Of a DNA stretch of 64,000 nt, positions 1 through 64,000 are shown piece after piece (within the stretch, counting starts at the first letter, position 1; each line of letters opens with the position of its first letter). This stretch comes from a virus, in IMG/VR virus record IMGVR_UViG_3300042465_006864, positions 62,001 to 126,000 of that record. One strand, written 5' to 3'. A model generated the notes under the pieces. That model did not search any database. It had not been told where the DNA came from and saw only the letters and a list, made by a program, of their open reading frames with translations. The position numbers and the translations under genes are program-made.

Positions 1-40
1 AAATTATCATTCCCTCGCCATTTTTTAATCAAAATAAATG

Positions 41-68
41 TTGACAAACTGCCGCGATTTGCTACATT
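41..68 (+). promoter_or_regulatory. Early promoter of the 91-654 gene
   Basis: TTGACA (41-46), 16-bp spacer, TACATT (63-68). A short leader ending in ACTACT runs to the ATG at 91. No Shine-Dalgarno sequence is present. Confidence 0.75.
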
Positions 69-90
69 TCTCCCGCACCCAATTACTACT

Positions 91-654
91 ATGCAGACAC
101 AAGAAACAATACAAGAAATCGGCAACTACGAAAGCTCACTCGACACCATCGCCTGTGAACTCCTCCAATACGTCACACCCGAGACGAAAGAACTTTATTA
201 TGCTTTTAGCAAGGCATTGCAGTTTGACCTCAGAGAAAAATTCGGAAACGTGTTCGAAAACTTCCTCGTCACGCAGAAAACAAAAAAAGAAATTCTTAAA
301 GAAGCTTTTGAATACTATGCCGCCGATCCTTCTCGCAGAGCAACTAACGCAGAAGGCAGTTGCAGATACCTTATGGAAGACGGTCGCAAATGTGCCGTTG
401 GTCGCTGCTTAATCGAAGGAAAGAAAATTTGCTTTAGCGGTATGCAAAAAGACGCTATCTTTGCAGAGATCCAAGCGAATCAAATCGACAATCTCGACTC
501 TCATTTGTTGCCAGAGTATCGGGGGCATGATGTTGGTTTTTGGCAGGAGCTTCAATACTGGCACGATAGCTGTTTGAACTTTACAGAGACAGGTTTGTCT
601 GAAAAAGGGCAGCAGCAAGCTGAGTTTCTTTTGACAAACTATGCCGACAAATAA
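91..654 (+). CDS. Conserved phage protein of unknown function with CxY/CAVG motif
   Basis: A 187-residue protein. The middle carries a cysteine-rich signature (EGSCRY, then GRKCAVGRC at about residues 88-106) of the kind seen in small uncharacterised phage proteins that share a G-x-C-x-Y...C-A-V-G pattern. The three cysteines could bind metal or form a structural core, but no catalytic family is recognised. The start is fixed by the promoter and the ACT-rich leader just upstream. It is first in a plus-strand run of five small genes, each with little or no intergenic space; the -35 box of the next promoter begins right after this stop codon. The overlapping frame at 38-412 is a shadow. The gene is secure; its function is unknown. 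Confidence 0.85.
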   Translation: MQTQETIQEIGNYESSLDTIACELLQYVTPETKELYYAFSKALQFDLREKFGNVFENFLVTQKTKKEILKEAFEYYAADPSRRATNAEGSCRYLMEDGRKCAVGRCLIEGKKICFSGMQKDAIFAEIQANQIDNLDSHLLPEYRGHDVGFWQELQYWHDSCLNFTETGLSEKGQQQAEFLLTNYADK

Positions 655-655
655 C

Positions 656-684
656 TTGACACAATCCCTAAAATCTATTACTTT
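656..684 (+). promoter_or_regulatory. Early promoter of the 695-883 gene
   Basis: TTGACA (656-661), 17 bp, TACTTT (679-684), then 10 nt (TGCGCCCGAT) to the ATG at 695. This moves the start to 695 rather than the upstream ATG at 641, which lies before the promoter. Confidence 0.75.
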
Positions 685-694
685 TGCGCCCGAT

Positions 695-883
695 ATGAAA
701 GACTACCTTGGACAAGAATTGCAAGTTGGAGACCTAGTGATTTACTATGTAGGCAAATATAGAGAATTTGCGACGAACAAAATTGTTAAAATAACAAACC
801 ATTTTGTATTTATTGATGAAGGCGATCCTCGGAGCAGACCTTTTAAGCAGAGAGGTGAACAAGTGATTAAAGCCCCCAAGTAA
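695..883 (+). CDS. Small phage protein, SH3-like beta fold suspected
   Basis: A 62-residue protein beginning MKDYLGQELQVGDLVIYYV. The strand-rich pattern with V-G-D-x-V at residues 12-16 is typical of small SH3- or KOW-like barrels in phage accessory proteins; this is inferred from pattern only. The frame is open upstream to an ATG at 641, but that ATG lies before the -35 box, so the start at 695 is preferred: a transcript begun at this promoter would contain only the later ATG. It lies between two other promoter-bearing small genes. Function unknown. Confidence 0.7.
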   Translation: MKDYLGQELQVGDLVIYYVGKYREFATNKIVKITNHFVFIDEGDPRSRPFKQRGEQVIKAPK

Positions 884-894
884 TAAAAATTAAC

Positions 895-923
895 TTGACA
901 CAACCCACAAAATAAACAACAAT
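895..923 (+). promoter_or_regulatory. Probable early promoter of the 937-1194 gene (weak -10)
   Basis: TTGACA (895-900), 17 bp, AACAAT (918-923), then 13 nt to ATG. The -35 is perfect; the -10 is poorer than in the other copies. Confidence 0.55.
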
Positions 924-936
924 CCCTTCTCACCTT

Positions 937-1194
937 ATGATTACATCAGAACAACTACTAGAAAATCGCAGCATCACAGAACCAACGGTCGCAACCCTAA
1001 TCTTAGATGTGCCGTGGAACGAAACAAATTACGGAAACATTCTGCGAAATTTTTTCGATAACGTAACAGAGGAAGTCTTTGATAATACAGAGATTCTCGA
1101 ATACGAGCCAGTCTCATACGATAGCGAAAAGCAAACCTTTCAAATCAAATATACTCTTGGGGTCGTTGACCTACTGGAACCAATCGAAGCATAA
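937..1194 (+). CDS. Hypothetical acidic phage protein
   Basis: An 85-residue acidic protein without recognised domains (begins MITSEQLLENRS). The second half alternates charged and aromatic residues as in a small alpha/beta fold. It sits between a TTGACA promoter and a 46-codon gene 18 nt downstream, and the two are probably co-transcribed. Function unknown. Confidence 0.7.
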   Translation: MITSEQLLENRSITEPTVATLILDVPWNETNYGNILRNFFDNVTEEVFDNTEILEYEPVSYDSEKQTFQIKYTLGVVDLLEPIEA

Positions 1195-1212
1195 TTCTAA
1201 CACCAAAACAAA

Positions 1213-1353
1213 ATGAAACAAATAAAACAATTCTTTTGCCGCCTATTCAATCGCCGCCAGCCTACCTACGGCGCACAGATTTTCCAACAGCGCAGCTGGC
1301 TCACCAAGCAGGTCGATGATGCACTCTGGAAAAAATACCAAGGATTAAATTAA
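1213..1353 (+). CDS. Small basic phage protein (46 aa)
   Basis: A 46-codon frame, MKQIKQFFCRLFNRR..., ending YQGLN. It is basic at the N-terminus and has two Trp residues near the end (RSWLTKQ, ALWKKY). It follows the 937 gene by 18 nt without its own promoter and ends 4 nt before the -35 box of the next gene, so it fills the gap exactly. No homologous family is recognised. It is short and so less certain than its neighbours. Confidence 0.5.
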   Translation: MKQIKQFFCRLFNRRQPTYGAQIFQQRSWLTKQVDDALWKKYQGLN

Positions 1354-1357
1354 GTTC

Positions 1358-1386
1358 TTGACAAATTGCCCCGAAACAGCTACATT
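1358..1386 (+). promoter_or_regulatory. Early promoter of the 1426-1959 gene
   Basis: TTGACA (1358-1363), 17 bp, TACATT (1381-1386). The 39-nt leader is rich in ACTA words (AACAACTACTAAACTACT) and lacks a Shine-Dalgarno sequence. Confidence 0.8.
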
Positions 1387-1425
1387 TCTCGCGCCCCCCG
1401 AAACAACTACTAAACTACTAATACT

Positions 1426-1959
1426 ATGCCTAATTGGACTCACAACAAACTAACCATAACAAACTCCACTCCAAAGCTCGAAGAGTTCCTCAAGGAACAC
1501 GGCTTGTCTTTTGAGGCTATCGTAAAACCAGAGCGTCCTGAGAATTACGGAGATGGTTGTTCTACTATCGCCGCCCAAACTGATGCTTGGGGAACTAAGT
1601 GGGACTTGGATGAAACCGAAGCAAAAGAAACCGCCGCTTCTCTTTTAGAGAATGACGAATGTATTTTCGATACAGCATGGTCGCCACCATCGGAAGCGAT
1701 TCGCGCACTGAGCGAGTTGACTGGTGCGTCTTTTCTTCTTGCTTACTATGAGCCAGGATGTTGGTTCTGGGGAGTGGAAGACATCTCCGAAGGTTTCATC
1801 TACCCCGAGTTAGATAGCAATGAAACACAAGAGCAGCTCCACGAATTTCTTGTCCAATACATGGACTACAGCACCGAAGAGGCTACTGAAGCTGTAGGCT
1901 GGGACGAAGAGGACGAAGAGGAAGAAGAAGAGAAGGAGGAAGAAGAATCCAAGGCGTAA
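1426..1959 (+). CDS. YubB/Api92-like ferredoxin-fold phage protein
   Basis: A 177-residue protein with the features of the YubB (Api92-like, DUF1281) ferredoxin-like family common in phages and plasmids: N-terminal MPNWTHNKLTI, the block WGTKWD, then F-x-TAWSPPSEA, and YYEPG-x-x-FxG near residue 105. The family's biochemical role is not known. The last 25 residues are almost entirely Asp/Glu (an EE tract after the GWDEED segment), an acidic tail not required by the fold. The gene ends just before a classic hairpin terminator and closes the plus-strand early cluster, converging with the minus-strand cluster. Confidence 0.85.
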   Translation: MPNWTHNKLTITNSTPKLEEFLKEHGLSFEAIVKPERPENYGDGCSTIAAQTDAWGTKWDLDETEAKETAASLLENDECIFDTAWSPPSEAIRALSELTGASFLLAYYEPGCWFWGVEDISEGFIYPELDSNETQEQLHEFLVQYMDYSTEEATEAVGWDEEDEEEEEEKEEEESKA

Positions 1960-1990
1960 ATGCCAAACGCCAAATAAGCAAATAACAAAT

Positions 1991-2018
1991 AAGCGCACTG
2001 GGAAACTGGTGCGCTTTT
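1991..2018 (+). terminator. Intrinsic terminator of the plus-strand early cluster
   Basis: The inverted repeat AAGCGCAC / GTGCGCTT around a 10-nt loop, running into TTTT. It lies 32 nt after the stop at 1959 and is the best canonical terminator in the early region. Confidence 0.75.
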
Positions 2019-2111
2019 CAATTATGCCCCCGATCTAATCAAATAATGCCAAATAAGGAATGAGTGCGCCTAAATAAGCGATAGGGGGAAATGATGGTCA
2101 AAAGTGATATG

Positions 2112-2202
2112 CATAAACCGTTGAGCGTCAACGAGTTACAGCAAAATGACCCCTACGGGGTCTTCTCCGTGTAAGTCGTTCATTATCAACAACTTATGAC
2201 GA
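2112..2202 (+). repeat. 91-bp triple-hairpin repeat, copy 1
   Basis: First of ten copies. It has three consecutive stem-loops: a GTTGA-nnn-TCAAC arm, a central GACCCC-loop-GGGGTC arm and a second GTTGA/TCAAC-type arm. The central loop here is TACG (a UNCG loop on the plus strand). It lies in tandem with copy 2 between convergent gene clusters. Confidence 0.95.
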
Positions 2203-2207
2203 GCAGT

Positions 2208-2298
2208 CGTAAACCGTTGAGTTTCAACAACTTACGGCGAAACGACCCCGTAGGGGTCGCGTGGGTGTAAGTCGTTGAGTATCAACAACTTACGACGA
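2208..2298 (+). repeat. 91-bp triple-hairpin repeat, copy 2
   Basis: Same orientation as copy 1 and only 5 bp away. The central loop reads GTAG, which is CTAC on the other strand, so the UACG loop is on the minus strand. Confidence 0.95.
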
Positions 2299-2305
2299 TG
2301 ATTAA

Positions 2306-2329
2306 CCCTACCCCCGCCAAGGGGTAGGG
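2306..2329 (-). terminator. Strong hairpin 3' of the 2341 gene
   Basis: CCCTACCCC / GGGGTAGGG, a perfect 9-bp stem with a 6-nt loop, beginning 11 nt beyond the stop at 2341. There is no U-tract, so termination is not certain; it may protect the RNA 3' end. Confidence 0.5.
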
Positions 2330-2340
2330 CATACCATGTA

Positions 2341-2601
2341 TCACTTACCGTTAGAAAGGTCTAGCATATCTTCAGCCAATATCGAGATGAGTTCTTCCGT
2401 GTATGCATACGGATCATCGCCGCATGATTGAGCGAGTCTTTCAATCGCATCCCACAGCATAATGCGGGGGCGGTTCTCGTCGTCCTCGTCAACCAAGGCA
2501 CAGCAGAGTTGGTCAGCTGTTAGATCGGGAACTTGTGAAAGAAAGTGTCCCGCAGCGCGGAGATATAGGGCGGCATTTTTCGGGTCGTTAAGGTCTGTCA
2601 T
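2341..2601 (-). CDS. Hypothetical acidic helical phage protein
   Basis: An 86-residue acidic protein (MTDLNDPKNAALYLRAAGHFL...). The pattern of alternating Leu/Ala heptads suggests an all-helical fold. Motifs include an LTADQLCCALVDEDDE stretch and a DDPYAYTEEL segment. No family is recognised. The start is fixed by the promoter at 2611-2639, whose -10 box lies 9 nt before the ATG. It is the last gene of the minus-strand early cluster. Confidence 0.75.
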   Translation of the reverse strand: MTDLNDPKNAALYLRAAGHFLSQVPDLTADQLCCALVDEDDENRPRIMLWDAIERLAQSCGDDPYAYTEELISILAEDMLDLSNGK

Positions 2602-2610
2602 AACAGGGAA

Positions 2611-2639
2611 AAGTTAGTTGTTTCGGGGGGAGTTGTCAA
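2611..2639 (-). promoter_or_regulatory. Early leaderless-type promoter of the 2341-2601 gene
   Basis: Minus strand: TTGACA (2639-2634), 17 bp, TAACTT (2616-2611), then TTCCCTGTT and ATG. It overlaps the stop codon and last codons of the upstream gene 2614-2814. Confidence 0.85.
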
Positions 2640-2814
2640 GGTTATTTTCGGGAGTGAGATAGATTTTTCCGTAAGATGTTTCTAACGAAAAAGAGCCGTC
2701 TTGTAACTCCACAAAGTTTTCCATGGTATACATGGATTGTCCGATTTCATCCATGATGCGAGCAACAGCCACTTCATCCAGATCATCGCGAGGAATATCA
2801 ATAGTAATTCTCAT
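2614..2814 (-). CDS. Hypothetical small phage protein
   Basis: A 66-residue protein beginning MRITIDIPRDDLDEVAVARIMDE, suggesting a strand-helix start. No family is recognised. The -10 box lies 8 nt before the ATG. Its last codons contain the promoter for the next gene, showing how tightly single-gene units are packed here. Confidence 0.7.
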   Translation of the reverse strand: MRITIDIPRDDLDEVAVARIMDEIGQSMYTMENFVELQDGSFSLETSYGKIYLTPENNLDNSPRNN

Positions 2815-2822
2815 AGAAAGAA

Positions 2823-2851
2823 AAGTTAGTTGATTTGGGGGGAGTTGTCAA
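2823..2851 (-). promoter_or_regulatory. Early leaderless-type promoter of the 2614-2814 gene
   Basis: Minus strand: TTGACA (2851-2846), 17 bp, TAACTT (2828-2823), TTCTTTCT, ATG. Confidence 0.85.
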
Positions 2852-2854
2852 GTA

Positions 2855-2917
2855 TTATGCGCTCAATGCTAGAATAAAAAGCAGGAACGCAAGAAACAAA
2901 ATTTGTCCTATGGTCAT
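2855..2917 (-). CDS. Tiny single-span membrane peptide coupled to GP88 copy A
   Basis: A 20-codon frame, MTIGQILFLAFLLFILALSA, almost wholly hydrophobic and long enough for one membrane span. Its ATG overlaps the stop of the GP88-family gene as ATGA, a classic translational-coupling arrangement, and it ends 3 nt before the next promoter. A similar 18-residue peptide (8887-8943) follows the second GP88 gene, which argues against chance. Role unknown; a small membrane partner of GP88 is inference. Confidence 0.5.
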   Translation of the reverse strand: MTIGQILFLAFLLFILALSA

Positions 2918-3612
2918 GCAGGTTCAATCACAAAGCCCGAAGAATCTTTTTTCGCTTTGCCTTTTTCGACAAGCCCGACAATGACGTTTTGAGGGTCAAG
3001 AAAGCGCAGGTCACTTTCGTCACCGCTAACGACACGATACCCTTTCCAATTCTCAGGAAGCGAGCCACGGAAAACCACGGCAACATTTCCACCACTGGCA
3101 AGAATAGCGTCAACCAATTTTTCGTTAGACTCAGAACGGGAGAACGTCAACTGATAGTTCGATGGAAATTCACCAGTCAAGAAAGCACTCATTCGTTGCG
3201 CTGACTTGGTATAGTCGTAGAAGGTCACTTGAGGAAACAAATCAAAAACAGTTTTGCCGTTCAGTTTAATTTTTTCCCAAGGAAGATCGCTTGTAAGGTT
3301 CAAGCGGAAACAAGGAACAAGATTTTTCTTTTGCGCCGATTTGATTGCGGCAGCTATCTCTTTCACAAGTTGCGCCATGAACAAAGCCTTATCTTGAAAG
3401 AAGAATTTTGTTTTGGCGATACGGGCAGCTTGAACAGTTGCGAAGATTCCATGTCCCGAAGTGTCAAGACAAGCAGCCTCACAGCCAACGCTTGAATGCT
3501 GGCAGGTGTTGTAGCCCGATTTTGTGCTAGGCGCGAGGTGAACGCCGAACGTCTGGAAGCCTTGAGCTTCCCCTTTTTTGATTTTGCTATTTGAAGTAGT
3601 TAGTAATTTCAT
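2914..3612 (-). CDS. GP88-family phage protein, copy A
   Basis: A 232-residue protein starting MKLLTTSNSKIKKGE. The frame stays open to 3930, but the promoter at 3621-3648 sets the start at 3612, matching the paralogue at 8958-9653. Both show the GP88 (mycobacteriophage gene 88-like) family pattern: T-F-G-x-HLAP, SGYNTC, a CxxAC segment in the N-terminal third, RLNLTSDLPWEK, QVTFYDYTK, YQLTFSRSE, NVAVVFR, and a C-terminal GDESDLRFLD...GLVEKGKAKKDSSGFVIE. The family is widespread in phages; its biochemical function is not established. The four conserved Cys suggest a metal or Fe-S site. It is followed by a coupled membrane peptide. Confidence 0.9.
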   Translation of the reverse strand: MKLLTTSNSKIKKGEAQGFQTFGVHLAPSTKSGYNTCQHSSVGCEAACLDTSGHGIFATVQAARIAKTKFFFQDKALFMAQLVKEIAAAIKSAQKKNLVPCFRLNLTSDLPWEKIKLNGKTVFDLFPQVTFYDYTKSAQRMSAFLTGEFPSNYQLTFSRSESNEKLVDAILASGGNVAVVFRGSLPENWKGYRVVSGDESDLRFLDPQNVIVGLVEKGKAKKDSSGFVIEPA

Positions 3613-3620
3613 GCGGAGAA

Positions 3621-3648
3621 AAGTTAGTTGTTTCGGGGGAGTTGTCAA
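3621..3648 (-). promoter_or_regulatory. Early leaderless-type promoter of GP88 copy A
   Basis: Minus strand: TTGACA (3648-3643), 16 bp, TAACTT (3626-3621), TTCTCCGC, ATG. It decides the start at 3612 against the longer open frame. Confidence 0.85.
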
Positions 3649-3652
3649 GAAT

Positions 3653-4012
3653 TTACCACCAAGAATCGTAAAAAACTTTCTTGCCGTCCTTGATAGCTTG
3701 GCGAGCCGTTGCGATAAACTCCAGGGTTTTTTGCTTGTAGTGGTCATCATCGCGAGAATCAGCACCAAAAAAGAAACCTTGTGTTTCTGGCAAACTGCTA
3801 CCAAGAATGTCTTGCTCCAGTTTGTCAAGATTTTCCATATTGAGTTCCAGCGGAATGCAGTTGAAGGAGCCATCTTCATCATGCTTCTTGGGGCAACCTT
3901 GTTTTTCCCACAGGTTTTCCATCCAGCCATGCAGCGCGTTATGCTTGCGCCAGTAGGCGATTTCTTCTTTGTTTTTTCCTTTTGTAGTGTATGCGAATTG
4001 ATCGAGTCCCAT
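3653..4012 (-). CDS. Conserved phage protein (MGLDQFAY...FYDSWW family)
   Basis: A 119-residue protein recognisable as a widespread phage family of unknown function: it opens MGLDQFAY, carries YWRKHNALHGWMENLW in the first third, GFFFGAD in the middle and ends with an FYDSWW motif. The His/Trp-rich block and conserved acidic positions could form a small enzyme site, but no reaction is known. A promoter with a longer (about 40 nt) ACT-rich leader precedes it. Confidence 0.85.
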   Translation of the reverse strand: MGLDQFAYTTKGKNKEEIAYWRKHNALHGWMENLWEKQGCPKKHDEDGSFNCIPLELNMENLDKLEQDILGSSLPETQGFFFGADSRDDDHYKQKTLEFIATARQAIKDGKKVFYDSWW

Positions 4013-4053
4013 AGTATTGATTAGTTAGTTGTTAGTGATTTCGTGACGGGCAA

Positions 4054-4081
4054 AGAATATCATTTTGCGGCAGAGTGTCAA
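4054..4081 (-). promoter_or_regulatory. Early promoter of the 3653-4012 gene
   Basis: Minus strand: TTGACA (4081-4076), 16 bp, TATTCT (4059-4054). The leader of about 40 nt is made largely of ACTAAC words before the ATG. Confidence 0.7.
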
Positions 4082-4143
4082 CATTTATTTGATTAAAAAA
4101 TAAAAAAAAATAAACCTTGACAATCTCAGGCAATCGCTCAAGT

Positions 4144-4232
4144 CGTAAACCGTTGAGCGTCAACGACTTACGCCAAAACGACCCCGAAGGGGTCGCGTCG
4201 ATGTAACTCGTTGAGTGTCAACGACTTATGAC
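4144..4232 (+). repeat. 91-bp triple-hairpin repeat, copy 3
   Basis: Same layout and orientation as the other copies. The central loop is GAAG (UUCG on the minus strand). Confidence 0.95.
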
Positions 4233-4256
4233 AACCCCGCTTGCGCGGGGGTTGTC
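4230..4256 (-). terminator. Hairpin 3' of the DUF932-like gene
   Basis: GACAACCCCGC / GCGGGGGTTGTC with a TTGC loop and one bulged G, 15 nt beyond the stop at 4272 and overlapping the end of repeat copy 3. On the plus strand it runs into CAAGTC and a T-tract; on the minus strand it has no U-tract. Confidence 0.45.
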
Positions 4257-4271
4257 AAGTCTTTTTTTCGC

Positions 4272-5072
4272 TTAGTCGCGGAAGTCCGTTCCGTCGAGTT
4301 CGGGCGCGTCCTCGCATCCCTTGGTGACAATCTCCTGCACCTCGATTACAGGGGCGTGACTCGCCACACGGTCAAAGATGCTTTGAGTGGTCATCGTGCG
4401 GAAAGGCAGCTTGCTAAGGTCGCCCCCTTTGAGGTTCTCAGTGATGGAATTGTAAAGACTCCAGAGAGTGCGTCCCTTGAACTCTTCATGGCGCGGATTG
4501 CGGAACTCTTCAATCGCGGCGTAAATGTCGCGAGCGGGGAACGCTTTGGAATCAACAAGCGTCACCATCAGATCAGCCGCTTGCGCGTCACTGATTTCCG
4601 TGGTTTTATAGCGATCAATGCGCAAGCCCATATCGTTCCAATGAGACACAACGCGCCCCACGGCATCGCCAAGCACGCGAGGCAAATCGGTTAGAATGTT
4701 GAGGGTGTGGCGGCGAGCGAGCTTCACATCAGAAGCGAAGCAAAGATTCTCGCAAACCATCATGCGATTGCCGATGCAGACAGCGGCAGCAAAAGCCTTG
4801 TCGTGAGAGTTGCGCAAGCCAAGCACCACTTGGCGATCATCGCCAGAAATGCCCTTGCCAGTGAGTGCAAAGCCGCCGAAGTAGCGCAAGCCGCCACGGT
4901 GCAAAGCGTGTTCCTCTTCCAAGACAGTAAGACCAGCGTTCTCGATTGCCTTACGGGTGAGTGTGACAAGCAGGTCGTGAGGAATCGGGGTGTGTGACTC
5001 AGTAGCAGGTGGGGTTTCCACGCCGATGAGTTGCTCGAAGTTGACTTTGTTTTTTGCGATGATGAGTGCCAT
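4272..5072 (-). CDS. DUF932-like phage/plasmid protein
   Basis: A 266-residue protein resembling the DUF932 family (phage/plasmid-related protein): the block GLRNSHDKAFAAAVCIGNRMMVCENL followed by SDVKLARRHT is its signature. The family is often encoded by phages and plasmids next to defence or replication functions, but its activity is unknown. It is the largest gene of the early cluster and has a promoter (TTGACA, 16 bp, TACACT) with a 55-nt leader ending in ACTAACTAACTACTACT. The C-terminus is acidic. A strong frame on the opposite strand (4215-4694, 4707-4997) is a shadow of its biased codons. Confidence 0.85.
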   Translation of the reverse strand: MALIIAKNKVNFEQLIGVETPPATESHTPIPHDLLVTLTRKAIENAGLTVLEEEHALHRGGLRYFGGFALTGKGISGDDRQVVLGLRNSHDKAFAAAVCIGNRMMVCENLCFASDVKLARRHTLNILTDLPRVLGDAVGRVVSHWNDMGLRIDRYKTTEISDAQAADLMVTLVDSKAFPARDIYAAIEEFRNPRHEEFKGRTLWSLYNSITENLKGGDLSKLPFRTMTTQSIFDRVASHAPVIEVQEIVTKGCEDAPELDGTDFRD

Positions 5073-5127
5073 AATGGTAGTAGTAGTTAGTTAGTTTTGA
5101 AGTGTGCCAGTCATTGGCGACGAGGAA

Positions 5128-5155
5128 AGTGTAGCATTTCGGACGGAATTGTCAA
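5128..5155 (-). promoter_or_regulatory. Early promoter of the DUF932-like gene
   Basis: Minus strand: TTGACA (5155-5150), 16 bp, TACACT (5133-5128), TTCCTCGTC discriminator, then a long leader with ACTAAC/ACTACT repeats. Confidence 0.8.
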
Positions 5156-5187
5156 TATGTTTTTTGTATTTTTTCACAATTATTTTT

Positions 5188-5246
5188 GTGCGATTGCGCG
5201 AAAAAAGTTCTTGACACTCTCTAACAGAAAACCTCTAACAGATTTT
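5188..5246 (+). promoter_or_regulatory. Conserved upstream box with plus-strand TTGACA and CTAACAG words
   Basis: GCGCG, A-tract, TTGACA (5211-5216), then CTCTAACAGAAAA and a second CTAACAG. Related boxes lie beside several repeat copies (7541, 8621, 9954, 10467, 11641, 12615). No matching -10 is seen, so an operator or UP-type role is possible. Together with the promoter (5128-5155) and repeat copy 4 it fills the gene-free stretch 5073-5432. Confidence 0.4.
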
Positions 5247-5265
5247 TACTTACAGCAGTAATCTT

Positions 5266-5355
5266 CGTAAACCGTTAAGCGTCAACGACTTACAGCAAAA
5301 CGACCCCTTCGGGGTCGCATCGGCGTAACTCGTTGATACTCAACAACTTATGACG
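5266..5355 (+). repeat. 91-bp triple-hairpin repeat, copy 4
   Basis: The first arm reads GTTAAGCGTCAAC (one change from consensus). The central loop is TTCG on the plus strand. Confidence 0.95.
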
Positions 5356-5432
5356 CTTAGAAAATCCCCCACCAGAAGTAAGCTGCAATCAGTCGGGGCA
5401 TGAAGCCCCTTGTCCTTCTGGCGAGAGAAAAA

Positions 5433-5567
5433 TTATTTCTTTTGTTCTGCTATCTGCTTCTTGCCATCGCGCCTAACAAGTTTATTTTGTGCGCGTTTTC
5501 TATCGCGTAGATGTTTCCACCATTCGACAGTTCTAACAGAACCTTTTGATTTACTTGATGAAGCCAC
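5433..5567 (-). CDS. Basic WWKHL-motif small protein, GTG start or frameshift product
   Basis: A frame encoding a basic tail SKGSVRTVEWWKHLRD, RKRAQNKLVRR and DGKKQIAEQKK. The WWKHLR motif followed by R/K-rich residues is familiar from small phage proteins. There is no ATG in this frame; a GTG at 5567 is possible. Alternatively the frame is the +1 continuation of 5551-5694, since the two frames overlap across A6 runs and together read as one basic protein of about 90 residues. See findings. Coding is likely; the exact start is uncertain. Confidence 0.45.
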   Translation of the reverse strand: MASSSKSKGSVRTVEWWKHLRDRKRAQNKLVRRDGKKQIAEQKK

Positions 5568-5694
5568 GACATTCTTTTTTGTTAGATTCTTTTTTGCGAT
5601 CCTTGAGGGCAAAGCAAGGGGGAGGCATAGGATGACGGCTTAGGTTGCGCATGTCAAGAGAATTTTGCGCGAGTTGTTTTTTGTGGCGTTTCAT
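5551..5694 (-). CDS. Small basic protein coupled to SprT-like gene
   Basis: A 47-codon frame (MKRHKKQLAQNSLDMRNL...) whose ATG overlaps the stop of the SprT-like gene as ATGA. It contains MPPPCFALKDRKK and ends ECRGFIK. It may be only the first half of a protein that continues in another frame (5433-5567) by frameshift or because of an indel in an A6 run. Confidence 0.4.
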   Translation of the reverse strand: MKRHKKQLAQNSLDMRNLSRHPMPPPCFALKDRKKESNKKECRGFIK

Positions 5695-6044
5695 GCTATA
5701 GCTTGGTAGATGATTGGAATGTGAGTGCGAGCGGGTATTCCCATTTCTTTACACACGGCAGCGAAGTCTTTTCCGTGGAAACTACGGCGACCATTCTTAG
5801 TAAGAAGAAAACGATTGCCGTTGCGCTTCCACTGAATGTGATGAGCAATCTCATGCTTCAACACTTCGTCGAAAGTTTTGAAAGAGCAGAGAATGCGTTT
5901 GCTTAGTTTGATTTTACCTTCAGCAACATAAGCAAGACCAAGATGACGTTCAGAGTTCATCCATTGAATTTTGAGATGAGACATGCTCCATTGCTTTAGA
6001 GTCATGCGGATGTATTGTTCGATTTCGGAAGTGGTGGCAAACAT
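5691..6044 (-). CDS. SprT-like zinc metallopeptidase
   Basis: A 117-residue protein with the HExxH zinc-protease motif as HEIAHH at residues 64-69 and a downstream H-G-K-D-F at about 90-94 followed by CKEMG, the arrangement of SprT/Spartan-like proteases. The preceding segment (GKIKLSKRIL...TFDEVLKHE) also matches. It is shorter than cellular SprT and lacks the C-terminal four-Cys zinc ribbon. Family members cleave DNA-bound proteins; phage copies are common but their targets are unknown. A leaderless-type promoter (6054-6082) fixes the start; a small basic gene overlaps its stop. Confidence 0.88.
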   Translation of the reverse strand: MFATTSEIEQYIRMTLKQWSMSHLKIQWMNSERHLGLAYVAEGKIKLSKRILCSFKTFDEVLKHEIAHHIQWKRNGNRFLLTKNGRRSFHGKDFAAVCKEMGIPARTHIPIIYQAIA

Positions 6045-6053
6045 GGCGGCGAA

Positions 6054-6082
6054 AGTTTAAGGTTTTTGGGTGGTGGTGTCAA
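6054..6082 (-). promoter_or_regulatory. Early leaderless-type promoter of the SprT-like gene
   Basis: Minus strand: TTGACA (6082-6077), 17 bp, TAAACT (6059-6054), TTCGCCGCC, ATG. Confidence 0.85.
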
Positions 6083-6269
6083 TCTTTTTTTTTAATTGTT
6101 TTAAATTAAATTCAGTTCTTATTTTGCAAGCAGTAAGAGCAAAAGAGGGAATCAAAAAACCCATAGAACAAAACATAATCAAACCATCCAAAACAGTGCA
6201 GAGACCCTGCAAAGCGAAAAGTGGATATTCTAACAAATGAACTCTTTTTTTAACAAAGTGAATTTTCAT
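6057..6269 (-). CDS. Small two-span membrane protein
   Basis: A 70-residue protein with a hydrophobic core (about residues 15-48, LFALQGLCTVLDGL / IMFCSMGFLIPSFAL) that could form one or two membrane helices, followed by a basic tail KQLKKKIDTTTQKP. No signal peptidase site is evident. Function unknown. The end of the gene overlaps the promoter of the SprT-like gene. Confidence 0.65.
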   Translation of the reverse strand: MKIHFVKKRVHLLEYPLFALQGLCTVLDGLIMFCSMGFLIPSFALTACKIRTEFNLKQLKKKIDTTTQKP

Positions 6270-6278
6270 GGCGGCAAT

Positions 6279-6306
6279 AGATTAGTGTTTTTTGGGGAAG
6301 TGTCAA
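6279..6306 (-). promoter_or_regulatory. Early leaderless-type promoter of the 6057-6269 gene
   Basis: Minus strand: TTGACA (6306-6301), 16 bp, TAATCT (6284-6279), ATTGCCGCC, ATG. Confidence 0.85.
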
Positions 6307-6317
6307 CATATTTTTAA

Positions 6318-6674
6318 TCAAAAAGCAGCAAAAACTTGTCTGCCATGCAATAGCACTTCTTCTGCGCGAAAGATGTTAGAACCTTGGCACTGAAACTGAT
6401 CGACCTCATACGGGTTATATCTAACAGAAAGAAAAAACTTATTAGATTGGATGCCAGAAACTAACGTGCCAATGATGAATGCGTGAACATTCTTCTTTTT
6501 CTGTTTAATCACACGCTGACGACCAGCTTCCGATACTTTGAATTGCGCGTTTCTAACGCAAGCGTGTTCCAAGTGACAAACGACTTTCCAGCGTCCGTCA
6601 ACTTTTGTCTGGACAGACAACTTTTTCTTGTGGAGGTTAAAGTAGATTCTAACGATTTGATTGAGTGGTAACAT
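6318..6674 (-). CDS. Conserved phage protein (FNLHKK...AGRxRVxxxKKKNVHA)
   Basis: A 118-residue protein starting MLPLNQIVRIYFNLHKKK. It has the layout of a recurrent uncharacterised phage family: V-x-FNLH-K near the start, GRWKVVCHL, then FKVSEAGRQRV followed by KKKNVHAF. The frame is open to 6692, but the promoter box (6684-6712) requires the ATG at 6674. Function unknown. Confidence 0.8.
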   Translation of the reverse strand: MLPLNQIVRIYFNLHKKKLSVQTKVDGRWKVVCHLEHACVRNAQFKVSEAGRQRVIKQKKKNVHAFIIGTLVSGIQSNKFFLSVRYNPYEVDQFQCQGSNIFRAEEVLLHGRQVFAAF

Positions 6675-6683
6675 GGCAAGAGA

Positions 6684-6712
6684 AAAATACACTTTCTGCG
6701 GCTATTTGTCAA
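6684..6712 (-). promoter_or_regulatory. Early leaderless-type promoter of the 6318-6674 gene
   Basis: Minus strand: TTGACA (6712-6707), 17 bp, TATTTT (6689-6684), TCTCTTGCC, ATG. Confidence 0.85.
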
Positions 6713-6724
6713 CAACTTTTTGCG

Positions 6725-6767
6725 AATAAATAGCAAATAAATAGCAAATAAATAGCAAATAAATAAC
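6725..6767 (+). repeat. 11-bp AT-rich tandem repeat
   Basis: About four head-to-tail copies of AATAAATAGCA directly upstream of the 6318 gene's promoter. It is AT-rich and could act as an UP element or a DNA-unwinding tract. The gene-free stretch 6675-7013 otherwise holds repeat copy 5 and a hairpin. Confidence 0.85.
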
Positions 6768-6823
6768 CTTCAAATAACCTTAGGGGTAGGAGAGGGGGAA
6801 TCTAACAGATTTTAAGCAGGATG

Positions 6824-6914
6824 CGTAAACTGTTGAGTATCAACGACTTACGGCAAAACGACCCCTACGGGGTCGCGGCGGTGTAACTCGTTCATTATCA
6901 ACGACTTACGACGA
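6824..6914 (+). repeat. 91-bp triple-hairpin repeat, copy 5
   Basis: Central loop TACG (UACG on plus). The first arm reads TGTTGAGTATCAACG, with a compensated loop. Confidence 0.95.
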
Positions 6915-6957
6915 TTGTCTTCGCGCTGCAATGTCAAGACTTTTTTTTGACAATTTT

Positions 6958-6987
6958 GGGGAGCGGTTAAACCATAAACCGCTCCCC
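6958..6987 (-). terminator. Strong hairpin 3' of the 7014 gene
   Basis: GGGGAGCGGTT / AACCGCTCCCC, a perfect 11-bp stem with an 8-nt loop, 26 nt after the stop at 7014. On the RNA of that gene it is followed by A-rich, not U-rich, sequence. Confidence 0.5.
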
Positions 6988-7013
6988 GTTTTGCCAATGC
7001 CACCAGAAAATTG

Positions 7014-7244
7014 TTAGACTTCGAAGCCTTCTTCTTCTAACAGTTCCACAACTGCATCTTGCGCGATGTTTTGCAATTCGGAAAGGTGTAAGCCGTCCCC
7101 CCATCGCTCGATGAGTTCTTCCATTTCATCGAGAGCGTTCATCACACAGGGCAAGTCGGGCAAGTCAGCGAGAGACAAGCTGCCCGACATTCTGAGGCAG
7201 ATGTTATTCATTATCGTTATGCAGCGTTTGCGATTGTTAGTCAT
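7014..7244 (-). CDS. Hypothetical small phage protein
   Basis: A 76-residue protein, basic at the N-terminus (MTNNRKRC) and acidic at the C-terminus (VVELLEEEGFEV), probably all-helical. Leaderless-type promoter. No family recognised. Confidence 0.65.
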   Translation of the reverse strand: MTNNRKRCITIMNNICLRMSGSLSLADLPDLPCVMNALDEMEELIERWGDGLHLSELQNIAQDAVVELLEEEGFEV

Positions 7245-7253
7245 GGCGGGGAT

Positions 7254-7281
7254 ATGTTAGTTGTTTTGGGGGGATTGTCAA
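7254..7281 (-). promoter_or_regulatory. Early leaderless-type promoter of the 7014-7244 gene
   Basis: Minus strand: TTGACA (7281-7276), 16 bp, TAACAT (7259-7254), ATCCCCGCC, ATG. Confidence 0.8.
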
Positions 7282-7284
7282 GAT

Positions 7285-7470
7285 TTATTTTCTGTTTTTA
7301 AGTATTTCTTCCAATTTGTTTTTATCGTAAAAGAAGCTATCTTCATTCAATTTACCGAAGAAAAAAGATTTTGGCTCATCAGTGTCACTGATCTCATAGT
7401 CAAGAGAAGACAAGATTTCATAAATGCTTGTGAGTAGGTGAACGGGAACTTCAATAGTTTGATTTGACAT
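7285..7470 (-). CDS. Hypothetical small phage protein
   Basis: A 61-residue acidic protein (MSNQTIEVPVHLLTSIYEIL...) with a central KSFFFGKLNED and a basic C-terminus. No family recognised. Its promoter has the alternative -35 TTGCGC. Confidence 0.65.
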   Translation of the reverse strand: MSNQTIEVPVHLLTSIYEILSSLDYEISDTDEPKSFFFGKLNEDSFFYDKNKLEEILKNRK

Positions 7471-7479
7471 GGCGGGGAA

Positions 7480-7508
7480 AGAGTAGCAGAAAAAACCAAT
7501 CAGCGCAA
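7480..7508 (-). promoter_or_regulatory. Early promoter with TTGCGC -35 of the 7285-7470 gene
   Basis: Minus strand: TTGCGC (7508-7503), 17 bp, TACTCT (7485-7480), TTCCCCGCC, ATG. Confidence 0.75.
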
Positions 7509-7540
7509 GTATTTTCTTTGATTATTTTTGAAAAAAAAGT

Positions 7541-7567
7541 TTGTCATAAGTGCAAAAAAACTTGACA
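7541..7567 (+). promoter_or_regulatory. Conserved upstream box
   Basis: GTCATAAGTGC, an A-tract and CTTGACAAG (a near-palindrome) next to repeat copy 6. It is related to the boxes at 8621, 9954, 10467 and 11641. Confidence 0.4.
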
Positions 7568-7588
7568 AGTGTCACTAGTTTATCAAGT

Positions 7589-7679
7589 CATAAACCGTTG
7601 AGCGTCAACAACTTACGACAAAACGACCCCGAAGGGGTCGCGTCGATGTAACTCGTTGAGCGTCAACAACTTACGACGA
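7589..7679 (+). repeat. 91-bp triple-hairpin repeat, copy 6
   Basis: Central loop GAAG (UUCG on minus). Confidence 0.95.
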
Positions 7680-7695
7680 TTGCGATTGAGTGTTA

Positions 7696-7717
7696 AGCCA
7701 GCCCCGAAGGGCTGGCT
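7696..7717 (-). terminator. UUCG-capped hairpin 3' of the 7730 gene
   Basis: AGCCAGCCC / GGGCTGGCT, a perfect 9-bp stem. Read on the minus strand the loop is TTCG. It lies 12 nt after the stop. No U-tract on the minus strand. Confidence 0.5.
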
Positions 7718-7729
7718 GTGTATTTTTCG

Positions 7730-7879
7730 TTAGACGAACTCCAGAGTGCCTAACGGAACTTCATCCTCGCGCCCATCCTCAAAGCGGATGAGTGCGCGAT
7801 TTCCAACTGGAGTATTTACAACTTCGACAAGCTCAACTTCTGAGCCACAGTAAATGACGATTTCGATTTCTTCGATCAT
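7730..7879 (-). CDS. Small beta-rich phage protein (49 aa)
   Basis: 49 residues, MIEEIEIVIYCGSEVELVEV, then NRALIRFEDGREDEVPLGTLEFV. Alternating hydrophobics and a GREDEVP turn suggest a compact beta barrel. The frame extends to 7981, but the promoter at 7889-7917 (TATTCT, then TTCCCCGCC) places the start at 7879. Function unknown. Confidence 0.65.
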   Translation of the reverse strand: MIEEIEIVIYCGSEVELVEVVNTPVGNRALIRFEDGREDEVPLGTLEFV

Positions 7880-7888
7880 GGCGGGGAA

Positions 7889-7917
7889 AGAATAGAATGT
7901 TTTTGCGGTTAAGTCAA
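7889..7917 (-). promoter_or_regulatory. Early leaderless-type promoter of the 7730-7879 gene
   Basis: Minus strand: TTGACT (7917-7912), 17 bp, TATTCT (7894-7889), TTCCCCGCC, ATG. A-tracts upstream resemble an UP element. Confidence 0.85.
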
Positions 7918-7949
7918 CAAGTTTTTTTGTTTTTTTTTGCATTTTTTTT

Positions 7950-7975
7950 GAGGGGACGGCTTTCGCCGCCCCCTC
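7950..7975 (-). terminator. GAAA-capped hairpin 3' of the 7985 gene
   Basis: GAGGGG-CGGC / GCCG-CCCCTC with one mismatch. On the minus strand the loop is GAAA (GNRA type). It is followed by A-tracts that also serve as the upstream region of the next promoter. Confidence 0.5.
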
Positions 7976-7984
7976 TGCCATGCA

Positions 7985-8281
7985 TCAAGCCACCACGCTT
8001 GAAAATTGTTTGTCGATCTTGCCACACTTGAAAAGCAAAACCTTTTCAGGTTTGAAGCAAAAGTAACCGTTACGGTTGCGGTCAACGGCGAACATATAAC
8101 CGTCTTGACGGAGCGCATCAGTAGCAGGGGAACCAGTTCCCTTGACTAGACCAGTGAAACGATCTTTTGCGTTAATCGTGCGGATTGTGCCATCTTTCTT
8201 GACAAAAGTGAGGGAAAAGAATTTTCCTTTTGTTGCTTCGATGAGGGCTGTGATTTCTTCTTTTGTTGGTGCGTTTTGCAT
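7985..8281 (-). CDS. SH3-like beta-barrel phage protein (KKDGTxRxixA)
   Basis: A 98-residue protein starting MQNAPTKEEITALIEATKGKFF. The core SLTFVKKDGTIRTINAKDRF...GLVKGTG matches phage proteins annotated as SH3 beta-barrel fold proteins of unknown function. The frame is open upstream to 8521, but the promoter (8313-8341) and its 31-nt leader place the start at 8281. Confidence 0.8.
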   Translation of the reverse strand: MQNAPTKEEITALIEATKGKFFSLTFVKKDGTIRTINAKDRFTGLVKGTGSPATDALRQDGYMFAVDRNRNGYFCFKPEKVLLFKCGKIDKQFSSVVA

Positions 8282-8312
8282 GATGTTTATTTGGTTAGTA
8301 GTAGGCGGGGAA

Positions 8313-8341
8313 AGTGTAAGCGGTTTTTTGAAGTTTGTCAA
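8313..8341 (-). promoter_or_regulatory. Early promoter of the 7985-8281 gene
   Basis: Minus strand: TTGACA (8341-8336), 17 bp, TACACT (8318-8313), TTCCCCGCC, then a CTACTACTAACC leader before ATG. Confidence 0.88.
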
Positions 8342-8342
8342 C

Positions 8343-8528
8343 TTATTTTTTGCTGTTTTGAATAAAAGTTTGCAAACGTGCAAGAGTGTAGCAAGTTGCG
8401 CCGAAAACAAGGAAACAAATACAATCAAACAATTCGTTTTTTCCGCCATAAATGGCGAAAGCGCAAAGGCTGAAAGTAGGCGAGAGGGTGACAATAGCGG
8501 AGGCAATGATGGTAAATGCATGTTTCAT
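8343..8528 (-). CDS. Small two-span membrane protein
   Basis: A 61-residue protein with two hydrophobic segments (FTIIASAIVTLSPTFSLCAFA and LFDCICFLVFGATCYTLA) separated by YGGKNE, and a short basic tail. Probably an inner-membrane protein. Its promoter has a 30-nt leader with ACTAACAACACC. No family recognised. Confidence 0.65.
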   Translation of the reverse strand: MKHAFTIIASAIVTLSPTFSLCAFAIYGGKNELFDCICFLVFGATCYTLARLQTFIQNSKK

Positions 8529-8558
8529 TTTTTTTTGGTGTTGTTAGTAGGCGGGGAA

Positions 8559-8587
8559 AGAATAGTCTTTTTTTTGGCATCCGTCAA
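8559..8587 (-). promoter_or_regulatory. Early promoter of the 8343-8528 gene
   Basis: Minus strand: TTGACG (8587-8582), 17 bp, TATTCT (8564-8559), TTCCCCGCC, then leader. Confidence 0.8.
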
Positions 8588-8620
8588 CATTTTTTTTGTT
8601 TTATTTTCGAAAAAAAGTTT

Positions 8621-8663
8621 TGTCATAATGTGTTTTTTTTCTTGACAAGTTTCTAACAGAAAA
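8621..8663 (+). promoter_or_regulatory. Conserved upstream box
   Basis: TGTCATAATG, T-tract, CTTGACAAG, TTCTAACAGAAAA. Same order as the boxes at 9954, 10467 and 11641. With repeat copy 7 and a hairpin it fills the gene-free stretch 8529-8886. Confidence 0.45.
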
Positions 8664-8696
8664 TACTTTTTTGACTTGTTAGGCATCATGCATCTG

Positions 8697-8787
8697 CATA
8701 AACCGTTGAGCGTCAACGACTTACGCCAAAACGACCCCGAAGGGGTCGCGTCGATGTAAGTTGTTGAGTATCAACGACTTATGACGA
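8697..8787 (+). repeat. 91-bp triple-hairpin repeat, copy 7
   Basis: Central loop GAAG (UUCG on minus). The third arm is a near-perfect stem of over 12 bp. Confidence 0.95.
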
Positions 8788-8840
8788 TTGTCATCGCGCT
8801 ATGTTGTCAAGATTTTTTTTTCACTTTTTTTCTGTTAGAG

Positions 8841-8872
8841 AGCGCCCCCCTTTTTTCTGTTAGAGAGGCGCT
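8841..8872 (-). terminator. Hairpin 3' of the GP88 copy B unit
   Basis: AGCGCC / GGCGCT around a 20-nt loop that includes a second copy of the direct repeat CTGTTAGAGAG (8832-8842, 8858-8868). It lies 15 nt beyond the tiny peptide's stop. Confidence 0.35.
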
Positions 8873-8886
8873 GAGTCTAACGATTT

Positions 8887-8943
8887 TTATTTTCGGTCCG
8901 CTATCAGGAACAGCAGCACCGCAACAATCAAGAGAAAAATCAT
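8887..8943 (-). CDS. Tiny single-span membrane peptide downstream of GP88 copy B
   Basis: An 18-codon frame, MIFLLIVAVLLFLIADRK: a hydrophobic span with a short basic end, starting 14 nt after the GP88 stop. It parallels the 20-residue peptide after GP88 copy A (2855-2917). Translation is not proven. Confidence 0.45.
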   Translation of the reverse strand: MIFLLIVAVLLFLIADRK

Positions 8944-8957
8944 TTTTTTGTTAGGTG

Positions 8958-9653
8958 TTAGTGTTCGATCACGAAACCGCTTTCGTCTTTTTTCGCCTTG
9001 CCTTTCTCGACAAGTCCAACAATTTTTCCCGCGCCATCAAGAAAGCGTAAATCCGTTTCATCGCCATTTACAACGTCCACGCCTAACCATTTCGAGGGTA
9101 GCGACTTTCTGAAAACCATTGCGACATTGCCGCCCGATTTCAAAATTGATTCTGCGATTGCGCCGTTTGTTTCAGACTTGGAAAAAGTCAAATGATAATT
9201 TTGCGGCATTTCACCAGCAAGAAAAGCGGTCATGCGTTCGGGGGATTTTGTGTAATCATAGAATTGCACACTAGGAAACAAATCAAAAACACTTTGCCCG
9301 TTGAGTTTGATTTTCTCCCATGGTAAATCACTGGTAAGATTGAGGCGGAAAACAGCAGTGAGATTTTGCTTTTCGGCAGATTTAACGGCGGCAGTAATTT
9401 CTTTGATTAACTGCGACAAGAAAACAGCTTTATCCTTAAAGAATAAACGAGTTTTTTCGATGCGTGAATTTTGCACGTTGGAGAATGCGCCCATGCCAGC
9501 AGTATTGAGACAGGCAGCGGCACAACCTGCGCTTGCATCTTTGCAGACGTTGAAGCCAGAGAGAGAGGCGGGAGCGAGGTGAATTCCGAACGTGCGGAAA
9601 CCGATTTTTTCACCTTTGCGGATTTTAGCATTTGCTGTGGTAAGTAATTTCAT
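8958..9653 (-). CDS. GP88-family phage protein, copy B
   Basis: A 231-residue paralogue of 2914-3612, alike over its whole length: MKLLTTANAKIRKGE, T-F-G-I-HLAP, CKDASAGCAAAC, RLNLTSDLPWEK, QFYDYTKSPERM, YHLTFSKSE, NVAMVFRK, and a C-terminal GLVEKGKAKKDESGFVIEH. Function of the family is unknown. Promoter, single-gene organisation and a following membrane peptide are shared with copy A, so the cassette appears to have been duplicated long ago; the many synonymous and amino-acid differences argue against a recent copy. Confidence 0.9.
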   Translation of the reverse strand: MKLLTTANAKIRKGEKIGFRTFGIHLAPASLSGFNVCKDASAGCAAACLNTAGMGAFSNVQNSRIEKTRLFFKDKAVFLSQLIKEITAAVKSAEKQNLTAVFRLNLTSDLPWEKIKLNGQSVFDLFPSVQFYDYTKSPERMTAFLAGEMPQNYHLTFSKSETNGAIAESILKSGGNVAMVFRKSLPSKWLGVDVVNGDETDLRFLDGAGKIVGLVEKGKAKKDESGFVIEH

Positions 9654-9662
9654 GACAGGGAA

Positions 9663-9690
9663 AAGTTAGCAGATTGAGAAAAAAAGTCAA
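9663..9690 (-). promoter_or_regulatory. Early leaderless-type promoter of GP88 copy B
   Basis: Minus strand: TTGACT (9690-9685), 16 bp, TAACTT (9668-9663), TTCCCTGTC, ATG. Confidence 0.85.
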
Positions 9691-9704
9691 CAGTTTTTTT
9701 TGTT

Positions 9705-9881
9705 TTATTTCAGATTTTGCACAGTGTGAGAAATTCTGATGAACCAAGCGCAAGAAGCCAAGAAGCCAATGATTGCGCAAGCGTGTGATTCTGTGGTGGT
9801 GGATTGTGCGCCCCAAACAATGAACACGATGCACATAATGAGTGAGATGATCGAAGAGGCAAGGATGATGAAGTATTTCAT
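9705..9881 (-). CDS. Small two-span membrane protein (58 aa)
   Basis: 58 codons: MKYFIILASSIISLIMCIVF, then IVWGAQSTTTESHACAIIG, then FLASCAWFIRISHTVQNLK. Two hydrophobic segments flank a short polar loop; the ends are basic. The -10 box (TACTTT) lies 9 nt before the ATG with the usual TTCCCCGTC block, which supports the gene. No family recognised. Confidence 0.7.
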   Translation of the reverse strand: MKYFIILASSIISLIMCIVFIVWGAQSTTTESHACAIIGFLASCAWFIRISHTVQNLK

Positions 9882-9890
9882 GACGGGGAA

Positions 9891-9919
9891 AAAGTAGCAT
9901 TTTATAAGCTAACGCGCAA
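9891..9919 (-). promoter_or_regulatory. Early promoter with TTGCGC -35 of the 9705-9881 gene
   Basis: Minus strand: TTGCGC (9919-9914), 17 bp, TACTTT (9896-9891), TTCCCCGTC, ATG. Confidence 0.8.
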
Positions 9920-9953
9920 GTATTTTTTTCTATTTTTTATTTATTTTTTTTTG

Positions 9954-9995
9954 CGTCATAGTGCATTTTTTTGTTGACAAACTCCTAACAGAAAA
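9954..9995 (+). promoter_or_regulatory. Conserved upstream box
   Basis: CGTCATAGTGC, T-tract, TTGACAAAC (9974-), TCCTAACAGAAAA beside repeat copy 8. Confidence 0.45.
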
Positions 9996-10029
9996 CGCTT
10001 TTTTTAGTTGTTAGAAGCCTAACAGATTT

Positions 10030-10120
10030 CGTAAACCGTTGAGCGTCAACGAGTTACACCAAAATGACCCCTTCGGGGTCGCCTCGACGTAAGTCGTTGA
10101 GTATCAACAACTTATGACGA
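10030..10120 (+). repeat. 91-bp triple-hairpin repeat, copy 8
   Basis: Central loop TTCG (UUCG on plus). It ends 24 nt before the stop of the 10144 gene. Confidence 0.95.
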
Positions 10121-10143
10121 TTCGAGGCGCAGCGTAAGAACTG

Positions 10144-10395
10144 TTAGAAGTCGCCGCAGCAGCCATCCATGCCCCACTCGCTGATCTCATGGCGATCTTC
10201 GTAGGCGGCATCGAGCCAATAGTCTTCGTTGCCTTCGTCACTGTAATCCGTCCAATGCCCATCGAGGTGGGAGTCATCAAGAAAGATTTCTTCTGGAGGG
10301 TCAGGGAGTTGATCGGCAGCGTCTGCGAAAGCTTCGCAAGCGGCAACATATTCTTCGTATTCGGCGGGGCAGTTGATGAAAGGGTGGTTAAACAT
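10144..10395 (-). CDS. Hypothetical strongly acidic phage protein
   Basis: An 83-residue, very acidic protein rich in Asp, Glu, Tyr and Trp (PAEYEEYVAACEAFADAA, then DDSHLDGHWTDYSDEG) ending CCGDF. No family is recognised. Such acidic small early proteins can mimic DNA or bind host proteins, but nothing here shows it. The promoter has a consensus TATAAT -10. Confidence 0.7.
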   Translation of the reverse strand: MFNHPFINCPAEYEEYVAACEAFADAADQLPDPPEEIFLDDSHLDGHWTDYSDEGNEDYWLDAAYEDRHEISEWGMDGCCGDF

Positions 10396-10404
10396 GACGG
10401 GGAA

Positions 10405-10433
10405 ATTATACTCCGAAACACATAGAAACGCAA
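10405..10433 (-). promoter_or_regulatory. Early promoter with consensus TATAAT -10 of the 10144-10395 gene
   Basis: Minus strand: TTGCGT (10433-10428), 17 bp, TATAAT (10410-10405), TTCCCCGTC, ATG. Confidence 0.88.
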
Positions 10434-10466
10434 CAACTTTTTTCTATTTTATGCAAAAAAAAAGTT

Positions 10467-10510
10467 TTGTCATAAAGCGTTTTTTTTCTTGACAAACATC
10501 TAACGAAAAA
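10467..10510 (+). promoter_or_regulatory. Conserved upstream box
   Basis: TTGTCATAAAGCG, T-tract, CTTGACAAAC, ATCTAACGAAAAA beside repeat copy 9. Confidence 0.45.
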
Positions 10511-10533
10511 AGGTTTTTAACACGCTGCGTCTT

Positions 10534-10624
10534 CGTAAACCGTTGAGCGTCAACGACTTACGCCAAAACGACCCCGTAGGGGTCGCGTCGATGTAACTCG
10601 TTCATTATCAACGACTTATGACGA
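10534..10624 (+). repeat. 91-bp triple-hairpin repeat, copy 9
   Basis: Central loop GTAG (UACG on minus). Confidence 0.95.
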
Positions 10625-10654
10625 TTGTATTTTTTTTTATTTTTTTCTTGACAA

Positions 10655-10680
10655 GGGAGCCAGCCTTGCGACTGACTCCC
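10655..10680 (-). terminator. Hairpin 3' of the 10694 gene
   Basis: GGGAG-CAG / CTG-CTCCC, 13 nt after the stop; the RNA then reads TTGTCAAG and A-tracts. Confidence 0.45.
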
Positions 10681-10693
10681 GATCTGTTAGATG

Positions 10694-10945
10694 TTAGACT
10701 ACGAGGTCAATTCCAGAGATGTGAAGATTGCGATATTTACTTTCGCCGCCATCATCAACGTCTAACGCTTTTACAGTGACGTATCGCTTGCCGTTCGCGG
10801 CAAATGCTACTTTGTCCACCGCTTCAATCTTGAGAACGCGAACGCCATCAGCTTTGACTTTCGAGTTTTCAGCAAAGTAGCGCACGGTTTTGTTGACGAG
10901 GGCGGAAACGACTTGTTCGGTAGGTGTATTGTAATCGAAGAACAT
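10694..10945 (-). CDS. Conserved small phage protein (ALDVDDGGExKYRNLHI)
   Basis: An 83-residue protein; the second half, GKRYVTVKALDVDDGGESKYRNLHISGID, looks like a small beta-barrel protein class seen in other phages, with a conserved D-V-D-D-G-G turn. The N-terminal part is helical (TPTEQVVSALVNKTVRYFAEN). Function unknown. Confidence 0.75.
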   Translation of the reverse strand: MFFDYNTPTEQVVSALVNKTVRYFAENSKVKADGVRVLKIEAVDKVAFAANGKRYVTVKALDVDDGGESKYRNLHISGIDLVV

Positions 10946-10954
10946 AACGAGGAA

Positions 10955-10983
10955 AAGATAGAAGATTTTTGCGGTATTGTCAA
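10955..10983 (-). promoter_or_regulatory. Early leaderless-type promoter of the 10694-10945 gene
   Basis: Minus strand: TTGACA (10983-10978), 17 bp, TATCTT (10960-10955), TTCCTCGTT, ATG. Confidence 0.88.
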
Positions 10984-11177
10984 GATTCTTTTATGAAAAC
11001 TGAGATTATCCAAGCGGAACAGCAAGCAGTGAAAAGAGAAAGCGATCCCAAAAGATAAGTTGTCATATTTTGAGGGCAGCACACAAGAAACGAAAGACTT
11101 GCAAGCGGAGATAAAAAGCCGCTAGTCACAAGACAAATAGCGATAGTTGATTTGATATTTTCGATGGTTGATTTCAT
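10980..11177 (-). CDS. Small two-span membrane protein
   Basis: A 65-residue protein with hydrophobic segments at about residues 11-33 (TIAICLVTSGFLSPLASLSF) and 41-60 (YLLGSLSLFTACCSAWIISV), ending FIKES. It resembles the other small membrane proteins of this cluster in size and layout (8343, 9705) though not clearly in sequence. Its stop overlaps the next gene's -35 region. Confidence 0.65.
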   Translation of the reverse strand: MKSTIENIKSTIAICLVTSGFLSPLASLSFLVCCPQNMTTYLLGSLSLFTACCSAWIISVFIKES

Positions 11178-11200
11178 AGTAGTTAGTTGGTTGCGAGAGA

Positions 11201-11229
11201 AAGATAGAAGATTTTTGCGAGATTGTCAA
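11201..11229 (-). promoter_or_regulatory. Early promoter of the 10980-11177 gene
   Basis: Minus strand: TTGACA (11229-11224), 17 bp, TATCTT (11206-11201), TCTCTCGC, leader ACCAACTAACTACT, ATG. Confidence 0.88.
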
Positions 11230-11243
11230 TAAGTTTTTTTGAT

Positions 11244-11555
11244 TTATTTTTCGACAATCTCAAAAACTGTTGTGATGTATTCGCGCACAGTGCAGAATGT
11301 TTTCGTGGTGATGTTTTCCCAAGGGATGATTTGTTCAATCACTGCGCCATAGTTGCAGTATTGAGCAAGACCTTCAGTCCTTGTAACACCCATGATTTCA
11401 TCACCTACTGCGTAGGTTTTGATTTGACCATAACCATAGTCAATCGTCAATTCAACTTTTGCAAAGTATTTATCCTCATATTTTTCTGTTGCTTTGTTAG
11501 CAGTATTGAGGGCGATTGCTTTATATTGTGGCTTGAGGTTAGGTTGAGCGTTCAT
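11244..11555 (-). CDS. Hypothetical phage protein
   Basis: A 103-residue protein starting MNAQPNLKPQYKAIALN. The region KYFAKVELTIDYGYGQIKTYAVGDEIMGVTR suggests beta strands; the C-terminus (TFCTVREYITTVFEIVEK) is probably a strand-helix pair. The open frame extends to 11597, but the promoter at 11579-11607 and its short CAACCAATACTAACC leader set the start at 11555. Function unknown. Confidence 0.7.
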   Translation of the reverse strand: MNAQPNLKPQYKAIALNTANKATEKYEDKYFAKVELTIDYGYGQIKTYAVGDEIMGVTRTEGLAQYCNYGAVIEQIIPWENITTKTFCTVREYITTVFEIVEK

Positions 11556-11578
11556 GGTTAGTATTGGTTGACGGGGAA

Positions 11579-11607
11579 AGTGTAACGCATAACGCATGAA
11601 AGCGCAA
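11579..11607 (-). promoter_or_regulatory. Early promoter with TTGCGC -35 of the 11244-11555 gene
   Basis: Minus strand: TTGCGC (11607-11602), 17 bp, TACACT (11584-11579), TTCCCCGTC, short leader, ATG. Confidence 0.82.
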
Positions 11608-11640
11608 GAACTTTTTTATCTTTTTTTCTTTTTTTATTTT

Positions 11641-11683
11641 GCGGCATAATGCATTTTTTTCTTGACAAAACTCTAACAGAAAA
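11641..11683 (+). promoter_or_regulatory. Conserved upstream box
   Basis: GCGGCATAATGC, T-tract, CTTGACAAAA, CTCTAACAGAAAA beside repeat copy 10. The gene-free stretch 11556-11890 holds a promoter, this box, the repeat and a palindrome array. Confidence 0.45.
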
Positions 11684-11716
11684 TGTTTTTTCGTGCATAG
11701 TATAGCACAGCGTATG

Positions 11717-11807
11717 CGTAAACCGTTGAGCGTCAACGACTTACGCCAAAACGACCCCGAAGGGGTCGCGTCGATGTAAGTCGTTGAGTATCAACAACTT
11801 ATGACGA
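11717..11807 (+). repeat. 91-bp triple-hairpin repeat, copy 10
   Basis: Central loop GAAG (UUCG on minus). This is the last copy before the virion module. Confidence 0.95.
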
Positions 11808-11838
11808 TTGTTATTGTGCGATGCTGTCAAGTTTTTTT

Positions 11839-11897
11839 TCGTTAGACTAACAGTTTTTTTTCTGTTAGCCTAACGGTTTTTTTCGTTAGACTAACGG
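11839..11897 (+). repeat. Three GTTAG-n-CTAAC palindromes separated by T-tracts
   Basis: GTTAGACTAAC, T8, GTTAGCCTAAC, T7, GTTAGACTAAC. The first and second can also pair with each other as CTAACAG / CTGTTAG around a T8 loop. The array overlaps the stop of the 11891 gene. Confidence 0.85.
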
Positions 11898-12073
11898 ATT
11901 TGAATGAAGTGCAGTGACTGATAGCCAACCCAACCTTTTTCAAAGATGGCAAAGTTTTTTTCATCCCAATGCGAAAAAATTCCGTAGTTTGTTTTTGTTC
12001 CTTTTGTTAGAAGGCTAACAAGTTTTGCGTGAACGGCGGCGAAGTAAGCGGGAGTAAGTGAAGAAGTTTTCAT
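11891..12073 (-). CDS. Hypothetical small phage protein
   Basis: A 60-residue protein (MKTSSLTPAYFAAVHAKLVSLL...) with an aromatic second half (GIFSHWDEKNFAIFEKGWVGYQ). No family recognised. Leaderless-type promoter. Confidence 0.65.
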   Translation of the reverse strand: MKTSSLTPAYFAAVHAKLVSLLTKGTKTNYGIFSHWDEKNFAIFEKGWVGYQSLHFIQIR

Positions 12074-12082
12074 GACGGGGAA

Positions 12083-12111
12083 AGTGTAACGGTTTTTTCG
12101 GATTAACGCAA
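12083..12111 (-). promoter_or_regulatory. Early promoter with TTGCGT -35 of the 11891-12073 gene
   Basis: Minus strand: TTGCGT (12111-12106), 17 bp, TACACT (12088-12083), TTCCCCGTC, ATG. The -35 lies inside the last codons of the upstream gene. Confidence 0.82.
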
Positions 12112-12279
12112 GCTTTTTTTTGTTTTATTTATATTTTTTATTTCGACCATTCCATTTACTTCGTGAGCTATTTTTTCAGCCTTAGCAAGCAATTCTGAGA
12201 ATGTTGAACCGATATTGTTAGGAGCGAAACAATTAACGAATGCGCCTTCTGAGTTTCTGATGATAATGAGCTTTTTCAT
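12103..12279 (-). CDS. Hypothetical small phage protein (58 aa)
   Basis: 58 codons: MKKLIIIRNSEGAFVNCFAP, NNIGSTFSELLAKAEKIAHE, then VNGMVEIKNINKTKKSLR. Strand-helix-strand pattern. The promoter block TACACT-TTCCCCGTC-ATG supports the start. No family recognised. Confidence 0.7.
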   Translation of the reverse strand: MKKLIIIRNSEGAFVNCFAPNNIGSTFSELLAKAEKIAHEVNGMVEIKNINKTKKSLR

Positions 12280-12288
12280 GACGGGGAA

Positions 12289-12317
12289 AGTGTAGCGGTT
12301 TTTTGCGATGAAGTCAA
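12289..12317 (-). promoter_or_regulatory. Early leaderless-type promoter of the 12103-12279 gene
   Basis: Minus strand: TTGACT (12317-12312), 17 bp, TACACT (12294-12289), TTCCCCGTC, ATG. Confidence 0.85.
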
Positions 12318-12356
12318 CAATTTTCTTTTGTTTTTTTTGGGGGGGAGTATTGGAAC

Positions 12357-12563
12357 TTATGCCAGTTCCTCGGCTTCGATGATGTCATCATCGTGCAGGT
12401 GCTTGGGGTGAAAAGGGCAAGCACCAAGAAAACCAACATAAGATTTTTCATTGGCAGTAAACTCGACTTCCCAGTCTGCCCAATTATCATCCACACGATC
12501 AGCGATGGAAACGAAAGACAAGTCGGAAACGGTGGATGCGGAGAATTGAAGTAACTTATTCAT
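12357..12563 (-). CDS. Hypothetical small acidic phage protein
   Basis: A 68-residue acidic protein with a W-x-x-W pair (DDNWADWEVEF) and a FHPKHLHDDD segment. No family recognised. It is the first gene (most upstream) of the minus-strand early cluster, divergent from the virion module. Confidence 0.7.
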   Translation of the reverse strand: MNKLLQFSASTVSDLSFVSIADRVDDNWADWEVEFTANEKSYVGFLGACPFHPKHLHDDDIIEAEELA

Positions 12564-12572
12564 GACGGGGAA

Positions 12573-12601
12573 AGTATAACCTGAAACGCGTAGAAACGCA
12601 A
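12573..12601 (-). promoter_or_regulatory. Early promoter with TTGCGT -35 of the 12357-12563 gene
   Basis: Minus strand: TTGCGT (12601-12596), 17 bp, TATACT (12578-12573), TTCCCCGTC, ATG. Confidence 0.88.
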
Positions 12602-12915
12602 GAACTTTTTTGTGTTATGCGAAAAAAACTTTTGTGTCATACGTGAAGAAAAAACTTGACAAGACCCCCCCTATTTCTCAAAAAATGCGCAATAGTTCTG
12701 TTAGAAAAGAGCGGGGGGGATACTATTCTCAGTCTCCCAAACTCCCACCAACATCACTCCCCACCCAGAGCGCCAGACGGTGTTCTGTGCTGCTCCGCAC
12801 CAGACCCCCCACCCCTTTTGTCAAAATCGCGAGACACATTCTCAGAACAACCTAAAAAAACCCAAAAAAAATCCCCCACCCTGTTTTCATAAAACCTTTT
12901 GTAATCAGAAAAAAG
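12602..12915 (+). other. Non-coding divergent junction with C-rich plus strand
   Basis: Separates the early minus-strand cluster from the virion operon. It contains an upstream-box relative (GTCATACG, A-tract, CTTGACAAG at 12655-12663), then about 230 bp in which C greatly exceeds G on the plus strand, with runs C7 and C6. The open frames here are low-complexity by-products of C-richness. No RNA gene is recognised. A packaging or replication site is conceivable but unsupported. Confidence 0.5.
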
Positions 12916-12923
12916 GTGTAATA
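12916..12923 (+). promoter_or_regulatory. Late-type GTGTAATA motif
   Basis: GTGTAATA ends 7 nt before the ATG at 12931. Same motif and spacing as at 19583 (portal), 44172 (fibre) and 52231. No -35 of the early type. Confidence 0.6.
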
Positions 12924-12930
12924 CTTTACG

Positions 12931-13773
12931 ATGTCAGTTATACGATACGAAAATATTCCAGTCTCTATGCCCCGAAACGATTCGGCTGGTAAGAAATACA
13001 TTGCACCCGCAAACAGTGTATCTATTTCTCATTCCGCGAAAACAAATGCATATAGAACTCTTGCCCCGAATACTTTTCCAGAAATGAGAGTTGGCGGCAA
13101 CACAGATACCAAAATAACTATCGCATTTCCGCTGTGCAACAAGTTTGCCAATAATGTTTCTTCTGCTGATTCATACAATTTCGGATCAGGCGTTTTCGCT
13201 AATCTTACAGGAACAGGCAGCACTGACATAACAATCGGGAATCGAACATTCAGTGGATGTTATCTTGACAGCTTGTCTATAGACATTGCGCCATTTCAAG
13301 CTGCAACGATGTCCACCTCTTTTACATGCACGAATCCACCTACAGGTCTATCAATGCTTTCGGGGCTAAGTACAGGTGAAACAAACATGACCAGCAAATT
13401 TGCATATGGTCATTTCGCAGTACTTTCGGGGGCTGATAATTATTCTTCTGATGTTCACTCTAGCATTTCCTTTTCTCTTGATTTAAAAAGAACCTATTCC
13501 TATGCAATTTCTAAGCGCAACGCTTACAATGTCTTTTTGGATGAAGCAAACAAGCAACTACAAATAAAAGCAACAAACATAAAAACATTTATCAACGAGT
13601 CTGGAGCGCTTTCTTCTTTTTCTGTTGATTTAAAAAATGAATCGGGTGAATACGTTTTGCCATCAGGAACGCTGTCAACTTCTTCTCGCGGCAGATTAAA
13701 TGCACAAAATCTATCTTCTTCGCCGCCAAATATTTTCATCGCAGATGTAACTATTGACGAACCATTGCTCTAA
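12931..13773 (+). CDS. Tail-tube-like structural protein, paralogue 1
   Basis: A 280-residue Ser/Thr/Asn-rich beta protein. Its central block (YLDSLSIDIAPFQAATMSTSF) and later SISFSLDLKRTYSYAI correspond in order to blocks shared by three other genes of this window (27649, 41212, 42941): a LTxYSxxxAVGSxP block followed by SxSLxLxRxxLxxLGS. This suggests a tail-tube or tube-completion fold. It is the first gene of the virion operon and has a late-type motif 7 nt upstream. Assignment rests on within-genome similarity; it is the most divergent of the four. Confidence 0.6.
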   Translation: MSVIRYENIPVSMPRNDSAGKKYIAPANSVSISHSAKTNAYRTLAPNTFPEMRVGGNTDTKITIAFPLCNKFANNVSSADSYNFGSGVFANLTGTGSTDITIGNRTFSGCYLDSLSIDIAPFQAATMSTSFTCTNPPTGLSMLSGLSTGETNMTSKFAYGHFAVLSGADNYSSDVHSSISFSLDLKRTYSYAISKRNAYNVFLDEANKQLQIKATNIKTFINESGALSSFSVDLKNESGEYVLPSGTLSTSSRGRLNAQNLSSSPPNIFIADVTIDEPLL

Positions 13774-13777
13774 ATGA

Positions 13778-13785
13778 GTGTAAAC
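13778..13785 (+). promoter_or_regulatory. Late-type GTGTAAAC motif
   Basis: GTGTAAAC ends 7 nt before the phoH ATG at 13793. Confidence 0.5.
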
Positions 13786-13792
13786 TATACAA

Positions 13793-14524
13793 ATGCCTAA
13801 AAAACGATTTAGTCAGTCGGACTCGGTTGAGATTCAATTGAATCAAACCAGCAAAATTAAAACCAAGAAAAAGAATTTCAGATTCACCCCAAAACAGGTT
13901 CAACTGCTGGGGATGATACTAGACCCCGAAAATAAAATCATTTTTATATCTGGAGCTGCGGGAACTTCTAAAACATATATGGCGCTTTACGGAGCAGTCG
14001 AAATGATGTCAGAAGACCCCGAAAAACAACTGATTTATATTCGCAGCATCATTGAAAGTGCTGACAAAGGACTTGGTAGCTTGCCTGGAGATATTGCAGA
14101 AAAGTTTGATCCATTCTTGATGCCTCTCTACGATAAGTTGGAAGAGATCGTTTTGCCGCAAGATGTGGCGCATCTTAAATCAACAGGAAGAATAAGTGCC
14201 GCACCAATTAACTTTCTGCGTGGAGCAAGCTGGACGAACAAAATTATTGTCGCTGATGAAGCTCAGAACTTTTCCGCGAAAGAACTTATTACTTTGATTA
14301 CAAGAATTGGAGAAGGCTCAAAGATTATCATCTGCGGCGATGCTATGCAGAGTGATATTGGAAAGCTCAAGACAGGCTTTATGCCTCTACTCAATACTTT
14401 TAATGATGAAGAAAGTAAGCAAAAAGGAATTCAAACATTCGTATTCACTAAAGAAGATATTGTTCGCAGCGAAATCTTGAAATTCATCGTGAAAAAGTTA
14501 GAAGAGGGCGACTTTCATGTGTAA
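13793..14524 (+). CDS. phoH: PhoH-family ATPase
   Basis: A 243-residue PhoH-like P-loop ATPase. Walker A is GAAGTSKT at residues 54-61, Walker B IIVADEAQN at about 151-159; the FTPKQVQL block before Walker A and GDAMQSDIG after Walker B are family hallmarks. PhoH proteins are RNA/DNA-associated ATPases and very common in phages. Their role in infection is not settled. The basic, Lys-rich N-terminus (about 30 residues) is an extension before the ATPase domain. Followed by an intrinsic terminator-like hairpin. Confidence 0.95.
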   Translation: MPKKRFSQSDSVEIQLNQTSKIKTKKKNFRFTPKQVQLLGMILDPENKIIFISGAAGTSKTYMALYGAVEMMSEDPEKQLIYIRSIIESADKGLGSLPGDIAEKFDPFLMPLYDKLEEIVLPQDVAHLKSTGRISAAPINFLRGASWTNKIIVADEAQNFSAKELITLITRIGEGSKIIICGDAMQSDIGKLKTGFMPLLNTFNDEESKQKGIQTFVFTKEDIVRSEILKFIVKKLEEGDFHV

Positions 14525-14564
14525 ATAATTATAACAGGGTTACACACAACGCTCGCAGCGAAAT

Positions 14565-14608
14565 GCAGGAAATATACGTGTATTCCCTGCCTTTTCGTGC
14601 CTTTTTTT
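14565..14608 (+). terminator. Probable terminator after phoH
   Basis: GCAGG-AATA / TATT-CCTGC stem (one mismatch) at 14565-14590, followed 11 nt on by T7. It lies in the 120-bp gap before the next gene. Confidence 0.55.
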
Positions 14609-14644
14609 ATATTGAAAAAACGGTAAAAAAACTCATTATTAATT

Positions 14645-15031
14645 ATGAGCGTTATTTACTGTTCTGAGTGCGGAAAAAAGCACGAATATAATTTTGCAAA
14701 GCCCAACTTTTGTTCTAGTTGTGGCAGTCCCTTCGGGGCAGCTAAGCTTAAAAAGCAAAAGCCTAAAGAAGAAGAGGAAGAGGACTACGAAGATGAAGAT
14801 GAATATGAGGACGAAGAAGATTTCGAAGATGATGGCGAATCATTTACCAATTCTACTCGCGTTCCCAATATCAGAAAAATCCAAGTAGATATTGAAACAG
14901 CAGCACATTACAATACTTTTGATCTTGGATCTATTATAGGATCTGAATCAAATCCAGTGCCAAAAGGTTCAACACCTCGAAGAAAAAACCGTCCAACTTC
15001 TCTCGAAGACTTTAAACAGAAAAGAAAGTAA
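14645..15031 (+). CDS. Zinc-ribbon protein with acidic linker
   Basis: A 128-residue protein. Residues 7-28 hold two CxxC pairs (CSEC...CSSC), a zinc ribbon. Residues about 40-65 are an unbroken Asp/Glu/Tyr stretch (EEEEEDYEDEDEYEDEEDF), presumably disordered; the C-terminal third is basic (GSTPRRKNRP ... FKQKRK). Its stop codon is directly followed by the GTG start of the sigma-like factor, so the two are co-translated. A role as a transcription co-factor for that sigma is inference from position only. Confidence 0.8.
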   Translation: MSVIYCSECGKKHEYNFAKPNFCSSCGSPFGAAKLKKQKPKEEEEEDYEDEDEYEDEEDFEDDGESFTNSTRVPNIRKIQVDIETAAHYNTFDLGSIIGSESNPVPKGSTPRRKNRPTSLEDFKQKRK

Positions 15032-15721
15032 GTGGAATCTCCTAAAAAAAAGACATACGAAGAGTGCTATACTATTATAGACACTGTTGTTTCAAAATAT
15101 CAAAGCAAGTGGAGGCTCAACGCCATAAACTGGTTTGACTTTGAAGATGTAGCGCAAATTGTTAAAACTCACATTTTTAAAAAGTGGCACTTGTGGGATC
15201 AAGAGCGACCATTGGAGCCTTGGGTTTCGAGAATCGCTTCTCACCAAATCAAAAATATAGTACGCAACAATTATACGAACTATGTTAAGCCTTGTATGTC
15301 TTGCCCCCACAATCTTGGAGACAATCTATGCTCTTTGACGAGATCAGGAGATCAAAACTCTTCTTGCACAATGTATGCAAAATGGGCTAAATCAAAGCGT
15401 CAAGGATATGGCGTAAAGATGCCGCTAGCAATGGAAAACCATCAGCAAGAGATTGATTTATTTACTGATTCTGGTGTTGATTTTGATGCATCTATCGAAA
15501 GAATAAATGAAGTTCTAAAAAAAGAATTATCTGAAGAACATTATCAAGTGTATATGATGTTGTTCTTTGAAGATGCGTCAGAGGACGATGTAGCAAAGTA
15601 TATGGGGTATAAAACTTCTGAAAAGAATCGTGCCGCTGGCTACAAGCAGATTAAAAATCTCAAAAAAATGCTGAAAGAAAAAGTGCAACAAATTATTGCC
15701 AAAAACGACATCATACTATGA
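15032..15721 (+). CDS. Sigma-70-like transcription factor (virion-operon sigma)
   Basis: 229 residues from a GTG start immediately after the upstream TAA. Residues about 28-80 match sigma region 2 (WFDFEDVAQIVKTHIF...WDQERPLEPWVSRIASHQIKN), and residues about 165-225 match region 4 with a helix-turn-helix (LSEEHYQVYMMLFFEDASEDDVAKYMG). Between them is an unusual insert with Cys88, 91, 100 and 112 that could bind zinc. The family recruits RNA polymerase to special promoters; phage versions (T4 gp55 is the classic case) direct late transcription. The gene is placed among packaging genes and overlaps the next by ATGA. It is a candidate reader of the GTGTAATA motif. Confidence 0.75.
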   Translation: MESPKKKTYEECYTIIDTVVSKYQSKWRLNAINWFDFEDVAQIVKTHIFKKWHLWDQERPLEPWVSRIASHQIKNIVRNNYTNYVKPCMSCPHNLGDNLCSLTRSGDQNSSCTMYAKWAKSKRQGYGVKMPLAMENHQQEIDLFTDSGVDFDASIERINEVLKKELSEEHYQVYMMLFFEDASEDDVAKYMGYKTSEKNRAAGYKQIKNLKKMLKEKVQQIIAKNDIIL

Positions 15722-16770
15722 GTTTAAACGACGAACAAAAACAAAAAGTCCAAGATGCTTTTGGAAAGAATCCCGATTTGAATGAAATCGTCAAATACGT
15801 ATTTGACAATCCACAACTCGACGGTCGTTCCAAAGAAGGACGCGAAGTAAGAAAGTATATGGTCGCAGCAGGTATGAAATTTAATACCGCTCGCCGCGAA
15901 AAAAAAGAAGATATTGTCTTCTCGCCGCAGCAAAAGCAATTCATTATTGATCAAGCGAACACTGGTTTGTCTTCGTTGGCTATTGCTGAACTACTTTTCC
16001 CAAAACAGGAAATCAAGCCGCTGTCTATGGAACAGCGAGCTGTTTTCACATTGATGAGAGAAATCAATCCCGACTACAATCCTTCTCAAGACACAGACGC
16101 TGTGCTGTCAAGCTACGTGGCTCCGAAGGCGGCAGGTAGAGTTGTGAAAAAAATTAACGATGCGACTGGAAATGTATTCGAGGAAGAAAAGATTAATCGT
16201 CAGCACAGGATTTGTGTAGAAAAATTAACAATTAACTTAAACAACTCTCGGTTCGTGAAAATCATGAACAATTACACATTGAAAGACGATAGAGAATTGT
16301 TCGAGCAAGAGTTTATTCGTTTAACTTGGGACAAACCAGATTTAACATCAGACGAAATTAACCTCTACATGAACGTGTGTAAAGAAATCATTAATCTTGA
16401 GGTGATTAGTAAGCATTTGAATAAGCTGAACGATATGTTCGACATTGCTAATGATCAAGAAGAAATGAGCGTTAGATTGGCGGAAATCATTAAAGCAAAA
16501 AGCGGTGAATATCATCAATGCGAAACACGTATTGAAAATCTAACTAAAAAACTTCAAGGAGATAGATCTTCCAGAATGCAAAGTAAGCAGAAAGAAAATG
16601 CTTCTCTTTTGGCGTTGGTGCAATTCTTCCAAGACGAAGATGAGCGTAAGAACATGGTCAAAATCGCGGAAATGCAAAAACAATTAGTATCAGAAGAAGC
16701 GAATAGACTAGAAGGAATGGAAGAATGGAAAGCAAGAATTCTCGGAATATCAAAGTATGATGTCATTTAA
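15718..16770 (+). CDS. Putative terminase small subunit-like protein
   Basis: A 350-residue, largely helical protein. The N-terminal 100 residues contain a possible helix-turn-helix (GLSSLAIAELLF) and the C-terminal 150 residues are a long coiled-coil candidate (RLAEIIKAKSGE... to RLEGMEEWKARIL). It is coupled to the sigma gene upstream (ATGA overlap) and overlaps the ERCC4 nuclease gene, which is followed directly by TerL. Position and a DNA-binding/coiled-coil layout suggest the small terminase or another packaging factor, but no diagnostic motif is seen. Confidence 0.5.
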   Translation: MSLNDEQKQKVQDAFGKNPDLNEIVKYVFDNPQLDGRSKEGREVRKYMVAAGMKFNTARREKKEDIVFSPQQKQFIIDQANTGLSSLAIAELLFPKQEIKPLSMEQRAVFTLMREINPDYNPSQDTDAVLSSYVAPKAAGRVVKKINDATGNVFEEEKINRQHRICVEKLTINLNNSRFVKIMNNYTLKDDRELFEQEFIRLTWDKPDLTSDEINLYMNVCKEIINLEVISKHLNKLNDMFDIANDQEEMSVRLAEIIKAKSGEYHQCETRIENLTKKLQGDRSSRMQSKQKENASLLALVQFFQDEDERKNMVKIAEMQKQLVSEEANRLEGMEEWKARILGISKYDVI

Positions 16771-17692
16771 TTGTAAAGAGTGCAATGAGTCATTTGATTC
16801 ATTAAAAAGCCTACACCATCATTTCAAGAAACACGATATGATGTTGGGCGATTATTACGTCAAGCACTATCCACGCTTCAATAAGCTAACGAATGTTCCT
16901 ATTCAGTTCAAAACGTATGAGGATTACATGGAGAGAGATTTCGCCACATACGATCAATTAGTCGAGTGGTGTGATACAGCGAATCAGGAAGAAGTTGGGG
17001 CATATATTCTTTCATTGCTTAAAAAACGCATAGAAAAAAAGGGCTTGGATTATGGTCCATGCTCGACTGAATTGTTCACATCAGACTTGCCGCCAATTAG
17101 AGTATACAAACGTATCTTCGGTAGCTATAAAAAGGTATGTGATGAATGTGGCGTTAAACCAATGTTTGGATCGAACTTACCGCAAGAATTCCACAACGAT
17201 TACAGAGACGTAAAGATTTTGATTGATACGAGAGAACAGCAACCGCTCAAGTTCCGTTACTCTGCGCCATTAAAGCTCGATGTTGGAGACTATGCTGTTA
17301 CATCAGAGAACTTTAAGTATACGTATGCGGATAGAAAATCGTTTTCTGATTTTTGTAGTACTTTGTCAGCAGAGTATAAGAGATTCGTCAGAGAGCTGCA
17401 ACGCTGTAGGCAATCGGAATGTTTCTTATTCATTGTGATTGAAAGCGATTTGTATAAGATGCGCGAAATCAACAAGTATGCCCCCAAAAGATCTAATCTC
17501 GACTATATCTTCCATAACATGAAAGAACTGCAAAGAGATTTTCGAGACTGTTGCCAATTTGTTTTCGCAAAGAATAGAAGCAGCAGTCAAATACTAATAC
17601 CAAAGCTACTGATGCTTGGTCCAAAAATCTGGAACGTAGATGTTCAATACTTTTTGGATGCTGGAGAAATGAATTACTTTGAAATTAAATAA
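16757..17692 (+). CDS. ERCC4/XPF-type nuclease with N-terminal C2H2 finger
   Basis: A 311-residue protein. Residues 6-26 form a C-x2-C-x12-H-x3-H zinc finger. From about residue 150 the ERCC4 nuclease core appears: VKILIDTREQQPLKF, LDVGDYAV, then YADRKSFSDF (in place of the usual ERKxxxD) and FLFIVIESDL. ERCC4 enzymes cut branched or junction DNA. Its position overlapping the putative small terminase and 2 nt before TerL suggests debranching of DNA before packaging, analogous in purpose to T4 gp49, though unrelated. The Glu-to-Asp change in the motif may be a natural variant. Confidence 0.85.
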   Translation: MMSFNCKECNESFDSLKSLHHHFKKHDMMLGDYYVKHYPRFNKLTNVPIQFKTYEDYMERDFATYDQLVEWCDTANQEEVGAYILSLLKKRIEKKGLDYGPCSTELFTSDLPPIRVYKRIFGSYKKVCDECGVKPMFGSNLPQEFHNDYRDVKILIDTREQQPLKFRYSAPLKLDVGDYAVTSENFKYTYADRKSFSDFCSTLSAEYKRFVRELQRCRQSECFLFIVIESDLYKMREINKYAPKRSNLDYIFHNMKELQRDFRDCCQFVFAKNRSSSQILIPKLLMLGPKIWNVDVQYFLDAGEMNYFEIK

Positions 17693-17694
17693 AT

Positions 17695-19554
17695 ATGGCG
17701 TGGGAAAAAGGACATCAAATCTTACATAAGAAATTTGAAAATGTAAACCAAGAAATCTTGGACACAGAAGGCTTCATTGAAGAAGAAAAGGCTAAAGTTC
17801 TTTTGTACAAGTTCTTGCGCGAGAATCCATCTTTTACTTCTGAGCTTATTTCAGGAATTTCATTGTTTCCATTCCAACACATGGCTATTAAGGCGATGAT
17901 GGAGACAGATTACTTTTTGGGAATCTGGAGTCGCGGTCTTTCCAAATCATTCACCACTGGTATTTTCGCGGCTATGGATGCTATCTTAAATCAAGGTGTT
18001 TATATTGGCATTATATCAAAGTCTTTCCGTCAAAGTCGAATGATCTTTAACAAGATCGAAGAAATTGCCAAGAGTCCAAAAGCTGCGTATCTATCACAAT
18101 GCATCACAAGAGTAAGTAAATCCAATGACCAATGGGTTATGGAAATCGGGCGCAGTAAAATCATCGCTCTTCCTCTTGGAGATGGTGAGAAACTAAGGGG
18201 TTTCCGTTTCCAACGAATGATTATTGACGAGCTTCTTTTGATGCCCGAAAAAATCATTAACGAAGTTATTCTTCCGTTCTTGGCGGTTGTGGAAAATCCT
18301 ACAGAGCGTCAAAAGATCTACGATCTTGAAACAAAAATGATTGAGGCGGGGAAAATGACAGAAGAAGATCGTCACAGATGGTCTCATAACAAGATTATTG
18401 GACTATCTTCCGCTTCATACAAATTCGAATACTTGTATAAGCTTTATCAGCAATACGAAAACCTTATTCTCAATCCTTCTAATAAAGATAATGCTCATCG
18501 AGTGATTATGCATTTGAGCTACGACTGCGCCCCGAAACAACTTTACGATCAAAACCTTTTGGATCAGTCTAAAGCCACCATGAGCGAAGCTCAGTTTGAA
18601 AGAGAGTTTGGCTCGATCTTCACAGACGATAGCTCTGGTTACTTTAAGGTTAGCAAAATGGCAGCTTGTACAGTTCCTGATGGCGAAGGACAGTCGGTAG
18701 AGGTCGTTGGTGATAAAAATAGCGAATACATACTATCATTTGACCCATCTTGGTCAGAGAGCGAAGGTTCTGATGACTTTGCTATGCATGTAATTAAACT
18801 CAATGCTGATAAACGATTCGGGACAATAGTTCACTCGTATGCTTTGGCTGGTGCAAACTTGAAAAAGCACATTGTATACTTTCACTATCTTTATACGCAT
18901 TTCAATATACGAATGATTGTGGGTGACTATAACGGCGGCGTTCAGTTTATTAATTCGTGCAATGAAAGTGAAATCTTTAAAAAGGCGGGGATTCAAATCC
19001 AATGCATTGATTCAGATTTTGATGATCCACAAAACTACAATGCCGATTTGCGCAGTGCTAGAAATCAATACAATGTAGAATCAAAGAAAATATGCATACT
19101 TAGAAAGCCTAGCTCATCATGGATTCGTTCGGCAAATGAGATGCTTCAAGCTGCTTTTGATCATAAGAAGATTTGGTTTGCTGGTACAGCTTTAGATGAC
19201 GATTATTCGCGGCAAAAGTCAGCAGTGATTCCTATTGATGAGATTGCATTCTCACGATTCAACGATGAAGGCGACTCATATGCAAAACAAATAGATTTAA
19301 TTGAGCATTTGAAAGATACAATTGATGCTACTAAAGTTCAATGCGCATTGATTCAAGTATCTACGACAGCGAACGGTTCTCAATCATTTGATTTGCCATA
19401 CAACCTCAAGAAGCAGCGAAACGCTGATAAAGCAAGAAAAGACTCTTACTCTGCTCTAGTGCTTGGTAACTGGCTTATGAACATTTATTTCGATATGATG
19501 GCGACTCCAGAGGCAGCTGCACAGACTACATTTGTTCCAATGTTTGTTGATTAA
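17695..19554 (+). CDS. terL: Terminase large subunit
   Basis: A 619-residue ATPase-nuclease that pumps DNA into the prohead. An adapted Walker A, SRGLSKSF, at about 78-85 follows the FPFQ adenine-binding segment; Walker B RMIIDE is at about 174-179. The RNase H-like nuclease domain has its acidic residues in ILSFDPSWS (about 346-354), MIVGDYNGG (about 407-415) and ARKDSYSAL near residue 585. Length is normal for the family. No Shine-Dalgarno; the gene begins 2 nt after the nuclease gene. An AT-rich 17-bp palindrome (TTAACTTT-T-AAAGTTAA) follows its stop, before the portal promoter motif. Confidence 0.95.
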   Translation: MAWEKGHQILHKKFENVNQEILDTEGFIEEEKAKVLLYKFLRENPSFTSELISGISLFPFQHMAIKAMMETDYFLGIWSRGLSKSFTTGIFAAMDAILNQGVYIGIISKSFRQSRMIFNKIEEIAKSPKAAYLSQCITRVSKSNDQWVMEIGRSKIIALPLGDGEKLRGFRFQRMIIDELLLMPEKIINEVILPFLAVVENPTERQKIYDLETKMIEAGKMTEEDRHRWSHNKIIGLSSASYKFEYLYKLYQQYENLILNPSNKDNAHRVIMHLSYDCAPKQLYDQNLLDQSKATMSEAQFEREFGSIFTDDSSGYFKVSKMAACTVPDGEGQSVEVVGDKNSEYILSFDPSWSESEGSDDFAMHVIKLNADKRFGTIVHSYALAGANLKKHIVYFHYLYTHFNIRMIVGDYNGGVQFINSCNESEIFKKAGIQIQCIDSDFDDPQNYNADLRSARNQYNVESKKICILRKPSSSWIRSANEMLQAAFDHKKIWFAGTALDDDYSRQKSAVIPIDEIAFSRFNDEGDSYAKQIDLIEHLKDTIDATKVQCALIQVSTTANGSQSFDLPYNLKKQRNADKARKDSYSALVLGNWLMNIYFDMMATPEAAAQTTFVPMFVD

Positions 19555-19582
19555 CTTTTAAAGTTAACTTTTAGACTTTTTT

Positions 19583-19590
19583 GTGTAATA
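19583..19590 (+). promoter_or_regulatory. Late-type GTGTAATA motif before portal
   Basis: GTGTAATA ends 7 nt before the ATG at 19598; preceded by TAGACTTTTTT. Confidence 0.6.
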
Positions 19591-19597
19591 TAGAGTA

Positions 19598-21592
19598 ATG
19601 GATAAGCGACATTACAACAAAAAATCTGACTACTGGAAAAAATTCGAAAAATCGCAAATTAAAATCATGGCAAATGCTCATGAAGACTATGAGCCAGAAC
19701 TATGTGGCGAACCGTTTTATGTTGCAGAGGCATCACTGAATACTTCTTTTGCAAACGATGACTATAGTCGCGTAGATAGTTCTTCTCGTAGCGGTAGCCG
19801 CAGGAATAGAGCTGCAACCTCAAGAACTCATGATCGCTTTAGTAGCATCCGTAATGGGCTTTTGCCTTATAGCTATGCTATGGATGGTGTCAATGTTCGC
19901 GAGGCAATCGAACTGTGCCAAAAAGCTTACGCCAATGTCGCTGTATTCAGAAACTCTATCGACATCATGTCTGAGTTTTCCAATACTGAACTGTATCTTG
20001 ATGGCGGATCGCAAAAGAGTCGCGATTTCTTTAATCAGTGGTTTAAGAAGATCAAATTGTGGCACTTGAAAGATCAATTCTTCAGAGAATTCTATCGCAG
20101 TGGCAACATTTTCTTTTATCGCGTGGATGGAACGATCCAAACTAAAGACTTTACCAAGTTGATACAACAAATCGCGGAAGAACAGCCGACTTCCAGTAAA
20201 GTTCCCGTTAGATATATTTTGCTTAACCCGTTTGACATTGTTGCAAAACGTGGATCGAGCTTTGAGACAGGATCATATGAAAAAATTCTTTCTGAATATG
20301 AACTAGCTCGTTTGCAAAATCCAGTTTCTGACGAAGACAAGGAAACTCTTAATGGTTTACCCGATGATGTAAGACAAGATATTCAAAAAGGCGCTTATTA
20401 CCAAAATGGATTGAAAATCAAACTCGATCCAAGCAAAATCATTTTCGTTTTCTACAAAAAACAAGACTACGAACCATTTGCAATTCCATTTGGCTATCCA
20501 GTCTTGGAAGATATTAATGCTAAGCTTGAATTGAAGAAAATGGATCAAGCAATTACTCGCACTGTTGAGAATGTCATTCTATTGATTACAATGGGAGCTG
20601 AGCCAGAAAAAGGCGGCATCAATCAAAACAACTTGATGGCTATGCAAAAACTATTCAAGAACGAAAGCGTTGGTCGAGTTCTTGTTTCTGACTATACCAC
20701 AAAAGCTGACTTCGTTATTCCTGATTTGAACAAGGTTCTTGGTCCAGAAAAGTATAAAGTTCTCAATGAAGACATTAAACAAGGACTTCAAAACATTATT
20801 GTCGGAGAAGAGAAGTATAGCTCTACAGAAGTTAAAGCAGAAATCTTTTTGGATAGACTTAAAGAAGCTAGAAATGCGTTCTTGAATGATTTCTTGCAGC
20901 CCGAAATTAAAAGAATCGCCAAAACTCTTGGTTTGAAAAAATATCCTACTGCTAAGTTTAGAGACATTGACATTAGAGACAAGACGCAGCTTATGCGCGT
21001 AACTACTCGATTGATGGAGCTTGGTATTATCACTCCGCAACAAGGTATTGACATGTTCCATACTGGCGAGTTTCCAAAATCAGAAGATATTGCGCCATCT
21101 CAGCCAGAATTTGTTTCGCAGCGCAAAGAAGGTTACTACAATCCAATCGTCGGCGGCATTCCAACAATCTCGCCGCCAGCGCCGAAAGTTCCTAAAGATT
21201 CTGGACCGATTAATGCGACTCCAAAAGTTGCTGGTCGCCCAGAAGGAACAACTGGCATTCCATTGGCAAAAGCCAAATTATCAGTAAAGAATATTCGCGG
21301 CGTTGTAACAAAAATAGAATCTCTTCGTGCATCTATCGAAAGCGAATTGAAAGCATCGTTATCGCTGGAAACATTATCTGATAATCAACAGGAAATGGTG
21401 AATAAGCTGTGTGAAACCGTTGTTGTTTCAAGCGATTTAGAAAGTTGGGATGAAGTAGCATCTTCATGTGTAAAGGATTTTGAGACTATCGCTTCTTTAT
21501 CTACTCTCCCAGAAGTATTAGAAGCAGCAGCAGAATTCGAAATTGATGATGATTATTCTGCGGCATTATTATACCATTCACAAACAAAATAA
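19598..21592 (+). CDS. Portal protein
   Basis: A 664-residue protein directly after TerL. The segment AVFRNSIDIMSEFSNTELYLDGG and the FFREFYRSGNIFFYRVDG block, followed by a long mixed domain with ...IVGEEKYSSTEVKAEIFLDRLKEARNAFLNDFLQPEI (the portal wing/stem type sequence), fit phage portals. Twelve copies form the DNA entry ring, the docking site for terminase and the connector. The C-terminal 100 residues are Pro-rich then helical. The next gene starts at the base after its stop codon. Confidence 0.85.
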   Translation: MDKRHYNKKSDYWKKFEKSQIKIMANAHEDYEPELCGEPFYVAEASLNTSFANDDYSRVDSSSRSGSRRNRAATSRTHDRFSSIRNGLLPYSYAMDGVNVREAIELCQKAYANVAVFRNSIDIMSEFSNTELYLDGGSQKSRDFFNQWFKKIKLWHLKDQFFREFYRSGNIFFYRVDGTIQTKDFTKLIQQIAEEQPTSSKVPVRYILLNPFDIVAKRGSSFETGSYEKILSEYELARLQNPVSDEDKETLNGLPDDVRQDIQKGAYYQNGLKIKLDPSKIIFVFYKKQDYEPFAIPFGYPVLEDINAKLELKKMDQAITRTVENVILLITMGAEPEKGGINQNNLMAMQKLFKNESVGRVLVSDYTTKADFVIPDLNKVLGPEKYKVLNEDIKQGLQNIIVGEEKYSSTEVKAEIFLDRLKEARNAFLNDFLQPEIKRIAKTLGLKKYPTAKFRDIDIRDKTQLMRVTTRLMELGIITPQQGIDMFHTGEFPKSEDIAPSQPEFVSQRKEGYYNPIVGGIPTISPPAPKVPKDSGPINATPKVAGRPEGTTGIPLAKAKLSVKNIRGVVTKIESLRASIESELKASLSLETLSDNQQEMVNKLCETVVVSSDLESWDEVASSCVKDFETIASLSTLPEVLEAAAEFEIDDDYSAALLYHSQTK

Positions 21593-21991
21593 ATGAAAAT
21601 TAATCCCGAAGATATTAAAGTACCACTCGAAAAAGTAGTGGAAGTTAAAAACAGAGAAGTTCAAGTGTCCCTTGCTAAAATGGATAACGGCAAAGCCGCA
21701 ATCTATAAAACATTCATGAGCGCATGTGCATCAGACGATAAAGCTTTAGTTGATACCACAGATATGGATGACGAATCAACCATGAAAGCTTGTATGGTGC
21801 AATTTGACAATATGAAAGCAATGCTTATGGAAAAAAGTAATTCTGGAGAATTGACACCAGCGCAAAAAAAACTTCCACCAGCTCTTCAAAAAGCCATCCT
21901 CAAAAAGATGGATAAGCCATCTGATCCCGCTTCTCACGAAAACAAAGAAACTGACGAAGAGGAAGAAATGGAAGAGGGCGAAGACGATTAA
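21593..21991 (+). CDS. Small acidic head-assembly-associated protein
   Basis: A 132-residue protein between portal and protease-scaffold, ending in a run of Glu/Asp (TDEEEEMEEGEDD). A central VSLAKMDNGKAAIYKTFMSACASDDKALV is probably helical. Position suggests a role in head assembly; no family recognised. Confidence 0.65.
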   Translation: MKINPEDIKVPLEKVVEVKNREVQVSLAKMDNGKAAIYKTFMSACASDDKALVDTTDMDDESTMKACMVQFDNMKAMLMEKSNSGELTPAQKKLPPALQKAILKKMDKPSDPASHENKETDEEEEMEEGEDD

Positions 21992-21999
21992 TTTTAAAT

Positions 22000-23565
22000 A
22001 TGAAAAAAAATTATCTATACACAGCTTCTTTTGATTCGCCGATTCTTGCTTATGCGCGAGAAGAGGAGTCGTTTATATCTAAAGCTTCATTGAAAAACTT
22101 GCGATCCTTGTTGCCGCAGGATATTGACTTCTCGCAGAATATTGACCTGCTTGGAGTAGCTTTTAATGCGGCAGTAGTTAATCAATTCAACAAGAATGAT
22201 GATGGTATTGACTCAGCTTTGGCGGCACAAGTAGTTCAAAACTTTAAGCATAAACCTACTAATATCGAACACAATAAAGAAAACATTGTCGGACATATTA
22301 TCAACGCTGGATTTAGCGAATATAATAATTCCAATAAAATGATTTCAGCAGAAGAAGCTCGCGATATGAAAGATCCTTTCAATATTGCATTGGGCGCTGT
22401 TGTTTATAAACATGTAAATAAAGACTTTGTAAAATTGATTGAAAGATCGGTTGACGAATTTGATACACTTCACGAAGCAGTTTCTGCTAGCTGGGAAATT
22501 GGCTTTAGCGAATATGACATTTTGGTCGGCAGCAAAAACATGAAAGATGCTGAGCGTATTGATCCAAAACACTTCAACGAAATTAAACCGATGCTCAAAG
22601 CATACGGTGGCAATGGAGCAATGAAAGATGGAACTAAAGTTTATCGACTTCTTAAAGGAGAAATCTTCCCACTTGGTATCGGCTTTACTACTAAGCCAGC
22701 CGCCGATGTAAAAGGTTTGTATTCTGAAAATGCAACTACCAATAATATCACCTTCAAAGACAAAAGAGATGCAAAAGCCTATTTTGATATTAAAAATAAC
22801 ATTTTTTCTAAAAAAAATACCGCTTTTATTTCCCATTTAGATAATGGTGATGTAAAAAACAAAAAAGAAACTAATATGGATATTGAACAAATTCTTGCCG
22901 AACTGAAAGGTCTCCTTGTTGAGAAGAAATTCTCCGAAGAGGCAGTTGCTAATATGACGCAGACCTTCGCTGAAGCGATTAAAAAGAAAGACGCAGAATA
23001 TCGCGATTCTATGACCAAAGCCGAAAAAGAAAAAGAAGACATGGCTAAGGAAAAAGAAGAAATGAAAGATTCTGTTAAAAAAGTTGAAGCTGAACTCAAA
23101 GCTGCTGTTGAAAAAATTCAAGAGTTTGAAAACTTCCAAAAACAAGAAGAAGCTGTTGCTCGTTTCAATTCCCGTATGGAAGTGATCGACCAAGGTTATG
23201 AGCTTGACGACGAAGATCGCAAAGTTTTGGCTTCTGATCTTAAAGAACTTGCTGCTACCGAAGAAGCTTTTGCTTCTTATCAAGAAAAGCTTGCCGTTAT
23301 GTGGAAACACAAAAACAAAGAAGCTAAAGCAGCTTTCGAAAAACAAATTCAAGCTCGTATTGACGAAGAAGTCGCTAAGAAAATTTCCGTTTCGAATGCT
23401 TCTGAAAACAAAACCGCAGAAGAACTGGCTCAAGAAGCTCTTGACAATGCTAAAGCTTCTGAAACCACTCTTCCAAACAACAACGAAGCTCAATCGCAAC
23501 AACCCGTCTCTTTCAAAGAAAAATTTGCTAATGCATTTAGCAGAGAAAACATTGTAATCTCCTAA
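22000..23565 (+). CDS. Putative prohead protease-scaffold fusion
   Basis: 521 residues. Residues about 1-240 include NIEHNKENIVGHI and HEAVSASWEIGFSEYDIL, reminiscent of the His and Ser catalytic regions of prohead maturation proteases. Residues about 295-500 are a long charged coiled coil (KAEKEKEDMAKEKEEMKDS...), as in scaffolds, and the C-terminus (FKEKFANAFSR) could be the capsid-binding end. An internal in-frame ATG at 22876 (MDIEQILAELKGLL) could start a separate scaffold, as in lambda C/Nu3. It lies immediately before decoration and capsid genes. Protease assignment is by position and weak motifs. Confidence 0.6.
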   Translation: MKKNYLYTASFDSPILAYAREEESFISKASLKNLRSLLPQDIDFSQNIDLLGVAFNAAVVNQFNKNDDGIDSALAAQVVQNFKHKPTNIEHNKENIVGHIINAGFSEYNNSNKMISAEEARDMKDPFNIALGAVVYKHVNKDFVKLIERSVDEFDTLHEAVSASWEIGFSEYDILVGSKNMKDAERIDPKHFNEIKPMLKAYGGNGAMKDGTKVYRLLKGEIFPLGIGFTTKPAADVKGLYSENATTNNITFKDKRDAKAYFDIKNNIFSKKNTAFISHLDNGDVKNKKETNMDIEQILAELKGLLVEKKFSEEAVANMTQTFAEAIKKKDAEYRDSMTKAEKEKEDMAKEKEEMKDSVKKVEAELKAAVEKIQEFENFQKQEEAVARFNSRMEVIDQGYELDDEDRKVLASDLKELAATEEAFASYQEKLAVMWKHKNKEAKAAFEKQIQARIDEEVAKKISVSNASENKTAEELAQEALDNAKASETTLPNNNEAQSQQPVSFKEKFANAFSRENIVIS

Positions 23566-23597
23566 TTTAAACAAAAACAATCTAATAAACAAAATAT

Positions 23598-24233
23598 ATG
23601 GCACTTAGAACACTACCATTCAGACAGTATAACGAAACTGATGTTATCAACATGTTCGCTATGGGTACTGGATTCATTAATGAATCCGTTACCGACAGCG
23701 GCAATGGCGATGCTGGCGTTTTCGTTACCGTGGAATCTGGCAACCTCAATCTCGATACTATCGTGTATGACAGCGCTTACGACTCCTATCTCGGCAAAAC
23801 CAATTACCCACACGTTGGAGTTAACCAATATCCTCGCGTTTCCCTCTCGCTGAAACCTGCGACTTCTGGCGATGCTCTTGTTGGTATCACTCTCCGTCAA
23901 ACTGCAAAGACTGACGAAAACGGTGAGAAACTTCTCTACTACCCACAAAAAGCTGAAGAGCTGATGTGTATGCTTCCTGGTCAAGCAGTTCCTGTTGCTA
24001 GCCGTGGTGTATTCACCCTCGCTGCTTCTGCTTTCGCTGGCTCTGTTCCAGCAATTGGCTCTGGCTTCAAACTTCCTAGCGGTGTCAGCGGTAAAGTTAC
24101 TGGCTGCACTAACAGTGATGCCCAGAAAGTCGGCACGGTTTTGGCTACTGGCTCGCGCACAGCTAGCGTTTCAACCGCAAACCTTTCAGATCCTTTGACT
24201 GGCTCGTATGCCATCGTTTTCTTGGGTCTCTAA
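23598..24233 (+). CDS. Probable capsid decoration or stabilisation protein
   Basis: A 211-residue protein with a Gly/Ala/Ser-rich beta composition, directly before the major capsid gene. It opens MALRTLPFRQYNETDVINMFAMGTG. Codon choice is more G+C-rich than in neighbours, as in the capsid gene, which suggests high expression. A head decoration protein is likely; no family signature recognised. Confidence 0.6.
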   Translation: MALRTLPFRQYNETDVINMFAMGTGFINESVTDSGNGDAGVFVTVESGNLNLDTIVYDSAYDSYLGKTNYPHVGVNQYPRVSLSLKPATSGDALVGITLRQTAKTDENGEKLLYYPQKAEELMCMLPGQAVPVASRGVFTLAASAFAGSVPAIGSGFKLPSGVSGKVTGCTNSDAQKVGTVLATGSRTASVSTANLSDPLTGSYAIVFLGL

Positions 24234-24256
24234 TTTTAACTTAGAAAAATAATCAC

Positions 24257-25399
24257 ATGAAAATTACCCTTAAAAGAACTCCTGAACAAATCGAGCTTGT
24301 GAAAGCTATGGCTTCGAAAAATCGCGCTATCGCGACCGAAGCTCAAGTTGCACTCGCTGAGTTCATTGGTCCTGTGTTGGCTGAAGTGATCAACAACGCT
24401 CCTACGTTGAGCAACTTGTTCACCACTCTGCAATTCAATGCCGATGACAATCCTAGCATTCCGCTTGACCTCTATTATGATGTTAACGCTGAAGACTATA
24501 TCGAAGTTTACAGCCAAAGCGCTGCTGGCGGTCTTCCTCAGAACCAAGTACTTCCTACTGTTTCTGAAATGAAGATCCACACCTACACTCTTGACTCTGC
24601 ATTGAGCTTTGATAAGCGCTATGCTGCTAAGAGCCGCTTGGATGTAATCAGCAAAACCTTCACTCGCCTCGCTCAAGAAATTCTTCTGAAGCAAGAGAAG
24701 ACTTCGGCAAACCTATTGCTTGGCGCTCTCGCCAACGCTCAAACCAACGGCAAGAAACACGTTCAACGTGCCAACACTAACGGTCGTTTCCTCTTGGCTG
24801 ACTTGAACGAACTGTTCACTCTTGCTAAGCGTATCAACACCTCTTGGCTTGGTGGCACTCCAGATGCTCGTCAAGGTCGTGGTCTTACAGACATCATCGT
24901 GTCTCCTGAAGTTGTTCAAGAGCTTCGCGCTATGGCTTACAATCCTATCAATACCAAAGGTTCACCTGCTGGTGGCACTCCTACTGATGGTATCGCTGCT
25001 CCTGATGACATGAGAACTGCTATCTATAACTCCGCAGGTATTCCTGAGTTTTATGGTGTAGCCATCATGGAAATCAATGAGCTTGGTCGTGGTCAACGCT
25101 TCAACAGCATCTTCGACACCGTTGCTGGTTCGACTGCCTTCACTAACGCTGCTGGAGGCAACTCCGCTGCATTTGATGGCGCTGCTGAAGAGATCATCAT
25201 TGGTCTTGATCGTGGTCGTGAGTCTCTGATCCGTGCTGTTGCTGTGGATTCGGAAAATGGTTCGGAGTTCTCTCTGACTGCCGATGACCAATACAGCGTT
25301 CGTCAGAAGAAAATCGGCTACTTCGGCTCGATGGAAGAAGGTCGCATGGTGCTTGACACCCGCGCTCTGGTTGGCAAGATCGTTTCGGGTCTCGCCTAA
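24257..25399 (+). CDS. Major capsid protein, HK97 fold
   Basis: A 380-residue protein with the layout of HK97-type capsid proteins: an N-terminal helix (EQIELVKAMASKNRAIATEAQVALAEF), an E-loop region around PLDLYYDVNAEDYIEVYSQ, the P-domain helix (SRLDVISKTFTRLAQEIL), a DIIVSPEVVQELRAM segment and a C-terminal A-domain with YSVRQKKIGYFGSMEEGRMVLDTRAL. G+C-rich, optimised codons and a strong double terminator right after the stop fit the most abundant virion protein. Confidence 0.88.
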   Translation: MKITLKRTPEQIELVKAMASKNRAIATEAQVALAEFIGPVLAEVINNAPTLSNLFTTLQFNADDNPSIPLDLYYDVNAEDYIEVYSQSAAGGLPQNQVLPTVSEMKIHTYTLDSALSFDKRYAAKSRLDVISKTFTRLAQEILLKQEKTSANLLLGALANAQTNGKKHVQRANTNGRFLLADLNELFTLAKRINTSWLGGTPDARQGRGLTDIIVSPEVVQELRAMAYNPINTKGSPAGGTPTDGIAAPDDMRTAIYNSAGIPEFYGVAIMEINELGRGQRFNSIFDTVAGSTAFTNAAGGNSAAFDGAAEEIIIGLDRGRESLIRAVAVDSENGSEFSLTADDQYSVRQKKIGYFGSMEEGRMVLDTRALVGKIVSGLA

Positions 25400-25408
25400 T
25401 AGATTCAG

Positions 25409-25485
25409 GCTGGGGGGTTCGCCTCCCAGCTTTCAAAAAACCCACCACGCCTCTCAACGATGCGAACCAGGGTGGGTATTTTTTT
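25409..25485 (+). terminator. Double hairpin terminator after the capsid gene
   Basis: GCTGGG / CCCAGC (25409-25430), then CCCACC / GGTGGG (25441-25476) followed by TATTTTTTT. Confidence 0.85.
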
Positions 25486-25519
25486 GCTTAAATTTAATAT
25501 TTAAATGTTACCATAAAGT

Positions 25520-25975
25520 ATGGCTAGAAAAAAACAAATAGTAGAAGAAACCAATGGAATGATTCAAGAACCTGTATCTGAATCAATTGCCAGTGTCCCC
25601 AAAAGAACGCTCATTCAAGAGATTGAAGAAATGAAAGCATCTGGCTTAGTTGGCACTCCAGATTTTACTGATAAAATGCGCCAGTTGGAAGTTATGTTGG
25701 GCGTGAGTCAAATCAGTCCATTCGGCACAAATGAGCTGGAAATCTTTGAACAAAATCTCGCGGAAATGTCTCTTTCTGATATGCAAAAACTTGCACTCAA
25801 GATTGGCACAAATCCATATCACGAAAAGCCTGTATTGAAGAAGAGTCTCATTAGAGAGTTTACTGCTTACACACGCAATAGTCGCCGCAATATTATGCCT
25901 ACTGCTGTACAGTCGTTTGTTATCGACCACAACAATCCCAAGCATCAAGAATTATTGAAGCTACTCAATAACTAA
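25520..25975 (+). CDS. Hypothetical head-region protein
   Basis: A 151-residue helical protein (RTLIQEIEEMKASGLVGTPDFTDKMRQLEVMLG) between the capsid terminator and a connector-like gene. Its C-terminal part is basic (YTRNSRRNIMP). No family recognised; location implies a head or neck function. Confidence 0.65.
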   Translation: MARKKQIVEETNGMIQEPVSESIASVPKRTLIQEIEEMKASGLVGTPDFTDKMRQLEVMLGVSQISPFGTNELEIFEQNLAEMSLSDMQKLALKIGTNPYHEKPVLKKSLIREFTAYTRNSRRNIMPTAVQSFVIDHNNPKHQELLKLLNN

Positions 25976-25983
25976 GTGTAAAA
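25976..25983 (+). promoter_or_regulatory. Late-type GTGTAAAA motif
   Basis: GTGTAAAA ends 6 nt before the ATG at 25990, starting 1 nt after the stop of the upstream gene. Confidence 0.5.
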
Positions 25984-25989
25984 GAATAC

Positions 25990-26469
25990 ATGAGTACATT
26001 AAGTGGTTTAGCAACCAAAATATTTCAGACGGAGTTTGACAGTGATACTGGCGTTGTGCCACGTTCTTACATTGAAGCATGGCTTGGCGCTAATTTGGGG
26101 CTATTAAATACGCGCATCAATACATCTTATAGCGGAGTTAACGCTCCACTAGATCAAGAGTCTCAGGCTATCTATAAAGAGATGTATATGGCAAACTATT
26201 ACCGCAAACAATCGCGTAATGCGTTGAAAGGATTAGTCGGCAACACAGATGGCTCAGATATTCTTTCGCTAAGAGATGGCAACAGCTCTGTTACATTCAC
26301 CAATAAGAACGAAGTATCAAAAGTATACAAGTCTTTGTCGGATGATTGCGAAACAAAAATTGACAAGCTCGCTCATCAGTATAACATGTATCAGTCAGAG
26401 CCTTTACAATTGGGCGGATTGGAAACTGATGGAGTATTAACCATTGCTGATTACAATACGTTTCTGTAA
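25990..26469 (+). CDS. Putative head-tail connector (adaptor) protein
   Basis: A 159-residue protein (MSTLSGLATKIFQTEFDSDTGVVPRSYIEAWLGANLG) rich in helices with an YKEMYMANYYRKQSRNAL block. Size, helical content and position between capsid and head-tail joining genes fit an adaptor that sits under the portal. A perfect terminator follows. Confidence 0.55.
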   Translation: MSTLSGLATKIFQTEFDSDTGVVPRSYIEAWLGANLGLLNTRINTSYSGVNAPLDQESQAIYKEMYMANYYRKQSRNALKGLVGNTDGSDILSLRDGNSSVTFTNKNEVSKVYKSLSDDCETKIDKLAHQYNMYQSEPLQLGGLETDGVLTIADYNTFL

Positions 26470-26492
26470 AGCGGAAAAGTATAGAAAGAGAA

Positions 26493-26520
26493 AAGGCGCT
26501 GTTTTCACAGCGCCTTTTTT
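26493..26520 (+). terminator. Intrinsic terminator
   Basis: AAGGCGCTGT / ACAGCGCCTT with a TTTC loop and T6. It separates the plus-strand head block from the convergent minus-strand block. Confidence 0.92.
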
Positions 26521-26526
26521 AATTGA

Positions 26527-27495
26527 TTAAACTACACCTGTGTCGAAAAGAATATGCACTTTTCTCAGCGGCAGAGCTAGGTCGCTAAATTGTTGCGTGT
26601 TGTTGATTCGAATAGAAGCTGTTCCGCTATTACCATCATTGCTGGATAGAACAGTGTAGCTATCCATTATTTCATTTGGAATTATTTGCTGTAAAGTGTT
26701 GCCAGCGGTATAACTAAAATTTGCAAATGGATCGGGTGTCATTTGTCCAGCTCCTGATGTTAGTGTTAATTGACCATTGAGCCATTTTACATTATATAGC
26801 TGTGTAGCACCAGCAGTTTTTGATGGAATTGTAACAGTTTGATAACTGCCACCTGTAAATGCTACTCCAGAAATACTTAATGTTCCATAACTAGACGCTC
26901 CAGCCCTATTTACTTGCGTTAAATACCAACTAGCGTTTCTAGTTTGATTAAATTGAATTGGAACGGTAATATTAGAAGAGTCGCCGCTAAAAACATAAGT
27001 AGCGCCTGGAGTTAAATAAATGGGACTGACTTCTCCTGGATTAAAAGTTGTAGAATCTATTAAAGCTGATTCTGGCTGTTCAAACTGTATATCTAATATA
27101 GAGGAATTAGCGTTACCAGATCCAGTACTAAGAATATAATAAGTTCCTTCGAAAGTATTCCATCCAATTGCCCAAAAACCTCCAGAAGTATATGAGCATT
27201 GTGCAGCACCGTTGTTGGGAAGATTGTTTCCGCTCCAATTGTTTCCACTTCCACTTATTGTTATGAAATCATCTACAGTATCATAGTCTAAAAAAACTTG
27301 ATCGAATGGAGACGTAACTGCTTCTGGAGGATTGATCATCAAGCCATTTGGCATTCCAGTAAATGTAATTATTCCATCACTTATTAACAAATCACTAATT
27401 CCGCCGTAAATGGGAACATATTCGTATGGTTGGATTGGAGCAACTGGGAAGTCTCCAGTTTGTGTAAATTCTGCGTAGTTTATATATCTTGGCAT
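26527..27495 (-). CDS. Tail-associated beta-rich protein
   Basis: A 322-residue protein rich in Gly, Ser, Thr and Asn (DDFITISGSGNNWSGNNLPNNG; FNQTRNASWYL) with predicted beta structure throughout. It is the last gene of the reversed block that includes the tail-tube-like gene, from which a bidirectional terminator separates it. It could be a tail decoration, adhesin or fibre-like protein; nothing diagnostic is seen. No early or late promoter motif is obvious before its ATG, which is preceded by an A-rich tract. Confidence 0.6.
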   Translation of the reverse strand: MPRYINYAEFTQTGDFPVAPIQPYEYVPIYGGISDLLISDGIITFTGMPNGLMINPPEAVTSPFDQVFLDYDTVDDFITISGSGNNWSGNNLPNNGAAQCSYTSGGFWAIGWNTFEGTYYILSTGSGNANSSILDIQFEQPESALIDSTTFNPGEVSPIYLTPGATYVFSGDSSNITVPIQFNQTRNASWYLTQVNRAGASSYGTLSISGVAFTGGSYQTVTIPSKTAGATQLYNVKWLNGQLTLTSGAGQMTPDPFANFSYTAGNTLQQIIPNEIMDSYTVLSSNDGNSGTASIRINNTQQFSDLALPLRKVHILFDTGVV

Positions 27496-27523
27496 ATTTT
27501 TTGTTTTTTTTTGTTTGGTTTTT

Positions 27524-27658
27524 AGCCCTTCTGAATAAAAAGGAGGTTCTGTCTCCAGAACCCCCTCTTTTTTTTAATTTTTATGCGAATGCGCCGACAA
27601 TATCAAATGAACTAATATAAGTTGGAGCAGGAGGTTCAGAAGGGCTACTTAAAAAGGG
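27524..27658 (-). promoter_or_regulatory. Candidate -1 programmed frameshift site with long-range stem
   Basis: At the end of the tail-tube-like gene the minus strand reads C-CCT-TTT (27658-27652) just before the TAA stop. After a 5-nt spacer, TAGCCCTTCTGAA (27647-27635) can pair perfectly (13 bp) with TTCAGAAGGGCTA (27535-27523). The -1 frame stays open for 23 more codons to a TAA at 27583-27581. Slippery heptamer, short spacer and stem match the known bacterial and phage -1 signal. Confidence 0.6.
27536..27575 (-). terminator. Bidirectional terminator
   Basis: Stem GGAGGTTCTG / CAGAACCCCC (one G-to-C mismatch), loop of 4; T5 on the minus side and T8 on the plus side. It lies inside the loop of the candidate frameshift stem. 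Confidence 0.8.
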
Positions 27659-28758
27659 GCTGTTGTAAAGCTCCCGCTCATCTGAATACCGTTGTCTGTG
27701 TCGTTAGCACCACCGATTTGAGTTGTGAATGTAAAGTCGGAGGTTTTATTCGAACCAATCGAGCTAGAAACACTAGCAGAATCAAGCTGCGCACGTTTGA
27801 TGACGTATTGAACAGCGAGTGTATTGCTTCCTGGCTTCTTGACAGAAATTACTACGTCTTGTTTAGGATTTGCATTGACCAAATCAACAAGATTTCCGCC
27901 AGCAGTTTCGTTTTGCACACCATTCAAGGTGAGTGTTGCAGTTACAGGGAAGTCAACTGTTCTAGCGAACGCGAATTTAGAACCAAGACGTTCAATTGGA
28001 GTTCTTCCAAGAGGAAGAGATAAACTTGCGCTTTGAATGTGCGCACCATCAGTGCCGCCAAGTTTGGAAATCAAACCACTGCCGCTCCAGATGCCGAAGT
28101 CAATAGTGACATCACCAGGACGAAGAGCAGTAACCACATTAGCTCCAGTAAAGCTATCGGGTTCTTTCAAGCGGATAACGGAATTAAGTGCAGTTCCAGA
28201 TTCTTGATTGATAGCAACAGAAGTTCCCGAATTAGTTCCACTGAAAGTAAAGGCGTTCATGTTAGCGCCTTCAAAGCTAACAGTAGCAGTAGGAATGCTG
28301 CCAACTGCCAACTCAATCGAGTAATCAGTAAGATAAGCGTTACCAACACCAATGCAACCTTTACCGCTCAAGCTGGATGCGCCAGAGAAGTTGTTAAGGT
28401 CAGTACCTTCGTTACTGGTTACGATATAAAGGTTTCTTCCGCTTCCATCTTGAACGTGACCAGACGGGAACTGTGAGAATGTTTGAGCGCCAGTAGCAAC
28501 ATAGAAACCGAGAGCAGCTTCATTTTGACCATCAGTGATATAGTAGCTCATGTCCATCGACACAGTAGGAGATTCCAGAACGATAGAGTCGATACGAGCC
28601 AACTCACCATATTGGTTAACATCCTGACGAGCGATGTTGAAATTGTAGTTCGCGGATTGTACGCGAGAAAGCTGGGCGTGATCACCGCTGCCAGTAGAGG
28701 TAGCTTCTTTGCTGATATATACGCCTTCCGATTGATAAATGATTCGATTTCTTGCCAT
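27649..28758 (-). CDS. Tail-tube-like protein, paralogue 2, with probable -1 frameshift extension
   Basis: A 369-residue beta-rich protein. Signature blocks: AYLTDYSIELAVGSIPTATVSFEGANM, then SASLSLPLGRTPIERLGSKFAFARTVDFPV, shared with the genes at 41212 and 42941 and, more weakly, 12931. It is a good candidate for the major tail tube subunit. A slippery CCCTTTT just before the stop and a 13-bp stem suggest a longer minor form with the extra residues LSSPSEPPAPTYISSFDIV plus GAFA. Pro-rich added domains made by frameshift are known for phage capsid and tail proteins (T7 gp10B type). Confidence 0.75.
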   Translation of the reverse strand: MARNRIIYQSEGVYISKEATSTGSGDHAQLSRVQSANYNFNIARQDVNQYGELARIDSIVLESPTVSMDMSYYITDGQNEAALGFYVATGAQTFSQFPSGHVQDGSGRNLYIVTSNEGTDLNNFSGASSLSGKGCIGVGNAYLTDYSIELAVGSIPTATVSFEGANMNAFTFSGTNSGTSVAINQESGTALNSVIRLKEPDSFTGANVVTALRPGDVTIDFGIWSGSGLISKLGGTDGAHIQSASLSLPLGRTPIERLGSKFAFARTVDFPVTATLTLNGVQNETAGGNLVDLVNANPKQDVVISVKKPGSNTLAVQYVIKRAQLDSASVSSSIGSNKTSDFTFTTQIGGANDTDNGIQMSGSFTTAPF

Positions 28759-28812
28759 AAGTGTTTATCTTTACTTTGTTTACATCAACAATAAAAAAAA
28801 GAGAAAAAAAAA

Positions 28813-29661
28813 TTACAAACGATGAACCCTTTGCTGGTGAATCTCAAAATCAATAAATCCAATAAACAAGTCATTCGATAAAGACTTTCTAGCTTTGTCG
28901 CTTAATTTGGATGTTACGACATCTTCAATGAAGAAAAGTGGTTCGCTGTTGTATTGGTTTTTTAATGAATCATAAGAATAAGTGCCGTTTTTAACATCTC
29001 CATATTCAGTGGTTGGATTGCCAGAGAATGGTATTGTCGGGAAGACCTCGTTGAAACTATCCGCAAAAATAGAAAGTGCGCCATCCAGTTGATAAGAGTT
29101 TTCTGCCATTACTACTGCTTTCATTTGTATTTTAGTAGTGTCTTCGCCGCCAAAAGAAAATGGTGCATTGTTGATTGATTGACTCGACAAGAAGATAGCT
29201 GGCACGACATTATCGTATGGCTCAATATAAGATGCAGCCGCAGAAAAAACACGAGAGTTAGGTGTGTATTTTTTGTCTACGATCAAATCTTCTTCTCCAT
29301 CATTAGTAAAGTAGATGTTGAAATCCTTTACCGCGAAAGAACCAGAAACAGATGCTGTAGAAGCTGCGCCACTAATTAATGCTCGACCGTTATTAAAATC
29401 TAAAAGAAGTGAAGAACTTCGCGGATGAAAAGTTCCGCCAACATAAACGCCAGATGGAACAGTTGCGCCAGCGATAGATGAATCATTCACCCATTGTTTA
29501 TATGGACTGCCGAAAGCCTTGAAGCGATCATCGAGGCGATCATCGGCATAGTAATAGAATGAGCCGCTTTTGTTAGAATAGGCTTGACCTTTTTTCAGCA
29601 GGTAGTTGTCAAACCACAGCATGAAAGAGTTTGTTGCTTTGTGTTGGAATTGTTCGATCAT
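28813..29661 (-). CDS. Putative tail completion/terminator protein
   Basis: A 282-residue protein (MIEQFQHKATNSFMLWFDNYLLKKGQAY...). It lies between the neck-like gene (29665) and the tail tube-like gene, the standard site for the tail terminator/completion protein in siphoviruses. Longer than typical (130-180 residues), with a Ser/Ala-rich central part. Functional call is positional. Confidence 0.5.
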   Translation of the reverse strand: MIEQFQHKATNSFMLWFDNYLLKKGQAYSNKSGSFYYYADDRLDDRFKAFGSPYKQWVNDSSIAGATVPSGVYVGGTFHPRSSSLLLDFNNGRALISGAASTASVSGSFAVKDFNIYFTNDGEEDLIVDKKYTPNSRVFSAAASYIEPYDNVVPAIFLSSQSINNAPFSFGGEDTTKIQMKAVVMAENSYQLDGALSIFADSFNEVFPTIPFSGNPTTEYGDVKNGTYSYDSLKNQYNSEPLFFIEDVVTSKLSDKARKSLSNDLFIGFIDFEIHQQRVHRL

Positions 29662-29664
29662 TGA

Positions 29665-30267
29665 TTATTTAAGATTTAATTGTGACGATTTGATTGAAGA
29701 AAATTGTTTGATATATTTTTGTATAAATGTGGATATGTATTGAGTTCGCTTGAAGGTTCCGCTTTTTACTTTTTTAGTAGATTGAACTCCAGCAGTTGAT
29801 CTTCCAACATCGCTTTTTGCAATGTAAAAGCCAAGCCCAGAAATTCCACCTTCAATACCTTTTGCCCAACTGCGTCCAGATGCCCATGGCATTGGTGTGG
29901 CGCTAAAAATAGATGCGGCAGATGGAATCGTAATAGTAACAAGATGATCCGCTCCTTCACGAATTACAATAGACGAAGATTCCAAAAGATCCAAAATAGG
30001 CTCGATAGGTTTATCTGACCGCTCAAATCCTATAAAACCAAAAAGATTGCCTCTGCCAGCTAATGTGCCAGAAATGTTTGGAGAATCTGAGCCTCCCATA
30101 ATCTCTTGAGTAACTGGCAAGCTCAAAAAGTCGCGAATCATTTGCTCTTTGATTATGTTAAACTCTCTTTGAATTGATTCATAGACTTGCGATTGCAAAA
30201 CCTTTGCGGAGTCTTTGCGAGCTTTTTTAAGAACAGATTGAGGGATTATGGGATTGCCAATTTTCAT
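29665..30267 (-). CDS. Putative neck protein (HK97 gp10-like)
   Basis: A 200-residue basic protein. N-terminal half helical (SVLKKARKDSAKVLQSQVYESIQREF), followed by GTLAGRGNLFGFIGF and RSWAKGIEGGISGLGFYI, a layout resembling HK97-gp10-type head-tail joining proteins. Its start overlaps the stop of the upstream gene (TAATG). Confidence is moderate because the family is diverse. Confidence 0.5.
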   Translation of the reverse strand: MKIGNPIIPQSVLKKARKDSAKVLQSQVYESIQREFNIIKEQMIRDFLSLPVTQEIMGGSDSPNISGTLAGRGNLFGFIGFERSDKPIEPILDLLESSSIVIREGADHLVTITIPSAASIFSATPMPWASGRSWAKGIEGGISGLGFYIAKSDVGRSTAGVQSTKKVKSGTFKRTQYISTFIQKYIKQFSSIKSSQLNLK

Positions 30268-30725
30268 TATTCGTCGATAGGTGTCAACAGAAATTCATAG
30301 TATTGATTACTAAACAAACCAATGGGATTACCATCACTGCGGATAGAGAATGTAATGCCGTCAAATTCAACCTTGCGAGCTTCTCTAATAAACAAATAGC
30401 CTCTAGGATCAACAACGATTTTTACAGAACCATTCGGCATGATAATTTTATTTTGGGAATCAGTGCCAGCAGAAGAGTTTTGGAAAAATTCTTCATCCAT
30501 CTTTAGATAGTAAATGCGAGCTGAGAATGTTGCAGATACTGTTTGATATTCAGATGTATTTGTTGCGCCAGAATTACCATAAATAGCGTTGAATGAAGGG
30601 GAGCTGGCAATAGCTACTCTTTTTGCATTTTTATAAACAGTAATTTCGCGGGAAAAAGTATCATGTAGATCAGCAAGTCTAAGACTGACCCTATCCATGA
30701 GTTTTTGGTTAATTAAACTTGGCAT
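30267..30725 (-). CDS. Putative head-closure (stopper) protein
   Basis: A 152-residue beta-rich protein (FSREITVYKNAKRVAIASSPSF ... VDPRGYLFIREARKVEFDGITFSI). It is the first gene of the reversed block, upstream of the neck and completion genes, the usual order stopper-neck-terminator-tube. A late-type motif lies 6 nt before its ATG on the minus strand. Confidence 0.5.
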   Translation of the reverse strand: MPSLINQKLMDRVSLRLADLHDTFSREITVYKNAKRVAIASSPSFNAIYGNSGATNTSEYQTVSATFSARIYYLKMDEEFFQNSSAGTDSQNKIIMPNGSVKIVVDPRGYLFIREARKVEFDGITFSIRSDGNPIGLFSNQYYEFLLTPIDE

Positions 30726-30731
30726 ATTGAA

Positions 30732-30739
30732 ATTTACAC
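30732..30739 (-). promoter_or_regulatory. Late-type GTGTAAAT motif (minus strand)
   Basis: Minus strand GTGTAAAT ends 6 nt before the ATG at 30725. It is the promoter candidate for the whole reversed block and diverges from the plus-strand gene at 30767, which has TATAAAATA 6 nt before its ATG. Confidence 0.55.
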
Positions 30740-30766
30740 TTTTTTTTCTATTATAAAATAGATAAA

Positions 30767-31054
30767 ATGGACGCTAACCACTACTTATTAAAGCAACACA
30801 AGAAAGAAGTCACAGCTTTATTCAAGAATTACTTGAAAATTTTAGAGGACATGAAAGCTGATCACGACTTTCATTATAACAAGCTTTATGAGCTAATTCC
30901 AGAAGAACATCACGTTATTATTACTGCCGCAAATCACTTTACCAATGAAAAGTTGAATTGGATTCGCAAAAGAATACTTGATGGTGGCAACGAGTCTCTT
31001 AGAAATTTCACCGAAGAAATGGAAAACTATTCTGTTTCATTTATATTTAAATAA
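30767..31054 (+). CDS. Hypothetical protein upstream of tail chaperone-like genes
   Basis: A 95-residue helical, charged protein (MDANHYLLKQHKKEVTALFKNYLKILEDM). It precedes two genes positioned like tail assembly chaperones. TATAAAATA lies 6 nt before its ATG. No family recognised. Confidence 0.65.
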   Translation: MDANHYLLKQHKKEVTALFKNYLKILEDMKADHDFHYNKLYELIPEEHHVIITAANHFTNEKLNWIRKRILDGGNESLRNFTEEMENYSVSFIFK

Positions 31055-31059
31055 CAAGT

Positions 31060-31821
31060 ATGGAAAAAGGTTTTAAAGAATTGTACAGTTTCTCTGTTGA
31101 TAGAGAAGTGGAAAAGGAAGTTAGCTCGACTAAAAAAGACAAAAAAACAGGCGAAGAAATTACCGTGACTAAAAAAGTCAAGGAAAAAGAGCCTCTTGCA
31201 GTCAAAATTAAAAAGCCATCTCGCCGCGAATTAGAAGATGCTGAACTTGAGTTTAGCGTTGAAATGAGCAAATGCATCAAAAAAGGTATTCTTACTAAAG
31301 CGATGTTGGCAAAAAAATATAGCGATACTGGCGGTCTAATGAGTGAAGATGACGCTCAAGAGTTGGTAGATAACTATAAAAAGATTTTTGAATTGCAGTC
31401 CGATTATTCGAGACTAGAAATCATTCAAAACAAAACAGAGAAACAAACGAAAAGAGTCGATGAAATTATCGAAGAGCTTCAAGCAGTTCGCCGCAAGATC
31501 GTAGAAACAGAGTCGAATTATCAAGCGCTGTTCGATCATACTGCTGATGTAAAAGCTCAGAACAGACTTATTCTTTGGTATGTTATCATGCTTACCTATA
31601 TTCAAGGAGTTGATGATGAAAATCCAACACCTTATTTTGGATCGGGAGATTTTGACGACAAACTTGCGGAATATTACAAGAAAGAAGAATCCGACGATTC
31701 TCTCTATTTCTTGATTACCAAAAAAGCTGCAACAATTTTGGCGTTCTGGTTCTTCAATCAAGCTTCTGATAAAGATTCATTCGACGACCTAATGAAGCGA
31801 GTCGAAAGTAATGAACTCTAA
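31060..31821 (+). CDS. Putative tail assembly chaperone 1
   Basis: A 253-residue acidic-basic helical protein. The N-terminal part (GFKELYSFSVDREVEKEVS ... KIKKPSRRELEDAELEFSVEMSKC) is typical of small proteins coded before tape measure genes; the middle is coiled coil (LEIIQNKTEKQTKRVDEII). Tail chaperones bind the tape measure during assembly. No classical G/GT frameshift signal is seen at its end; instead the next gene starts from a GTG 2 nt later. Positional call. Confidence 0.5.
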   Translation: MEKGFKELYSFSVDREVEKEVSSTKKDKKTGEEITVTKKVKEKEPLAVKIKKPSRRELEDAELEFSVEMSKCIKKGILTKAMLAKKYSDTGGLMSEDDAQELVDNYKKIFELQSDYSRLEIIQNKTEKQTKRVDEIIEELQAVRRKIVETESNYQALFDHTADVKAQNRLILWYVIMLTYIQGVDDENPTPYFGSGDFDDKLAEYYKKEESDDSLYFLITKKAATILAFWFFNQASDKDSFDDLMKRVESNEL

Positions 31822-31823
31822 TT

Positions 31824-32792
31824 GTGACTGAAGAGGAATACATTGGAATCGTTGGAGAAATATTTGATGGCTATACAGACATAACTTTTCAAGGAAAGAC
31901 TGTATACATCAAGCATTTCTCTATTCGAGACCAACGATATATCCACAGATTTTACAACAAATACAAATCAATTGCAGAATCCAAGGGCATCCCCTCAGAA
32001 GAGGAGATGCTCAATTCTTTGCGCGAAGATGGATTATGGAGCGATAACGATGATCGCAAAATTGTAGAACTTGAACAAGAGATGGAAGGTTTAAGAGGCG
32101 CGAAAAGAAACTCATTCCTACCATCGCAGAAAAAACATATTCAAGAAACTCTTGAGGCTAAGCAGAAAGAGCTTTATTTCTTGTTTAATAAAAAAGCAGA
32201 ACTTGTAGGAAAGACATCTGAACGCTATGGTTCTCAGCGATCCAATGAGGAGTTTATTCGTTATTTGATTTATGCTGATCCGCAATGTTCCCGACATTTT
32301 TTTACAGACGAGCAGTTTTCCAATCTATCAGAAGAAGAGCTGGAGTTTTTTGTAAAAGAAAACGATCACATTAGTCATAGGCTCAATGAGTCAAACATAC
32401 AACATGTAGTATTACGCGATTTCTTCAATATGTATATGTCGCAAACAGAAGATGTTTCTGCATTTTACGGCAAAGCAATTATTGAACTTTCTGTTTACCA
32501 ATTGAAACTAGCAATTTATGCGCGTATTTTCTTCAACATGTTCCAATATAACGAAGACATTCCTGAAAGAATGAAAAAAGACCCAGAAGCAATTTTCGAC
32601 TTCGTTGAAAGAAAGAAGGGCAATAATAAAGCAAATGTCAATACTGAAAAAGGAGCTTCAGCAGTCTTCGGTGCTACAAAAGAAGACTTAGAAGCTATTG
32701 ATCCAAATGCGAGAGCAATTAGTTTATCCGATGAAATTGCAAAAAGCGGTGGCGTAATGAATATGGATCAATTGATAGAATTAATGGGCTAG
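31824..32792 (+). CDS. Putative tail assembly chaperone 2
   Basis: 322 residues from a GTG start 2 nt after the previous stop. Central coiled coil (KIVELEQEMEGLRGAKR; HIQETLEAKQKELYFLF) and helical C-terminal half. Placed just before the tape measure, where the second chaperone normally lies. No motif gives an independent identification. Confidence 0.5.
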   Translation: MTEEEYIGIVGEIFDGYTDITFQGKTVYIKHFSIRDQRYIHRFYNKYKSIAESKGIPSEEEMLNSLREDGLWSDNDDRKIVELEQEMEGLRGAKRNSFLPSQKKHIQETLEAKQKELYFLFNKKAELVGKTSERYGSQRSNEEFIRYLIYADPQCSRHFFTDEQFSNLSEEELEFFVKENDHISHRLNESNIQHVVLRDFFNMYMSQTEDVSAFYGKAIIELSVYQLKLAIYARIFFNMFQYNEDIPERMKKDPEAIFDFVERKKGNNKANVNTEKGASAVFGATKEDLEAIDPNARAISLSDEIAKSGGVMNMDQLIELMG

Positions 32793-32806
32793 TCAATAGA
32801 CTTTTG

Positions 32807-32814
32807 GTGTAATC
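32807..32814 (+). promoter_or_regulatory. Late-type GTGTAATC motif plus Shine-Dalgarno before tape measure
   Basis: GTGTAATC lies 20 nt before the ATG at 32835, and AAAAAGGAG (the only clear Shine-Dalgarno in the window) fills the space. This gene therefore has a leader, unlike the others. Confidence 0.55.
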
Positions 32815-32834
32815 CTTTATAGGAAAAAGGAGCC

Positions 32835-35800
32835 ATGTCACAGTCTATTCAATTACAAGTTACTCAGGTCGGATTAGAGCAAAGTATCGCCGCTGCAATG
32901 AAGCGTGTAGGTAGTTCTTCGCAGATTAACTTAGGGACAAGCTCAAAGCAAATTAACGCATTGAGCCAACCATTGGGCAGGATCACTGGTCAGGCAGACG
33001 AGTTCTCTAAATCCATGGCAGCAGCAAATGCCCGTGTTTTGGCATTCGGAGCTTCTGCTGGTATTATCGCAGGTGTGTCTTCGGCAATGTCTGGGCTTTT
33101 GGCTAGTACTATTAAGGTAGAAAAAAGTCTAGTAGAAATTAGCACCGTCTTAAATAAGACTGGTTCGGAACTTGACAAGTTTGGTCAAGATATTTTTAAC
33201 GTGGCGAAAAATACTGGCAAATCGTTTGACGAAGTTGCTAAAGGTGCATTAGAATTGGCTCGCCAAGGTTTAAGCGCAGAAGATACTCTTACTCGATTGA
33301 ACGATGCTTTGATTCTATCAAGACTTTCTGGATTAGATGCTACGCAATCTGTTGAGGGTTTGACCGCTGCATTCAACTCTTTCAAGAAATCTGGAATCAC
33401 AACAGCAGAAATCCTAAATAAAGTTGTGGCTGCTTCTCAAAAATATGCAGTATCGGAAAAAGATATTATTGAAGGTCTCAAGCGATCTGCTTCAGTTGCT
33501 AATTTAGCTGGTGTTTCGTTTGAAGAGTTAGCGGCTGTTATCACAGCAGTTCAAGAAAAAACCGCTAGAGGTGGTGCTGTTATCGGTAACGCTTTTAAAA
33601 CAATTTTTAGCAGAATACAAGATAAGACTGTTTTGTCTGATTTAGATGAAATGGGTATTGCTGTGACCGACCTAGCAAATGGGGAGGTATTGCCAGCGTT
33701 AAAAATATTAGAAAACTTGGCTAAAAAAATGGAAGGCTTTTCTCAAATTGAGCAAGCGGATATTGCCAAAAAACTAGGTGGTGTATATCAATTAGATAAG
33801 TTGCTAGCTGCATTAAGTGACCTTTCTGATGAAGCATCGGTTACAACAGGAGCTTTAAATGCCATGGAAAAAGCTGGAAATTCAGCATATCAGAAAAATG
33901 CAGTTCTTAATCAAACTCTAGCAGCATTATTAAATAAAGTTGCCGTAAGTGCTGAACAGCTTGGCGCAAAACTTGGTGAAATTGGCGTAACAGATAACTT
34001 GAAGAATGTTTTGGGATTTTTCAATAGCTTGCTAGAAGGAATTCAAAAGATTTTGGGTGAGGAAAGTGGTTTAGGAAATTTAGTCCGTGGATTAGTAAAG
34101 GGTCTTGGAAGCTTTTTGGCTGGACCTGGTTTGGCTTTATTTGGTGGTATTATTCTTAAACTCTCCAAGGATTTAGTACAGTTTGGATTTGCCAGTTTAA
34201 AAGCATTCTTTGGAATTGGCAAAGCGGCTAAAGAAGTTCAAAATGTTGAAGGAGCAATTTCTCAAATATTGTCTAAGAACGTCAATCTACAACAACAGTT
34301 GTTTGCATTAGAAGGCAATAGAGCTGCCCAATTGAGATTAATTACTGGAGCATTGGTTGAGCAAGAAGCTCTTCTTCGAAGAAGCGCTAATATTTCTTCT
34401 GGACTAGCAGCGCCTCTTTATAATGTAGGAGCTAGAGCTAAAAGTTCTGGCTTGCGCATTGGTAATAGTGCTGGTGGTTACATGCCAGCAGTCGCCCAAG
34501 AAAGCAAATCAATTCAAAAGGGAGTTGGTGGCGCTCGCGCAGGTGATAAGCCTGTTGTTGTGCCGAACTTCAACTTTGGTAGTGGTAAAAAGGGAACCAT
34601 GGTCGCTCATACTGGCGAGTATATTGTGCCGAATTTCAATGGAAGCGGTGGATCTGCTGTGTTTAATAGGCAAATGGTTCAATCTATGGGATTGCCATCA
34701 GGAGCAAAGAAAATAAATGCGGCTGGTGGATTGATTCCAAATTTTGCAAAAGTTTCGGAAATTGCCAAATATAATCCTAGAGTAGCAACCGCTTTACAAA
34801 AATCAGATTTAACGGATAAAAGATTAAATAAATTAGATTTAGTAAATTTATTTAATAACAAATATCAACAAGAATTTATTCCTAAACTGCCAAATGAATC
34901 AGCCAATCAATACGAAGAAAGAGTGACTAGATTACTTGGATATAACAATAATGACACTTTAAAACATCGTGGAAGTTCTGCTGTAGATGGATTTATTAAA
35001 AAATCAAATTCTATAAAATTATTAGAAGTTAAATCTGGAGCTTGGAATTCTTATGAAGTTTTAAATAAATTTCTAAGAGCGTTACCAGAAAATTATGGAG
35101 CAAATAATGCTTTAGATATTTGGACGGGTAATAGAGATGATATAAAGGTGCAAGCGACTATAGCTTCACCAATTAAAAAAAACTTTGCAGCGAAACAGGC
35201 TGGTTTATTTTCTAGGGCTGCAAATGGCTTTATTCCAAACTTCGCGCCAAAGTTTAATGCCGAAACAGTTAGAAAATATGCTGACGAAATTCAAAAATAT
35301 AAAGATCCAACAAAAGATTTTTATCAATTCCCCGATGGAACAGGTGGCTATGGATCTCAGATCAAAAATGTTTTGTCAAGACAACAATCAAAAGCTGTTG
35401 CTAACAAGCAAATAAAGGAGAAAAAAATAGAAGACAGGGGATTCTTTAATTTAAGTGCCGATTCACTTGGTGGAATACTTTTGGTTTCTCCTAGATTTGG
35501 CAAAAGCCAAGGCTCATTAGATACATCAATGCAGATTGGAGAAATCCCATTCTTCAATCAAGACAAGTCAATGTCAATTGACAAAAACAAATATATCAAA
35601 CTGTCTGGCATCAAAACAACTAATACTCCAAGCGGCAGGGATTTAAAGTCGTTGAGAGCAGATGTTAATGAATTATTTTCGGACGGAATCGTTAGACTTG
35701 CGAATAGGCTTTACGGCGAAACTTTTGATCCCGCTAGCGGAGGTGAATTTTCTGCAAAATTACAATCCTTAGATGCTTCCAAAAAACAACAGCTACTTCC

Positions 35801-38800
35801 TCCTGCTGCACAAGGTGACTTGTTTGAAGCTGCTGGAAAGGTAGCTCTTAATAGTTTTGCAAATTTAGAATCTTTATTTGGATCTGGTGAGCAAAATAGA
35901 CCATTCGATTTCCAAAATCCAGAAGCATTGCGAAAAGTATTTGGTGTTAATGCTAAAAGGGGTGAAGCTAAGAGAGGTGGAGAGAAAAACTTCGGTTCTT
36001 CTAAGCAGGTTCAGGGAATAATTAAAAAAATCTTTAATGATTCTGAATATTCATCAAGCGCTATAAAATCTTTGCGTGGTCAAGGTGCGTTTGATTTTTC
36101 CAAAGCACAAAAAGCTGCGCAAGAAAAAAATGCTGCTGGCGGTTTCATTCCTAATTTTTATGATTATAAATTAAAAAAACAAGGAAAAGATAGTAAACGC
36201 GAGATACTTGATAAAATAACAGGCAGCTATTTAACCTATTCAAAAAATAATGATAACTTAGAGATAAAAACAGCATTTTCCTATAAAAGGGGAGCAATGT
36301 TGGGATTGTATAATAATTTAGGAAAAGTAGCAAAAAAATCTGGAAAAAGTCTATTCTCTCCAATAATTATTCCGCAAAGAGATAGATTAAAATCTTTTAA
36401 CGAAAATTCAAGCATAGATGAAATATTAAAAGCAGTATATCCACAATTAGTATATAGAGAAAAAAGCAATTCAAAAAATACAAAATTAAAGTTATACTTA
36501 GGAGGAAATGGCATAGACTTGTCAGGAAAAAATATTTTCCAGCAAGTTGCTAATTATTTTAAAAATACATCGCCTACATCGCCTAAAGATTTATTAAGTT
36601 CTATAGAAGATCGTAAAGTTTCAATTACAAGCCTTGTAGATACTTTTGCAAATGGATATATTCCAAATTTCGCTAATCCACTTCAAGCGGCATTAGGTCG
36701 CGAAATGGCTGCTGGCGTTCCTGCTTCACAAATTTATATTGATAAGAATTCTTCGCTAAAAAATGCGGCAAACCCCATGGGCTTGATGGTTGCTAATCGT
36801 CGTGACGAACCTGCTGGTGGATTCCAAGGCATTAATCGTGCAAGAAGAGAAGGAGCCAATCCAATGATGTATGGTGCTGCTGGTGGGTTTGTGCCGAATT
36901 ATAACAATCCGTATGGGGCGAGAACAATGTATACTCAATCGGCTGCTCCTTCTTTGCCGCCTCTATCAATGAACGCCCAACAAACTGCTTCATCTGGAGC
37001 AGCTCAACCAATGGCAGCACTAACAAATTCTACTGAAGAAGTTGTAAAAGCAAATAGAGACATGCTCGGAACTATTTTTGCAGTTCAAGCTGGCATGTCT
37101 GTATTAACTGGAGCTACAGATGGAGCTACTAACGGATTCGCAAAATTTGCTAATAGCTTCGGCACAGTAGCAAGTTCCGTCTCAACTGTTGTTTTTGCTG
37201 GACAGGGATTATCTCAAGCTTTTGGTGGTGCAGAAAAAGGACTTGGTAAAGTCGTTGGAAAATTAGGTATATATGGAGCTGTAGCCGTAGGAGTCTATAC
37301 TGGATTTCAAGAATTAACAAAATATCTTGATTCTACAAATCCAGAAATTCAAAAGGCATCTGAAGCCATGTCAAGAGTTTCAGATGCAGCAAGCAGAGCC
37401 GCTGTTAATCTTAACACGTTAAATCCAGCTTTAAAAGAGCGAGTACAGAAAGAATCAAAAAAATTAATATCTGATGCTAGAAAATATACTACTACTGAGT
37501 ATGCAACTAGCGGAGGCACAATGGGCGCTTACGGTTCTAGCGCTACTAGAGAAGTTATTAGATCTGCTGAATTTGAAGGAGTTAGCGATCAAGTGCAAAC
37601 TGGTTTTGAAGAGCTTATCGCACAAGCCTCTGGAGCTGGAATTAGCGATAAAGCCATATTAAAATTGATAGCACCGAGATTTCAAAGCGACAGGAAAATG
37701 ACAACGAATGAGGTTGAAGAAATTTCGTCATCATTAAGTAATTCTATATTAACAATTGCAAAAGAAGGTTCTCCAGAAGCAATTATTAAGAGATTAAGCA
37801 AAGAGGATAGGGAAAAATATGCAAGTATGATTCCAAAAGACGTAGAAAGTGCTATTGCAAGTAGAGCTGGATCTGATGGAAAAGGTCGATCAGATAACGC
37901 ATTAGCTGGCTTGCAAGAAGAATTTTATAACGCTGGAATTGAGGGAGATATAGCTAGACAAGAATCTATTCGCAAAACAATTGATCTATTAAGAGATCAG
38001 AAAAATGCTGAAGAAAATGTTGCAAAAGAAGCGATTGATCAAATCAAAACATCTATTGCACAAGATAAATTAAGAAACGCTTTAGCCATGTCTATTGCGA
38101 AAGCCCGCAGCTTCGGTAATGATATATTAGGGCAAGAGTTATTAAAAGGTCAAGAGCTTGGAACTCTTGATGAAAAAGCTTTGCGCAATTTACAAGACAA
38201 AATAGCATTGCGTGATGTAGATCGAGAGCTTCAAGATGCAACCTCCAATTTAATACAAGAGCAAATATCACAAGCTAAAAAAATTACAGCAGACTCTGAA
38301 AAAGCTCAAGCACTGCAAGAAAAATTAAATTCTTTAAGCGCTGAAGATCTTCAAAACAGATACGTGGTAAATGAATTATTGAACGAAACTAGCAAATTGC
38401 TTGATCAAAATTCTGGACTAACAGATCAACAAAAGATAGCTCTACAGGCAACATTGGACAAATTATTTGATGAAAATGAATTAAAAAAAGACAATTTACG
38501 ACTAACCCAAGAACAAACTGGAGAATACAAAGAACAAGCTCGCCAACTTGATTTAATAAGCCAAGCATCGAAGAGGGCATTAGAAGCTCAATCTTTTAAT
38601 AGAGAAATTGGAGCGACTAAATCTATTAACGCTAATGATTTACAAATTCGCGCACTTGAGTCTTCTAAATTAGGAGCTTCAGATTCTCAAATTAGACAAA
38701 TTGATCAACAGATAGCCGCTATCAAAGCAAATACTATTGCGCTAGAACAATCTAATGCAAAAAATAAAATATTCGAAGATATGAAAAGTGAATTGTCTGC

Positions 38801-41210
38801 TAACAATAAAGTTACAGATGAAAATACAAAACAAGCTTTGGAAAATAAAATTAAAGAAGCCAAAACAATAGATGAATTAAAAAGTTTGGCAGCGGTGATG
38901 TTCATGAGCAATAAGGGACAAGATCCACTATTGAATCAGAGTCAGATGCAAGATTTTATTCAAAAATATCAAGAACAACTTATAAAACAAGGTATAGAGT
39001 CAGAGCAAGCTCTAAAACAAGCACAAGCTGATATTAATGATGCTGGAAGAATCGCACCTGTTATTGATGCATTAGAAATGTTTAGACGCTCTCTGCTTGC
39101 AACTACACAAATCATTGATCAAAAAATCGAAGATATTAAGCTTCAACAACTCACTTCCATATCTGGAAAAGAGCTTATTCAAGGTAATTACGATATTGAA
39201 ACATTAAATCAACAAAGAGGGCAGACCAAAGAAGAAGCCGCGAGAATAGCTAGACAACGCCAAAACAAAGGATTGGGACAGCTCTTCGCCGAAGAATATA
39301 CTAAAACAGATGAAGAAAGAGCATTAAACATCAATCAAGCAATTGTCGATGGATCTGTCCAATTCAAAAACAATATGATTGAAGGCATCATGGGTGCTGT
39401 AGAAGGAACAAGTTCTCTTAAAGATGGTTTGCGTTCTGCCGCTTATGAATTCGTCAAAATGATCAACCAAAAAATGATGAGCAACTTGGCTGACAAAGTT
39501 GTTGGTGGAAATGTTCAGAGTGGAACTGGTCAAACTAGCGGTGGATTGGCTGGATTTTTCTCTAATATGTTTGCTTCTGGAGGCAAGGTAACTGGTGGCT
39601 CTGGATCGAAAGACGATGTTCCAGCAATGCTTATGGGCGGCGAATATGTTGTCAATAAGAAAGCTGTGTCGAAATATGGTCCAAAATTCTTAGAGGCAAT
39701 CAACAATGGCACACTCAATGGTTATGCTAAAGGTGGAAAAGTTCAAAAAGGTCCACAAGGTAACTTCTATGCTCCAGGAACTTTTGGTCAAGGAGCTATC
39801 AGCGGCAAAAGAAATCTTTTGGATTTCGCTACTCAAACTGGCACATCTGGAAAATTCGATCAAATGATCAACGAGTCAGGCTATCAATCAATTGCTCTTG
39901 AGCCTGAGAGTTCGAGACTTTCTGTTTCTGGAATGAGAAATTCTCCAATGTTTGATGCAACTCAATCAGCCAAAGGACAGGCTTTTGATTTGTATTTACA
40001 ACAGTATAATGCTGAAAGAGAAGCAAAGAAACAAGCGAAAGAGCAGAAGAAAGCCTTGATAAAACAAGTGGGCATGTTGGCTTTGTCTGCTGCATTGGGT
40101 CCCGTGATTAATGCGGCTGGCACTGGATTTAGTGCCGCATTTAAAGGCGCTTCTGGTCAAGGATTTATGAGTCAAGTCGGAGCTGGATTCAAAGGAATTG
40201 TTTCAGGTGGTAGCGTAGGAGGTCAACAAGTTGGAGGTTTATCTAATTTGTTTAGTAGCGCTGGTAAAGCATTCTCTGGTGATTTTGCTGGTGCAGCTAA
40301 TCAGTTTAAAATGTCTCAAATTGGAAATGGAAATCAATTGAGTGATCTTTATAAGTCTGATCCGAAATTTGCTTCTTATATTGATCAAAGAGGCGGATTT
40401 GACACTTCTGGTGCGTTAAAGGCTATTCCTGTTTCTGGAATTGGTGGCGGAATTTCTTCTGGCATTGCGAAAGGATCTAGCTCTTTTAGAGCGACAGCTT
40501 TTGGAAGACCAGATATTGATGCGACTACAGCGCAAGAAATAAGAAGTGGTCAATTCAAAAAAATGGGCGGGGATATTAATATAGGATCTGGAGGTATAAG
40601 ATACGCTGGATTAAGCAGTAATTTACCAACCGTAGCTGTTCATCCAAGTAGTGGATTTAAAGCTGGCGATAGAATTTCTGTAATAAGCAACTTATTCCCC
40701 AATGGTAGAGAGTTTTTGGTAGCTGGTACTGGACCAGCCCCAGGAAGACTAGATTTCTTTTCAGATAATAAACAAGAGTATAGACAGCTTGCTGGACAAA
40801 GAATTCAAAGCGTTACTAAAAGAGCTATTGGCGGCATGATTCCATCAACATCAGGCATTGACACAGTTCCAGCAATGCTTTCTGGTGGAGAATTCGTCAT
40901 GAATCGCTCTGCCGTTCAAAGCATTGGCGCACCAAATCTTCAATCAATGAATGCTGGTGGAACTTCCATCACTTCAGAAGAGACGAGCAAAGAACTCAAC
41001 GAAAAACTCTTGGCAAAACTTGATGAACTTATTGGAGCATCTGGTTCAACTGGAAACATTACAATAAACGTGGCTCCATCTGGTCAAACCTCTCAAGAAA
41101 CTTCACAAGATCCATCTGCAAGCCGTCAACAGCTTGCTCGCCAAATCAAAGACGCAGTATTGCAGATCATCAACGACGAGAAAAGAATTGGAGGCACTCT
41201 AAGAAGATAA
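32835..41210 (+). CDS. Tail tape measure protein with embedded nuclease-like modules
   Basis: 2,791 residues. Residues about 85-260 are the classic tape-measure domain (SLVEISTVLNKTGSELDKFG, LARQGLSAEDTL, GLKRSASVANLAGVSFEELA, RGGAVIGNAFKTIFSRI). A hydrophobic stretch near 410-460 may form the membrane channel. From about 620 to 1360 five G-G/N-G-(F/L/Y)-(I/V)-P-N-(F/Y) motifs divide the chain into modules. The first module (about 640-795) has a PD-(D/E)xK-like core, SSAVDGFIKK...LLEVKSG; the second (about 805-1100) has QGDLFEAAGKVAL, PFDFQ and RGEAKRG. The third (about 1110-1270) has an RGAMLGLYNNLGKVAKKSG stretch. The C-terminal third is coiled coil, with two GGS-x-x-DxVPAMLxGGE(Y/F)V motifs. 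It sets tail length and is injected with DNA. Confidence 0.9.
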   Translation: MSQSIQLQVTQVGLEQSIAAAMKRVGSSSQINLGTSSKQINALSQPLGRITGQADEFSKSMAAANARVLAFGASAGIIAGVSSAMSGLLASTIKVEKSLVEISTVLNKTGSELDKFGQDIFNVAKNTGKSFDEVAKGALELARQGLSAEDTLTRLNDALILSRLSGLDATQSVEGLTAAFNSFKKSGITTAEILNKVVAASQKYAVSEKDIIEGLKRSASVANLAGVSFEELAAVITAVQEKTARGGAVIGNAFKTIFSRIQDKTVLSDLDEMGIAVTDLANGEVLPALKILENLAKKMEGFSQIEQADIAKKLGGVYQLDKLLAALSDLSDEASVTTGALNAMEKAGNSAYQKNAVLNQTLAALLNKVAVSAEQLGAKLGEIGVTDNLKNVLGFFNSLLEGIQKILGEESGLGNLVRGLVKGLGSFLAGPGLALFGGIILKLSKDLVQFGFASLKAFFGIGKAAKEVQNVEGAISQILSKNVNLQQQLFALEGNRAAQLRLITGALVEQEALLRRSANISSGLAAPLYNVGARAKSSGLRIGNSAGGYMPAVAQESKSIQKGVGGARAGDKPVVVPNFNFGSGKKGTMVAHTGEYIVPNFNGSGGSAVFNRQMVQSMGLPSGAKKINAAGGLIPNFAKVSEIAKYNPRVATALQKSDLTDKRLNKLDLVNLFNNKYQQEFIPKLPNESANQYEERVTRLLGYNNNDTLKHRGSSAVDGFIKKSNSIKLLEVKSGAWNSYEVLNKFLRALPENYGANNALDIWTGNRDDIKVQATIASPIKKNFAAKQAGLFSRAANGFIPNFAPKFNAETVRKYADEIQKYKDPTKDFYQFPDGTGGYGSQIKNVLSRQQSKAVANKQIKEKKIEDRGFFNLSADSLGGILLVSPRFGKSQGSLDTSMQIGEIPFFNQDKSMSIDKNKYIKLSGIKTTNTPSGRDLKSLRADVNELFSDGIVRLANRLYGETFDPASGGEFSAKLQSLDASKKQQLLPPAAQGDLFEAAGKVALNSFANLESLFGSGEQNRPFDFQNPEALRKVFGVNAKRGEAKRGGEKNFGSSKQVQGIIKKIFNDSEYSSSAIKSLRGQGAFDFSKAQKAAQEKNAAGGFIPNFYDYKLKKQGKDSKREILDKITGSYLTYSKNNDNLEIKTAFSYKRGAMLGLYNNLGKVAKKSGKSLFSPIIIPQRDRLKSFNENSSIDEILKAVYPQLVYREKSNSKNTKLKLYLGGNGIDLSGKNIFQQVANYFKNTSPTSPKDLLSSIEDRKVSITSLVDTFANGYIPNFANPLQAALGREMAAGVPASQIYIDKNSSLKNAANPMGLMVANRRDEPAGGFQGINRARREGANPMMYGAAGGFVPNYNNPYGARTMYTQSAAPSLPPLSMNAQQTASSGAAQPMAALTNSTEEVVKANRDMLGTIFAVQAGMSVLTGATDGATNGFAKFANSFGTVASSVSTVVFAGQGLSQAFGGAEKGLGKVVGKLGIYGAVAVGVYTGFQELTKYLDSTNPEIQKASEAMSRVSDAASRAAVNLNTLNPALKERVQKESKKLISDARKYTTTEYATSGGTMGAYGSSATREVIRSAEFEGVSDQVQTGFEELIAQASGAGISDKAILKLIAPRFQSDRKMTTNEVEEISSSLSNSILTIAKEGSPEAIIKRLSKEDREKYASMIPKDVESAIASRAGSDGKGRSDNALAGLQEEFYNAGIEGDIARQESIRKTIDLLRDQKNAEENVAKEAIDQIKTSIAQDKLRNALAMSIAKARSFGNDILGQELLKGQELGTLDEKALRNLQDKIALRDVDRELQDATSNLIQEQISQAKKITADSEKAQALQEKLNSLSAEDLQNRYVVNELLNETSKLLDQNSGLTDQQKIALQATLDKLFDENELKKDNLRLTQEQTGEYKEQARQLDLISQASKRALEAQSFNREIGATKSINANDLQIRALESSKLGASDSQIRQIDQQIAAIKANTIALEQSNAKNKIFEDMKSELSANNKVTDENTKQALENKIKEAKTIDELKSLAAVMFMSNKGQDPLLNQSQMQDFIQKYQEQLIKQGIESEQALKQAQADINDAGRIAPVIDALEMFRRSLLATTQIIDQKIEDIKLQQLTSISGKELIQGNYDIETLNQQRGQTKEEAARIARQRQNKGLGQLFAEEYTKTDEERALNINQAIVDGSVQFKNNMIEGIMGAVEGTSSLKDGLRSAAYEFVKMINQKMMSNLADKVVGGNVQSGTGQTSGGLAGFFSNMFASGGKVTGGSGSKDDVPAMLMGGEYVVNKKAVSKYGPKFLEAINNGTLNGYAKGGKVQKGPQGNFYAPGTFGQGAISGKRNLLDFATQTGTSGKFDQMINESGYQSIALEPESSRLSVSGMRNSPMFDATQSAKGQAFDLYLQQYNAEREAKKQAKEQKKALIKQVGMLALSAALGPVINAAGTGFSAAFKGASGQGFMSQVGAGFKGIVSGGSVGGQQVGGLSNLFSSAGKAFSGDFAGAANQFKMSQIGNGNQLSDLYKSDPKFASYIDQRGGFDTSGALKAIPVSGIGGGISSGIAKGSSSFRATAFGRPDIDATTAQEIRSGQFKKMGGDINIGSGGIRYAGLSSNLPTVAVHPSSGFKAGDRISVISNLFPNGREFLVAGTGPAPGRLDFFSDNKQEYRQLAGQRIQSVTKRAIGGMIPSTSGIDTVPAMLSGGEFVMNRSAVQSIGAPNLQSMNAGGTSITSEETSKELNEKLLAKLDELIGASGSTGNITINVAPSGQTSQETSQDPSASRQQLARQIKDAVLQIINDEKRIGGTLRR

Positions 41211-41211
41211 T

Positions 41212-42000
41212 ATGTTTGATTTATTAAACAACTACGAGAATAAAGTTTTCATCTCTGGGCAAGAACTGCTCGGAGTTGAAAACGTCAACATTTCATATTC
41301 TCAATCTACGGCTGTCTCAAGATTTTTGGGACTATCTACAGCGCAAACATTAATTGCTGGCGAGACTCAAAAACAAGTGACATTCTCGCGGTATTTGATT
41401 TATAGCGATCCAGTCTTGTCACTGACAGGCTCTTCGCCAACAAGTGGCAGCATCAACTACAATGGTCAAGCTTATGGCTTTAATAGCGGATTCCTGACCG
41501 AGTATAGCGTCAATTGCGCTGTAGGAACTGTGCCGTCAACTAATGCTGCTTTATCTGTTTATGGAGAGATGAGAAGCGGAATCAACCATTCGGGTTCAGT
41601 AGCAGCTCCAACAATATACATACCAAACCAAGGATCAATATCTTTATCATGCGATAACTCAACTACTAATCGTGTAGTTGGTTTCGATTACTCATTAAAA
41701 ATTAATAGAGAGCCACTTTACAAAATAGGTTCAATTCTTCCCGCAGAAGTAATCACTGATCGAGTTATTGAGTTTAATGCGTCTGTGCAAATTGATGTAG
41801 ATGACGCATTCTTGCAAAACGCCAGTGGATTTTTATCAGGAAGACAGAACAAAACAGTAACTTTTACTGTAAAATCAAAAGACAACACGCAAACAATTCA
41901 GCAGCTCACCATACCAAATGCATCATTAATTGGCGAGACTCTAACATCATCTGCTGATGGCGGCGTAAAATTAACACTTAACTATATTGGTCATTCATGA
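41212..42000 (+). CDS. Tail-tube-like protein, paralogue 3
   Basis: A 262-residue beta-rich protein immediately after the tape measure. It shares FLTEYSVNCAVGTVPSTNAAL and VGFDYSLKINREPLYKIGSILP with the tail-tube-like genes at 27649 and 42941. Here it probably forms a distal tail ring or tube-tip (baseplate-hub) layer. The next gene overlaps by ATGA. Confidence 0.7.
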   Translation: MFDLLNNYENKVFISGQELLGVENVNISYSQSTAVSRFLGLSTAQTLIAGETQKQVTFSRYLIYSDPVLSLTGSSPTSGSINYNGQAYGFNSGFLTEYSVNCAVGTVPSTNAALSVYGEMRSGINHSGSVAAPTIYIPNQGSISLSCDNSTTNRVVGFDYSLKINREPLYKIGSILPAEVITDRVIEFNASVQIDVDDAFLQNASGFLSGRQNKTVTFTVKSKDNTQTIQQLTIPNASLIGETLTSSADGGVKLTLNYIGHS

Positions 42001-42944
42001 GCAGCTTTTACGATAGAACAACAGGCAACATTAGCGGCGTTAGTCCACTAGCTTCATTAAGCTCAGAGTTTCCAGCATACGGATCGAAGGTGGCAATCAC
42101 TTCGCGAAATAGTTTATATGAAACACAAAATGGTTTCTATAACCTGATGCCGATGTCAGTCAATAACTTGAACGCTAAGTTTGATTTGAGATACGATTTA
42201 CCCGAAAACAAGGCTCAACAGTTGGTGAGATTTTTAGAATTAAAAAGTGGTCAAGAGTTTATTGAATTTGATGATCCTTCTGATTTCTATAAAAAGGTAA
42301 GTGGCGTTTGCGACAACTATGCTATTAATCACATAAATAAGCAACATTATGAGGTTGCATTTTCGCTAGAAGTATTTCAGGCTTCTTCTATTCTTAACTG
42401 GTCTGGAATGTCTTATATAAATACCAGTTATAAAACTTGGTCTGCCTCTCAATCCTATAAAAAATACGACATACTTTATTCTGGAGTCAATAGCAATAAA
42501 TTAAACAATTTTTATTACTGCACCGAAGACCATATTGCATCCAGCACTTCTTTAGATGGTCCAACAGGTTCTACAGCAAAATGGAGTCAGTCATTCTTTT
42601 TCGAGCCAGATGTTGGTGTTCAAAACGATGTTAAAATGCGCGTTGATACTGTAGATTTCAAAAACTCTTTTATCCAAAAGATCAATTCTTCGCGCAATAT
42701 TTCTTTAGTCAATTGGCAGTATAAGTTCGAAAATATTGATGATCAAAAAGCCAAAGCTATCTTCCACTTTTTGGAAAATAAATTCGGCTATAGAAGATTC
42801 TATCATACACCTTCTTCTGTTTACAATAGATTGAAGGTATACTACTGTCCATCGTGGCAACACACTTGGAACTACAACAATTCACACACACTGGAAGTTG
42901 AAATAGTGGAAGACCCACTTGGGATAGTTCCTAACGATCAATGA
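41997..42944 (+). CDS. Distal tail protein with two lambda gpM-like modules
   Basis: A 315-residue protein made of two similar halves: LRYDLPENKAQQLVRFLELKSG followed by EFIEFDDPSDF (about 55-85), and YKFENIDDQKAKAIFHFLENKFG followed by RRFYHTP (about 240-275), each ending in a strand pair. This pattern (strand, helix with x-x-A-x-x-L-x-x-F, then an aromatic strand) resembles minor tail proteins of the lambda gpM type at the tail tip. Between them is a W/Y-rich linker. ATGA overlaps on both sides show tight co-translation with paralogues 3 and 4. Confidence 0.6.
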   Translation: MSSFYDRTTGNISGVSPLASLSSEFPAYGSKVAITSRNSLYETQNGFYNLMPMSVNNLNAKFDLRYDLPENKAQQLVRFLELKSGQEFIEFDDPSDFYKKVSGVCDNYAINHINKQHYEVAFSLEVFQASSILNWSGMSYINTSYKTWSASQSYKKYDILYSGVNSNKLNNFYYCTEDHIASSTSLDGPTGSTAKWSQSFFFEPDVGVQNDVKMRVDTVDFKNSFIQKINSSRNISLVNWQYKFENIDDQKAKAIFHFLENKFGYRRFYHTPSSVYNRLKVYYCPSWQHTWNYNNSHTLEVEIVEDPLGIVPNDQ

Positions 42945-44101
42945 GCAAATTTATATTCAAAAGCAATTCAGCAATACTAGCTACATCGCCATCTCCTGCT
43001 TGGACTACTACCGAGCAGAGCGGTTATTTTGTGCCGCTAGTTCAAGGATCAGAGATTTCTGTTTCTGTGGACAGGCAAACATCTAAACAGGTAGGCTCAC
43101 AACAATATGCAATTGATGATATAGTTCGATCTCCAGATGTTAATTTTAATGTTAGTTATCTGTTTTCCCCCTATTTCGTTAACGAATATTTATTTGGTAT
43201 TTATAAAAAAGACAAGGCAACATCTCCAACAGATCTCAACCAAGATCAAAATTTTTATCTACTTATTAATGATCAAAATGGTAGCGATATATTGCCGAGT
43301 TTTACTGGCGTTTCCCCAAGAACTAATTTTAGTGGAATGACATGCGCTTCAATTGGAAATTGTTTTTTAAATAATTATTCTGTTAGTTTTAGCGTTGGCT
43401 CATTACCAACAGTATCATGTTCTTTCGTTGGATCGAATGTTCAATTTGTAAACTTGACGGGAAATAATATGGGAATACCAGCGATTAATCTAGCCTCTGG
43501 TAATCAAGTTAATTCTGGTTTTGTTAATTTTTCAAATTTCAAAACTTCTCTTTCGGGTTATTCTCCACAAGTTTCTTCAGATTCGCCAAATGTATATAGA
43601 TTGCCAGTAACAAAACCAAGCGATGTGCAGCCAACGCTAAGCAATTTGCAATGCGGTGGCGCAACTTTAATTTCGGGCGCTTTGATACAATCTTTTAATA
43701 TTGATATTCCTTTCGAAAGGACTAGTCTTTATGGATTAGGGAGTAACTATATCTATGGTCGTAAAGCAAATTCTCCTGCTAGAGGATCAGCTTCTATCAG
43801 TGCTATTGTTGAGAATTTTAATAGCGGCAATTTAGCTTCACTGAATCAATCAGAACAAAAATACGATTTTGAAATAGAAATGTTAAATTCGCAAAATGAA
43901 AAACAGAGCTATTTTTTCATTCAAAATGCAAAAGTTAATTCTATTTCTTATTCATTAAATGTCAATGGATTGATGGAGTTTTCTGCTAGCTACTCTTTTG
44001 AGGTAAATGATAATGGCGGATTGGTTATTTCTCCTTACGTTGCGATAGATAACAATGAATCAATTTGGCAAAACATTGACATAGAATGGAGCCTTTTTTA
44101 A
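42941..44101 (+). CDS. Tail-tube-like protein, paralogue 4
   Basis: A 386-residue beta-rich protein. CFLNNYSVSFSVGSLPTVSCSF and IQSFNIDIPFERTSLYGLGSNYIYGR match the block pairs of the paralogues at 27649 and 41212; an FEIEMLN...QNAKVNSISYSL C-terminal block corresponds to VISVKK...IKRAQLDSASVS in the gene at 27649. It is likely a tail-tip ring component. An 85-bp gap with a late-type motif follows. Confidence 0.7.
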   Translation: MSKFIFKSNSAILATSPSPAWTTTEQSGYFVPLVQGSEISVSVDRQTSKQVGSQQYAIDDIVRSPDVNFNVSYLFSPYFVNEYLFGIYKKDKATSPTDLNQDQNFYLLINDQNGSDILPSFTGVSPRTNFSGMTCASIGNCFLNNYSVSFSVGSLPTVSCSFVGSNVQFVNLTGNNMGIPAINLASGNQVNSGFVNFSNFKTSLSGYSPQVSSDSPNVYRLPVTKPSDVQPTLSNLQCGGATLISGALIQSFNIDIPFERTSLYGLGSNYIYGRKANSPARGSASISAIVENFNSGNLASLNQSEQKYDFEIEMLNSQNEKQSYFFIQNAKVNSISYSLNVNGLMEFSASYSFEVNDNGGLVISPYVAIDNNESIWQNIDIEWSLF

Positions 44102-44171
44102 CAACGTCTTAAATAAGGTTGGATGAAATTTTAAATGATAAACCAAATCGCTGAAACTTTATATAAATTAA

Positions 44172-44179
44172 GTGTAATT
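44172..44179 (+). promoter_or_regulatory. Late-type GTGTAATT motif before the fibre gene
   Basis: GTGTAATT ends 7 nt before the ATG at 44187. Confidence 0.55.
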
Positions 44180-44186
44180 ATAAAAG

Positions 44187-45062
44187 ATGAGCTTGGGACC
44201 ATTAGCAATTAAAAATTCTTTTCAGTATCTGCTGATACAAAGCGGAGCTGCGCGACCGAAATTAGGAGATGGTAGCGCTATAAATTGGAGCTATGGAATC
44301 GCAGATGGATCTAGCAATGTTGCAACTGGAACATATACTAATGTAGTAGGAGGACTTAGCAATACCGCTAGCGGTAGCTATTCTTTTATAGGCGGAGGCT
44401 ATGGTAATACAGTTAGTGTAAACAATAGTGTAGTTGCTGGAGGAGGTTATAATACAGTAAGTGGAAATACTAGCGCAATTGTTGGAGGTGTTTTTAATGA
44501 TGCTAATGCAAGCTTTTGTTTTGTTGGTGCGGGTTATGATAATGGAGCCAGTGGAAGCTATAGCTCAGTAGTCGGAGGCAATAATAATAAAGTAACTGGG
44601 GCGGCTTCTTTTATAGGAGGTGGTGAACTAAATCGTGTTTATGGTGACAGTTCTTCAATTGTCGGCGGCTCTTCACATACAGCAAGTGGGGCGGCATCTT
44701 TTGTAGGAGGAGGTATTTCCAATGGCGCTAATGGAGATTACAGCGCAATTGTTGGAGGCTCTTTAAATAATATTGACTCAAGCGCAACTTACTCTTCTAT
44801 CCTTGGTGGACTTCGTTCAATAATAAGCTCTGGGCATTCTGGGGCAACAGTCATTTCTGATGGACAAAATCGAGATCATACATCTAAAGGTCCAAATACA
44901 TGCTCTTTAGATTTTGCTAGTGGAGTTTATTTAAGGCTTCCTGCGTTCACAGGCTCCAGCTCTCAAGCTGGAAATTCTGGAGAATTAAAAATAAGTGGCG
45001 CATTTCTTTATATAGCAACAGGCAGTAATTTGTGGGGGAGAATGCCAATATCAACATTCTAA
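44187..45062 (+). CDS. Tail fibre/spike with YadA-like beta-roll repeats
   Basis: A 291-residue protein. Residues about 45-210 consist of some twelve 13- to 14-residue repeats of the form N-x-A-S-G-x-Y-S-x-V-x-GG, e.g. ASGSYSFIGGGYGNTV, as in the left-handed beta-roll heads of YadA-type adhesins and phage spikes, a trimeric fold. The N-terminal 40 residues (MSLGPLAIKNSFQYLL) would anchor to the tail; the C-terminal segment (SGELKISGAFLYIATGSNLWGRM) may be the tip. It probably binds the host surface. It has its own late-type motif. Confidence 0.8.
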   Translation: MSLGPLAIKNSFQYLLIQSGAARPKLGDGSAINWSYGIADGSSNVATGTYTNVVGGLSNTASGSYSFIGGGYGNTVSVNNSVVAGGGYNTVSGNTSAIVGGVFNDANASFCFVGAGYDNGASGSYSSVVGGNNNKVTGAASFIGGGELNRVYGDSSSIVGGSSHTASGAASFVGGGISNGANGDYSAIVGGSLNNIDSSATYSSILGGLRSIISSGHSGATVISDGQNRDHTSKGPNTCSLDFASGVYLRLPAFTGSSSQAGNSGELKISGAFLYIATGSNLWGRMPISTF

Positions 45063-45069
45063 TAAAAAT

Positions 45070-45360
45070 ATGATACTAAATAACAGTCAACCAATCGTAA
45101 TTCAAGCTGTAGAAGAAAAACAATTTCCTCATTTATGGCTCAAGAATATCCATATTAATAGCGACTCTACAAGCGAGGGGACTATTATGATCGAGTGCGC
45201 TCCTTATAATGCCGAAACTAAAGAAGTCGGACACGGGAACGTAAAGAGAATATTCGTTAGAGACTTATGGGAAGCTGTCAAAAACATCCCAGAAGCTGCT
45301 ATAGCTATGGAGGCGATTATTGCGGCGATTGAGCCTATCGAAGCTTGGAATCAAAAATAA
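45070..45360 (+). CDS. Hypothetical protein after the fibre gene
   Basis: A 96-residue protein (QFPHLWLKNIHINSDSTSEGTIMIECAPYNAETKE) with two strands then a helical C-terminus (WEAVKNIPEAAIAMEAIIAAIEPIEAWN). It lies 7 nt after the fibre gene and may be a fibre chaperone or a virion part; not recognised. Confidence 0.65.
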   Translation: MILNNSQPIVIQAVEEKQFPHLWLKNIHINSDSTSEGTIMIECAPYNAETKEVGHGNVKRIFVRDLWEAVKNIPEAAIAMEAIIAAIEPIEAWNQK

Positions 45361-45373
45361 GATTCAGGCTAAT

Positions 45374-45766
45374 TTATTTTCCAAAATCGACTTGGATATT
45401 CTTACTTTCAAATGATTTCATTTGATCGGGATGTTTTGCTCCTCTGCGTTTTTCAGAGTAGTCTTTAAAGTATTTTTCTTTTACTGGGTCAACGCCGCCA
45501 GCCATCTCTGCGCGTTGATGACTAAGCTCCGCGCTTTTGTCTAACAGGTCTCCGTATGTTCCCTTTTTGCCGCCAGTTTTTCGAGTAAAGTCTTCGGATT
45601 TGAATGGATCAATTTTTGAATCAATAGATGCATGTGGAACAGTGAATACTCTTTTCCAAGTAGCTTCGTCTCCATCCTCCCCAAAATATTCGTGGACATC
45701 GCTCATTTTTTGAACAATGTCCCGATATTCTTCCGTTTCAGAATTAAAATAAGTATAAATTGGCAT
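45374..45766 (-). CDS. FmdB-like phage protein lacking zinc-binding Cys
   Basis: A 130-residue protein starting MPIYTYFNSETEEYRDIVQKMSD, the phage version of the FmdB-family N-terminus, but without the CxxC pairs of bacterial members. The C-terminal half is basic-polar (KSEDFTRKTGGKKGTYGDLL; SEKRRGAKHPDQM). Last gene of the minus-strand operon that begins at 49179; its ATG overlaps the stop of the glycosyltransferase (TAATG). Function in phages is unknown. Confidence 0.7.
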   Translation of the reverse strand: MPIYTYFNSETEEYRDIVQKMSDVHEYFGEDGDEATWKRVFTVPHASIDSKIDPFKSEDFTRKTGGKKGTYGDLLDKSAELSHQRAEMAGGVDPVKEKYFKDYSEKRRGAKHPDQMKSFESKNIQVDFGK

Positions 45767-46848
45767 TAGACAAACGACTCAAGAATTTTCTGAACGGTAT
45801 TGGCGTAGGTTAGTTGCTCGCCAAGCTTGATTCCAGCAGTATTGATAGGTTGGTCTGCCAAGCGTTTTTCTGCTCTATCGAATGCATCAATCATTGCTTG
45901 ATCAGAATAAGCAGGAAAAGGACCCTGATTAAAGCTATGACCAGTGGTGAAGAATGCACCATCATGGCTGTCAATAAACGAATCGCACTCAACAAGAATG
46001 GAGTTTTCATCTGTAGCCCAATCTTTGTGAGAGGTAGAGTTTGAGACGATAGACCATTTGCCGAGGCACGTAGCATTAAAGCTTGGCAGATTCCAACCTT
46101 CGGCGTAACTTAATCCAGTAAGATCAATATCAATCGCATTTAGCAACTCATTGACTTCCTGATTAGTTTTCAAGTATGGAAGAAAATTGATATTAGAATA
46201 CCTTTTGCCTCCAAGAACACCATTGATGATTTCACTCATCTGTTCAGGCTTAAAGAATGGATTTGTAATACAGCAAGTAAGTTGATACTTATTGTCGTTT
46301 CCATATTTTTCAAGCCACGCTTTGATGATGCCAGCAGTGTTCTTTCTCTTCTCAAACTTGCCCATCAGTCCGAAATGAGTTACGCCTTTCAAGTATGTGC
46401 GATCAGTTCTTTGGAAGTCCTGATCGAACCCAAGAGGTGCAAAAACAAAGTTATCACACCCTTTTTGTTTAAACAAGTCCAGCGCATAATTGGAAGTAAC
46501 GATTACCTTATTTTGGGATTTGGCAATAGCAACCTCTATATCAGTGGGTTCGCTGCACTCGTAAAATGTAAAAAGATTTTGGCAGTGAGATTTTCTGTCT
46601 TCCCCACCACTGAAGTGCCATAGTTTCAGTGATGGAGATCCATGTGACAACGCCGAGTAACGATTATCAATTGCTCTCTGCAAATATTGTTTAAAGTCTT
46701 CTGAGACTTTGAAAGTAGACAAGTCAACATTTCCAATTGGAAAAAGCCCAATATCAAAATTCAATTTATAAAACTCCCGAAGAATGTTAAAAGAAACATT
46801 TCCGAAACTAAGGGAATTAAGTGGAGCTTCTACTATTAGGCTTTTCAT
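45766..46848 (-). CDS. Glycosyltransferase, GT-B (GT4-like)
   Basis: A 360-residue protein with the two-domain GT-B layout. Landmarks: N-terminal EAPLNSLSFGNVSFNILREF, the hinge-proximal APLGFD, GLMGKFEKRKN (donor-domain start at about 178), and AEGWNLPSFNA in the C-terminal nucleotide-sugar binding region. GT4 enzymes transfer sugars from nucleotide donors. Inside a replication/nucleotide operon the acceptor might be phage DNA or a virion or host glycan; the sequence does not say which. Confidence 0.8.
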   Translation of the reverse strand: MKSLIVEAPLNSLSFGNVSFNILREFYKLNFDIGLFPIGNVDLSTFKVSEDFKQYLQRAIDNRYSALSHGSPSLKLWHFSGGEDRKSHCQNLFTFYECSEPTDIEVAIAKSQNKVIVTSNYALDLFKQKGCDNFVFAPLGFDQDFQRTDRTYLKGVTHFGLMGKFEKRKNTAGIIKAWLEKYGNDNKYQLTCCITNPFFKPEQMSEIINGVLGGKRYSNINFLPYLKTNQEVNELLNAIDIDLTGLSYAEGWNLPSFNATCLGKWSIVSNSTSHKDWATDENSILVECDSFIDSHDGAFFTTGHSFNQGPFPAYSDQAMIDAFDRAEKRLADQPINTAGIKLGEQLTYANTVQKILESFV

Positions 46849-46853
46849 ATCAA

Positions 46854-47246
46854 TTAAAATGGAATGTCATCGTCGTCTGCCGCGAAATTATCTTGTTTTG
46901 CAGCTGGTTTAGATGGTTTGTCAGCTTCGTCTTTTTTGCCGCCGCCAGTATTGAGGAACTTGATTTTGGTTCCACGGATAAAGTTTTTGGATTTTTCAGT
47001 TCCATCTTTATCTTTCCAAGTGCTGGAGCTTAGCTCGCCTTCAAAGTAAATTTGACGACCTTTGACGAGGTATTGTTGGCATGTTTCGCCAAGTTTTTCC
47101 CAGCACTCAACGTCAATGAAACATTTGTTTTTTGAGTTAGAGTCTGAGATACACATTCTCATGCGACAAATAGATTTGCCACTAGAGGTTGATTGAGTGG
47201 TGGGGTCAGCCACCAGATGTCCGATTCCTACGATTGTATTATGCAT
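46854..47246 (-). CDS. ssb: Single-stranded DNA-binding protein
   Basis: 130 residues from MHNTIVGIGHLVADPTTQ. The OB-fold is clear: RMRMCISDSN, FIDVECWEKLGETCQQYLVKGRQIYFEGEL, and it ends with the acidic tip DDDDIPF that binds partner proteins. The frame is open to 47294, but those residues overlap the sigma gene and the ATG at 47246 gives the standard SSB N-terminus. It overlaps the sigma gene's end by 8 nt. Confidence 0.93.
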   Translation of the reverse strand: MHNTIVGIGHLVADPTTQSTSSGKSICRMRMCISDSNSKNKCFIDVECWEKLGETCQQYLVKGRQIYFEGELSSSTWKDKDGTEKSKNFIRGTKIKFLNTGGGKKDEADKPSKPAAKQDNFAADDDDIPF

Positions 47247-47808
47247 TTTGAATAATTTTTTTAATTTTGTTGATGAATTTGTCGTGAATATCAATGCAGC
47301 CCTGTATGGACATTTTCAAAGATTCCGCAACTTCTTTCCATCCGTGCGGCTTATTGTAAGTCAATCCATAGCGCATGTCAATAATTTTTTTGATTCTTTG
47401 ATCTTTTTGTTCATTAGCCATTTGGATAATCATTTCAAGAGATTCTTGCGCCTGTATCTCATCCAAGAAGAGTGAGCCATCAGAGCATTGATCAAAGTTA
47501 TCGTCAAGCGATTCGCGTTGGAATTTCTTTTGTTTATTATAGATATTTAAACAGCGCCAGCGAGTTTCATTTGCTAGATATGTCGAGAACTTGACGTTTC
47601 TATCTGGCTCGAATTTTAAAGCAGCAGAATAGATGTAGTAATCTTTCTCCTCTAGGATTTCGTTTTTATCAATAAAAAATGCTGCATTAGCGATTGTTCT
47701 ATTAACTGTGTCGATGTAAATGCCCGAATGCTTGTCGATAAGACACTGAAGGCTTTCGCTATCGTTTTCTTGTTTGATTTTTTCAATCAATGAAATGTCT
47801 GTGTCCAT
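47239..47808 (-). CDS. Second sigma-70-like transcription factor
   Basis: A 189-residue protein. Residues about 20-95 fit sigma region 2 (LIDKHSGIYIDTVNRT ... YIYSAALKFEPDRNVKFSTYLANETRWRCLNIYN), including the F-S-T-Y motif for -10 recognition; residues about 140-185 fit region 4 (IKKIIDMRYGLTYNKPHGWKEVAESLKMS). It lacks regions 1.1 and most of 3. It lies between dNMP kinase (overlap 22 nt) and SSB in an operon with an early promoter, so it should be made early and act later. It is distinct from the sigma-like factor at 15032. Confidence 0.8.
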   Translation of the reverse strand: MDTDISLIEKIKQENDSESLQCLIDKHSGIYIDTVNRTIANAAFFIDKNEILEEKDYYIYSAALKFEPDRNVKFSTYLANETRWRCLNIYNKQKKFQRESLDDNFDQCSDGSLFLDEIQAQESLEMIIQMANEQKDQRIKKIIDMRYGLTYNKPHGWKEVAESLKMSIQGCIDIHDKFINKIKKIIQNA

Positions 47809-48389
47809 AGTTCAATTTCTTTTTCATCAACGGTTTTTTCAAGCACTTCGATAGCAACTTGCTTGAGCATTTTTTTATTTTCAGCGCCAACGGTTTGCCA
47901 AGTCAACTGGAAGTCGCAGCTAGCTTTGAGAATTGGATTGTTAGCCGCTTCCTCATCGTTTGCTGGAGGGATAATATTTTCGCCATCCATTCTATCAATG
48001 AAAATGCAATAGCTCTTATGCTGTCTCAACCACTCAAGCTCATTTGGAAAGCGAATATCTGGAACGATATAGACGCACTGTTCAGTCATCTTTTCCGCTG
48101 CTTGTTTAATCCAAACATTATCGTCAAGCTTTCGGCGCACATGCGTTCCCCATGTAACCAGCAACGGTCTGATGATCGTTTTCTCTTCGGTGTTGTCAGT
48201 ATATACATCAATGCCAAGAGTCTTGTTAACAAAGTCTCGCAGTTCATCTTTGAGAGAATCAGCAAGATTAATTTTCTTGCTTTTCACGTTGATGTCTGCT
48301 AAGGCTTCTTGAATTAGATCTGCCATAGTATCTTTGCCGCAGCGAGCGTTGCCGCAAATTCCAATAATTGTTTTAGTTTCAGTGTTCAT
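47787..48389 (-). CDS. Deoxynucleoside monophosphate kinase
   Basis: 200 residues from MNTETKTIIGICG; the P-loop is GNARCGKDT at residues 13-21, typical of the phage dNMP kinase family (T4 gp1 type). PDIRFPNELEWLR in the middle is the conserved nucleotide-binding/lid segment. It phosphorylates dNMPs for phage DNA synthesis. The frame extends upstream to 48452, but the ATG at 48389 overlaps the dUTPase stop as ATGA and is preferred. Confidence 0.88.
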   Translation of the reverse strand: MNTETKTIIGICGNARCGKDTMADLIQEALADINVKSKKINLADSLKDELRDFVNKTLGIDVYTDNTEEKTIIRPLLVTWGTHVRRKLDDNVWIKQAAEKMTEQCVYIVPDIRFPNELEWLRQHKSYCIFIDRMDGENIIPPANDEEAANNPILKASCDFQLTWQTVGAENKKMLKQVAIEVLEKTVDEKEIELWTQTFH

Positions 48390-48880
48390 AATCCAGTGCT
48401 TCCAAAGGCTCCAGTTCCTCGTTGTGTTTGATTTAAAGCTCCAACTTCCCATTCAGTTGGCTCGATTGTTTTTGTGAAAACCAATTGACCGATTTTATCG
48501 TATTTTTTGTAAATTTTATCAGCATCTACTTCACATACCAATTTGCCTCCATCGACGATCATATCGTAAGGTTGAAAAATATAACCAAAACGCAATTTGA
48601 TTGTTCCACGGTAGCCATTGTCAATAAGTCCAACAGAATTGCGCAAAAACAAATTAGTCTTAGAGATGGAACTTCTTGGCATAACGAGAGTGTGATAGCC
48701 TTCTTCTGGGGCAATCTCTAGTCCAGTATCGTATTCGATATAGTCGATCTTCTCCCAATATGGACCGTAGGCAATCTGCCCAACAATCTTTGGCTCGCTT
48801 TGTGCGATAACGTCCCATCCAGCGTCACCAATATTCGCTGGCAAGCTGATGTAATCAACAGAATTTACTGATAGTTTCAT
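48386..48880 (-). CDS. dut: dUTP diphosphatase (trimeric dUTPase)
   Basis: A 164-residue protein with all five dUTPase motifs in order: DAGWDV, PRSSISKT, VGLIDNGYRGTIKLRF, KIGQLV and QRGTGAFGSTG. It converts dUTP to dUMP, keeping uracil out of DNA and feeding dTMP synthesis. An insertion of about 15 residues lies between motifs 1 and 2 (GQIAYGPYWEKIDYIEYD). ATGA overlap with dNMP kinase downstream and a 4-nt overlap with the gene upstream. Confidence 0.95.
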   Translation of the reverse strand: MKLSVNSVDYISLPANIGDAGWDVIAQSEPKIVGQIAYGPYWEKIDYIEYDTGLEIAPEEGYHTLVMPRSSISKTNLFLRNSVGLIDNGYRGTIKLRFGYIFQPYDMIVDGGKLVCEVDADKIYKKYDKIGQLVFTKTIEPTEWEVGALNQTQRGTGAFGSTGL

Positions 48881-49179
48881 TTTCCTTTTTCTTGATTATC
48901 TTTTAGTGGACCGAGTTTTTCTGCAAGGTCTTTTGCGAATGAGTGCATTCCAAGATCTGCCAAAACAAAAGGAGAGTAGATAAACTCTGCTGCTTTTTTG
49001 TTGATTTTGACAGGGATAACTTCAATTGTCGCTCCAACAGAAAATCCATCTTCTGAAGATTTTATTTGTCGATTTAAAGCTGCTATTGCAGCCGCCATTG
49101 GCGATTCTGCCGACTCGATAAGACAATCCCACTCTGCACTAGAACAGATGTATGATTGTGTTGTTTTTTTGTCTTTCAT
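48877..49179 (-). CDS. Hypothetical protein leading the nucleotide operon
   Basis: A 100-residue protein (SSAEWDCLIESAESPMAAAIAALNRQIKSSEDG). Strand-rich centre (SVGATIEVIPVKI) and helical C-terminus. First gene of the 49179-45374 operon; the -10 box lies 8 nt before its ATG. Not recognised. Confidence 0.7.
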   Translation of the reverse strand: MKDKKTTQSYICSSAEWDCLIESAESPMAAAIAALNRQIKSSEDGFSVGATIEVIPVKINKKAAEFIYSPFVLADLGMHSFAKDLAEKLGPLKDNQEKGK

Positions 49180-49187
49180 ACGAGTGA

Positions 49188-49216
49188 AATTTAGCGTAAA
49201 ATTATTATCTTGTCAA
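49188..49216 (-). promoter_or_regulatory. Early leaderless-type promoter of the ssb/dut/sigma operon
   Basis: Minus strand: TTGACA (49216-49211), 17 bp, TAAATT (49193-49188), TCACTCGT, ATG at 49179. Confidence 0.85.
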
Positions 49217-49568
49217 GTAATTTGTTGATATTTTTTTAATCAAAAAAGAAAATGTATTGTTCTTATGAACAAAGAGAGTCTATCTTATTTCGGGCGATTT
49301 AAATTAATTATAACGCTTAGTAATTGCTCTGCGCCAAAGCTTTAGTTCTAAGCGTGAAGTTATTGGCGAGCTTATACGTATAGATAAGCGTAGAGTGGTA
49401 GTACTATACAATACTTTATTGATTATCGTATACGTTATAGACTTGACAAAAGCTTTTGTCTTAGGTCGCTAAGTACTACGTACTCATTATAATGACCAAA
49501 AATGACTTGTCAAGAAAAAAATAAAAAAATTTTTCTTGTTGACATTGACGCGATTTTGACGATAGTTC
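49217..49568 (+). other. Palindrome-rich divergent control region, origin candidate
   Basis: No gene. It contains GCTTAT-n8-ATAAGC (49370-49389), the perfect 16-bp palindrome GACAAAAGCTTTTGTC (49445-49460), AAGTACTACGTACT (49471-49484), the self-complementary CGTATACG (49427-49434) and CAAGAAAAA / TTTTTCTTG (49511-49538), plus a TTGACA at 49540. It separates the minus-strand ssb operon from nrdB. Operators or a replication origin are possible. Confidence 0.5.
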
Positions 49569-49576
49569 GTGTAAAC
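49569..49576 (+). promoter_or_regulatory. Late-type GTGTAAAC motif before nrdB
   Basis: GTGTAAAC ends 8 nt before the ATG at 49585. A TTGACA (49540-49545) with GATAGT 16 bp downstream lies just upstream, so both promoter types may serve this operon. Confidence 0.45.
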
Positions 49577-49584
49577 AAATTGCT

Positions 49585-50556
49585 ATGATCTTTGAAGAAC
49601 AAATCTCACGTAAACCGAATAAATATCCATGGACTGAACAATTCATTGATGCGATGCATCAGGGATTTTGGACTGACAAAGAATTCAGCTTCAAAACAGA
49701 CTTCCATCAATTCAAAACTATCCTGAATGACAAGGAGCGCGAAATCATCGTGAGAACATTGTCTGCAATTGGGCAAATTGAGGTAGCCGTTAAGACATTC
49801 TGGGCTAAGTTGGGCGAAAACCTTCCCCACCCCTCACTTTCCGATCTTGGCTTCGTAATGGCGAACGTAGAGGTAATTCACAACAATGCCTACGAGCGTC
49901 TTTTGCGCGAATTGGACATGGAAGACGTATTCGAGGAAAACCTCAAGCTGGAGTGGATTCAGGGTCGTGTGAAGTATCTCAAGAAATACACTCATCGCTT
50001 TTACAAAGATTCCAAGAAGCAGTATCTTTATGCTTTGATCTTGTTTACTCTTTTTGTTGAAAATGTTTCTTTGTTTAGTCAGTTTTACGTTATCAACTGG
50101 TTTGCTAAGAATAAGAATGTTCTTAAAGATACCGACCAACAAGTTCGATATACACGGAATGAAGAAGCGATTCACGCGATGGTTGGCATGAAAATTATCA
50201 GCACCATTCGCGAAGAATACCCAGAGCTTTTTGACCAAGAGCTGCAAGATCGTATCGCTCACGAAGCAGAGCAAGCTTTTATCGCAGAAAGCAAAATTAT
50301 TGATTGGATGGTAAATGGAATTCAAGAGCCTGGTCTTTCTGCTCCCGTATTGAAAGAATTTATTAAAAACAGAATCAATGAGTCGTTGACTGGAATCGGA
50401 TTTTCTCCAGTTTTTGATATTGACAATCAATTATTGGATGATACATTTTGGTTCGACGAGCAAGTTCTCGCACCTAATCAAACTGACTTTTTCCATTCCA
50501 GACCCGTAGAATATGCGAAAAATTCACAATCCTACGACGAAGACGAATTGTTTTAA
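49585..50556 (+). CDS. nrdB: Ribonucleotide reductase class Ia, small subunit
   Basis: A 323-residue ferritin-like protein. Diiron ligands and the radical Tyr are visible: E66 (IGQIE), E96-x-x-H99 with Y103 (EVIHNNAY), E159 (FVENVS), E194 and H197 (EEAIH). It makes the tyrosyl radical for reduction of ribonucleotides by NrdA. The C-terminal tail ends YDEDELF, the type that docks to NrdA. nrdA follows by 3 nt. All key residues are intact. Confidence 0.95.
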   Translation: MIFEEQISRKPNKYPWTEQFIDAMHQGFWTDKEFSFKTDFHQFKTILNDKEREIIVRTLSAIGQIEVAVKTFWAKLGENLPHPSLSDLGFVMANVEVIHNNAYERLLRELDMEDVFEENLKLEWIQGRVKYLKKYTHRFYKDSKKQYLYALILFTLFVENVSLFSQFYVINWFAKNKNVLKDTDQQVRYTRNEEAIHAMVGMKIISTIREEYPELFDQELQDRIAHEAEQAFIAESKIIDWMVNGIQEPGLSAPVLKEFIKNRINESLTGIGFSPVFDIDNQLLDDTFWFDEQVLAPNQTDFFHSRPVEYAKNSQSYDEDELF

Positions 50557-50559
50557 TTT

Positions 50560-52212
50560 ATGACGAAAGAAAAATACTACTGGCTAAATGAAGACTCCAT
50601 TAAATTCTTGGAGCAAGGTTATCTAAGTGAGGGTCAATCCCCCATCGAAAGAATTCAAGAAATCGCTAATACAGCACAAAAAATCCTTGGCATCGAAGGT
50701 TTCGCGGCTAAGTTTGTTGATTACATGTCTCGCGGCTTTTATAGCCTCTCCACTCCTGTGTGGATGAACTTTGGAAACGAAAGAGGCAATCCAATCTCTT
50801 GCTTTAACAGTCACATCTCTGATAGCATCGAAGCTTTCTTGACTAAGCAAGCTGAAGTTGGCATGATGACTAAAGTCGGTGGCGGAACATCTGGATATTT
50901 TGGCGACATTCGCCCAAGAGGTTCTAAAATTTCAACAGGTGGCGTTGCAGAGGGTGCAGTTCGATGCATGGAGTTGTTTGATAACGTAGCCAAGATCATC
51001 AGCCAAGGAAGCGCACGTAGAGGCAGCTTCGCTGCATATCTGCCGATTGATCATGGTGATTTTGACGAGTTCATGAAGATTCGTTCTGAGGGTCACTCTA
51101 TTCAAGAAATGTCTATTGGAGTTACGATTCCTGAAGGATGGATGAATTCAATGATTGATGGCGATAAAGAAAAAAGACGTAGGTGGGGAGCTGTAATCAA
51201 GAAGCGTTCTGAGACGGGCTATCCTTATGTTTTCTTCACAGACAATGCAAACAATCAAGCTCCGCAAGTCTACAAAGACAAGGAATATAAAATCAATGCA
51301 AGCAATCTTTGCTCTGAGATTTTCCTGCCATCTACCAACGACGAGTCGTTTGTATGCTGCTTGTCTTCATTGAATTTGTTATGGTGGGATGAAATTGAAA
51401 AGACTGATGCCGTCGAAACAATGGTGATGTTTTTGGATGCCGTCATGACGGAATTTATTGAAAAAACAAAAGGCAATCGTTTGATGGAAGCTGCTCACAA
51501 CTTTGCTAAAAATCACAGAGCTTTAGGCATGGGAGTTCTTGGCTATCACAGCTATCTTCAATCAAAAATGATTGCATGGGAAAGTATGGACGCTCATTTT
51601 GAGAATGTTGCAATTTTTTCAGAAATTCGTATACGTGCCGATAAAACCTCTCAAGAACTTGCTGCAATGTTTGGCGAGCCAGAAGTATTGAAAGGCTATG
51701 GTCGCCGCAATACTACGACTATTGCTATCGCTCCCACTACAAGCTCTAGCTTTATTTTGGGTCAAGTTAGTCCAAGTATTGAGCCTCTCAATAGCAACTA
51801 CTTCGTCAAGAATCTCGCTAAAGGTCAATTCACTTATCGCAATCCAAAACTCGAAGACGTATTGGAATTAAAAGGAAAAAATGACAAAGAAACTTGGAAG
51901 AGCATTCTAGTTCATGGCGGCAGCGTTCAACATCTTGATTTCTTTACCGAACACGAAAAGAATGTATTTAAGACGTTCGCAGAGATTTCCCAGAAAGAAG
52001 TTATCATTCATGCTGCACAAAGACAACGACATATTGATCAAGGACAATCTCTTAATCTGATGATTCCTGCTGGCACAAAACCAAAAGAAATCAACGAATT
52101 AATGATGTTTGCATGGGAACAGGGAATTAAATCTTTGTATTATCAAAGAAGCTCGAACCCATCACAAGATTTAGCACGATCAATTTTGACATGCTCAAGT
52201 TGCGAAAGTTGA
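50560..52212 (+). CDS. nrdA: Ribonucleotide reductase class Ia, large subunit
   Basis: A 550-residue catalytic subunit, shorter than host NrdA (about 760) because the N-terminal ATP-cone is missing; it begins near the catalytic barrel. Active-site elements: NPISCFN, NLCSEIFLP (N, C, E triad), FVCCLSSLNL, GRRNTTTIAIAPTTSSS and two Tyr near YYQRSS for radical transfer. It ends TCSSCES, the redox-active CxxC. Loss of the cone would free it from dATP inhibition, a usual phage adaptation. Confidence 0.95.
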   Translation: MTKEKYYWLNEDSIKFLEQGYLSEGQSPIERIQEIANTAQKILGIEGFAAKFVDYMSRGFYSLSTPVWMNFGNERGNPISCFNSHISDSIEAFLTKQAEVGMMTKVGGGTSGYFGDIRPRGSKISTGGVAEGAVRCMELFDNVAKIISQGSARRGSFAAYLPIDHGDFDEFMKIRSEGHSIQEMSIGVTIPEGWMNSMIDGDKEKRRRWGAVIKKRSETGYPYVFFTDNANNQAPQVYKDKEYKINASNLCSEIFLPSTNDESFVCCLSSLNLLWWDEIEKTDAVETMVMFLDAVMTEFIEKTKGNRLMEAAHNFAKNHRALGMGVLGYHSYLQSKMIAWESMDAHFENVAIFSEIRIRADKTSQELAAMFGEPEVLKGYGRRNTTTIAIAPTTSSSFILGQVSPSIEPLNSNYFVKNLAKGQFTYRNPKLEDVLELKGKNDKETWKSILVHGGSVQHLDFFTEHEKNVFKTFAEISQKEVIIHAAQRQRHIDQGQSLNLMIPAGTKPKEINELMMFAWEQGIKSLYYQRSSNPSQDLARSILTCSSCES

Positions 52213-52230
52213 TTTTTTTATTAAAAAAAA

Positions 52231-52238
52231 GTGTAATA
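52231..52238 (+). promoter_or_regulatory. Late-type GTGTAATA motif
   Basis: GTGTAATA ends 7 nt before the ATG at 52246. Confidence 0.6.
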
Positions 52239-52245
52239 AGTTCGT

Positions 52246-53220
52246 ATGGAATTAGACTTCTCTTTGCAAATTAAAGACCTCTTTGAAAACTCCGAAGCGG
52301 CGAAAAGATCTGGACCAAAAAGCGGGGCGCAAACCCCCGCTAAACCGTCTGAGCGCAGAAAAGGATCGGATAAAAATCCATCAGGTTCCGCATCGAAAGA
52401 TGGCGCAAAGATTGAATTTACGGAAAAGATCGTCAATTCTTTGCAAGAGAAAGTCAAAAACCATAACGAGAAGCATAGCAAAAAAGTTACGCTCTCGCAG
52501 TTGAAGAAAGTATATCGTCGTGGTCTTGGCGCGTTTTCTTCTTCTCATAGACCTGGACAGAATAGAAACAGCTGGGCAATGGCTCGCGTCAACATGTTCT
52601 TGAAGATGCAATCTGGTGGCAAAGTAAAGAATTCTTATCGTGCCGCTGATCAAGACTTGGCTTCTGGTGAAGAGCTGTATTACGAGCAAAAGTCAGAAGA
52701 CATTTTTTGGGAATTCGATTCTATCGACTTTGATTTGGCGCGTATTGATCTTTTGAAAGCCAATGTAGACTTGGATGAAGAAGGTGACATTGATCTCTTT
52801 GATATTGATTACAGCGAAGCTGAAAAGAAAACTCTTGGCAAGCCATTTCGACTTCCAAGCGGCTCCAACAAAAAATTTGGTGTCTATGTCAAAAACGACA
52901 AAGGCAATACCGTAGTTGTTAAATTTGGTGATCCTAATATGGAGATTCGCAGAGACGATCCTGACCGCAGAAGAAACTTTCGCGCCCGTCATCAATGCGA
53001 TTCAAATCCAGGTCCTCGTTGGAAAGCTCGCTATTGGAGCTGCCGATTCTGGAGTAAGAAGCCTGTGTCATCTATGGCATCAGAAGAATTCCTTTTGAGC
53101 GATGATGATGGAATGGATTGGGATTGGGACGACTCTGAATTTGTCGAATACGACGAAATCATTGCAGAATATCCAGAATTACAAAATGTAGAAATTCAGG
53201 TTGAAGAAGTTGATTTGTAA
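52246..53220 (+). CDS. Virion-like protein with DUF5824-type and RARHxC/YWSC motifs
   Basis: A 324-residue protein of two parts. Residues about 65-125 (LSQLKKVYRRGLGAFSSSHRPG, then NSWAMARVNMFLKM) match the DUF5824-type block; residues about 205-275 hold KPFRLPSGSNKKFGVYVK, DPNMEIRRDDPDRRRNFRARH and CDSNPGPRWKARYWSC, a module found in phage head proteins and polyproteins. The last 45 residues are acidic. It is far from the head genes but has the late motif, suggesting a virion protein or its precursor. Between NrdA and the glycan cassette. Confidence 0.7.
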   Translation: MELDFSLQIKDLFENSEAAKRSGPKSGAQTPAKPSERRKGSDKNPSGSASKDGAKIEFTEKIVNSLQEKVKNHNEKHSKKVTLSQLKKVYRRGLGAFSSSHRPGQNRNSWAMARVNMFLKMQSGGKVKNSYRAADQDLASGEELYYEQKSEDIFWEFDSIDFDLARIDLLKANVDLDEEGDIDLFDIDYSEAEKKTLGKPFRLPSGSNKKFGVYVKNDKGNTVVVKFGDPNMEIRRDDPDRRRNFRARHQCDSNPGPRWKARYWSCRFWSKKPVSSMASEEFLLSDDDGMDWDWDDSEFVEYDEIIAEYPELQNVEIQVEEVDL

Positions 53221-53235
53221 GATATAATCTTACGG

Positions 53236-54054
53236 ATGAACGAGAAAGTTTCCGTATTTTGTATTTGGAGAGATGCTGAAAAGCATATCCATAGAACTCT
53301 TAAACAACTAGAAGACATCGAGTCTATCTGTGGGTATGATTTTTCTTATTATTTTTATGAAAATGACTCTACAGATAATACCGCAAAAATTCTTCAAGAA
53401 TGGATGAGTGTTCGTAGTGGAGGTTTCTTATCAGAAACTTTATCCGCTCCAAAATTTAGCAGCACTCCCGAAATCGAAAGAATGAAATTTCTTTGCAAGT
53501 GTCGAAACAAATGCAAAGAATTAGCTGGTGAAAATGATTCGCGCTTTTCTCTTTTAATAGATGGCGATATTGAATTTTCCAAAGAAAATTTTTTGACTTC
53601 TGTTTATGATATTGAAACTTTACCATGCGCCTCAATGGTCACTCCAAATGTGCGACAAAATATCCCCGATCTAACTTTTGAAGCATCTCCCGATTCTTAT
53701 TATGATGTCTACCCATTTCGCGATAGACATGGAAATGAAGGAATTTATTTTTCTGATTGCCCATCATATAATCAAGAAGACCAATTAAACTGGAGATTGG
53801 GAATGCCTATTCGTTGTTTGTCAGCATTTGGCGGATTCTCGTTATTGAAATCTGAAGACTTTAATAAAGTTTCTTGGTCAGCAGACATTCATTGTGATCA
53901 TGTTAATATGTGCTTTGATTTGGGATTATATGGCAATATTTATTGCAATCCTCGCAATAAAGTTTATACAACGGTAGACTTAGAAAAAATTAATTTAGAC
54001 GCTTGTAAGGAAATATCTAAACAACAAAAAGAAAAATACGACACATATTTTTAG
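53236..54054 (+). CDS. Glycosyltransferase, GT-A (GT69-like)
   Basis: A 272-residue protein with YYFYENDSTDNT near residue 40 (donor binding) and LLIDGDIEF near 115 (DxD metal motif), an order resembling the CAP59-like mannosyltransferase group. Later landmarks are the SAFGGFSLLKSE block and CDHVNMCFDLG. It opens an AT-rich sugar cassette. A 17-nt hairpin (GTAAGAT-ATA-ATCTTAC) spans the previous stop codon and contains a TATAAT just before this start, so it may have its own promoter. Confidence 0.8.
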   Translation: MNEKVSVFCIWRDAEKHIHRTLKQLEDIESICGYDFSYYFYENDSTDNTAKILQEWMSVRSGGFLSETLSAPKFSSTPEIERMKFLCKCRNKCKELAGENDSRFSLLIDGDIEFSKENFLTSVYDIETLPCASMVTPNVRQNIPDLTFEASPDSYYDVYPFRDRHGNEGIYFSDCPSYNQEDQLNWRLGMPIRCLSAFGGFSLLKSEDFNKVSWSADIHCDHVNMCFDLGLYGNIYCNPRNKVYTTVDLEKINLDACKEISKQQKEKYDTYF

Positions 54055-54055
54055 T

Positions 54056-54664
54056 ATGAATTTTGATCATTACATTTTCGATTTAGACGGAACTATAGTT
54101 AATACCAAAGAAATTCATCAGTTAGCATTTAATGACGCTTTGATATATTTAAATTTTCCTAAAATTCCCGATGAAGATTTATTCTCTTTCGAAGCTTTGC
54201 CATCCTTTAAAAAGATACAATTATATAATTCTGTCAATAAAACAAGCATTGATATTGAAAAGTTTTTGAGAACTAAAAATTTTTTTTGTTTAAATAGAAT
54301 TAAAGAATCTGATTCTATTTTTAATATAGAAATTTTCAATTTATTTAAAAAATTATATGAAGATGGTAAAAAAATTAGCATCTGCTCTAATTGTACATTA
54401 GAATCAATTATCGCAATATTAGAAAGCGCTAAGATATTAGATTTTGTAAATCATGATTGTATATTTCATAATAAAAGCTGCGAACCAAAACCATCACCTG
54501 AAATATATCGGCTAGCGGTTTTAAATTCAAAAATAAAACCAGAAAGTTCAATAATTTTTGAAGATAGTCCTATTGGGATTAAATCGGCATTGGAAAGTTT
54601 TGACAATATAAATGTCGTTAAAATATTGAATCCCGAATCGCTGTTATTATTATTTACTAAATGA
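54056..54664 (+). CDS. HAD-superfamily phosphatase (phosphoglycolate/beta-PGM-like)
   Basis: A 202-residue HAD enzyme: motif I FDLDGTIVNT (residues 8-17), motif II ISICSN, Lys region EPKPSPE and motif III IIFEDSPIGIKSA. It probably dephosphorylates a sugar phosphate in the glycan pathway. Very AT-rich (7 G/C in 60 bases at 54301-54360). The next gene overlaps by ATGA. Confidence 0.88.
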   Translation: MNFDHYIFDLDGTIVNTKEIHQLAFNDALIYLNFPKIPDEDLFSFEALPSFKKIQLYNSVNKTSIDIEKFLRTKNFFCLNRIKESDSIFNIEIFNLFKKLYEDGKKISICSNCTLESIIAILESAKILDFVNHDCIFHNKSCEPKPSPEIYRLAVLNSKIKPESSIIFEDSPIGIKSALESFDNINVVKILNPESLLLLFTK

Positions 54665-55401
54665 ACAATATAGACATAATCATTCCTTGTGCTGGAAATG
54701 GGCAGAGATTTTTAGAAGCTGGTTATGAGCTTCCAAAACCGATGATAGACGTTCTCGGCAAACCAATGATCCAAAGGGTTATTGAGAATTTAGATGTCGA
54801 TGGCAAATATCATTTTATTGTTCAAAAAGAGCATCAAAAAAAATATGGAATTTCTGATCTATTAAAATCTTTAAAAAAAGATTGTAATATCATCGAGGTT
54901 GAACAAAAGACAGATGGAGCAGCGTGTTCTGTATTATTAGCTGAAAAGTATTTAAATGCAGATAGCGAGCTTATCATTACTAATTGCGATCAAATTTTTG
55001 AATGGGATAAAAACAAATTCCTAGAATTATCTAAATTTTATGATGGAATGCTTTTGTGCCACGAAGATAAAAATACAAAATGGAGTTACTGCATAGGCGA
55101 TATTGAAAACGATGTTATGAATGTTAATTCTATAGTTGAAAAACCTAAAGAAATTCCAAATCATTCTTATGCAAATGTAGGATTTTATTATTGGAAAAAG
55201 TCTTCTCGATTTTGTCAAGATGCAAAAAATATGATTGCTTCAAATGAAAGAGTAAATGGAGAATTTTATATAGCGCCAGTTTACAATAAATTAATCTCTT
55301 CAGATAGTAAAAATGTAGCAGCGACTCTTTGTAAAAAAATGTGGGGCATTGGCACTCCAGAAGATTTAAAAAAATATGAACTTGAGTTTAATTTGGATTA
55401 A
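54661..55401 (+). CDS. Sugar-phosphate nucleotidyltransferase
   Basis: A 246-residue protein with the nucleotidyltransferase signature CAGNGQRFLEAGYELPKPMIDVLGKP (G-x-G-x-R-F...PKP) at the N-terminus, TNCDQIF for metal binding at about 100 and IVEKPKEIPNHSYANVGFYYW for sugar binding. It makes an NDP-sugar for the neighbouring transferases. Overlaps the next gene by 26 nt. Confidence 0.88.
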   Translation: MNNIDIIIPCAGNGQRFLEAGYELPKPMIDVLGKPMIQRVIENLDVDGKYHFIVQKEHQKKYGISDLLKSLKKDCNIIEVEQKTDGAACSVLLAEKYLNADSELIITNCDQIFEWDKNKFLELSKFYDGMLLCHEDKNTKWSYCIGDIENDVMNVNSIVEKPKEIPNHSYANVGFYYWKKSSRFCQDAKNMIASNERVNGEFYIAPVYNKLISSDSKNVAATLCKKMWGIGTPEDLKKYELEFNLD

Positions 55402-55975
55402 AAGAAACAATCAACAAGAAGACATCTTCTTAGAAGAATATTTAAATCTTTTGAAGGATGTTGATTTAGAAAAAATTGTCGTAGGACATACTTCTCTAGT
55501 GAGAAATGATTTTACTTATATTCCGTTCCATGAATTTGGCTTAGATGAAATGGGGCTAATTTGCCACAAAAAAAATATAGGAGTTCTGGCATCTAACTCT
55601 AAATATTGTTTAGTTATGCATTGTGATGTTAGACCATGTTTATCTTTTTTTGAAGAGTTTAAGAAAATTGAATCAGAATTAAATGATTTAACGGTATATT
55701 GCCCGATTGGTGAATTGGAAAATGGCAATAAAGGATTAACTTGGTGTTTATATGCTGGAAATCATAAAGATACTAATCAAGAATTTTGCCATGCATCTTA
55801 TATTAGTGGCGGATGCTTATTGGCATCAAAAAAGATACTTAGAAAATATCAGTGGAATCAAAACCTAAAACATAATCAAGAAGAAGATTTTGAATTCTCT
55901 CAAAGATTAAACTCTTTTGGCATAAAGCACAAATGCCTTACAAATTTAAAAATAATCATGAAAAATTCTCAATAA
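55376..55975 (+). CDS. Glycosyltransferase-like protein
   Basis: A 199-residue protein: NLSLIWIKRNNQQEDIFLEEY, LVMHCDVRP (DxR/DxD-like) at about 80, then YISGGCLLASKKILRKYQWNQ and HNQEEDFEFSQRL, the C-terminal acceptor/ED region of GT2-type enzymes. Short for the family, lacking a long C-terminal part. It starts inside the preceding gene, in another frame. Confidence 0.7.
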   Translation: MNLSLIWIKRNNQQEDIFLEEYLNLLKDVDLEKIVVGHTSLVRNDFTYIPFHEFGLDEMGLICHKKNIGVLASNSKYCLVMHCDVRPCLSFFEEFKKIESELNDLTVYCPIGELENGNKGLTWCLYAGNHKDTNQEFCHASYISGGCLLASKKILRKYQWNQNLKHNQEEDFEFSQRLNSFGIKHKCLTNLKIIMKNSQ

Positions 55976-55976
55976 A

Positions 55977-56570
55977 ATGAAAAAAATAATATTTGATGTC
56001 GGAGCCAATGATGGATCTTCATGTTTACATTTGCAAAATGAAAATTCTAAAATTTTTGCTTTTGAGCCTACTCCATATTTATTGAATAAATATTTATATC
56101 AATATCAAAATGAAAACTATGTTGTAATTGATAAAGCGGTTTCTAATTTTAATGGAAAAGCTATTTTTAAAATAGCTGGACAACATGATTGGGGATGCAG
56201 TTCGCTTAATACCTTTAGTGATAATTTGAGTGAAACTTGGAAAGGTAGAACCGACTTTCTAGTTACGGAAGAAATAGAAGTCGATGTTATTACGTTGGAA
56301 AAATTTATCATTGATAATGATATCAATACTATTGATTGGTTGCACATAGACACCCAAGGCAGCGATCTTAACGTATTAAAAGGATTAAAAGATAAAATAT
56401 CAATTGTTGTTGCTGGTGTAATTGAAGCTCCAGCAGATGAGTCTGTGAAATTATACAAAGAACAACCATCAAAAGAAGAATCTATTGATTTTTTAATAAA
56501 AAATGGATTTAAAGTAAATTCTATGGAATATCAAATGAATGAGTATAATATATATTTTAGTAGATCATGA
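55977..56570 (+). CDS. FkbM-family methyltransferase
   Basis: A 197-residue SAM-dependent methyltransferase: DVGANDGSS (motif I, residues 6-14), FAFEPTP (motif II), IDWLHIDTQGSDLNVLKG (the FkbM-specific D-x-Q/E-G-x-E-like block). FkbM enzymes O-methylate sugars and lipids. The product stops with TGA overlapping the ATG of gmd. Confidence 0.88.
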   Translation: MKKIIFDVGANDGSSCLHLQNENSKIFAFEPTPYLLNKYLYQYQNENYVVIDKAVSNFNGKAIFKIAGQHDWGCSSLNTFSDNLSETWKGRTDFLVTEEIEVDVITLEKFIIDNDINTIDWLHIDTQGSDLNVLKGLKDKISIVVAGVIEAPADESVKLYKEQPSKEESIDFLIKNGFKVNSMEYQMNEYNIYFSRS

Positions 56571-57607
56571 AAAAAGTAATCATAACAGGAGTAACGGGTC
56601 AGGATGGCAGCTTTATGGCTGACTATCTGCTTAAAAATACAGACCATACAATCATCGCTGGCGCACGTAGATTAAGCGTGACTAACCACAAAAACATCAA
56701 ACATCTCAAAAACAATCCGCGATTTAAACTGATTGATTTGGATATTACTGATTCGCAAAATGTCGAAGATGTAATTCGTAAAGAGCAGCCAGATTACTTC
56801 ATTAACTTTGCCGCAAATTCTTTTGTCGGCAATAGTTGGACAATGCCAGTTAATCACATGAATACGAATTGTATGGCTGTGATTTATCAGCTCGAAGCTA
56901 TTCGTAAATTCGCACCTCATTGTCGATATTACAATGCTGGTTCGTCTGAAGAGTTTGGTGATGTTGTGACAGCTCCGCAGTCTGAGGAACATCCGCTTCG
57001 CCCACGCAGTCCATATGGAGCAGCAAAAGCTGCTGCTAGACATTTGGTCAAAGTCTATCGTGAATCTTACAGCATTTACGCTGTTCAAGGATGGCTCTTC
57101 AATCACGAAGGAACTCGTCGCGGCGAAGAATTCGTTACTCGTAAAATTACCAAAGCCGTGGCTCGCATTAAGCAAGCGATTGATCGAGAAGAAGCGTACG
57201 ATCTTTTAGAACTTGGAAATATCGAATCTAAAAGAGATTGGTCAGATGCTGAAGATTTTGTAGAAGGTGTGTGGCTTATGCTTAATCAACAACAACCACG
57301 CGAATATGTCTTGTCCTCCAATGAAACGCACACAATTCGCGAATTCGTTGAACTTGCATTTGAAGCAGCTGGAATTCAAGGCTATTGGCTGGGGTCGGGG
57401 ATAAATGAAATTTTCTTGCAAAAAGAAACGGAAAGAGTTCTTATGGTAATTAATGAAAAATTCTATCGACCAGCAGAGGTTGAGCTTCTTCTTGGTGATT
57501 CGACAAAGGCTCGCCAAGAGCTTGGATGGAAGCCAAAAACTTCTTTCAAAAATTTAATTGACAAGATGGTTTTTTGGGACATAATGTTGCTGGATGGCAA
57601 AGAGTAA
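56567..57607 (+). CDS. gmd: GDP-mannose 4,6-dehydratase
   Basis: A 346-residue short-chain dehydrogenase: NAD(P)-binding GVTGQDGSF, AANSFVGNSW, catalytic S/YGAAK (SPYGAAKAAA) and FNHEGTRRGEEFVTRKI, the GMD-specific active-site loop. It converts GDP-mannose to GDP-4-keto-6-deoxymannose, the precursor of GDP-fucose, rhamnose and perosamine. Base composition jumps from about 15-25% to about 43% G+C at its start, so it entered separately from the preceding AT-rich genes. Confidence 0.92.
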   Translation: MKKVIITGVTGQDGSFMADYLLKNTDHTIIAGARRLSVTNHKNIKHLKNNPRFKLIDLDITDSQNVEDVIRKEQPDYFINFAANSFVGNSWTMPVNHMNTNCMAVIYQLEAIRKFAPHCRYYNAGSSEEFGDVVTAPQSEEHPLRPRSPYGAAKAAARHLVKVYRESYSIYAVQGWLFNHEGTRRGEEFVTRKITKAVARIKQAIDREEAYDLLELGNIESKRDWSDAEDFVEGVWLMLNQQQPREYVLSSNETHTIREFVELAFEAAGIQGYWLGSGINEIFLQKETERVLMVINEKFYRPAEVELLLGDSTKARQELGWKPKTSFKNLIDKMVFWDIMLLDGKE

Positions 57608-57938
57608 AATAAACAAAAAACACATACTCGCAAGACTCACGCTTGTCCCCACAAAGGATAAGCGTTTGTTTTATATGCGAGAAATGAAGATACTTAATGA
57701 CTTATGCGACAGATATTCGCTTGAGTTTATGAATGCCGTTTCTTTTGATAAACAGTTTGACTCTCTGGCTTATTTAGTCTGCGACAAACTTCAAGAGACA
57801 ATGGATAAAAAGTTTCGCGCATTCAATTTTAAGGTTGACTTATCTAAGTATCCCAATTACGATATAGGCGAGAAGGTTGGCGAAGATGCCAAGATAGACA
57901 AAAAAATAAAATCATTAAAGAACTTTTTAGATGGCTAA
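57594..57938 (+). CDS. Hypothetical protein upstream of recA
   Basis: A 114-residue basic helical protein (MAKSKINKKHILARLTLVPTKDKRLFYMREM). It overlaps gmd by 14 nt and recA by 8 nt. No family recognised; translational coupling to recA suggests a recombination accessory role. Confidence 0.65.
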   Translation: MAKSKINKKHILARLTLVPTKDKRLFYMREMKILNDLCDRYSLEFMNAVSFDKQFDSLAYLVCDKLQETMDKKFRAFNFKVDLSKYPNYDIGEKVGEDAKIDKKIKSLKNFLDG

Positions 57939-59073
57939 AATTAAACAAGATAAAGATAAAGAAGTATTAAAGTCAAGCTCAGTGCTAGGCTCATTCTTAA
58001 AACAGAATTCCGAAGATCACTACAACTTTGAGGATGAAATTGATTACAAAGTTTCTAGCAGTTCTTTGCAACTAGACTTGAGACTCGGTGGAGGTTTGTG
58101 TCCAGGTTTGCATAGATTTTGCGGAATGAATGAAGGAGGCAAGACAAGCGCTGCGCTCGCGTTTATGAAAAACTTTTTGGCAACCGTTCCAAATTCAAAA
58201 GGATTCTACATCAAAGCAGAGGGTCGTTTGTCTAAGGAAATGAGAGAAAGATCAGGTATCAAATTTGTTTTCAAGCCAGAAGAATGGGAAGCTGGAACAT
58301 GCTTTGTATTTGAAAGTAATATTTATGAGACTGTTGTCGCGGCAATGCGCGAACTCGTTACCAAAAACGAAGAAGACAATCGCTACTATTTCTTGCTTGA
58401 TTCTGTCGATGGACTAATCACAAAGGGAGACTTAGATAAAGACTTCGAAGACTCAAACAAAGTAGCTGGTGGCGCTGTGATTGCCGCAAACTTTATGAAG
58501 CGTCTTTCGATTGCTCTTGCCAAGAGAGGTCATATGGCAGTATTCATTAGTCAAGTTCGCGCTGATATTAAGCTCGATCCATATTCCAAAGCTCCAGTGC
58601 GCCAAACAACTGCCACAGGCGGAAACGCTCTGCTGCACTTTGCGAATTTCATTCTTGAGTTCGAGCCGCGATATAAAGGAGATTTAATTCTTAAAAATCC
58701 TTCCGATAAGACAATTGATCCTGTTAACAATCCAATCATTGGTCACTTCGCTAAAGTAACAGTGAAAAAATCGCCTAATGAAAAAACCAACCTCACTATT
58801 TCTTATCCAATTAAATATGGTCGCACAAATGGCAATTCTGTATGGATTGAAAAAGAAATTGTTGATTTGCTTTTGCTGTGGGAGTTTCTTGGCAAGGGTG
58901 GCGCTTGGTATACAGCAACAGAAGAATTTGAAGAACTTCTCGCGGAAAATTCTCTTCCAGCATTTGGCAAAGTACAAGGGCTAGAATCAGTATTTAACAA
59001 AATCGAACAAGACCCACAACTCAGCAAATTCCTTGTTGGATATTTCAAGAAAGCAATTTGCAATGAAGTTTAA
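57931..59073 (+). CDS. RecA/UvsX-like recombinase
   Basis: A 380-residue RecA-fold ATPase: Walker A GMNEGGKT at 65-72 (an unusual N-E before G-G-K-T), Walker B YYFLLDSVDGL, and VFISQVRADIK (loop after Walker B). It promotes strand exchange for recombination-dependent replication and repair. Shorter and divergent from host RecA. Downstream nuclease overlaps by 11 nt. Confidence 0.88.
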   Translation: MAKIKQDKDKEVLKSSSVLGSFLKQNSEDHYNFEDEIDYKVSSSSLQLDLRLGGGLCPGLHRFCGMNEGGKTSAALAFMKNFLATVPNSKGFYIKAEGRLSKEMRERSGIKFVFKPEEWEAGTCFVFESNIYETVVAAMRELVTKNEEDNRYYFLLDSVDGLITKGDLDKDFEDSNKVAGGAVIAANFMKRLSIALAKRGHMAVFISQVRADIKLDPYSKAPVRQTTATGGNALLHFANFILEFEPRYKGDLILKNPSDKTIDPVNNPIIGHFAKVTVKKSPNEKTNLTISYPIKYGRTNGNSVWIEKEIVDLLLLWEFLGKGGAWYTATEEFEELLAENSLPAFGKVQGLESVFNKIEQDPQLSKFLVGYFKKAICNEV

Positions 59074-59470
59074 AACAATCAACGGCTCTGTCGCTGAGCT
59101 TAAAAATGCTAAAAGATATTTAATCAAATGGAGAGGCAAGAGTCGCAGCAAGTTTCAGCTCTCAGTAAAAGAATTTCTTTTTCCCTATTGGAAGAATGAC
59201 ATTGTATTCGAAGAGTTCAAACTTGTCGGCACTCGCCTTTCTTTTGATTTCTACAACGCTAACAAAAAAATTGCCATCGAAGTTCAGGGTGGTCAACATA
59301 CAAAATATGTTGAGTTCTTTCATGGCAATCGTTTTCAATATCTCCAGCAATTAAAAAGAGATGAAAAGAAATTACAATTCTGCGAAGTCAACGGAATCAC
59401 CCTCGTTGAAATCTACCCAAAGGATAAAATCGACGAAGAGCTTTTTTCATCATTTGGCGTAATTTTGTGA
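59063..59470 (+). CDS. Small PD-(D/E)xK-type endonuclease
   Basis: 135 residues from MKFKTINGSVAELKN; the open frame begins at 59033, but the ATG at 59063 gives a compact protein overlapping recA by 11 nt. LSFDFYNANKKIAIEVQGGQHTK contains the D and E-x-Q/K core of PD-(D/E)xK or Vsr-like nucleases, followed by RDEKKLQFCEVNGITLVEIYP. Such small nucleases in replication operons may be recombination or homing-type enzymes. Confidence 0.78.
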   Translation: MKFKTINGSVAELKNAKRYLIKWRGKSRSKFQLSVKEFLFPYWKNDIVFEEFKLVGTRLSFDFYNANKKIAIEVQGGQHTKYVEFFHGNRFQYLQQLKRDEKKLQFCEVNGITLVEIYPKDKIDEELFSSFGVIL

Positions 59471-59498
59471 TTGACAACGGTAAAAAAAGTCTTATCTT
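59471..59498 (+). promoter_or_regulatory. Early leaderless-type promoter of dnaB
   Basis: TTGACA (59471-59476), 16 bp, TATCTT (59493-59498), CAACTCAG, ATG at 59507. The TTG of the -35 box could be mistaken for a start codon at 59471. Confidence 0.7.
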
Positions 59499-59506
59499 CA
59501 ACTCAG

Positions 59507-61015
59507 ATGATCTACAACTTAGAACTAGAAAAACAACTACTAGCAGCATTAATCAAAGAACCAGAAAGCTATTGTGAGATTTCCAATTTCATTAGCCACA
59601 AGGATTTCTACAGCGAAGATTCGGGGCTTCATAGTTCAATCTTTACAGTAATCAAACAAGCAATTGACGCTGGCGATCAGATTGATGAAGTTATCGTTGC
59701 ACAGCGAGTGTCAACACTCGGATTATCTTTCGAAGATAGACTCAATCCTGCTGATTACATTCGCTCGCTTGCCATGCGCAAAGTTCCGCACGGTAATCTA
59801 ATCAAGACAGCCAAAGAACTCAAGAAGTTTACTATTCGTAGAGAGATATATGAATCTTCTCAAGAGATTGCTCGCAAGATGAAGTCTATTGCTCCAGAGT
59901 CGAGCTATAGTCAAATCATTGGGGCAGCAGATGATTCTTATAATTCTCGTATCAATCTTTATGAGATTGGAAACGATACACCAGAAAATATCTATGATGA
60001 AATGGAAGCATTGATTGAAGAGCGAGGCAACAATCCTATCACCGAATTCGGCATGATGGGTCCTCATGAAAAAATCAATGAAATCTATGGATCATTGCTA
60101 AGACCTGGAAACATCACAGTTATTGTTGCGCGATCTGGCGTAGGAAAGACTCAGTGGTGCATGGACTACTCTACAAAAGTTTCCATGAAATATAATGTTC
60201 CTGTATTGCACTTTGATAATGGTGAGATGAGTAAAGAAGAACTTATCATGCGTCAATGCGCTGCTATTTCTGGAGTTCAAATGCATCTTCTTGAAACAGG
60301 AAACTGGAGAAAAGCTGGAGCAGATGTAGTCGCAAAAGTTCGTGCTACTTGGGCAAAAGTAAAAGACCTAAAGTTTTATTACTACAATGTCGGCGGCATG
60401 GATGTAGACTCGATGATCAAAGTTCTCAAGCGATTTTACTATGGCAAAGTTGGTCGTGGCAATCAAATGATCTTCTCATTTGACTATATCAAAACGACTT
60501 CTGAATCTGGCGGCGGCAAGAATGAATGGCAAGTAGTTGGCGAAATGGTTGACAAATTCAAGAAGTGCATTCAGAAAGAAATCCTTCATGAAGGTGATCC
60601 TATCATTCCAATGATTACTTCTGTGCAATCCAACAGAAGTGGTATTACCAATAACCGTCAATCAGCAAACATCGTTGATGACGAAAGTATCGTATCGTTG
60701 TCAGACCGAATCACACAATTCTGCTCTCACATGTTTATTCTTCGTAATAAAACTGCTGATGAAATTGAAACAGAGGGACGGAATTTTGGCACTCATAAAA
60801 TTATCAATGTCAAAGCTCGACACCTTGGCAAAGATATTGCTGGCGCTGTTGAACCAGTTCGCATTGGAGACAACTTGCGCAAGAACTTTATCAATCTTGA
60901 GTTCCATAATTTCTGCATCACCGAAAAAGGAGACCTTCGCGACATTGCTCGCGTAATGGAAGGTGGCGCAGACTTAGAAGACAATGAATCAGATGACATC
61001 CCAGACTTCAATTGA
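59507..61015 (+). CDS. dnaB: Replicative DNA helicase, DnaB-like
   Basis: 502 residues from MIYNLELEKQLLAALIK, the normal DnaB N-terminus. N-terminal helical domain to about 150, then the RecA-like motor: ARSGVGKTQW (Walker A, about 208-217), DNGEMSKEEL (H1a-like), FSFDYIK (Walker B), SVQSNRSG and the arginine-finger region near HLGKDIAG. It loads on the lagging strand with the primase encoded next. The promoter at 59471-59498 sets the start at 59507. It overlaps the primase gene by 32 nt. Confidence 0.92.
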   Translation: MIYNLELEKQLLAALIKEPESYCEISNFISHKDFYSEDSGLHSSIFTVIKQAIDAGDQIDEVIVAQRVSTLGLSFEDRLNPADYIRSLAMRKVPHGNLIKTAKELKKFTIRREIYESSQEIARKMKSIAPESSYSQIIGAADDSYNSRINLYEIGNDTPENIYDEMEALIEERGNNPITEFGMMGPHEKINEIYGSLLRPGNITVIVARSGVGKTQWCMDYSTKVSMKYNVPVLHFDNGEMSKEELIMRQCAAISGVQMHLLETGNWRKAGADVVAKVRATWAKVKDLKFYYYNVGGMDVDSMIKVLKRFYYGKVGRGNQMIFSFDYIKTTSESGGGKNEWQVVGEMVDKFKKCIQKEILHEGDPIIPMITSVQSNRSGITNNRQSANIVDDESIVSLSDRITQFCSHMFILRNKTADEIETEGRNFGTHKIINVKARHLGKDIAGAVEPVRIGDNLRKNFINLEFHNFCITEKGDLRDIARVMEGGADLEDNESDDIPDFN

Positions 61016-62054
61016 TCCTATCCACATCAAGCCTACCCTTGAAAAAATAGGGTATCGCTTGATTGATTGCGGAAATCATTGGCGCACAAAAGCTTTATAT
61101 CGAGGCGGCGACAATGAAACTGCCATTTGTGTTTACAAAAACACTGGAGTATGGACTGACTATGCTCAAGGCAGTCAGAAGTTTCCCTTTGAGAGACTAA
61201 TCAAATTGACTTTTGGCTCTGACCAACAAGCTATTAAAAACATTTTATCTTCTATCAATAAGTCTGAAGAATACGTATATACTGAAAAACAAACAATCGA
61301 AATGGACCAAATCTACCCTGAATCAATGCTGAACAATCTGTTCCCCAATTTCTCTTTTTACAAGAAGAAAGGATTGTCAGATGATACTCTCAACTTTTAC
61401 AAAACTGGACTTGCTCAATCTGGCAAGATGTATCGACGCATGGTATTTCCAATCTATAACGAACATAAACAAATCATTGGCTTTAGCGGTAGAAAAATAG
61501 ACGATAGTAATGACAAAATTCCCAAGTGGAAACATCTCGGCAAAAGAAAGAATTGGATTTATCCAGCATATATTCCCGCAGAAGAAACTGTCGATTCTAT
61601 CATTCGCAAAACAGGAGAAGTTGTAATTGTTGAAAGCATAGGCGACAGCATGGCTCTTTTTGAATCTGGTATCAAAAACAATCTAGTATCTTTTGGACTC
61701 GGCTGTCAGTCTATCATGCTATCGTATCTCAGCTCTTTTCCTGTAAAGAGAATTGTCATCGCTGGCAACAATGACTTAGATGGCGAAAATCACGGCTATC
61801 TTGGATGTGTCAAAACATTGTTGAATCTTTTGCCGTATTTTGATTTTAATTGTATTGAGATTAATCTGCCTCCACAATCTCATAATGACTTCTCTGATGC
61901 ATTTAATTCTGGAGTCGATCTAAAAAAATGGTATAATACTCCTGTAGACCGTTCTCAATTCATCAAGGAATTGATTACTTTTGTAGCCGCAAATAAGCAG
62001 AAATTTAAAGAAAAAGACCTGTCTATGCTAAGAAAAGTATTAAAATCCGTATGA
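60984..62054 (+). CDS. DnaG-like primase with degenerate N-terminal zinc domain
   Basis: A 356-residue protein. The first 75 residues (GYRLIDCGNHWRTKALYRGG...CVYKNTGVWTDYAQG) resemble the CHC2 zinc-binding domain but without the full Cys set. The core RRMVFPIYNEHKQIIGFSGRKI and the toprim elements VVIVESIGDSMAL (Glu) and IVIAGNNDLDGENHG (DxD) place it in the primase/toprim group. It makes primers for the replisome. ATGA overlap with the next gene. Confidence 0.88.
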   Translation: MNQMTSQTSIDPIHIKPTLEKIGYRLIDCGNHWRTKALYRGGDNETAICVYKNTGVWTDYAQGSQKFPFERLIKLTFGSDQQAIKNILSSINKSEEYVYTEKQTIEMDQIYPESMLNNLFPNFSFYKKKGLSDDTLNFYKTGLAQSGKMYRRMVFPIYNEHKQIIGFSGRKIDDSNDKIPKWKHLGKRKNWIYPAYIPAEETVDSIIRKTGEVVIVESIGDSMALFESGIKNNLVSFGLGCQSIMLSYLSSFPVKRIVIAGNNDLDGENHGYLGCVKTLLNLLPYFDFNCIEINLPPQSHNDFSDAFNSGVDLKKWYNTPVDRSQFIKELITFVAANKQKFKEKDLSMLRKVLKSV

Positions 62055-63067
62055 GTGAACCAAAGAATTCGTTATCTGCTAGTCGTATCAAAACTCTCCA
62101 GTCTTGTAGCTGGATGTATTATGCTAAGTACGTTATTGGCATCCCAGACAAATCAAATGATGGCGCAAATCGCGGCACTATTTGTCACTTGATATTTGAA
62201 GTTCTTGGTGAATCTCGTAGAAAGAAGATCTATGATAAAATCATTAAAAAACAAGATGTTTTTTCGGTAAAGTCTATCGAGAAACTAATTTTCAAACACG
62301 CTAAACGTCTTGGTGTCGATGACGACGATAACATCGAGTTGATTAAAAAAATGACACTCAATGGACTGATGTATGATTTCTTTGGTCTATCCGCTGGAAA
62401 ACCAGCGCTAGCAGTCTCAGAGCAGGATTTCGATATTGTTGTTAATGACGGCAAATTCAAATACAAAATCAAAGGATTCATTGACAAATTGTTTCTCTAC
62501 AAGAAGCAAAAGTTTGCGCTAATTCGAGATTTCAAAACTAGCCGCGAAACTTTCAAAGGCAAAGAAGTCAAAGACAATTTGCAGGATTACATGTATAGTC
62601 TTGCTGTAAAACATTTGTTCCCCGAATATTCAGATAGGGCAAGCGAGTTTCTATTTTTAAAATTTGAATTAGACGACTCTAAGAATTCAGGCATCATTCG
62701 CATGGCTCCAATCACTGATGATGACCTAGAAGGTTTTGAGTATCAACTGACAGCCATTCAAGAATACCTTGACAATTTCTCCGAAGAGGATGCTTATTCT
62801 AACTTTGCATCCAAACAACCTTTCCCGAAAGATAAAACTTTCAGTGGACCACTACAATGTGGATTTGCCAAATATCCAGGGCAACTAAAGATTGATGGAA
62901 CTCCCATGTGGGCATGTTCCTGTAAATGGGCTTTCGATTATTTCTCCACTGTAGATGAAAATGGAAAGCAATTAAAATCATATTTTAATGAATCAGACAT
63001 TCCAGAAGGACAAAAATATGAGAAGCGTCATTATGCTGGTTGTCCTACACACCAAAAAAAGTCTTGA
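62051..63067 (+). CDS. PD-(D/E)xK nuclease, Cas4/RecB-like with Cys cluster
   Basis: A 338-residue protein. N-terminal SASRIKTLQSCSWMYYAKYVIGIP and GANRGTICHLIFE are RecB/Cas4-type; the catalytic core is GFIDKLFLYKKQ...ALIRDFKTSR (D...D-x-K) and QDYMYSLAV. C-terminal Cys (QCGF, MWACSCKW, AGCPTHQ) could hold an Fe-S cluster as in AddB/Cas4. Such phage enzymes process DNA ends in replication or recombination. Confidence 0.85.
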   Translation: MSEPKNSLSASRIKTLQSCSWMYYAKYVIGIPDKSNDGANRGTICHLIFEVLGESRRKKIYDKIIKKQDVFSVKSIEKLIFKHAKRLGVDDDDNIELIKKMTLNGLMYDFFGLSAGKPALAVSEQDFDIVVNDGKFKYKIKGFIDKLFLYKKQKFALIRDFKTSRETFKGKEVKDNLQDYMYSLAVKHLFPEYSDRASEFLFLKFELDDSKNSGIIRMAPITDDDLEGFEYQLTAIQEYLDNFSEEDAYSNFASKQPFPKDKTFSGPLQCGFAKYPGQLKIDGTPMWACSCKWAFDYFSTVDENGKQLKSYFNESDIPEGQKYEKRHYAGCPTHQKKS

Positions 63068-63092
63068 CATCGTGAAGAGGATGTATTATTCT
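63064..63092 (+). promoter_or_regulatory. Early leaderless-type promoter of the polymerase operon
   Basis: TTGACA (63064-63069, overlapping the previous stop), 17 bp, TATTCT (63087-63092), CTTCTTG, ATG at 63100. Confidence 0.82.
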
Positions 63093-63099
63093 CTTCTTG

Positions 63100-63867
63100 A
63101 TGATTCCTATATTTACATCTCACTTCTCGATAGGCAAGTCGATTCTCACGCTACAGCACCCCGACAAAGAAACTTCGGATGGTTCTGATAGCATTTTCTC
63201 AATCGCTAAAGAAAGCGGTTTAAAGAACCTTTTCTTAGTTGAGGAATCAATGACTGGATTCTTTGAAGCCTTTAGAATCTCTAAAGAGCTGGGTATTCAA
63301 TTGCACTTCGGCTATAAATTCGTATGCTGCAATTCTGATGCCAATGCCAAGTCTAATCACAAGCTCATTGCCTTTGCTAAAAACGATGCTGGTTGCAAAG
63401 CTTTGAATCAGTTGTATTCTTTTATCAATACAAGTCAAAAGGGTGCTATCTCTAATGACGATTTAATCTCTCATTGGAGCGATGATCTTATGCTAGCTGT
63501 TCCCTTTTACGACTCATTTATTTTTAATAATCAAATGATTATGGGCAACTGCATTCCAAATATCGCACCGCTTAATCCAGTCTTTTTCATCGAATCTAAT
63601 GGACTGCCATTTGATGAACTTATCAAGAAAGCTGTGCATCGTTATGCGCGAGATACTATGCCAGATGCATCAATTCAGTTGGTGCAATCTATTTTCTATA
63701 AGTATAAATCTGATTGCGATGCCTTTCAGACATACAAGATTCTCAGTGACCGCAAATTCGGCAAACAAGCCACATTATCCTGCCCGAACTTGGAACACTT
63801 TGGCAGCGATGAATTCTGCTGGGAGCAATATGAACAAAAACTTAAAACAATAATGAACCGACCATGA
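63100..63867 (+). CDS. PHP-domain protein of a split DNA polymerase III alpha
   Basis: 255 residues from MIPIFTSHFSIGKSILTL. The block KESGLKNLFLVEESMTGFFEAFRISKELGIQLHFGYKF is the start of a DnaE-type PHP domain; ATLSCPNLEHFGSDEFCWE follows. The usual PHP metal-binding HxH is degenerate (TSHFS), so it may be structural. In bacteria this domain is fused to the polymerase core; here it is a separate gene, with the exonuclease next and the polymerase presumably beyond the window. A TTG directly before ATG should not be taken as the start. Confidence 0.8.
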   Translation: MIPIFTSHFSIGKSILTLQHPDKETSDGSDSIFSIAKESGLKNLFLVEESMTGFFEAFRISKELGIQLHFGYKFVCCNSDANAKSNHKLIAFAKNDAGCKALNQLYSFINTSQKGAISNDDLISHWSDDLMLAVPFYDSFIFNNQMIMGNCIPNIAPLNPVFFIESNGLPFDELIKKAVHRYARDTMPDASIQLVQSIFYKYKSDCDAFQTYKILSDRKFGKQATLSCPNLEHFGSDEFCWEQYEQKLKTIMNRP

Positions 63868-64000
63868 ACGACCTACTTAGATTTAAAAAAGATCAAAACT
63901 ACATAGTTTTAGATACGGAGACGGAGGGATTGAATCTTGTCTCTTCCAGACCATGGCAAGCTTCATGGATTGTGTGTCGCGGCAATACAGTAATCTCCAA
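63864..64000 (+). CDS. DnaQ-like 3'-5' exonuclease (partial, cut by window end)
   Basis: 45 codons are visible: MNDLLRFKKDQNYIVLDTE, then TEGLNLVSSRPWQASWIVC. DTETEGLNL is the ExoI motif (D-x-E) of DEDD exonucleases, here the proofreading partner of the polymerase. The ATG overlaps the PHP gene's TGA (ATGA). The gene continues past 64000. Confidence 0.85.
   Translation, partial: MNDLLRFKKDQNYIVLDTETEGLNLVSSRPWQASWIVCRGNTVIS

Follow-up and report, generated by a model that had tools for sequence, protein, structure and literature searches.

RNase III sites in the early region of phage T7 are intergenic sequences that can fold into a long hairpin containing an internal loop. T4-type phages carry promoter early stem-loop (PeSL) cassettes (Arbiol 2010; Comeau 2014, both cited in PMC4503421), and small inversions are known in chloroplast hairpin loops (e.g. 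PMC2903610, PMC6824564). How phages exchange small host-takeover genes without wrecking transcription is poorly understood outside the T4-type phages. Here we analyse a repeated element in a window of 64,000 nucleotides of viral DNA (positions 62,001 to 126,000 of IMG/VR record IMGVR_UViG_3300042465_006864), no description of which was found in the literature searched, where the PeSL papers were represented by the paper that cites them (PMC4503421). Our leading proposal, to which we give somewhat less than an even chance, is that the element, bound by a protein, forms a boundary between early transcription units and is also a recombination joint, its binder and its effect on transcription both being putative.

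Ten copies in the early region of a phage

The phage has genes for a terminase, a tape measure protein, a ribonucleotide reductase and a DnaB-like helicase, and carries ten copies of a 91-bp element on one strand, which align without gaps across all ten with a mean column identity of 91% (Table 1). A BLAST search of the entire 133,831-bp record with the consensus recovered these ten sites and none beyond; weaker minus-strand matches fall on the same ten sites because the element is nearly palindromic. Together, search and alignment confirm the original prediction that same-oriented intergenic copies are confined to the early region, the rest of the record being empty of them. The window contains 21 occurrences of the arm pattern where 2.3 would be expected, and none of 100 shuffles reached 21. 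Rfam gave no match to the element at gathering score, which supports its earlier designation as an undescribed repeat family; the only RNA found in the window was an abiF RNA (RF03085), above gathering score, located elsewhere at 25441-25477 within the phage genome.

Small minus-strand genes surround the copies, and an A/T-rich repeat like the one beside copy 10 adjoins several others. Several copies are also flanked by a partial outer inverted repeat with A/T runs, CTTGACAA...TTGTCAAG or shorter (copies at 4143, 8696 and 11716). The same early region holds two paralogues of Pfam family GP88 (2914-3612 and 8958-9653).

Table 1 Coordinates of the element copies and neighbouring features in the window.
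Feature	Position	Strand	Remarks
Element copy 1	2111..2201	+	Loop TAC; tandem with copy 2 at convergent gene boundary
Element copy 2	2207..2297	+	Loop GTA
Element copy 3	4143..4233	+	Loop GAA
Element copy 4	5265..5355	+	Loop TTC
Element copy 5	6823..6913	+	Loop TAC
Element copy 6	7588..7678	+	Loop GAA
Element copy 7	8696..8786	+	Loop GAA
Element copy 8	10029..10119	+	Loop TTC
Element copy 9	10533..10623	+	Loop GTA
Element copy 10	11716..11806	+	Loop GAA
Copy 10 arm 1	11719..11743	.	Dyad TAAACCGTTGA-GCG-TCAACGACTTA
Copy 10 central palindrome	11753..11767	.	GACCCC-GAA-GGGGTC
Copy 10 arm 2	11777..11801	.	Dyad TAAGTCGTTGA-GTA-TCAACAACTTA
A/T-rich repeat and sigma70-type promoter	11560..11715	-	Between copy 10 and gene 11244-11555(-); read from sequence and alignment
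Small gene	11244..11555	-	In relative L059, lies in another cassette next to an additional copy of the element

The element family and its architecture

Matches to a degenerate arm pattern were found in at least 116 IMG/VR stretches, and in 84,980 species genomes at 31 places, most of which have a single arm. IMG/VR contigs among the matches listed, together with the window, yielded 396 distinct two-arm elements, and the family members are related uncultivated tailed phages. In their elements a G+C-rich core, averaging 88% G+C outside the kin of the window, lies between two dyad arms of the form TAASTCSTTGA-NNN-TCAASGASTTA. This double dyad thus comprises two palindromic 25-bp sites, or four 11-bp half-sites TAASTCSTTGA, with arm starts mostly 50 bp apart and spacings of 42, 48, 52 and 58 bp (the window type) also represented. 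In all four half-sites TAA and T9 are invariant, and there are positions that tolerate either C or G. Inner half-sites, which face the core, are better conserved than outer ones (p 2e-10), and half-site conservation depends little on gene direction. A multi-frame stop-codon reading of the TAA and TGA at invariant positions was rejected, since at one stop-bearing position non-stop changes outnumber stop-keeping ones.

Terminase, PhoH and other core genes are common to this phage and ten of 11 other records compared, while the eleventh, a short contig, has only a few early genes in common; terminase identity to this phage ranges from 38 to 93%. The core genes common to element-bearing records point to vertical inheritance within one phage clade. 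The element is not essential, as its canonical form is present in only five of the 14 relatives that were selected by terminase and have 8.2 kb or more of DNA upstream. Among five relatives without the canonical element whose repeats were listed, two (L245 and L264) have, at the same place upstream of the terminase, intergenic palindromic repeats that are unrelated in sequence and built around a G+C-rich core, and repeats of the L245 type were found in one further contig.

The many scattered intergenic palindromic copies could be taken for a selfish mobile repeat, REP/REPIN- or MITE-like and spread by a transposase, a kind of mobility that the original prediction had entertained. We consider this highly improbable: the Y1 transposase (PF01797) was found in none of 19 records, element-bearing records share core genes, orthologous positions are kept between relatives, and most copies lie in one region of the genome in the records examined.

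Among the named phages and plasmids searched, the full element was absent and only half-sites or single arms were found. One partial match, in IncW plasmid R7K, lies between the stb genes and a hypothetical gene adjoining a type IV secretion gene, near the position that oriT occupies in R388. The sequence AAGTCGTTGAAAATCAACGACTTACGCGCACCGAAAGGTGCGTAT is common to plasmids BPP5P1 (L171) and R7K (L172), at ~1500-1560, near transfer genes.

Folding, loop inversion and base-pairing constraint

Six of the ten copies were folded as RNA, and in all six the minimum free energy (MFE) structure is a single long hairpin in which arm 1 pairs with arm 2 and the core sits at the tip (-31 to -45 kcal/mol, z -3.9 to -7.0). 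Two copies were folded on both strands, and in these the RNA hairpin of the minus strand is the stronger. One copy folded as single-stranded DNA forms three hairpins, so that the three consecutive stem-loops originally described hold as DNA, in that copy, and not as RNA. In the core GACCCC-NNN-GGGGTC a 6-bp stem closes a loop of 3 nt, and this triloop is the one adopted in the MFE fold. The described alternation of the central loop stands, as TNC in four copies and GNA in six, whereas the UNCG tetraloop does not; a function for such a tetraloop was rejected because its register is wrong, the loop being a triloop in a 6-bp stem, and because it keeps to no consistent strand.

In the kin of the window the loop is always GAA, GTA, TTC or TAC. 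Read in window orientation, it is GNA 43 times and TNC 32 times in 75 readings, of which many come from near-identical contigs. Between near-identical phages, orthologous copies have the same loop, and a single flip, from TAC to GTA, was seen relative to phages whose flanks are 75% identical. Occasional inversion of the loop, as earlier suggested, is thus supported by one event at deeper divergence. Such flips resemble the small inversions of chloroplast hairpin loops and so need no special machinery.

Covariation between arm positions had been set as a test beforehand. The ten window copies contain none for either the long hairpin or the three-hairpin structure, and in 195 diverse arms, picked without any filter on the tested positions, essentially none was detected, base pairing being barely above chance (total z 1.2). 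Pairing is weakly over-represented at position 4 of these arms (z 2.9). At position 8 there are 83 single changes and 2 compensating double changes to C-G (z -3.1); this avoidance of the double change runs contrary to what a hairpin would produce. The compensatory base changes that serve as a criterion for structured RNA were found neither within nor between arms. On the sense strand, the window kin have 52 G.U against 4 A.C, in copies that are related and not independent, and this surplus would suit RNA structure; outside these kin the counts are 88 G.U and 146 A.C. A long-hairpin RNA on the sense strand, attractive from the window alone, is therefore not borne out by the family, and the RNA or UNCG function first envisaged finds no support in arm covariation, in loop strand or in clade-wide G.U counts.

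An RNA-level element would act through the 3′ end of the early mRNA, which would fold into a long hairpin or three hairpins and terminate transcription, protect the 3′ end or be cut by RNase III, as happens between the early genes of T7. We regard this as unlikely, though as the likeliest of the alternatives: it would explain the siting after stop codons, the strength of the folds, the G.U-rich sense strand of the window kin, and the other hairpin-forming repeats in two relatives that lack the motif. It is opposed by the missing covariation, by the G.U and A.C counts outside the kin, by the inconsistent loop strand, and by downstream DNA that is A-rich rather than U-rich.

With almost no covariation and no clade-wide excess of sense G.U, the data agree better with recognition of a specific sequence than with maintenance of a hairpin. 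The protein-binding array listed among the originally predicted roles is accordingly supported as a possibility, with a putative binder. Pfam matches of conserved genes comprised weak sigma-70 region 2 similarity and RecA-like, primase, nuclease, reductase, sugar-enzyme and unknown proteins, among which no binder was identified. The sigma-70 region 2 similarity, below the Pfam cut-off, belongs to a conserved 229-aa protein (window 15032-15721) that is a candidate phage sigma factor.

Position relative to genes and promoters

With genes in relatives called by a simple codon model, a stop codon lies within 20 bp of the element in 60 of 287 cases, against 7 of 266 for a start codon (18 of 266 at less than 60 bp). 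Starts appear from about 60 bp on, which leaves room for a promoter. Sigma70-like promoter sites do sit between element and start, and the promoter-like score is 11.2 from the element to the next start compared with 9.6 upstream of the element (n=98). The DNA 3′ of the element is A-rich and lacks a U-tract, for which reason an intrinsic terminator was rejected. Gene neighbours are in tandem at 195 elements, convergent at 20 and divergent at nine, and some convergent elements fill the whole gap between two stop codons. In the window, several small early genes (2341-11555) have TTGACA-N17-TAnnnT promoters that end ~8-10 nt before the ATG (e.g. TTTCCCCGCCATG), a spacing that suggests near-leaderless transcripts; the family median distance from -35 to ATG is 37.

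The half-site recurs in the T4-like Stenotrophomonas phage DLP6 (KU682439, L231-L233), where TCAACGACTTA is present 11 times in 35 kb with at most one mismatch, against 0.6 expected. These occurrences are mostly direct repeats 25-26 bp apart, 3′ of stop codons, and they often precede a terminator hairpin and lie upstream of a TATAAT-like site. Their general form is TCAASSACTTA, and the variants TCAACCACTTA and TCAAGGACTTA differ at the same positions as the window family. The DLP6 authors reported 25 predicted phage promoters, 22 of them in groups of two before gene clusters (PMC5349666), and we infer that these paired promoters are the TCAACGACTTA repeats.

If so, the DLP6 pairs would favour a regulatory operator that activates or shuts off the downstream early promoter, as would the combination of dyad sites with promoter-like sites downstream. 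The distance to the next start varies widely, however, and twenty elements occupy convergent boundaries, some spanning the gap between two stop codons, which makes an operator improbable as the general explanation.

Gene shuffling at homologous elements

Different genes adjoin homologous elements in related phages, and the sequence to the left of such an element matches another locus than the sequence to its right. In relative L059, for instance, a homologue of gene 11244-11555 and an extra element lie with the counterpart of copy 7 on one side and that of gene 8958-9653 on the other. In the comparison with L059, eight of ten synteny-block ends have an element within 170 bp, where 3.8 would be expected (p~0.008), and the comparison with L126 is weaker (10 of 17 near an element, p~0.07); both p-values are rough, as block ends are not fully independent.

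An array of small genes with an element after each, in which cassette places differ between relatives, recalls an integron-like platform for site-specific recombination with the element as an attC-like site. The chance of this is very slight, given that tyrosine recombinase (PF00589) was found in 0 of 19 records by a search that was positive in 14 of 14 control genomes, and that block ends spread over ~170 bp instead of falling at one base.

Proposed role of the element

As a protein-bound boundary, the element would be recognised by a dimeric protein, encoded by phage or host, that binds the dyad sites in duplex DNA. Once bound, this protein may keep neighbouring transcription units apart in both directions, by roadblock, termination or insulation. 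As a joint, the element would allow recombination to exchange cassettes of gene, promoter and element, as PeSLs do in T4-type phages, a role suggested by the recurrence of the same element and promoter region every ~1 kb.

More tentatively, and with the balance leaning against it, we suggest that the element exemplifies a class of phage boundary element that is new, namely a double-dyad site with a putative undescribed binder that parts early units and provides swap points for accessory genes, with the same design realised in unrelated sequence in sister lineages and its half-site present in a T4-like phage. Hundreds of copies, in relatives with terminase identities down to 38%, make a ready data set on the exchange of small host-takeover genes, and the element can serve as bait for finding its putative binding protein. 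The analysis also cautions that palindromic repeats should not be read as RNA hairpins without a covariation test.

Comparison with known systems

As far as PeSLs are characterised in the paper that cites their original descriptions, the element resembles them in being a repeated intergenic cassette of a variable early region, between small genes; in following a gene and sharing its intergenic cassette with an early promoter downstream; and, in the few relatives compared, in marking the joints of modular gene shuffling. It differs in its double-dyad architecture with a G+C core, in its phage clade, and in the intrinsic terminator of hairpin and U-tract, in place of which it has A-rich downstream DNA and no pairing covariation. 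Because the element as tested departs from the terminator part of the PeSL definition, we do not file it as a PeSL.

T7 RNase III sites are likewise intergenic, in the early region and capable of a long hairpin, whereas the element occupies convergent boundaries too and has no detected base-pairing constraint. REP/REPIN sequences are also repeated intergenic palindromes with inverted pairs; unlike them, the element comes with no detected RAYT gene (Y1 transposase), mostly in one region per phage and at conserved positions. Unlike integron attC sites, it has no tyrosine integrase in the same genome, in the 19 records searched. Chloroplast small inversions similarly reverse a loop sequence within a palindrome, but the phage flips occur inside a repeated element and are rare between orthologues. 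The DLP6 repeats are direct repeats, not dyads, many of them followed by a hairpin with a T-run, and yet they have the same 11-bp half-site as the element, the same C/G-tolerant positions and the same place between stop codon and promoter.
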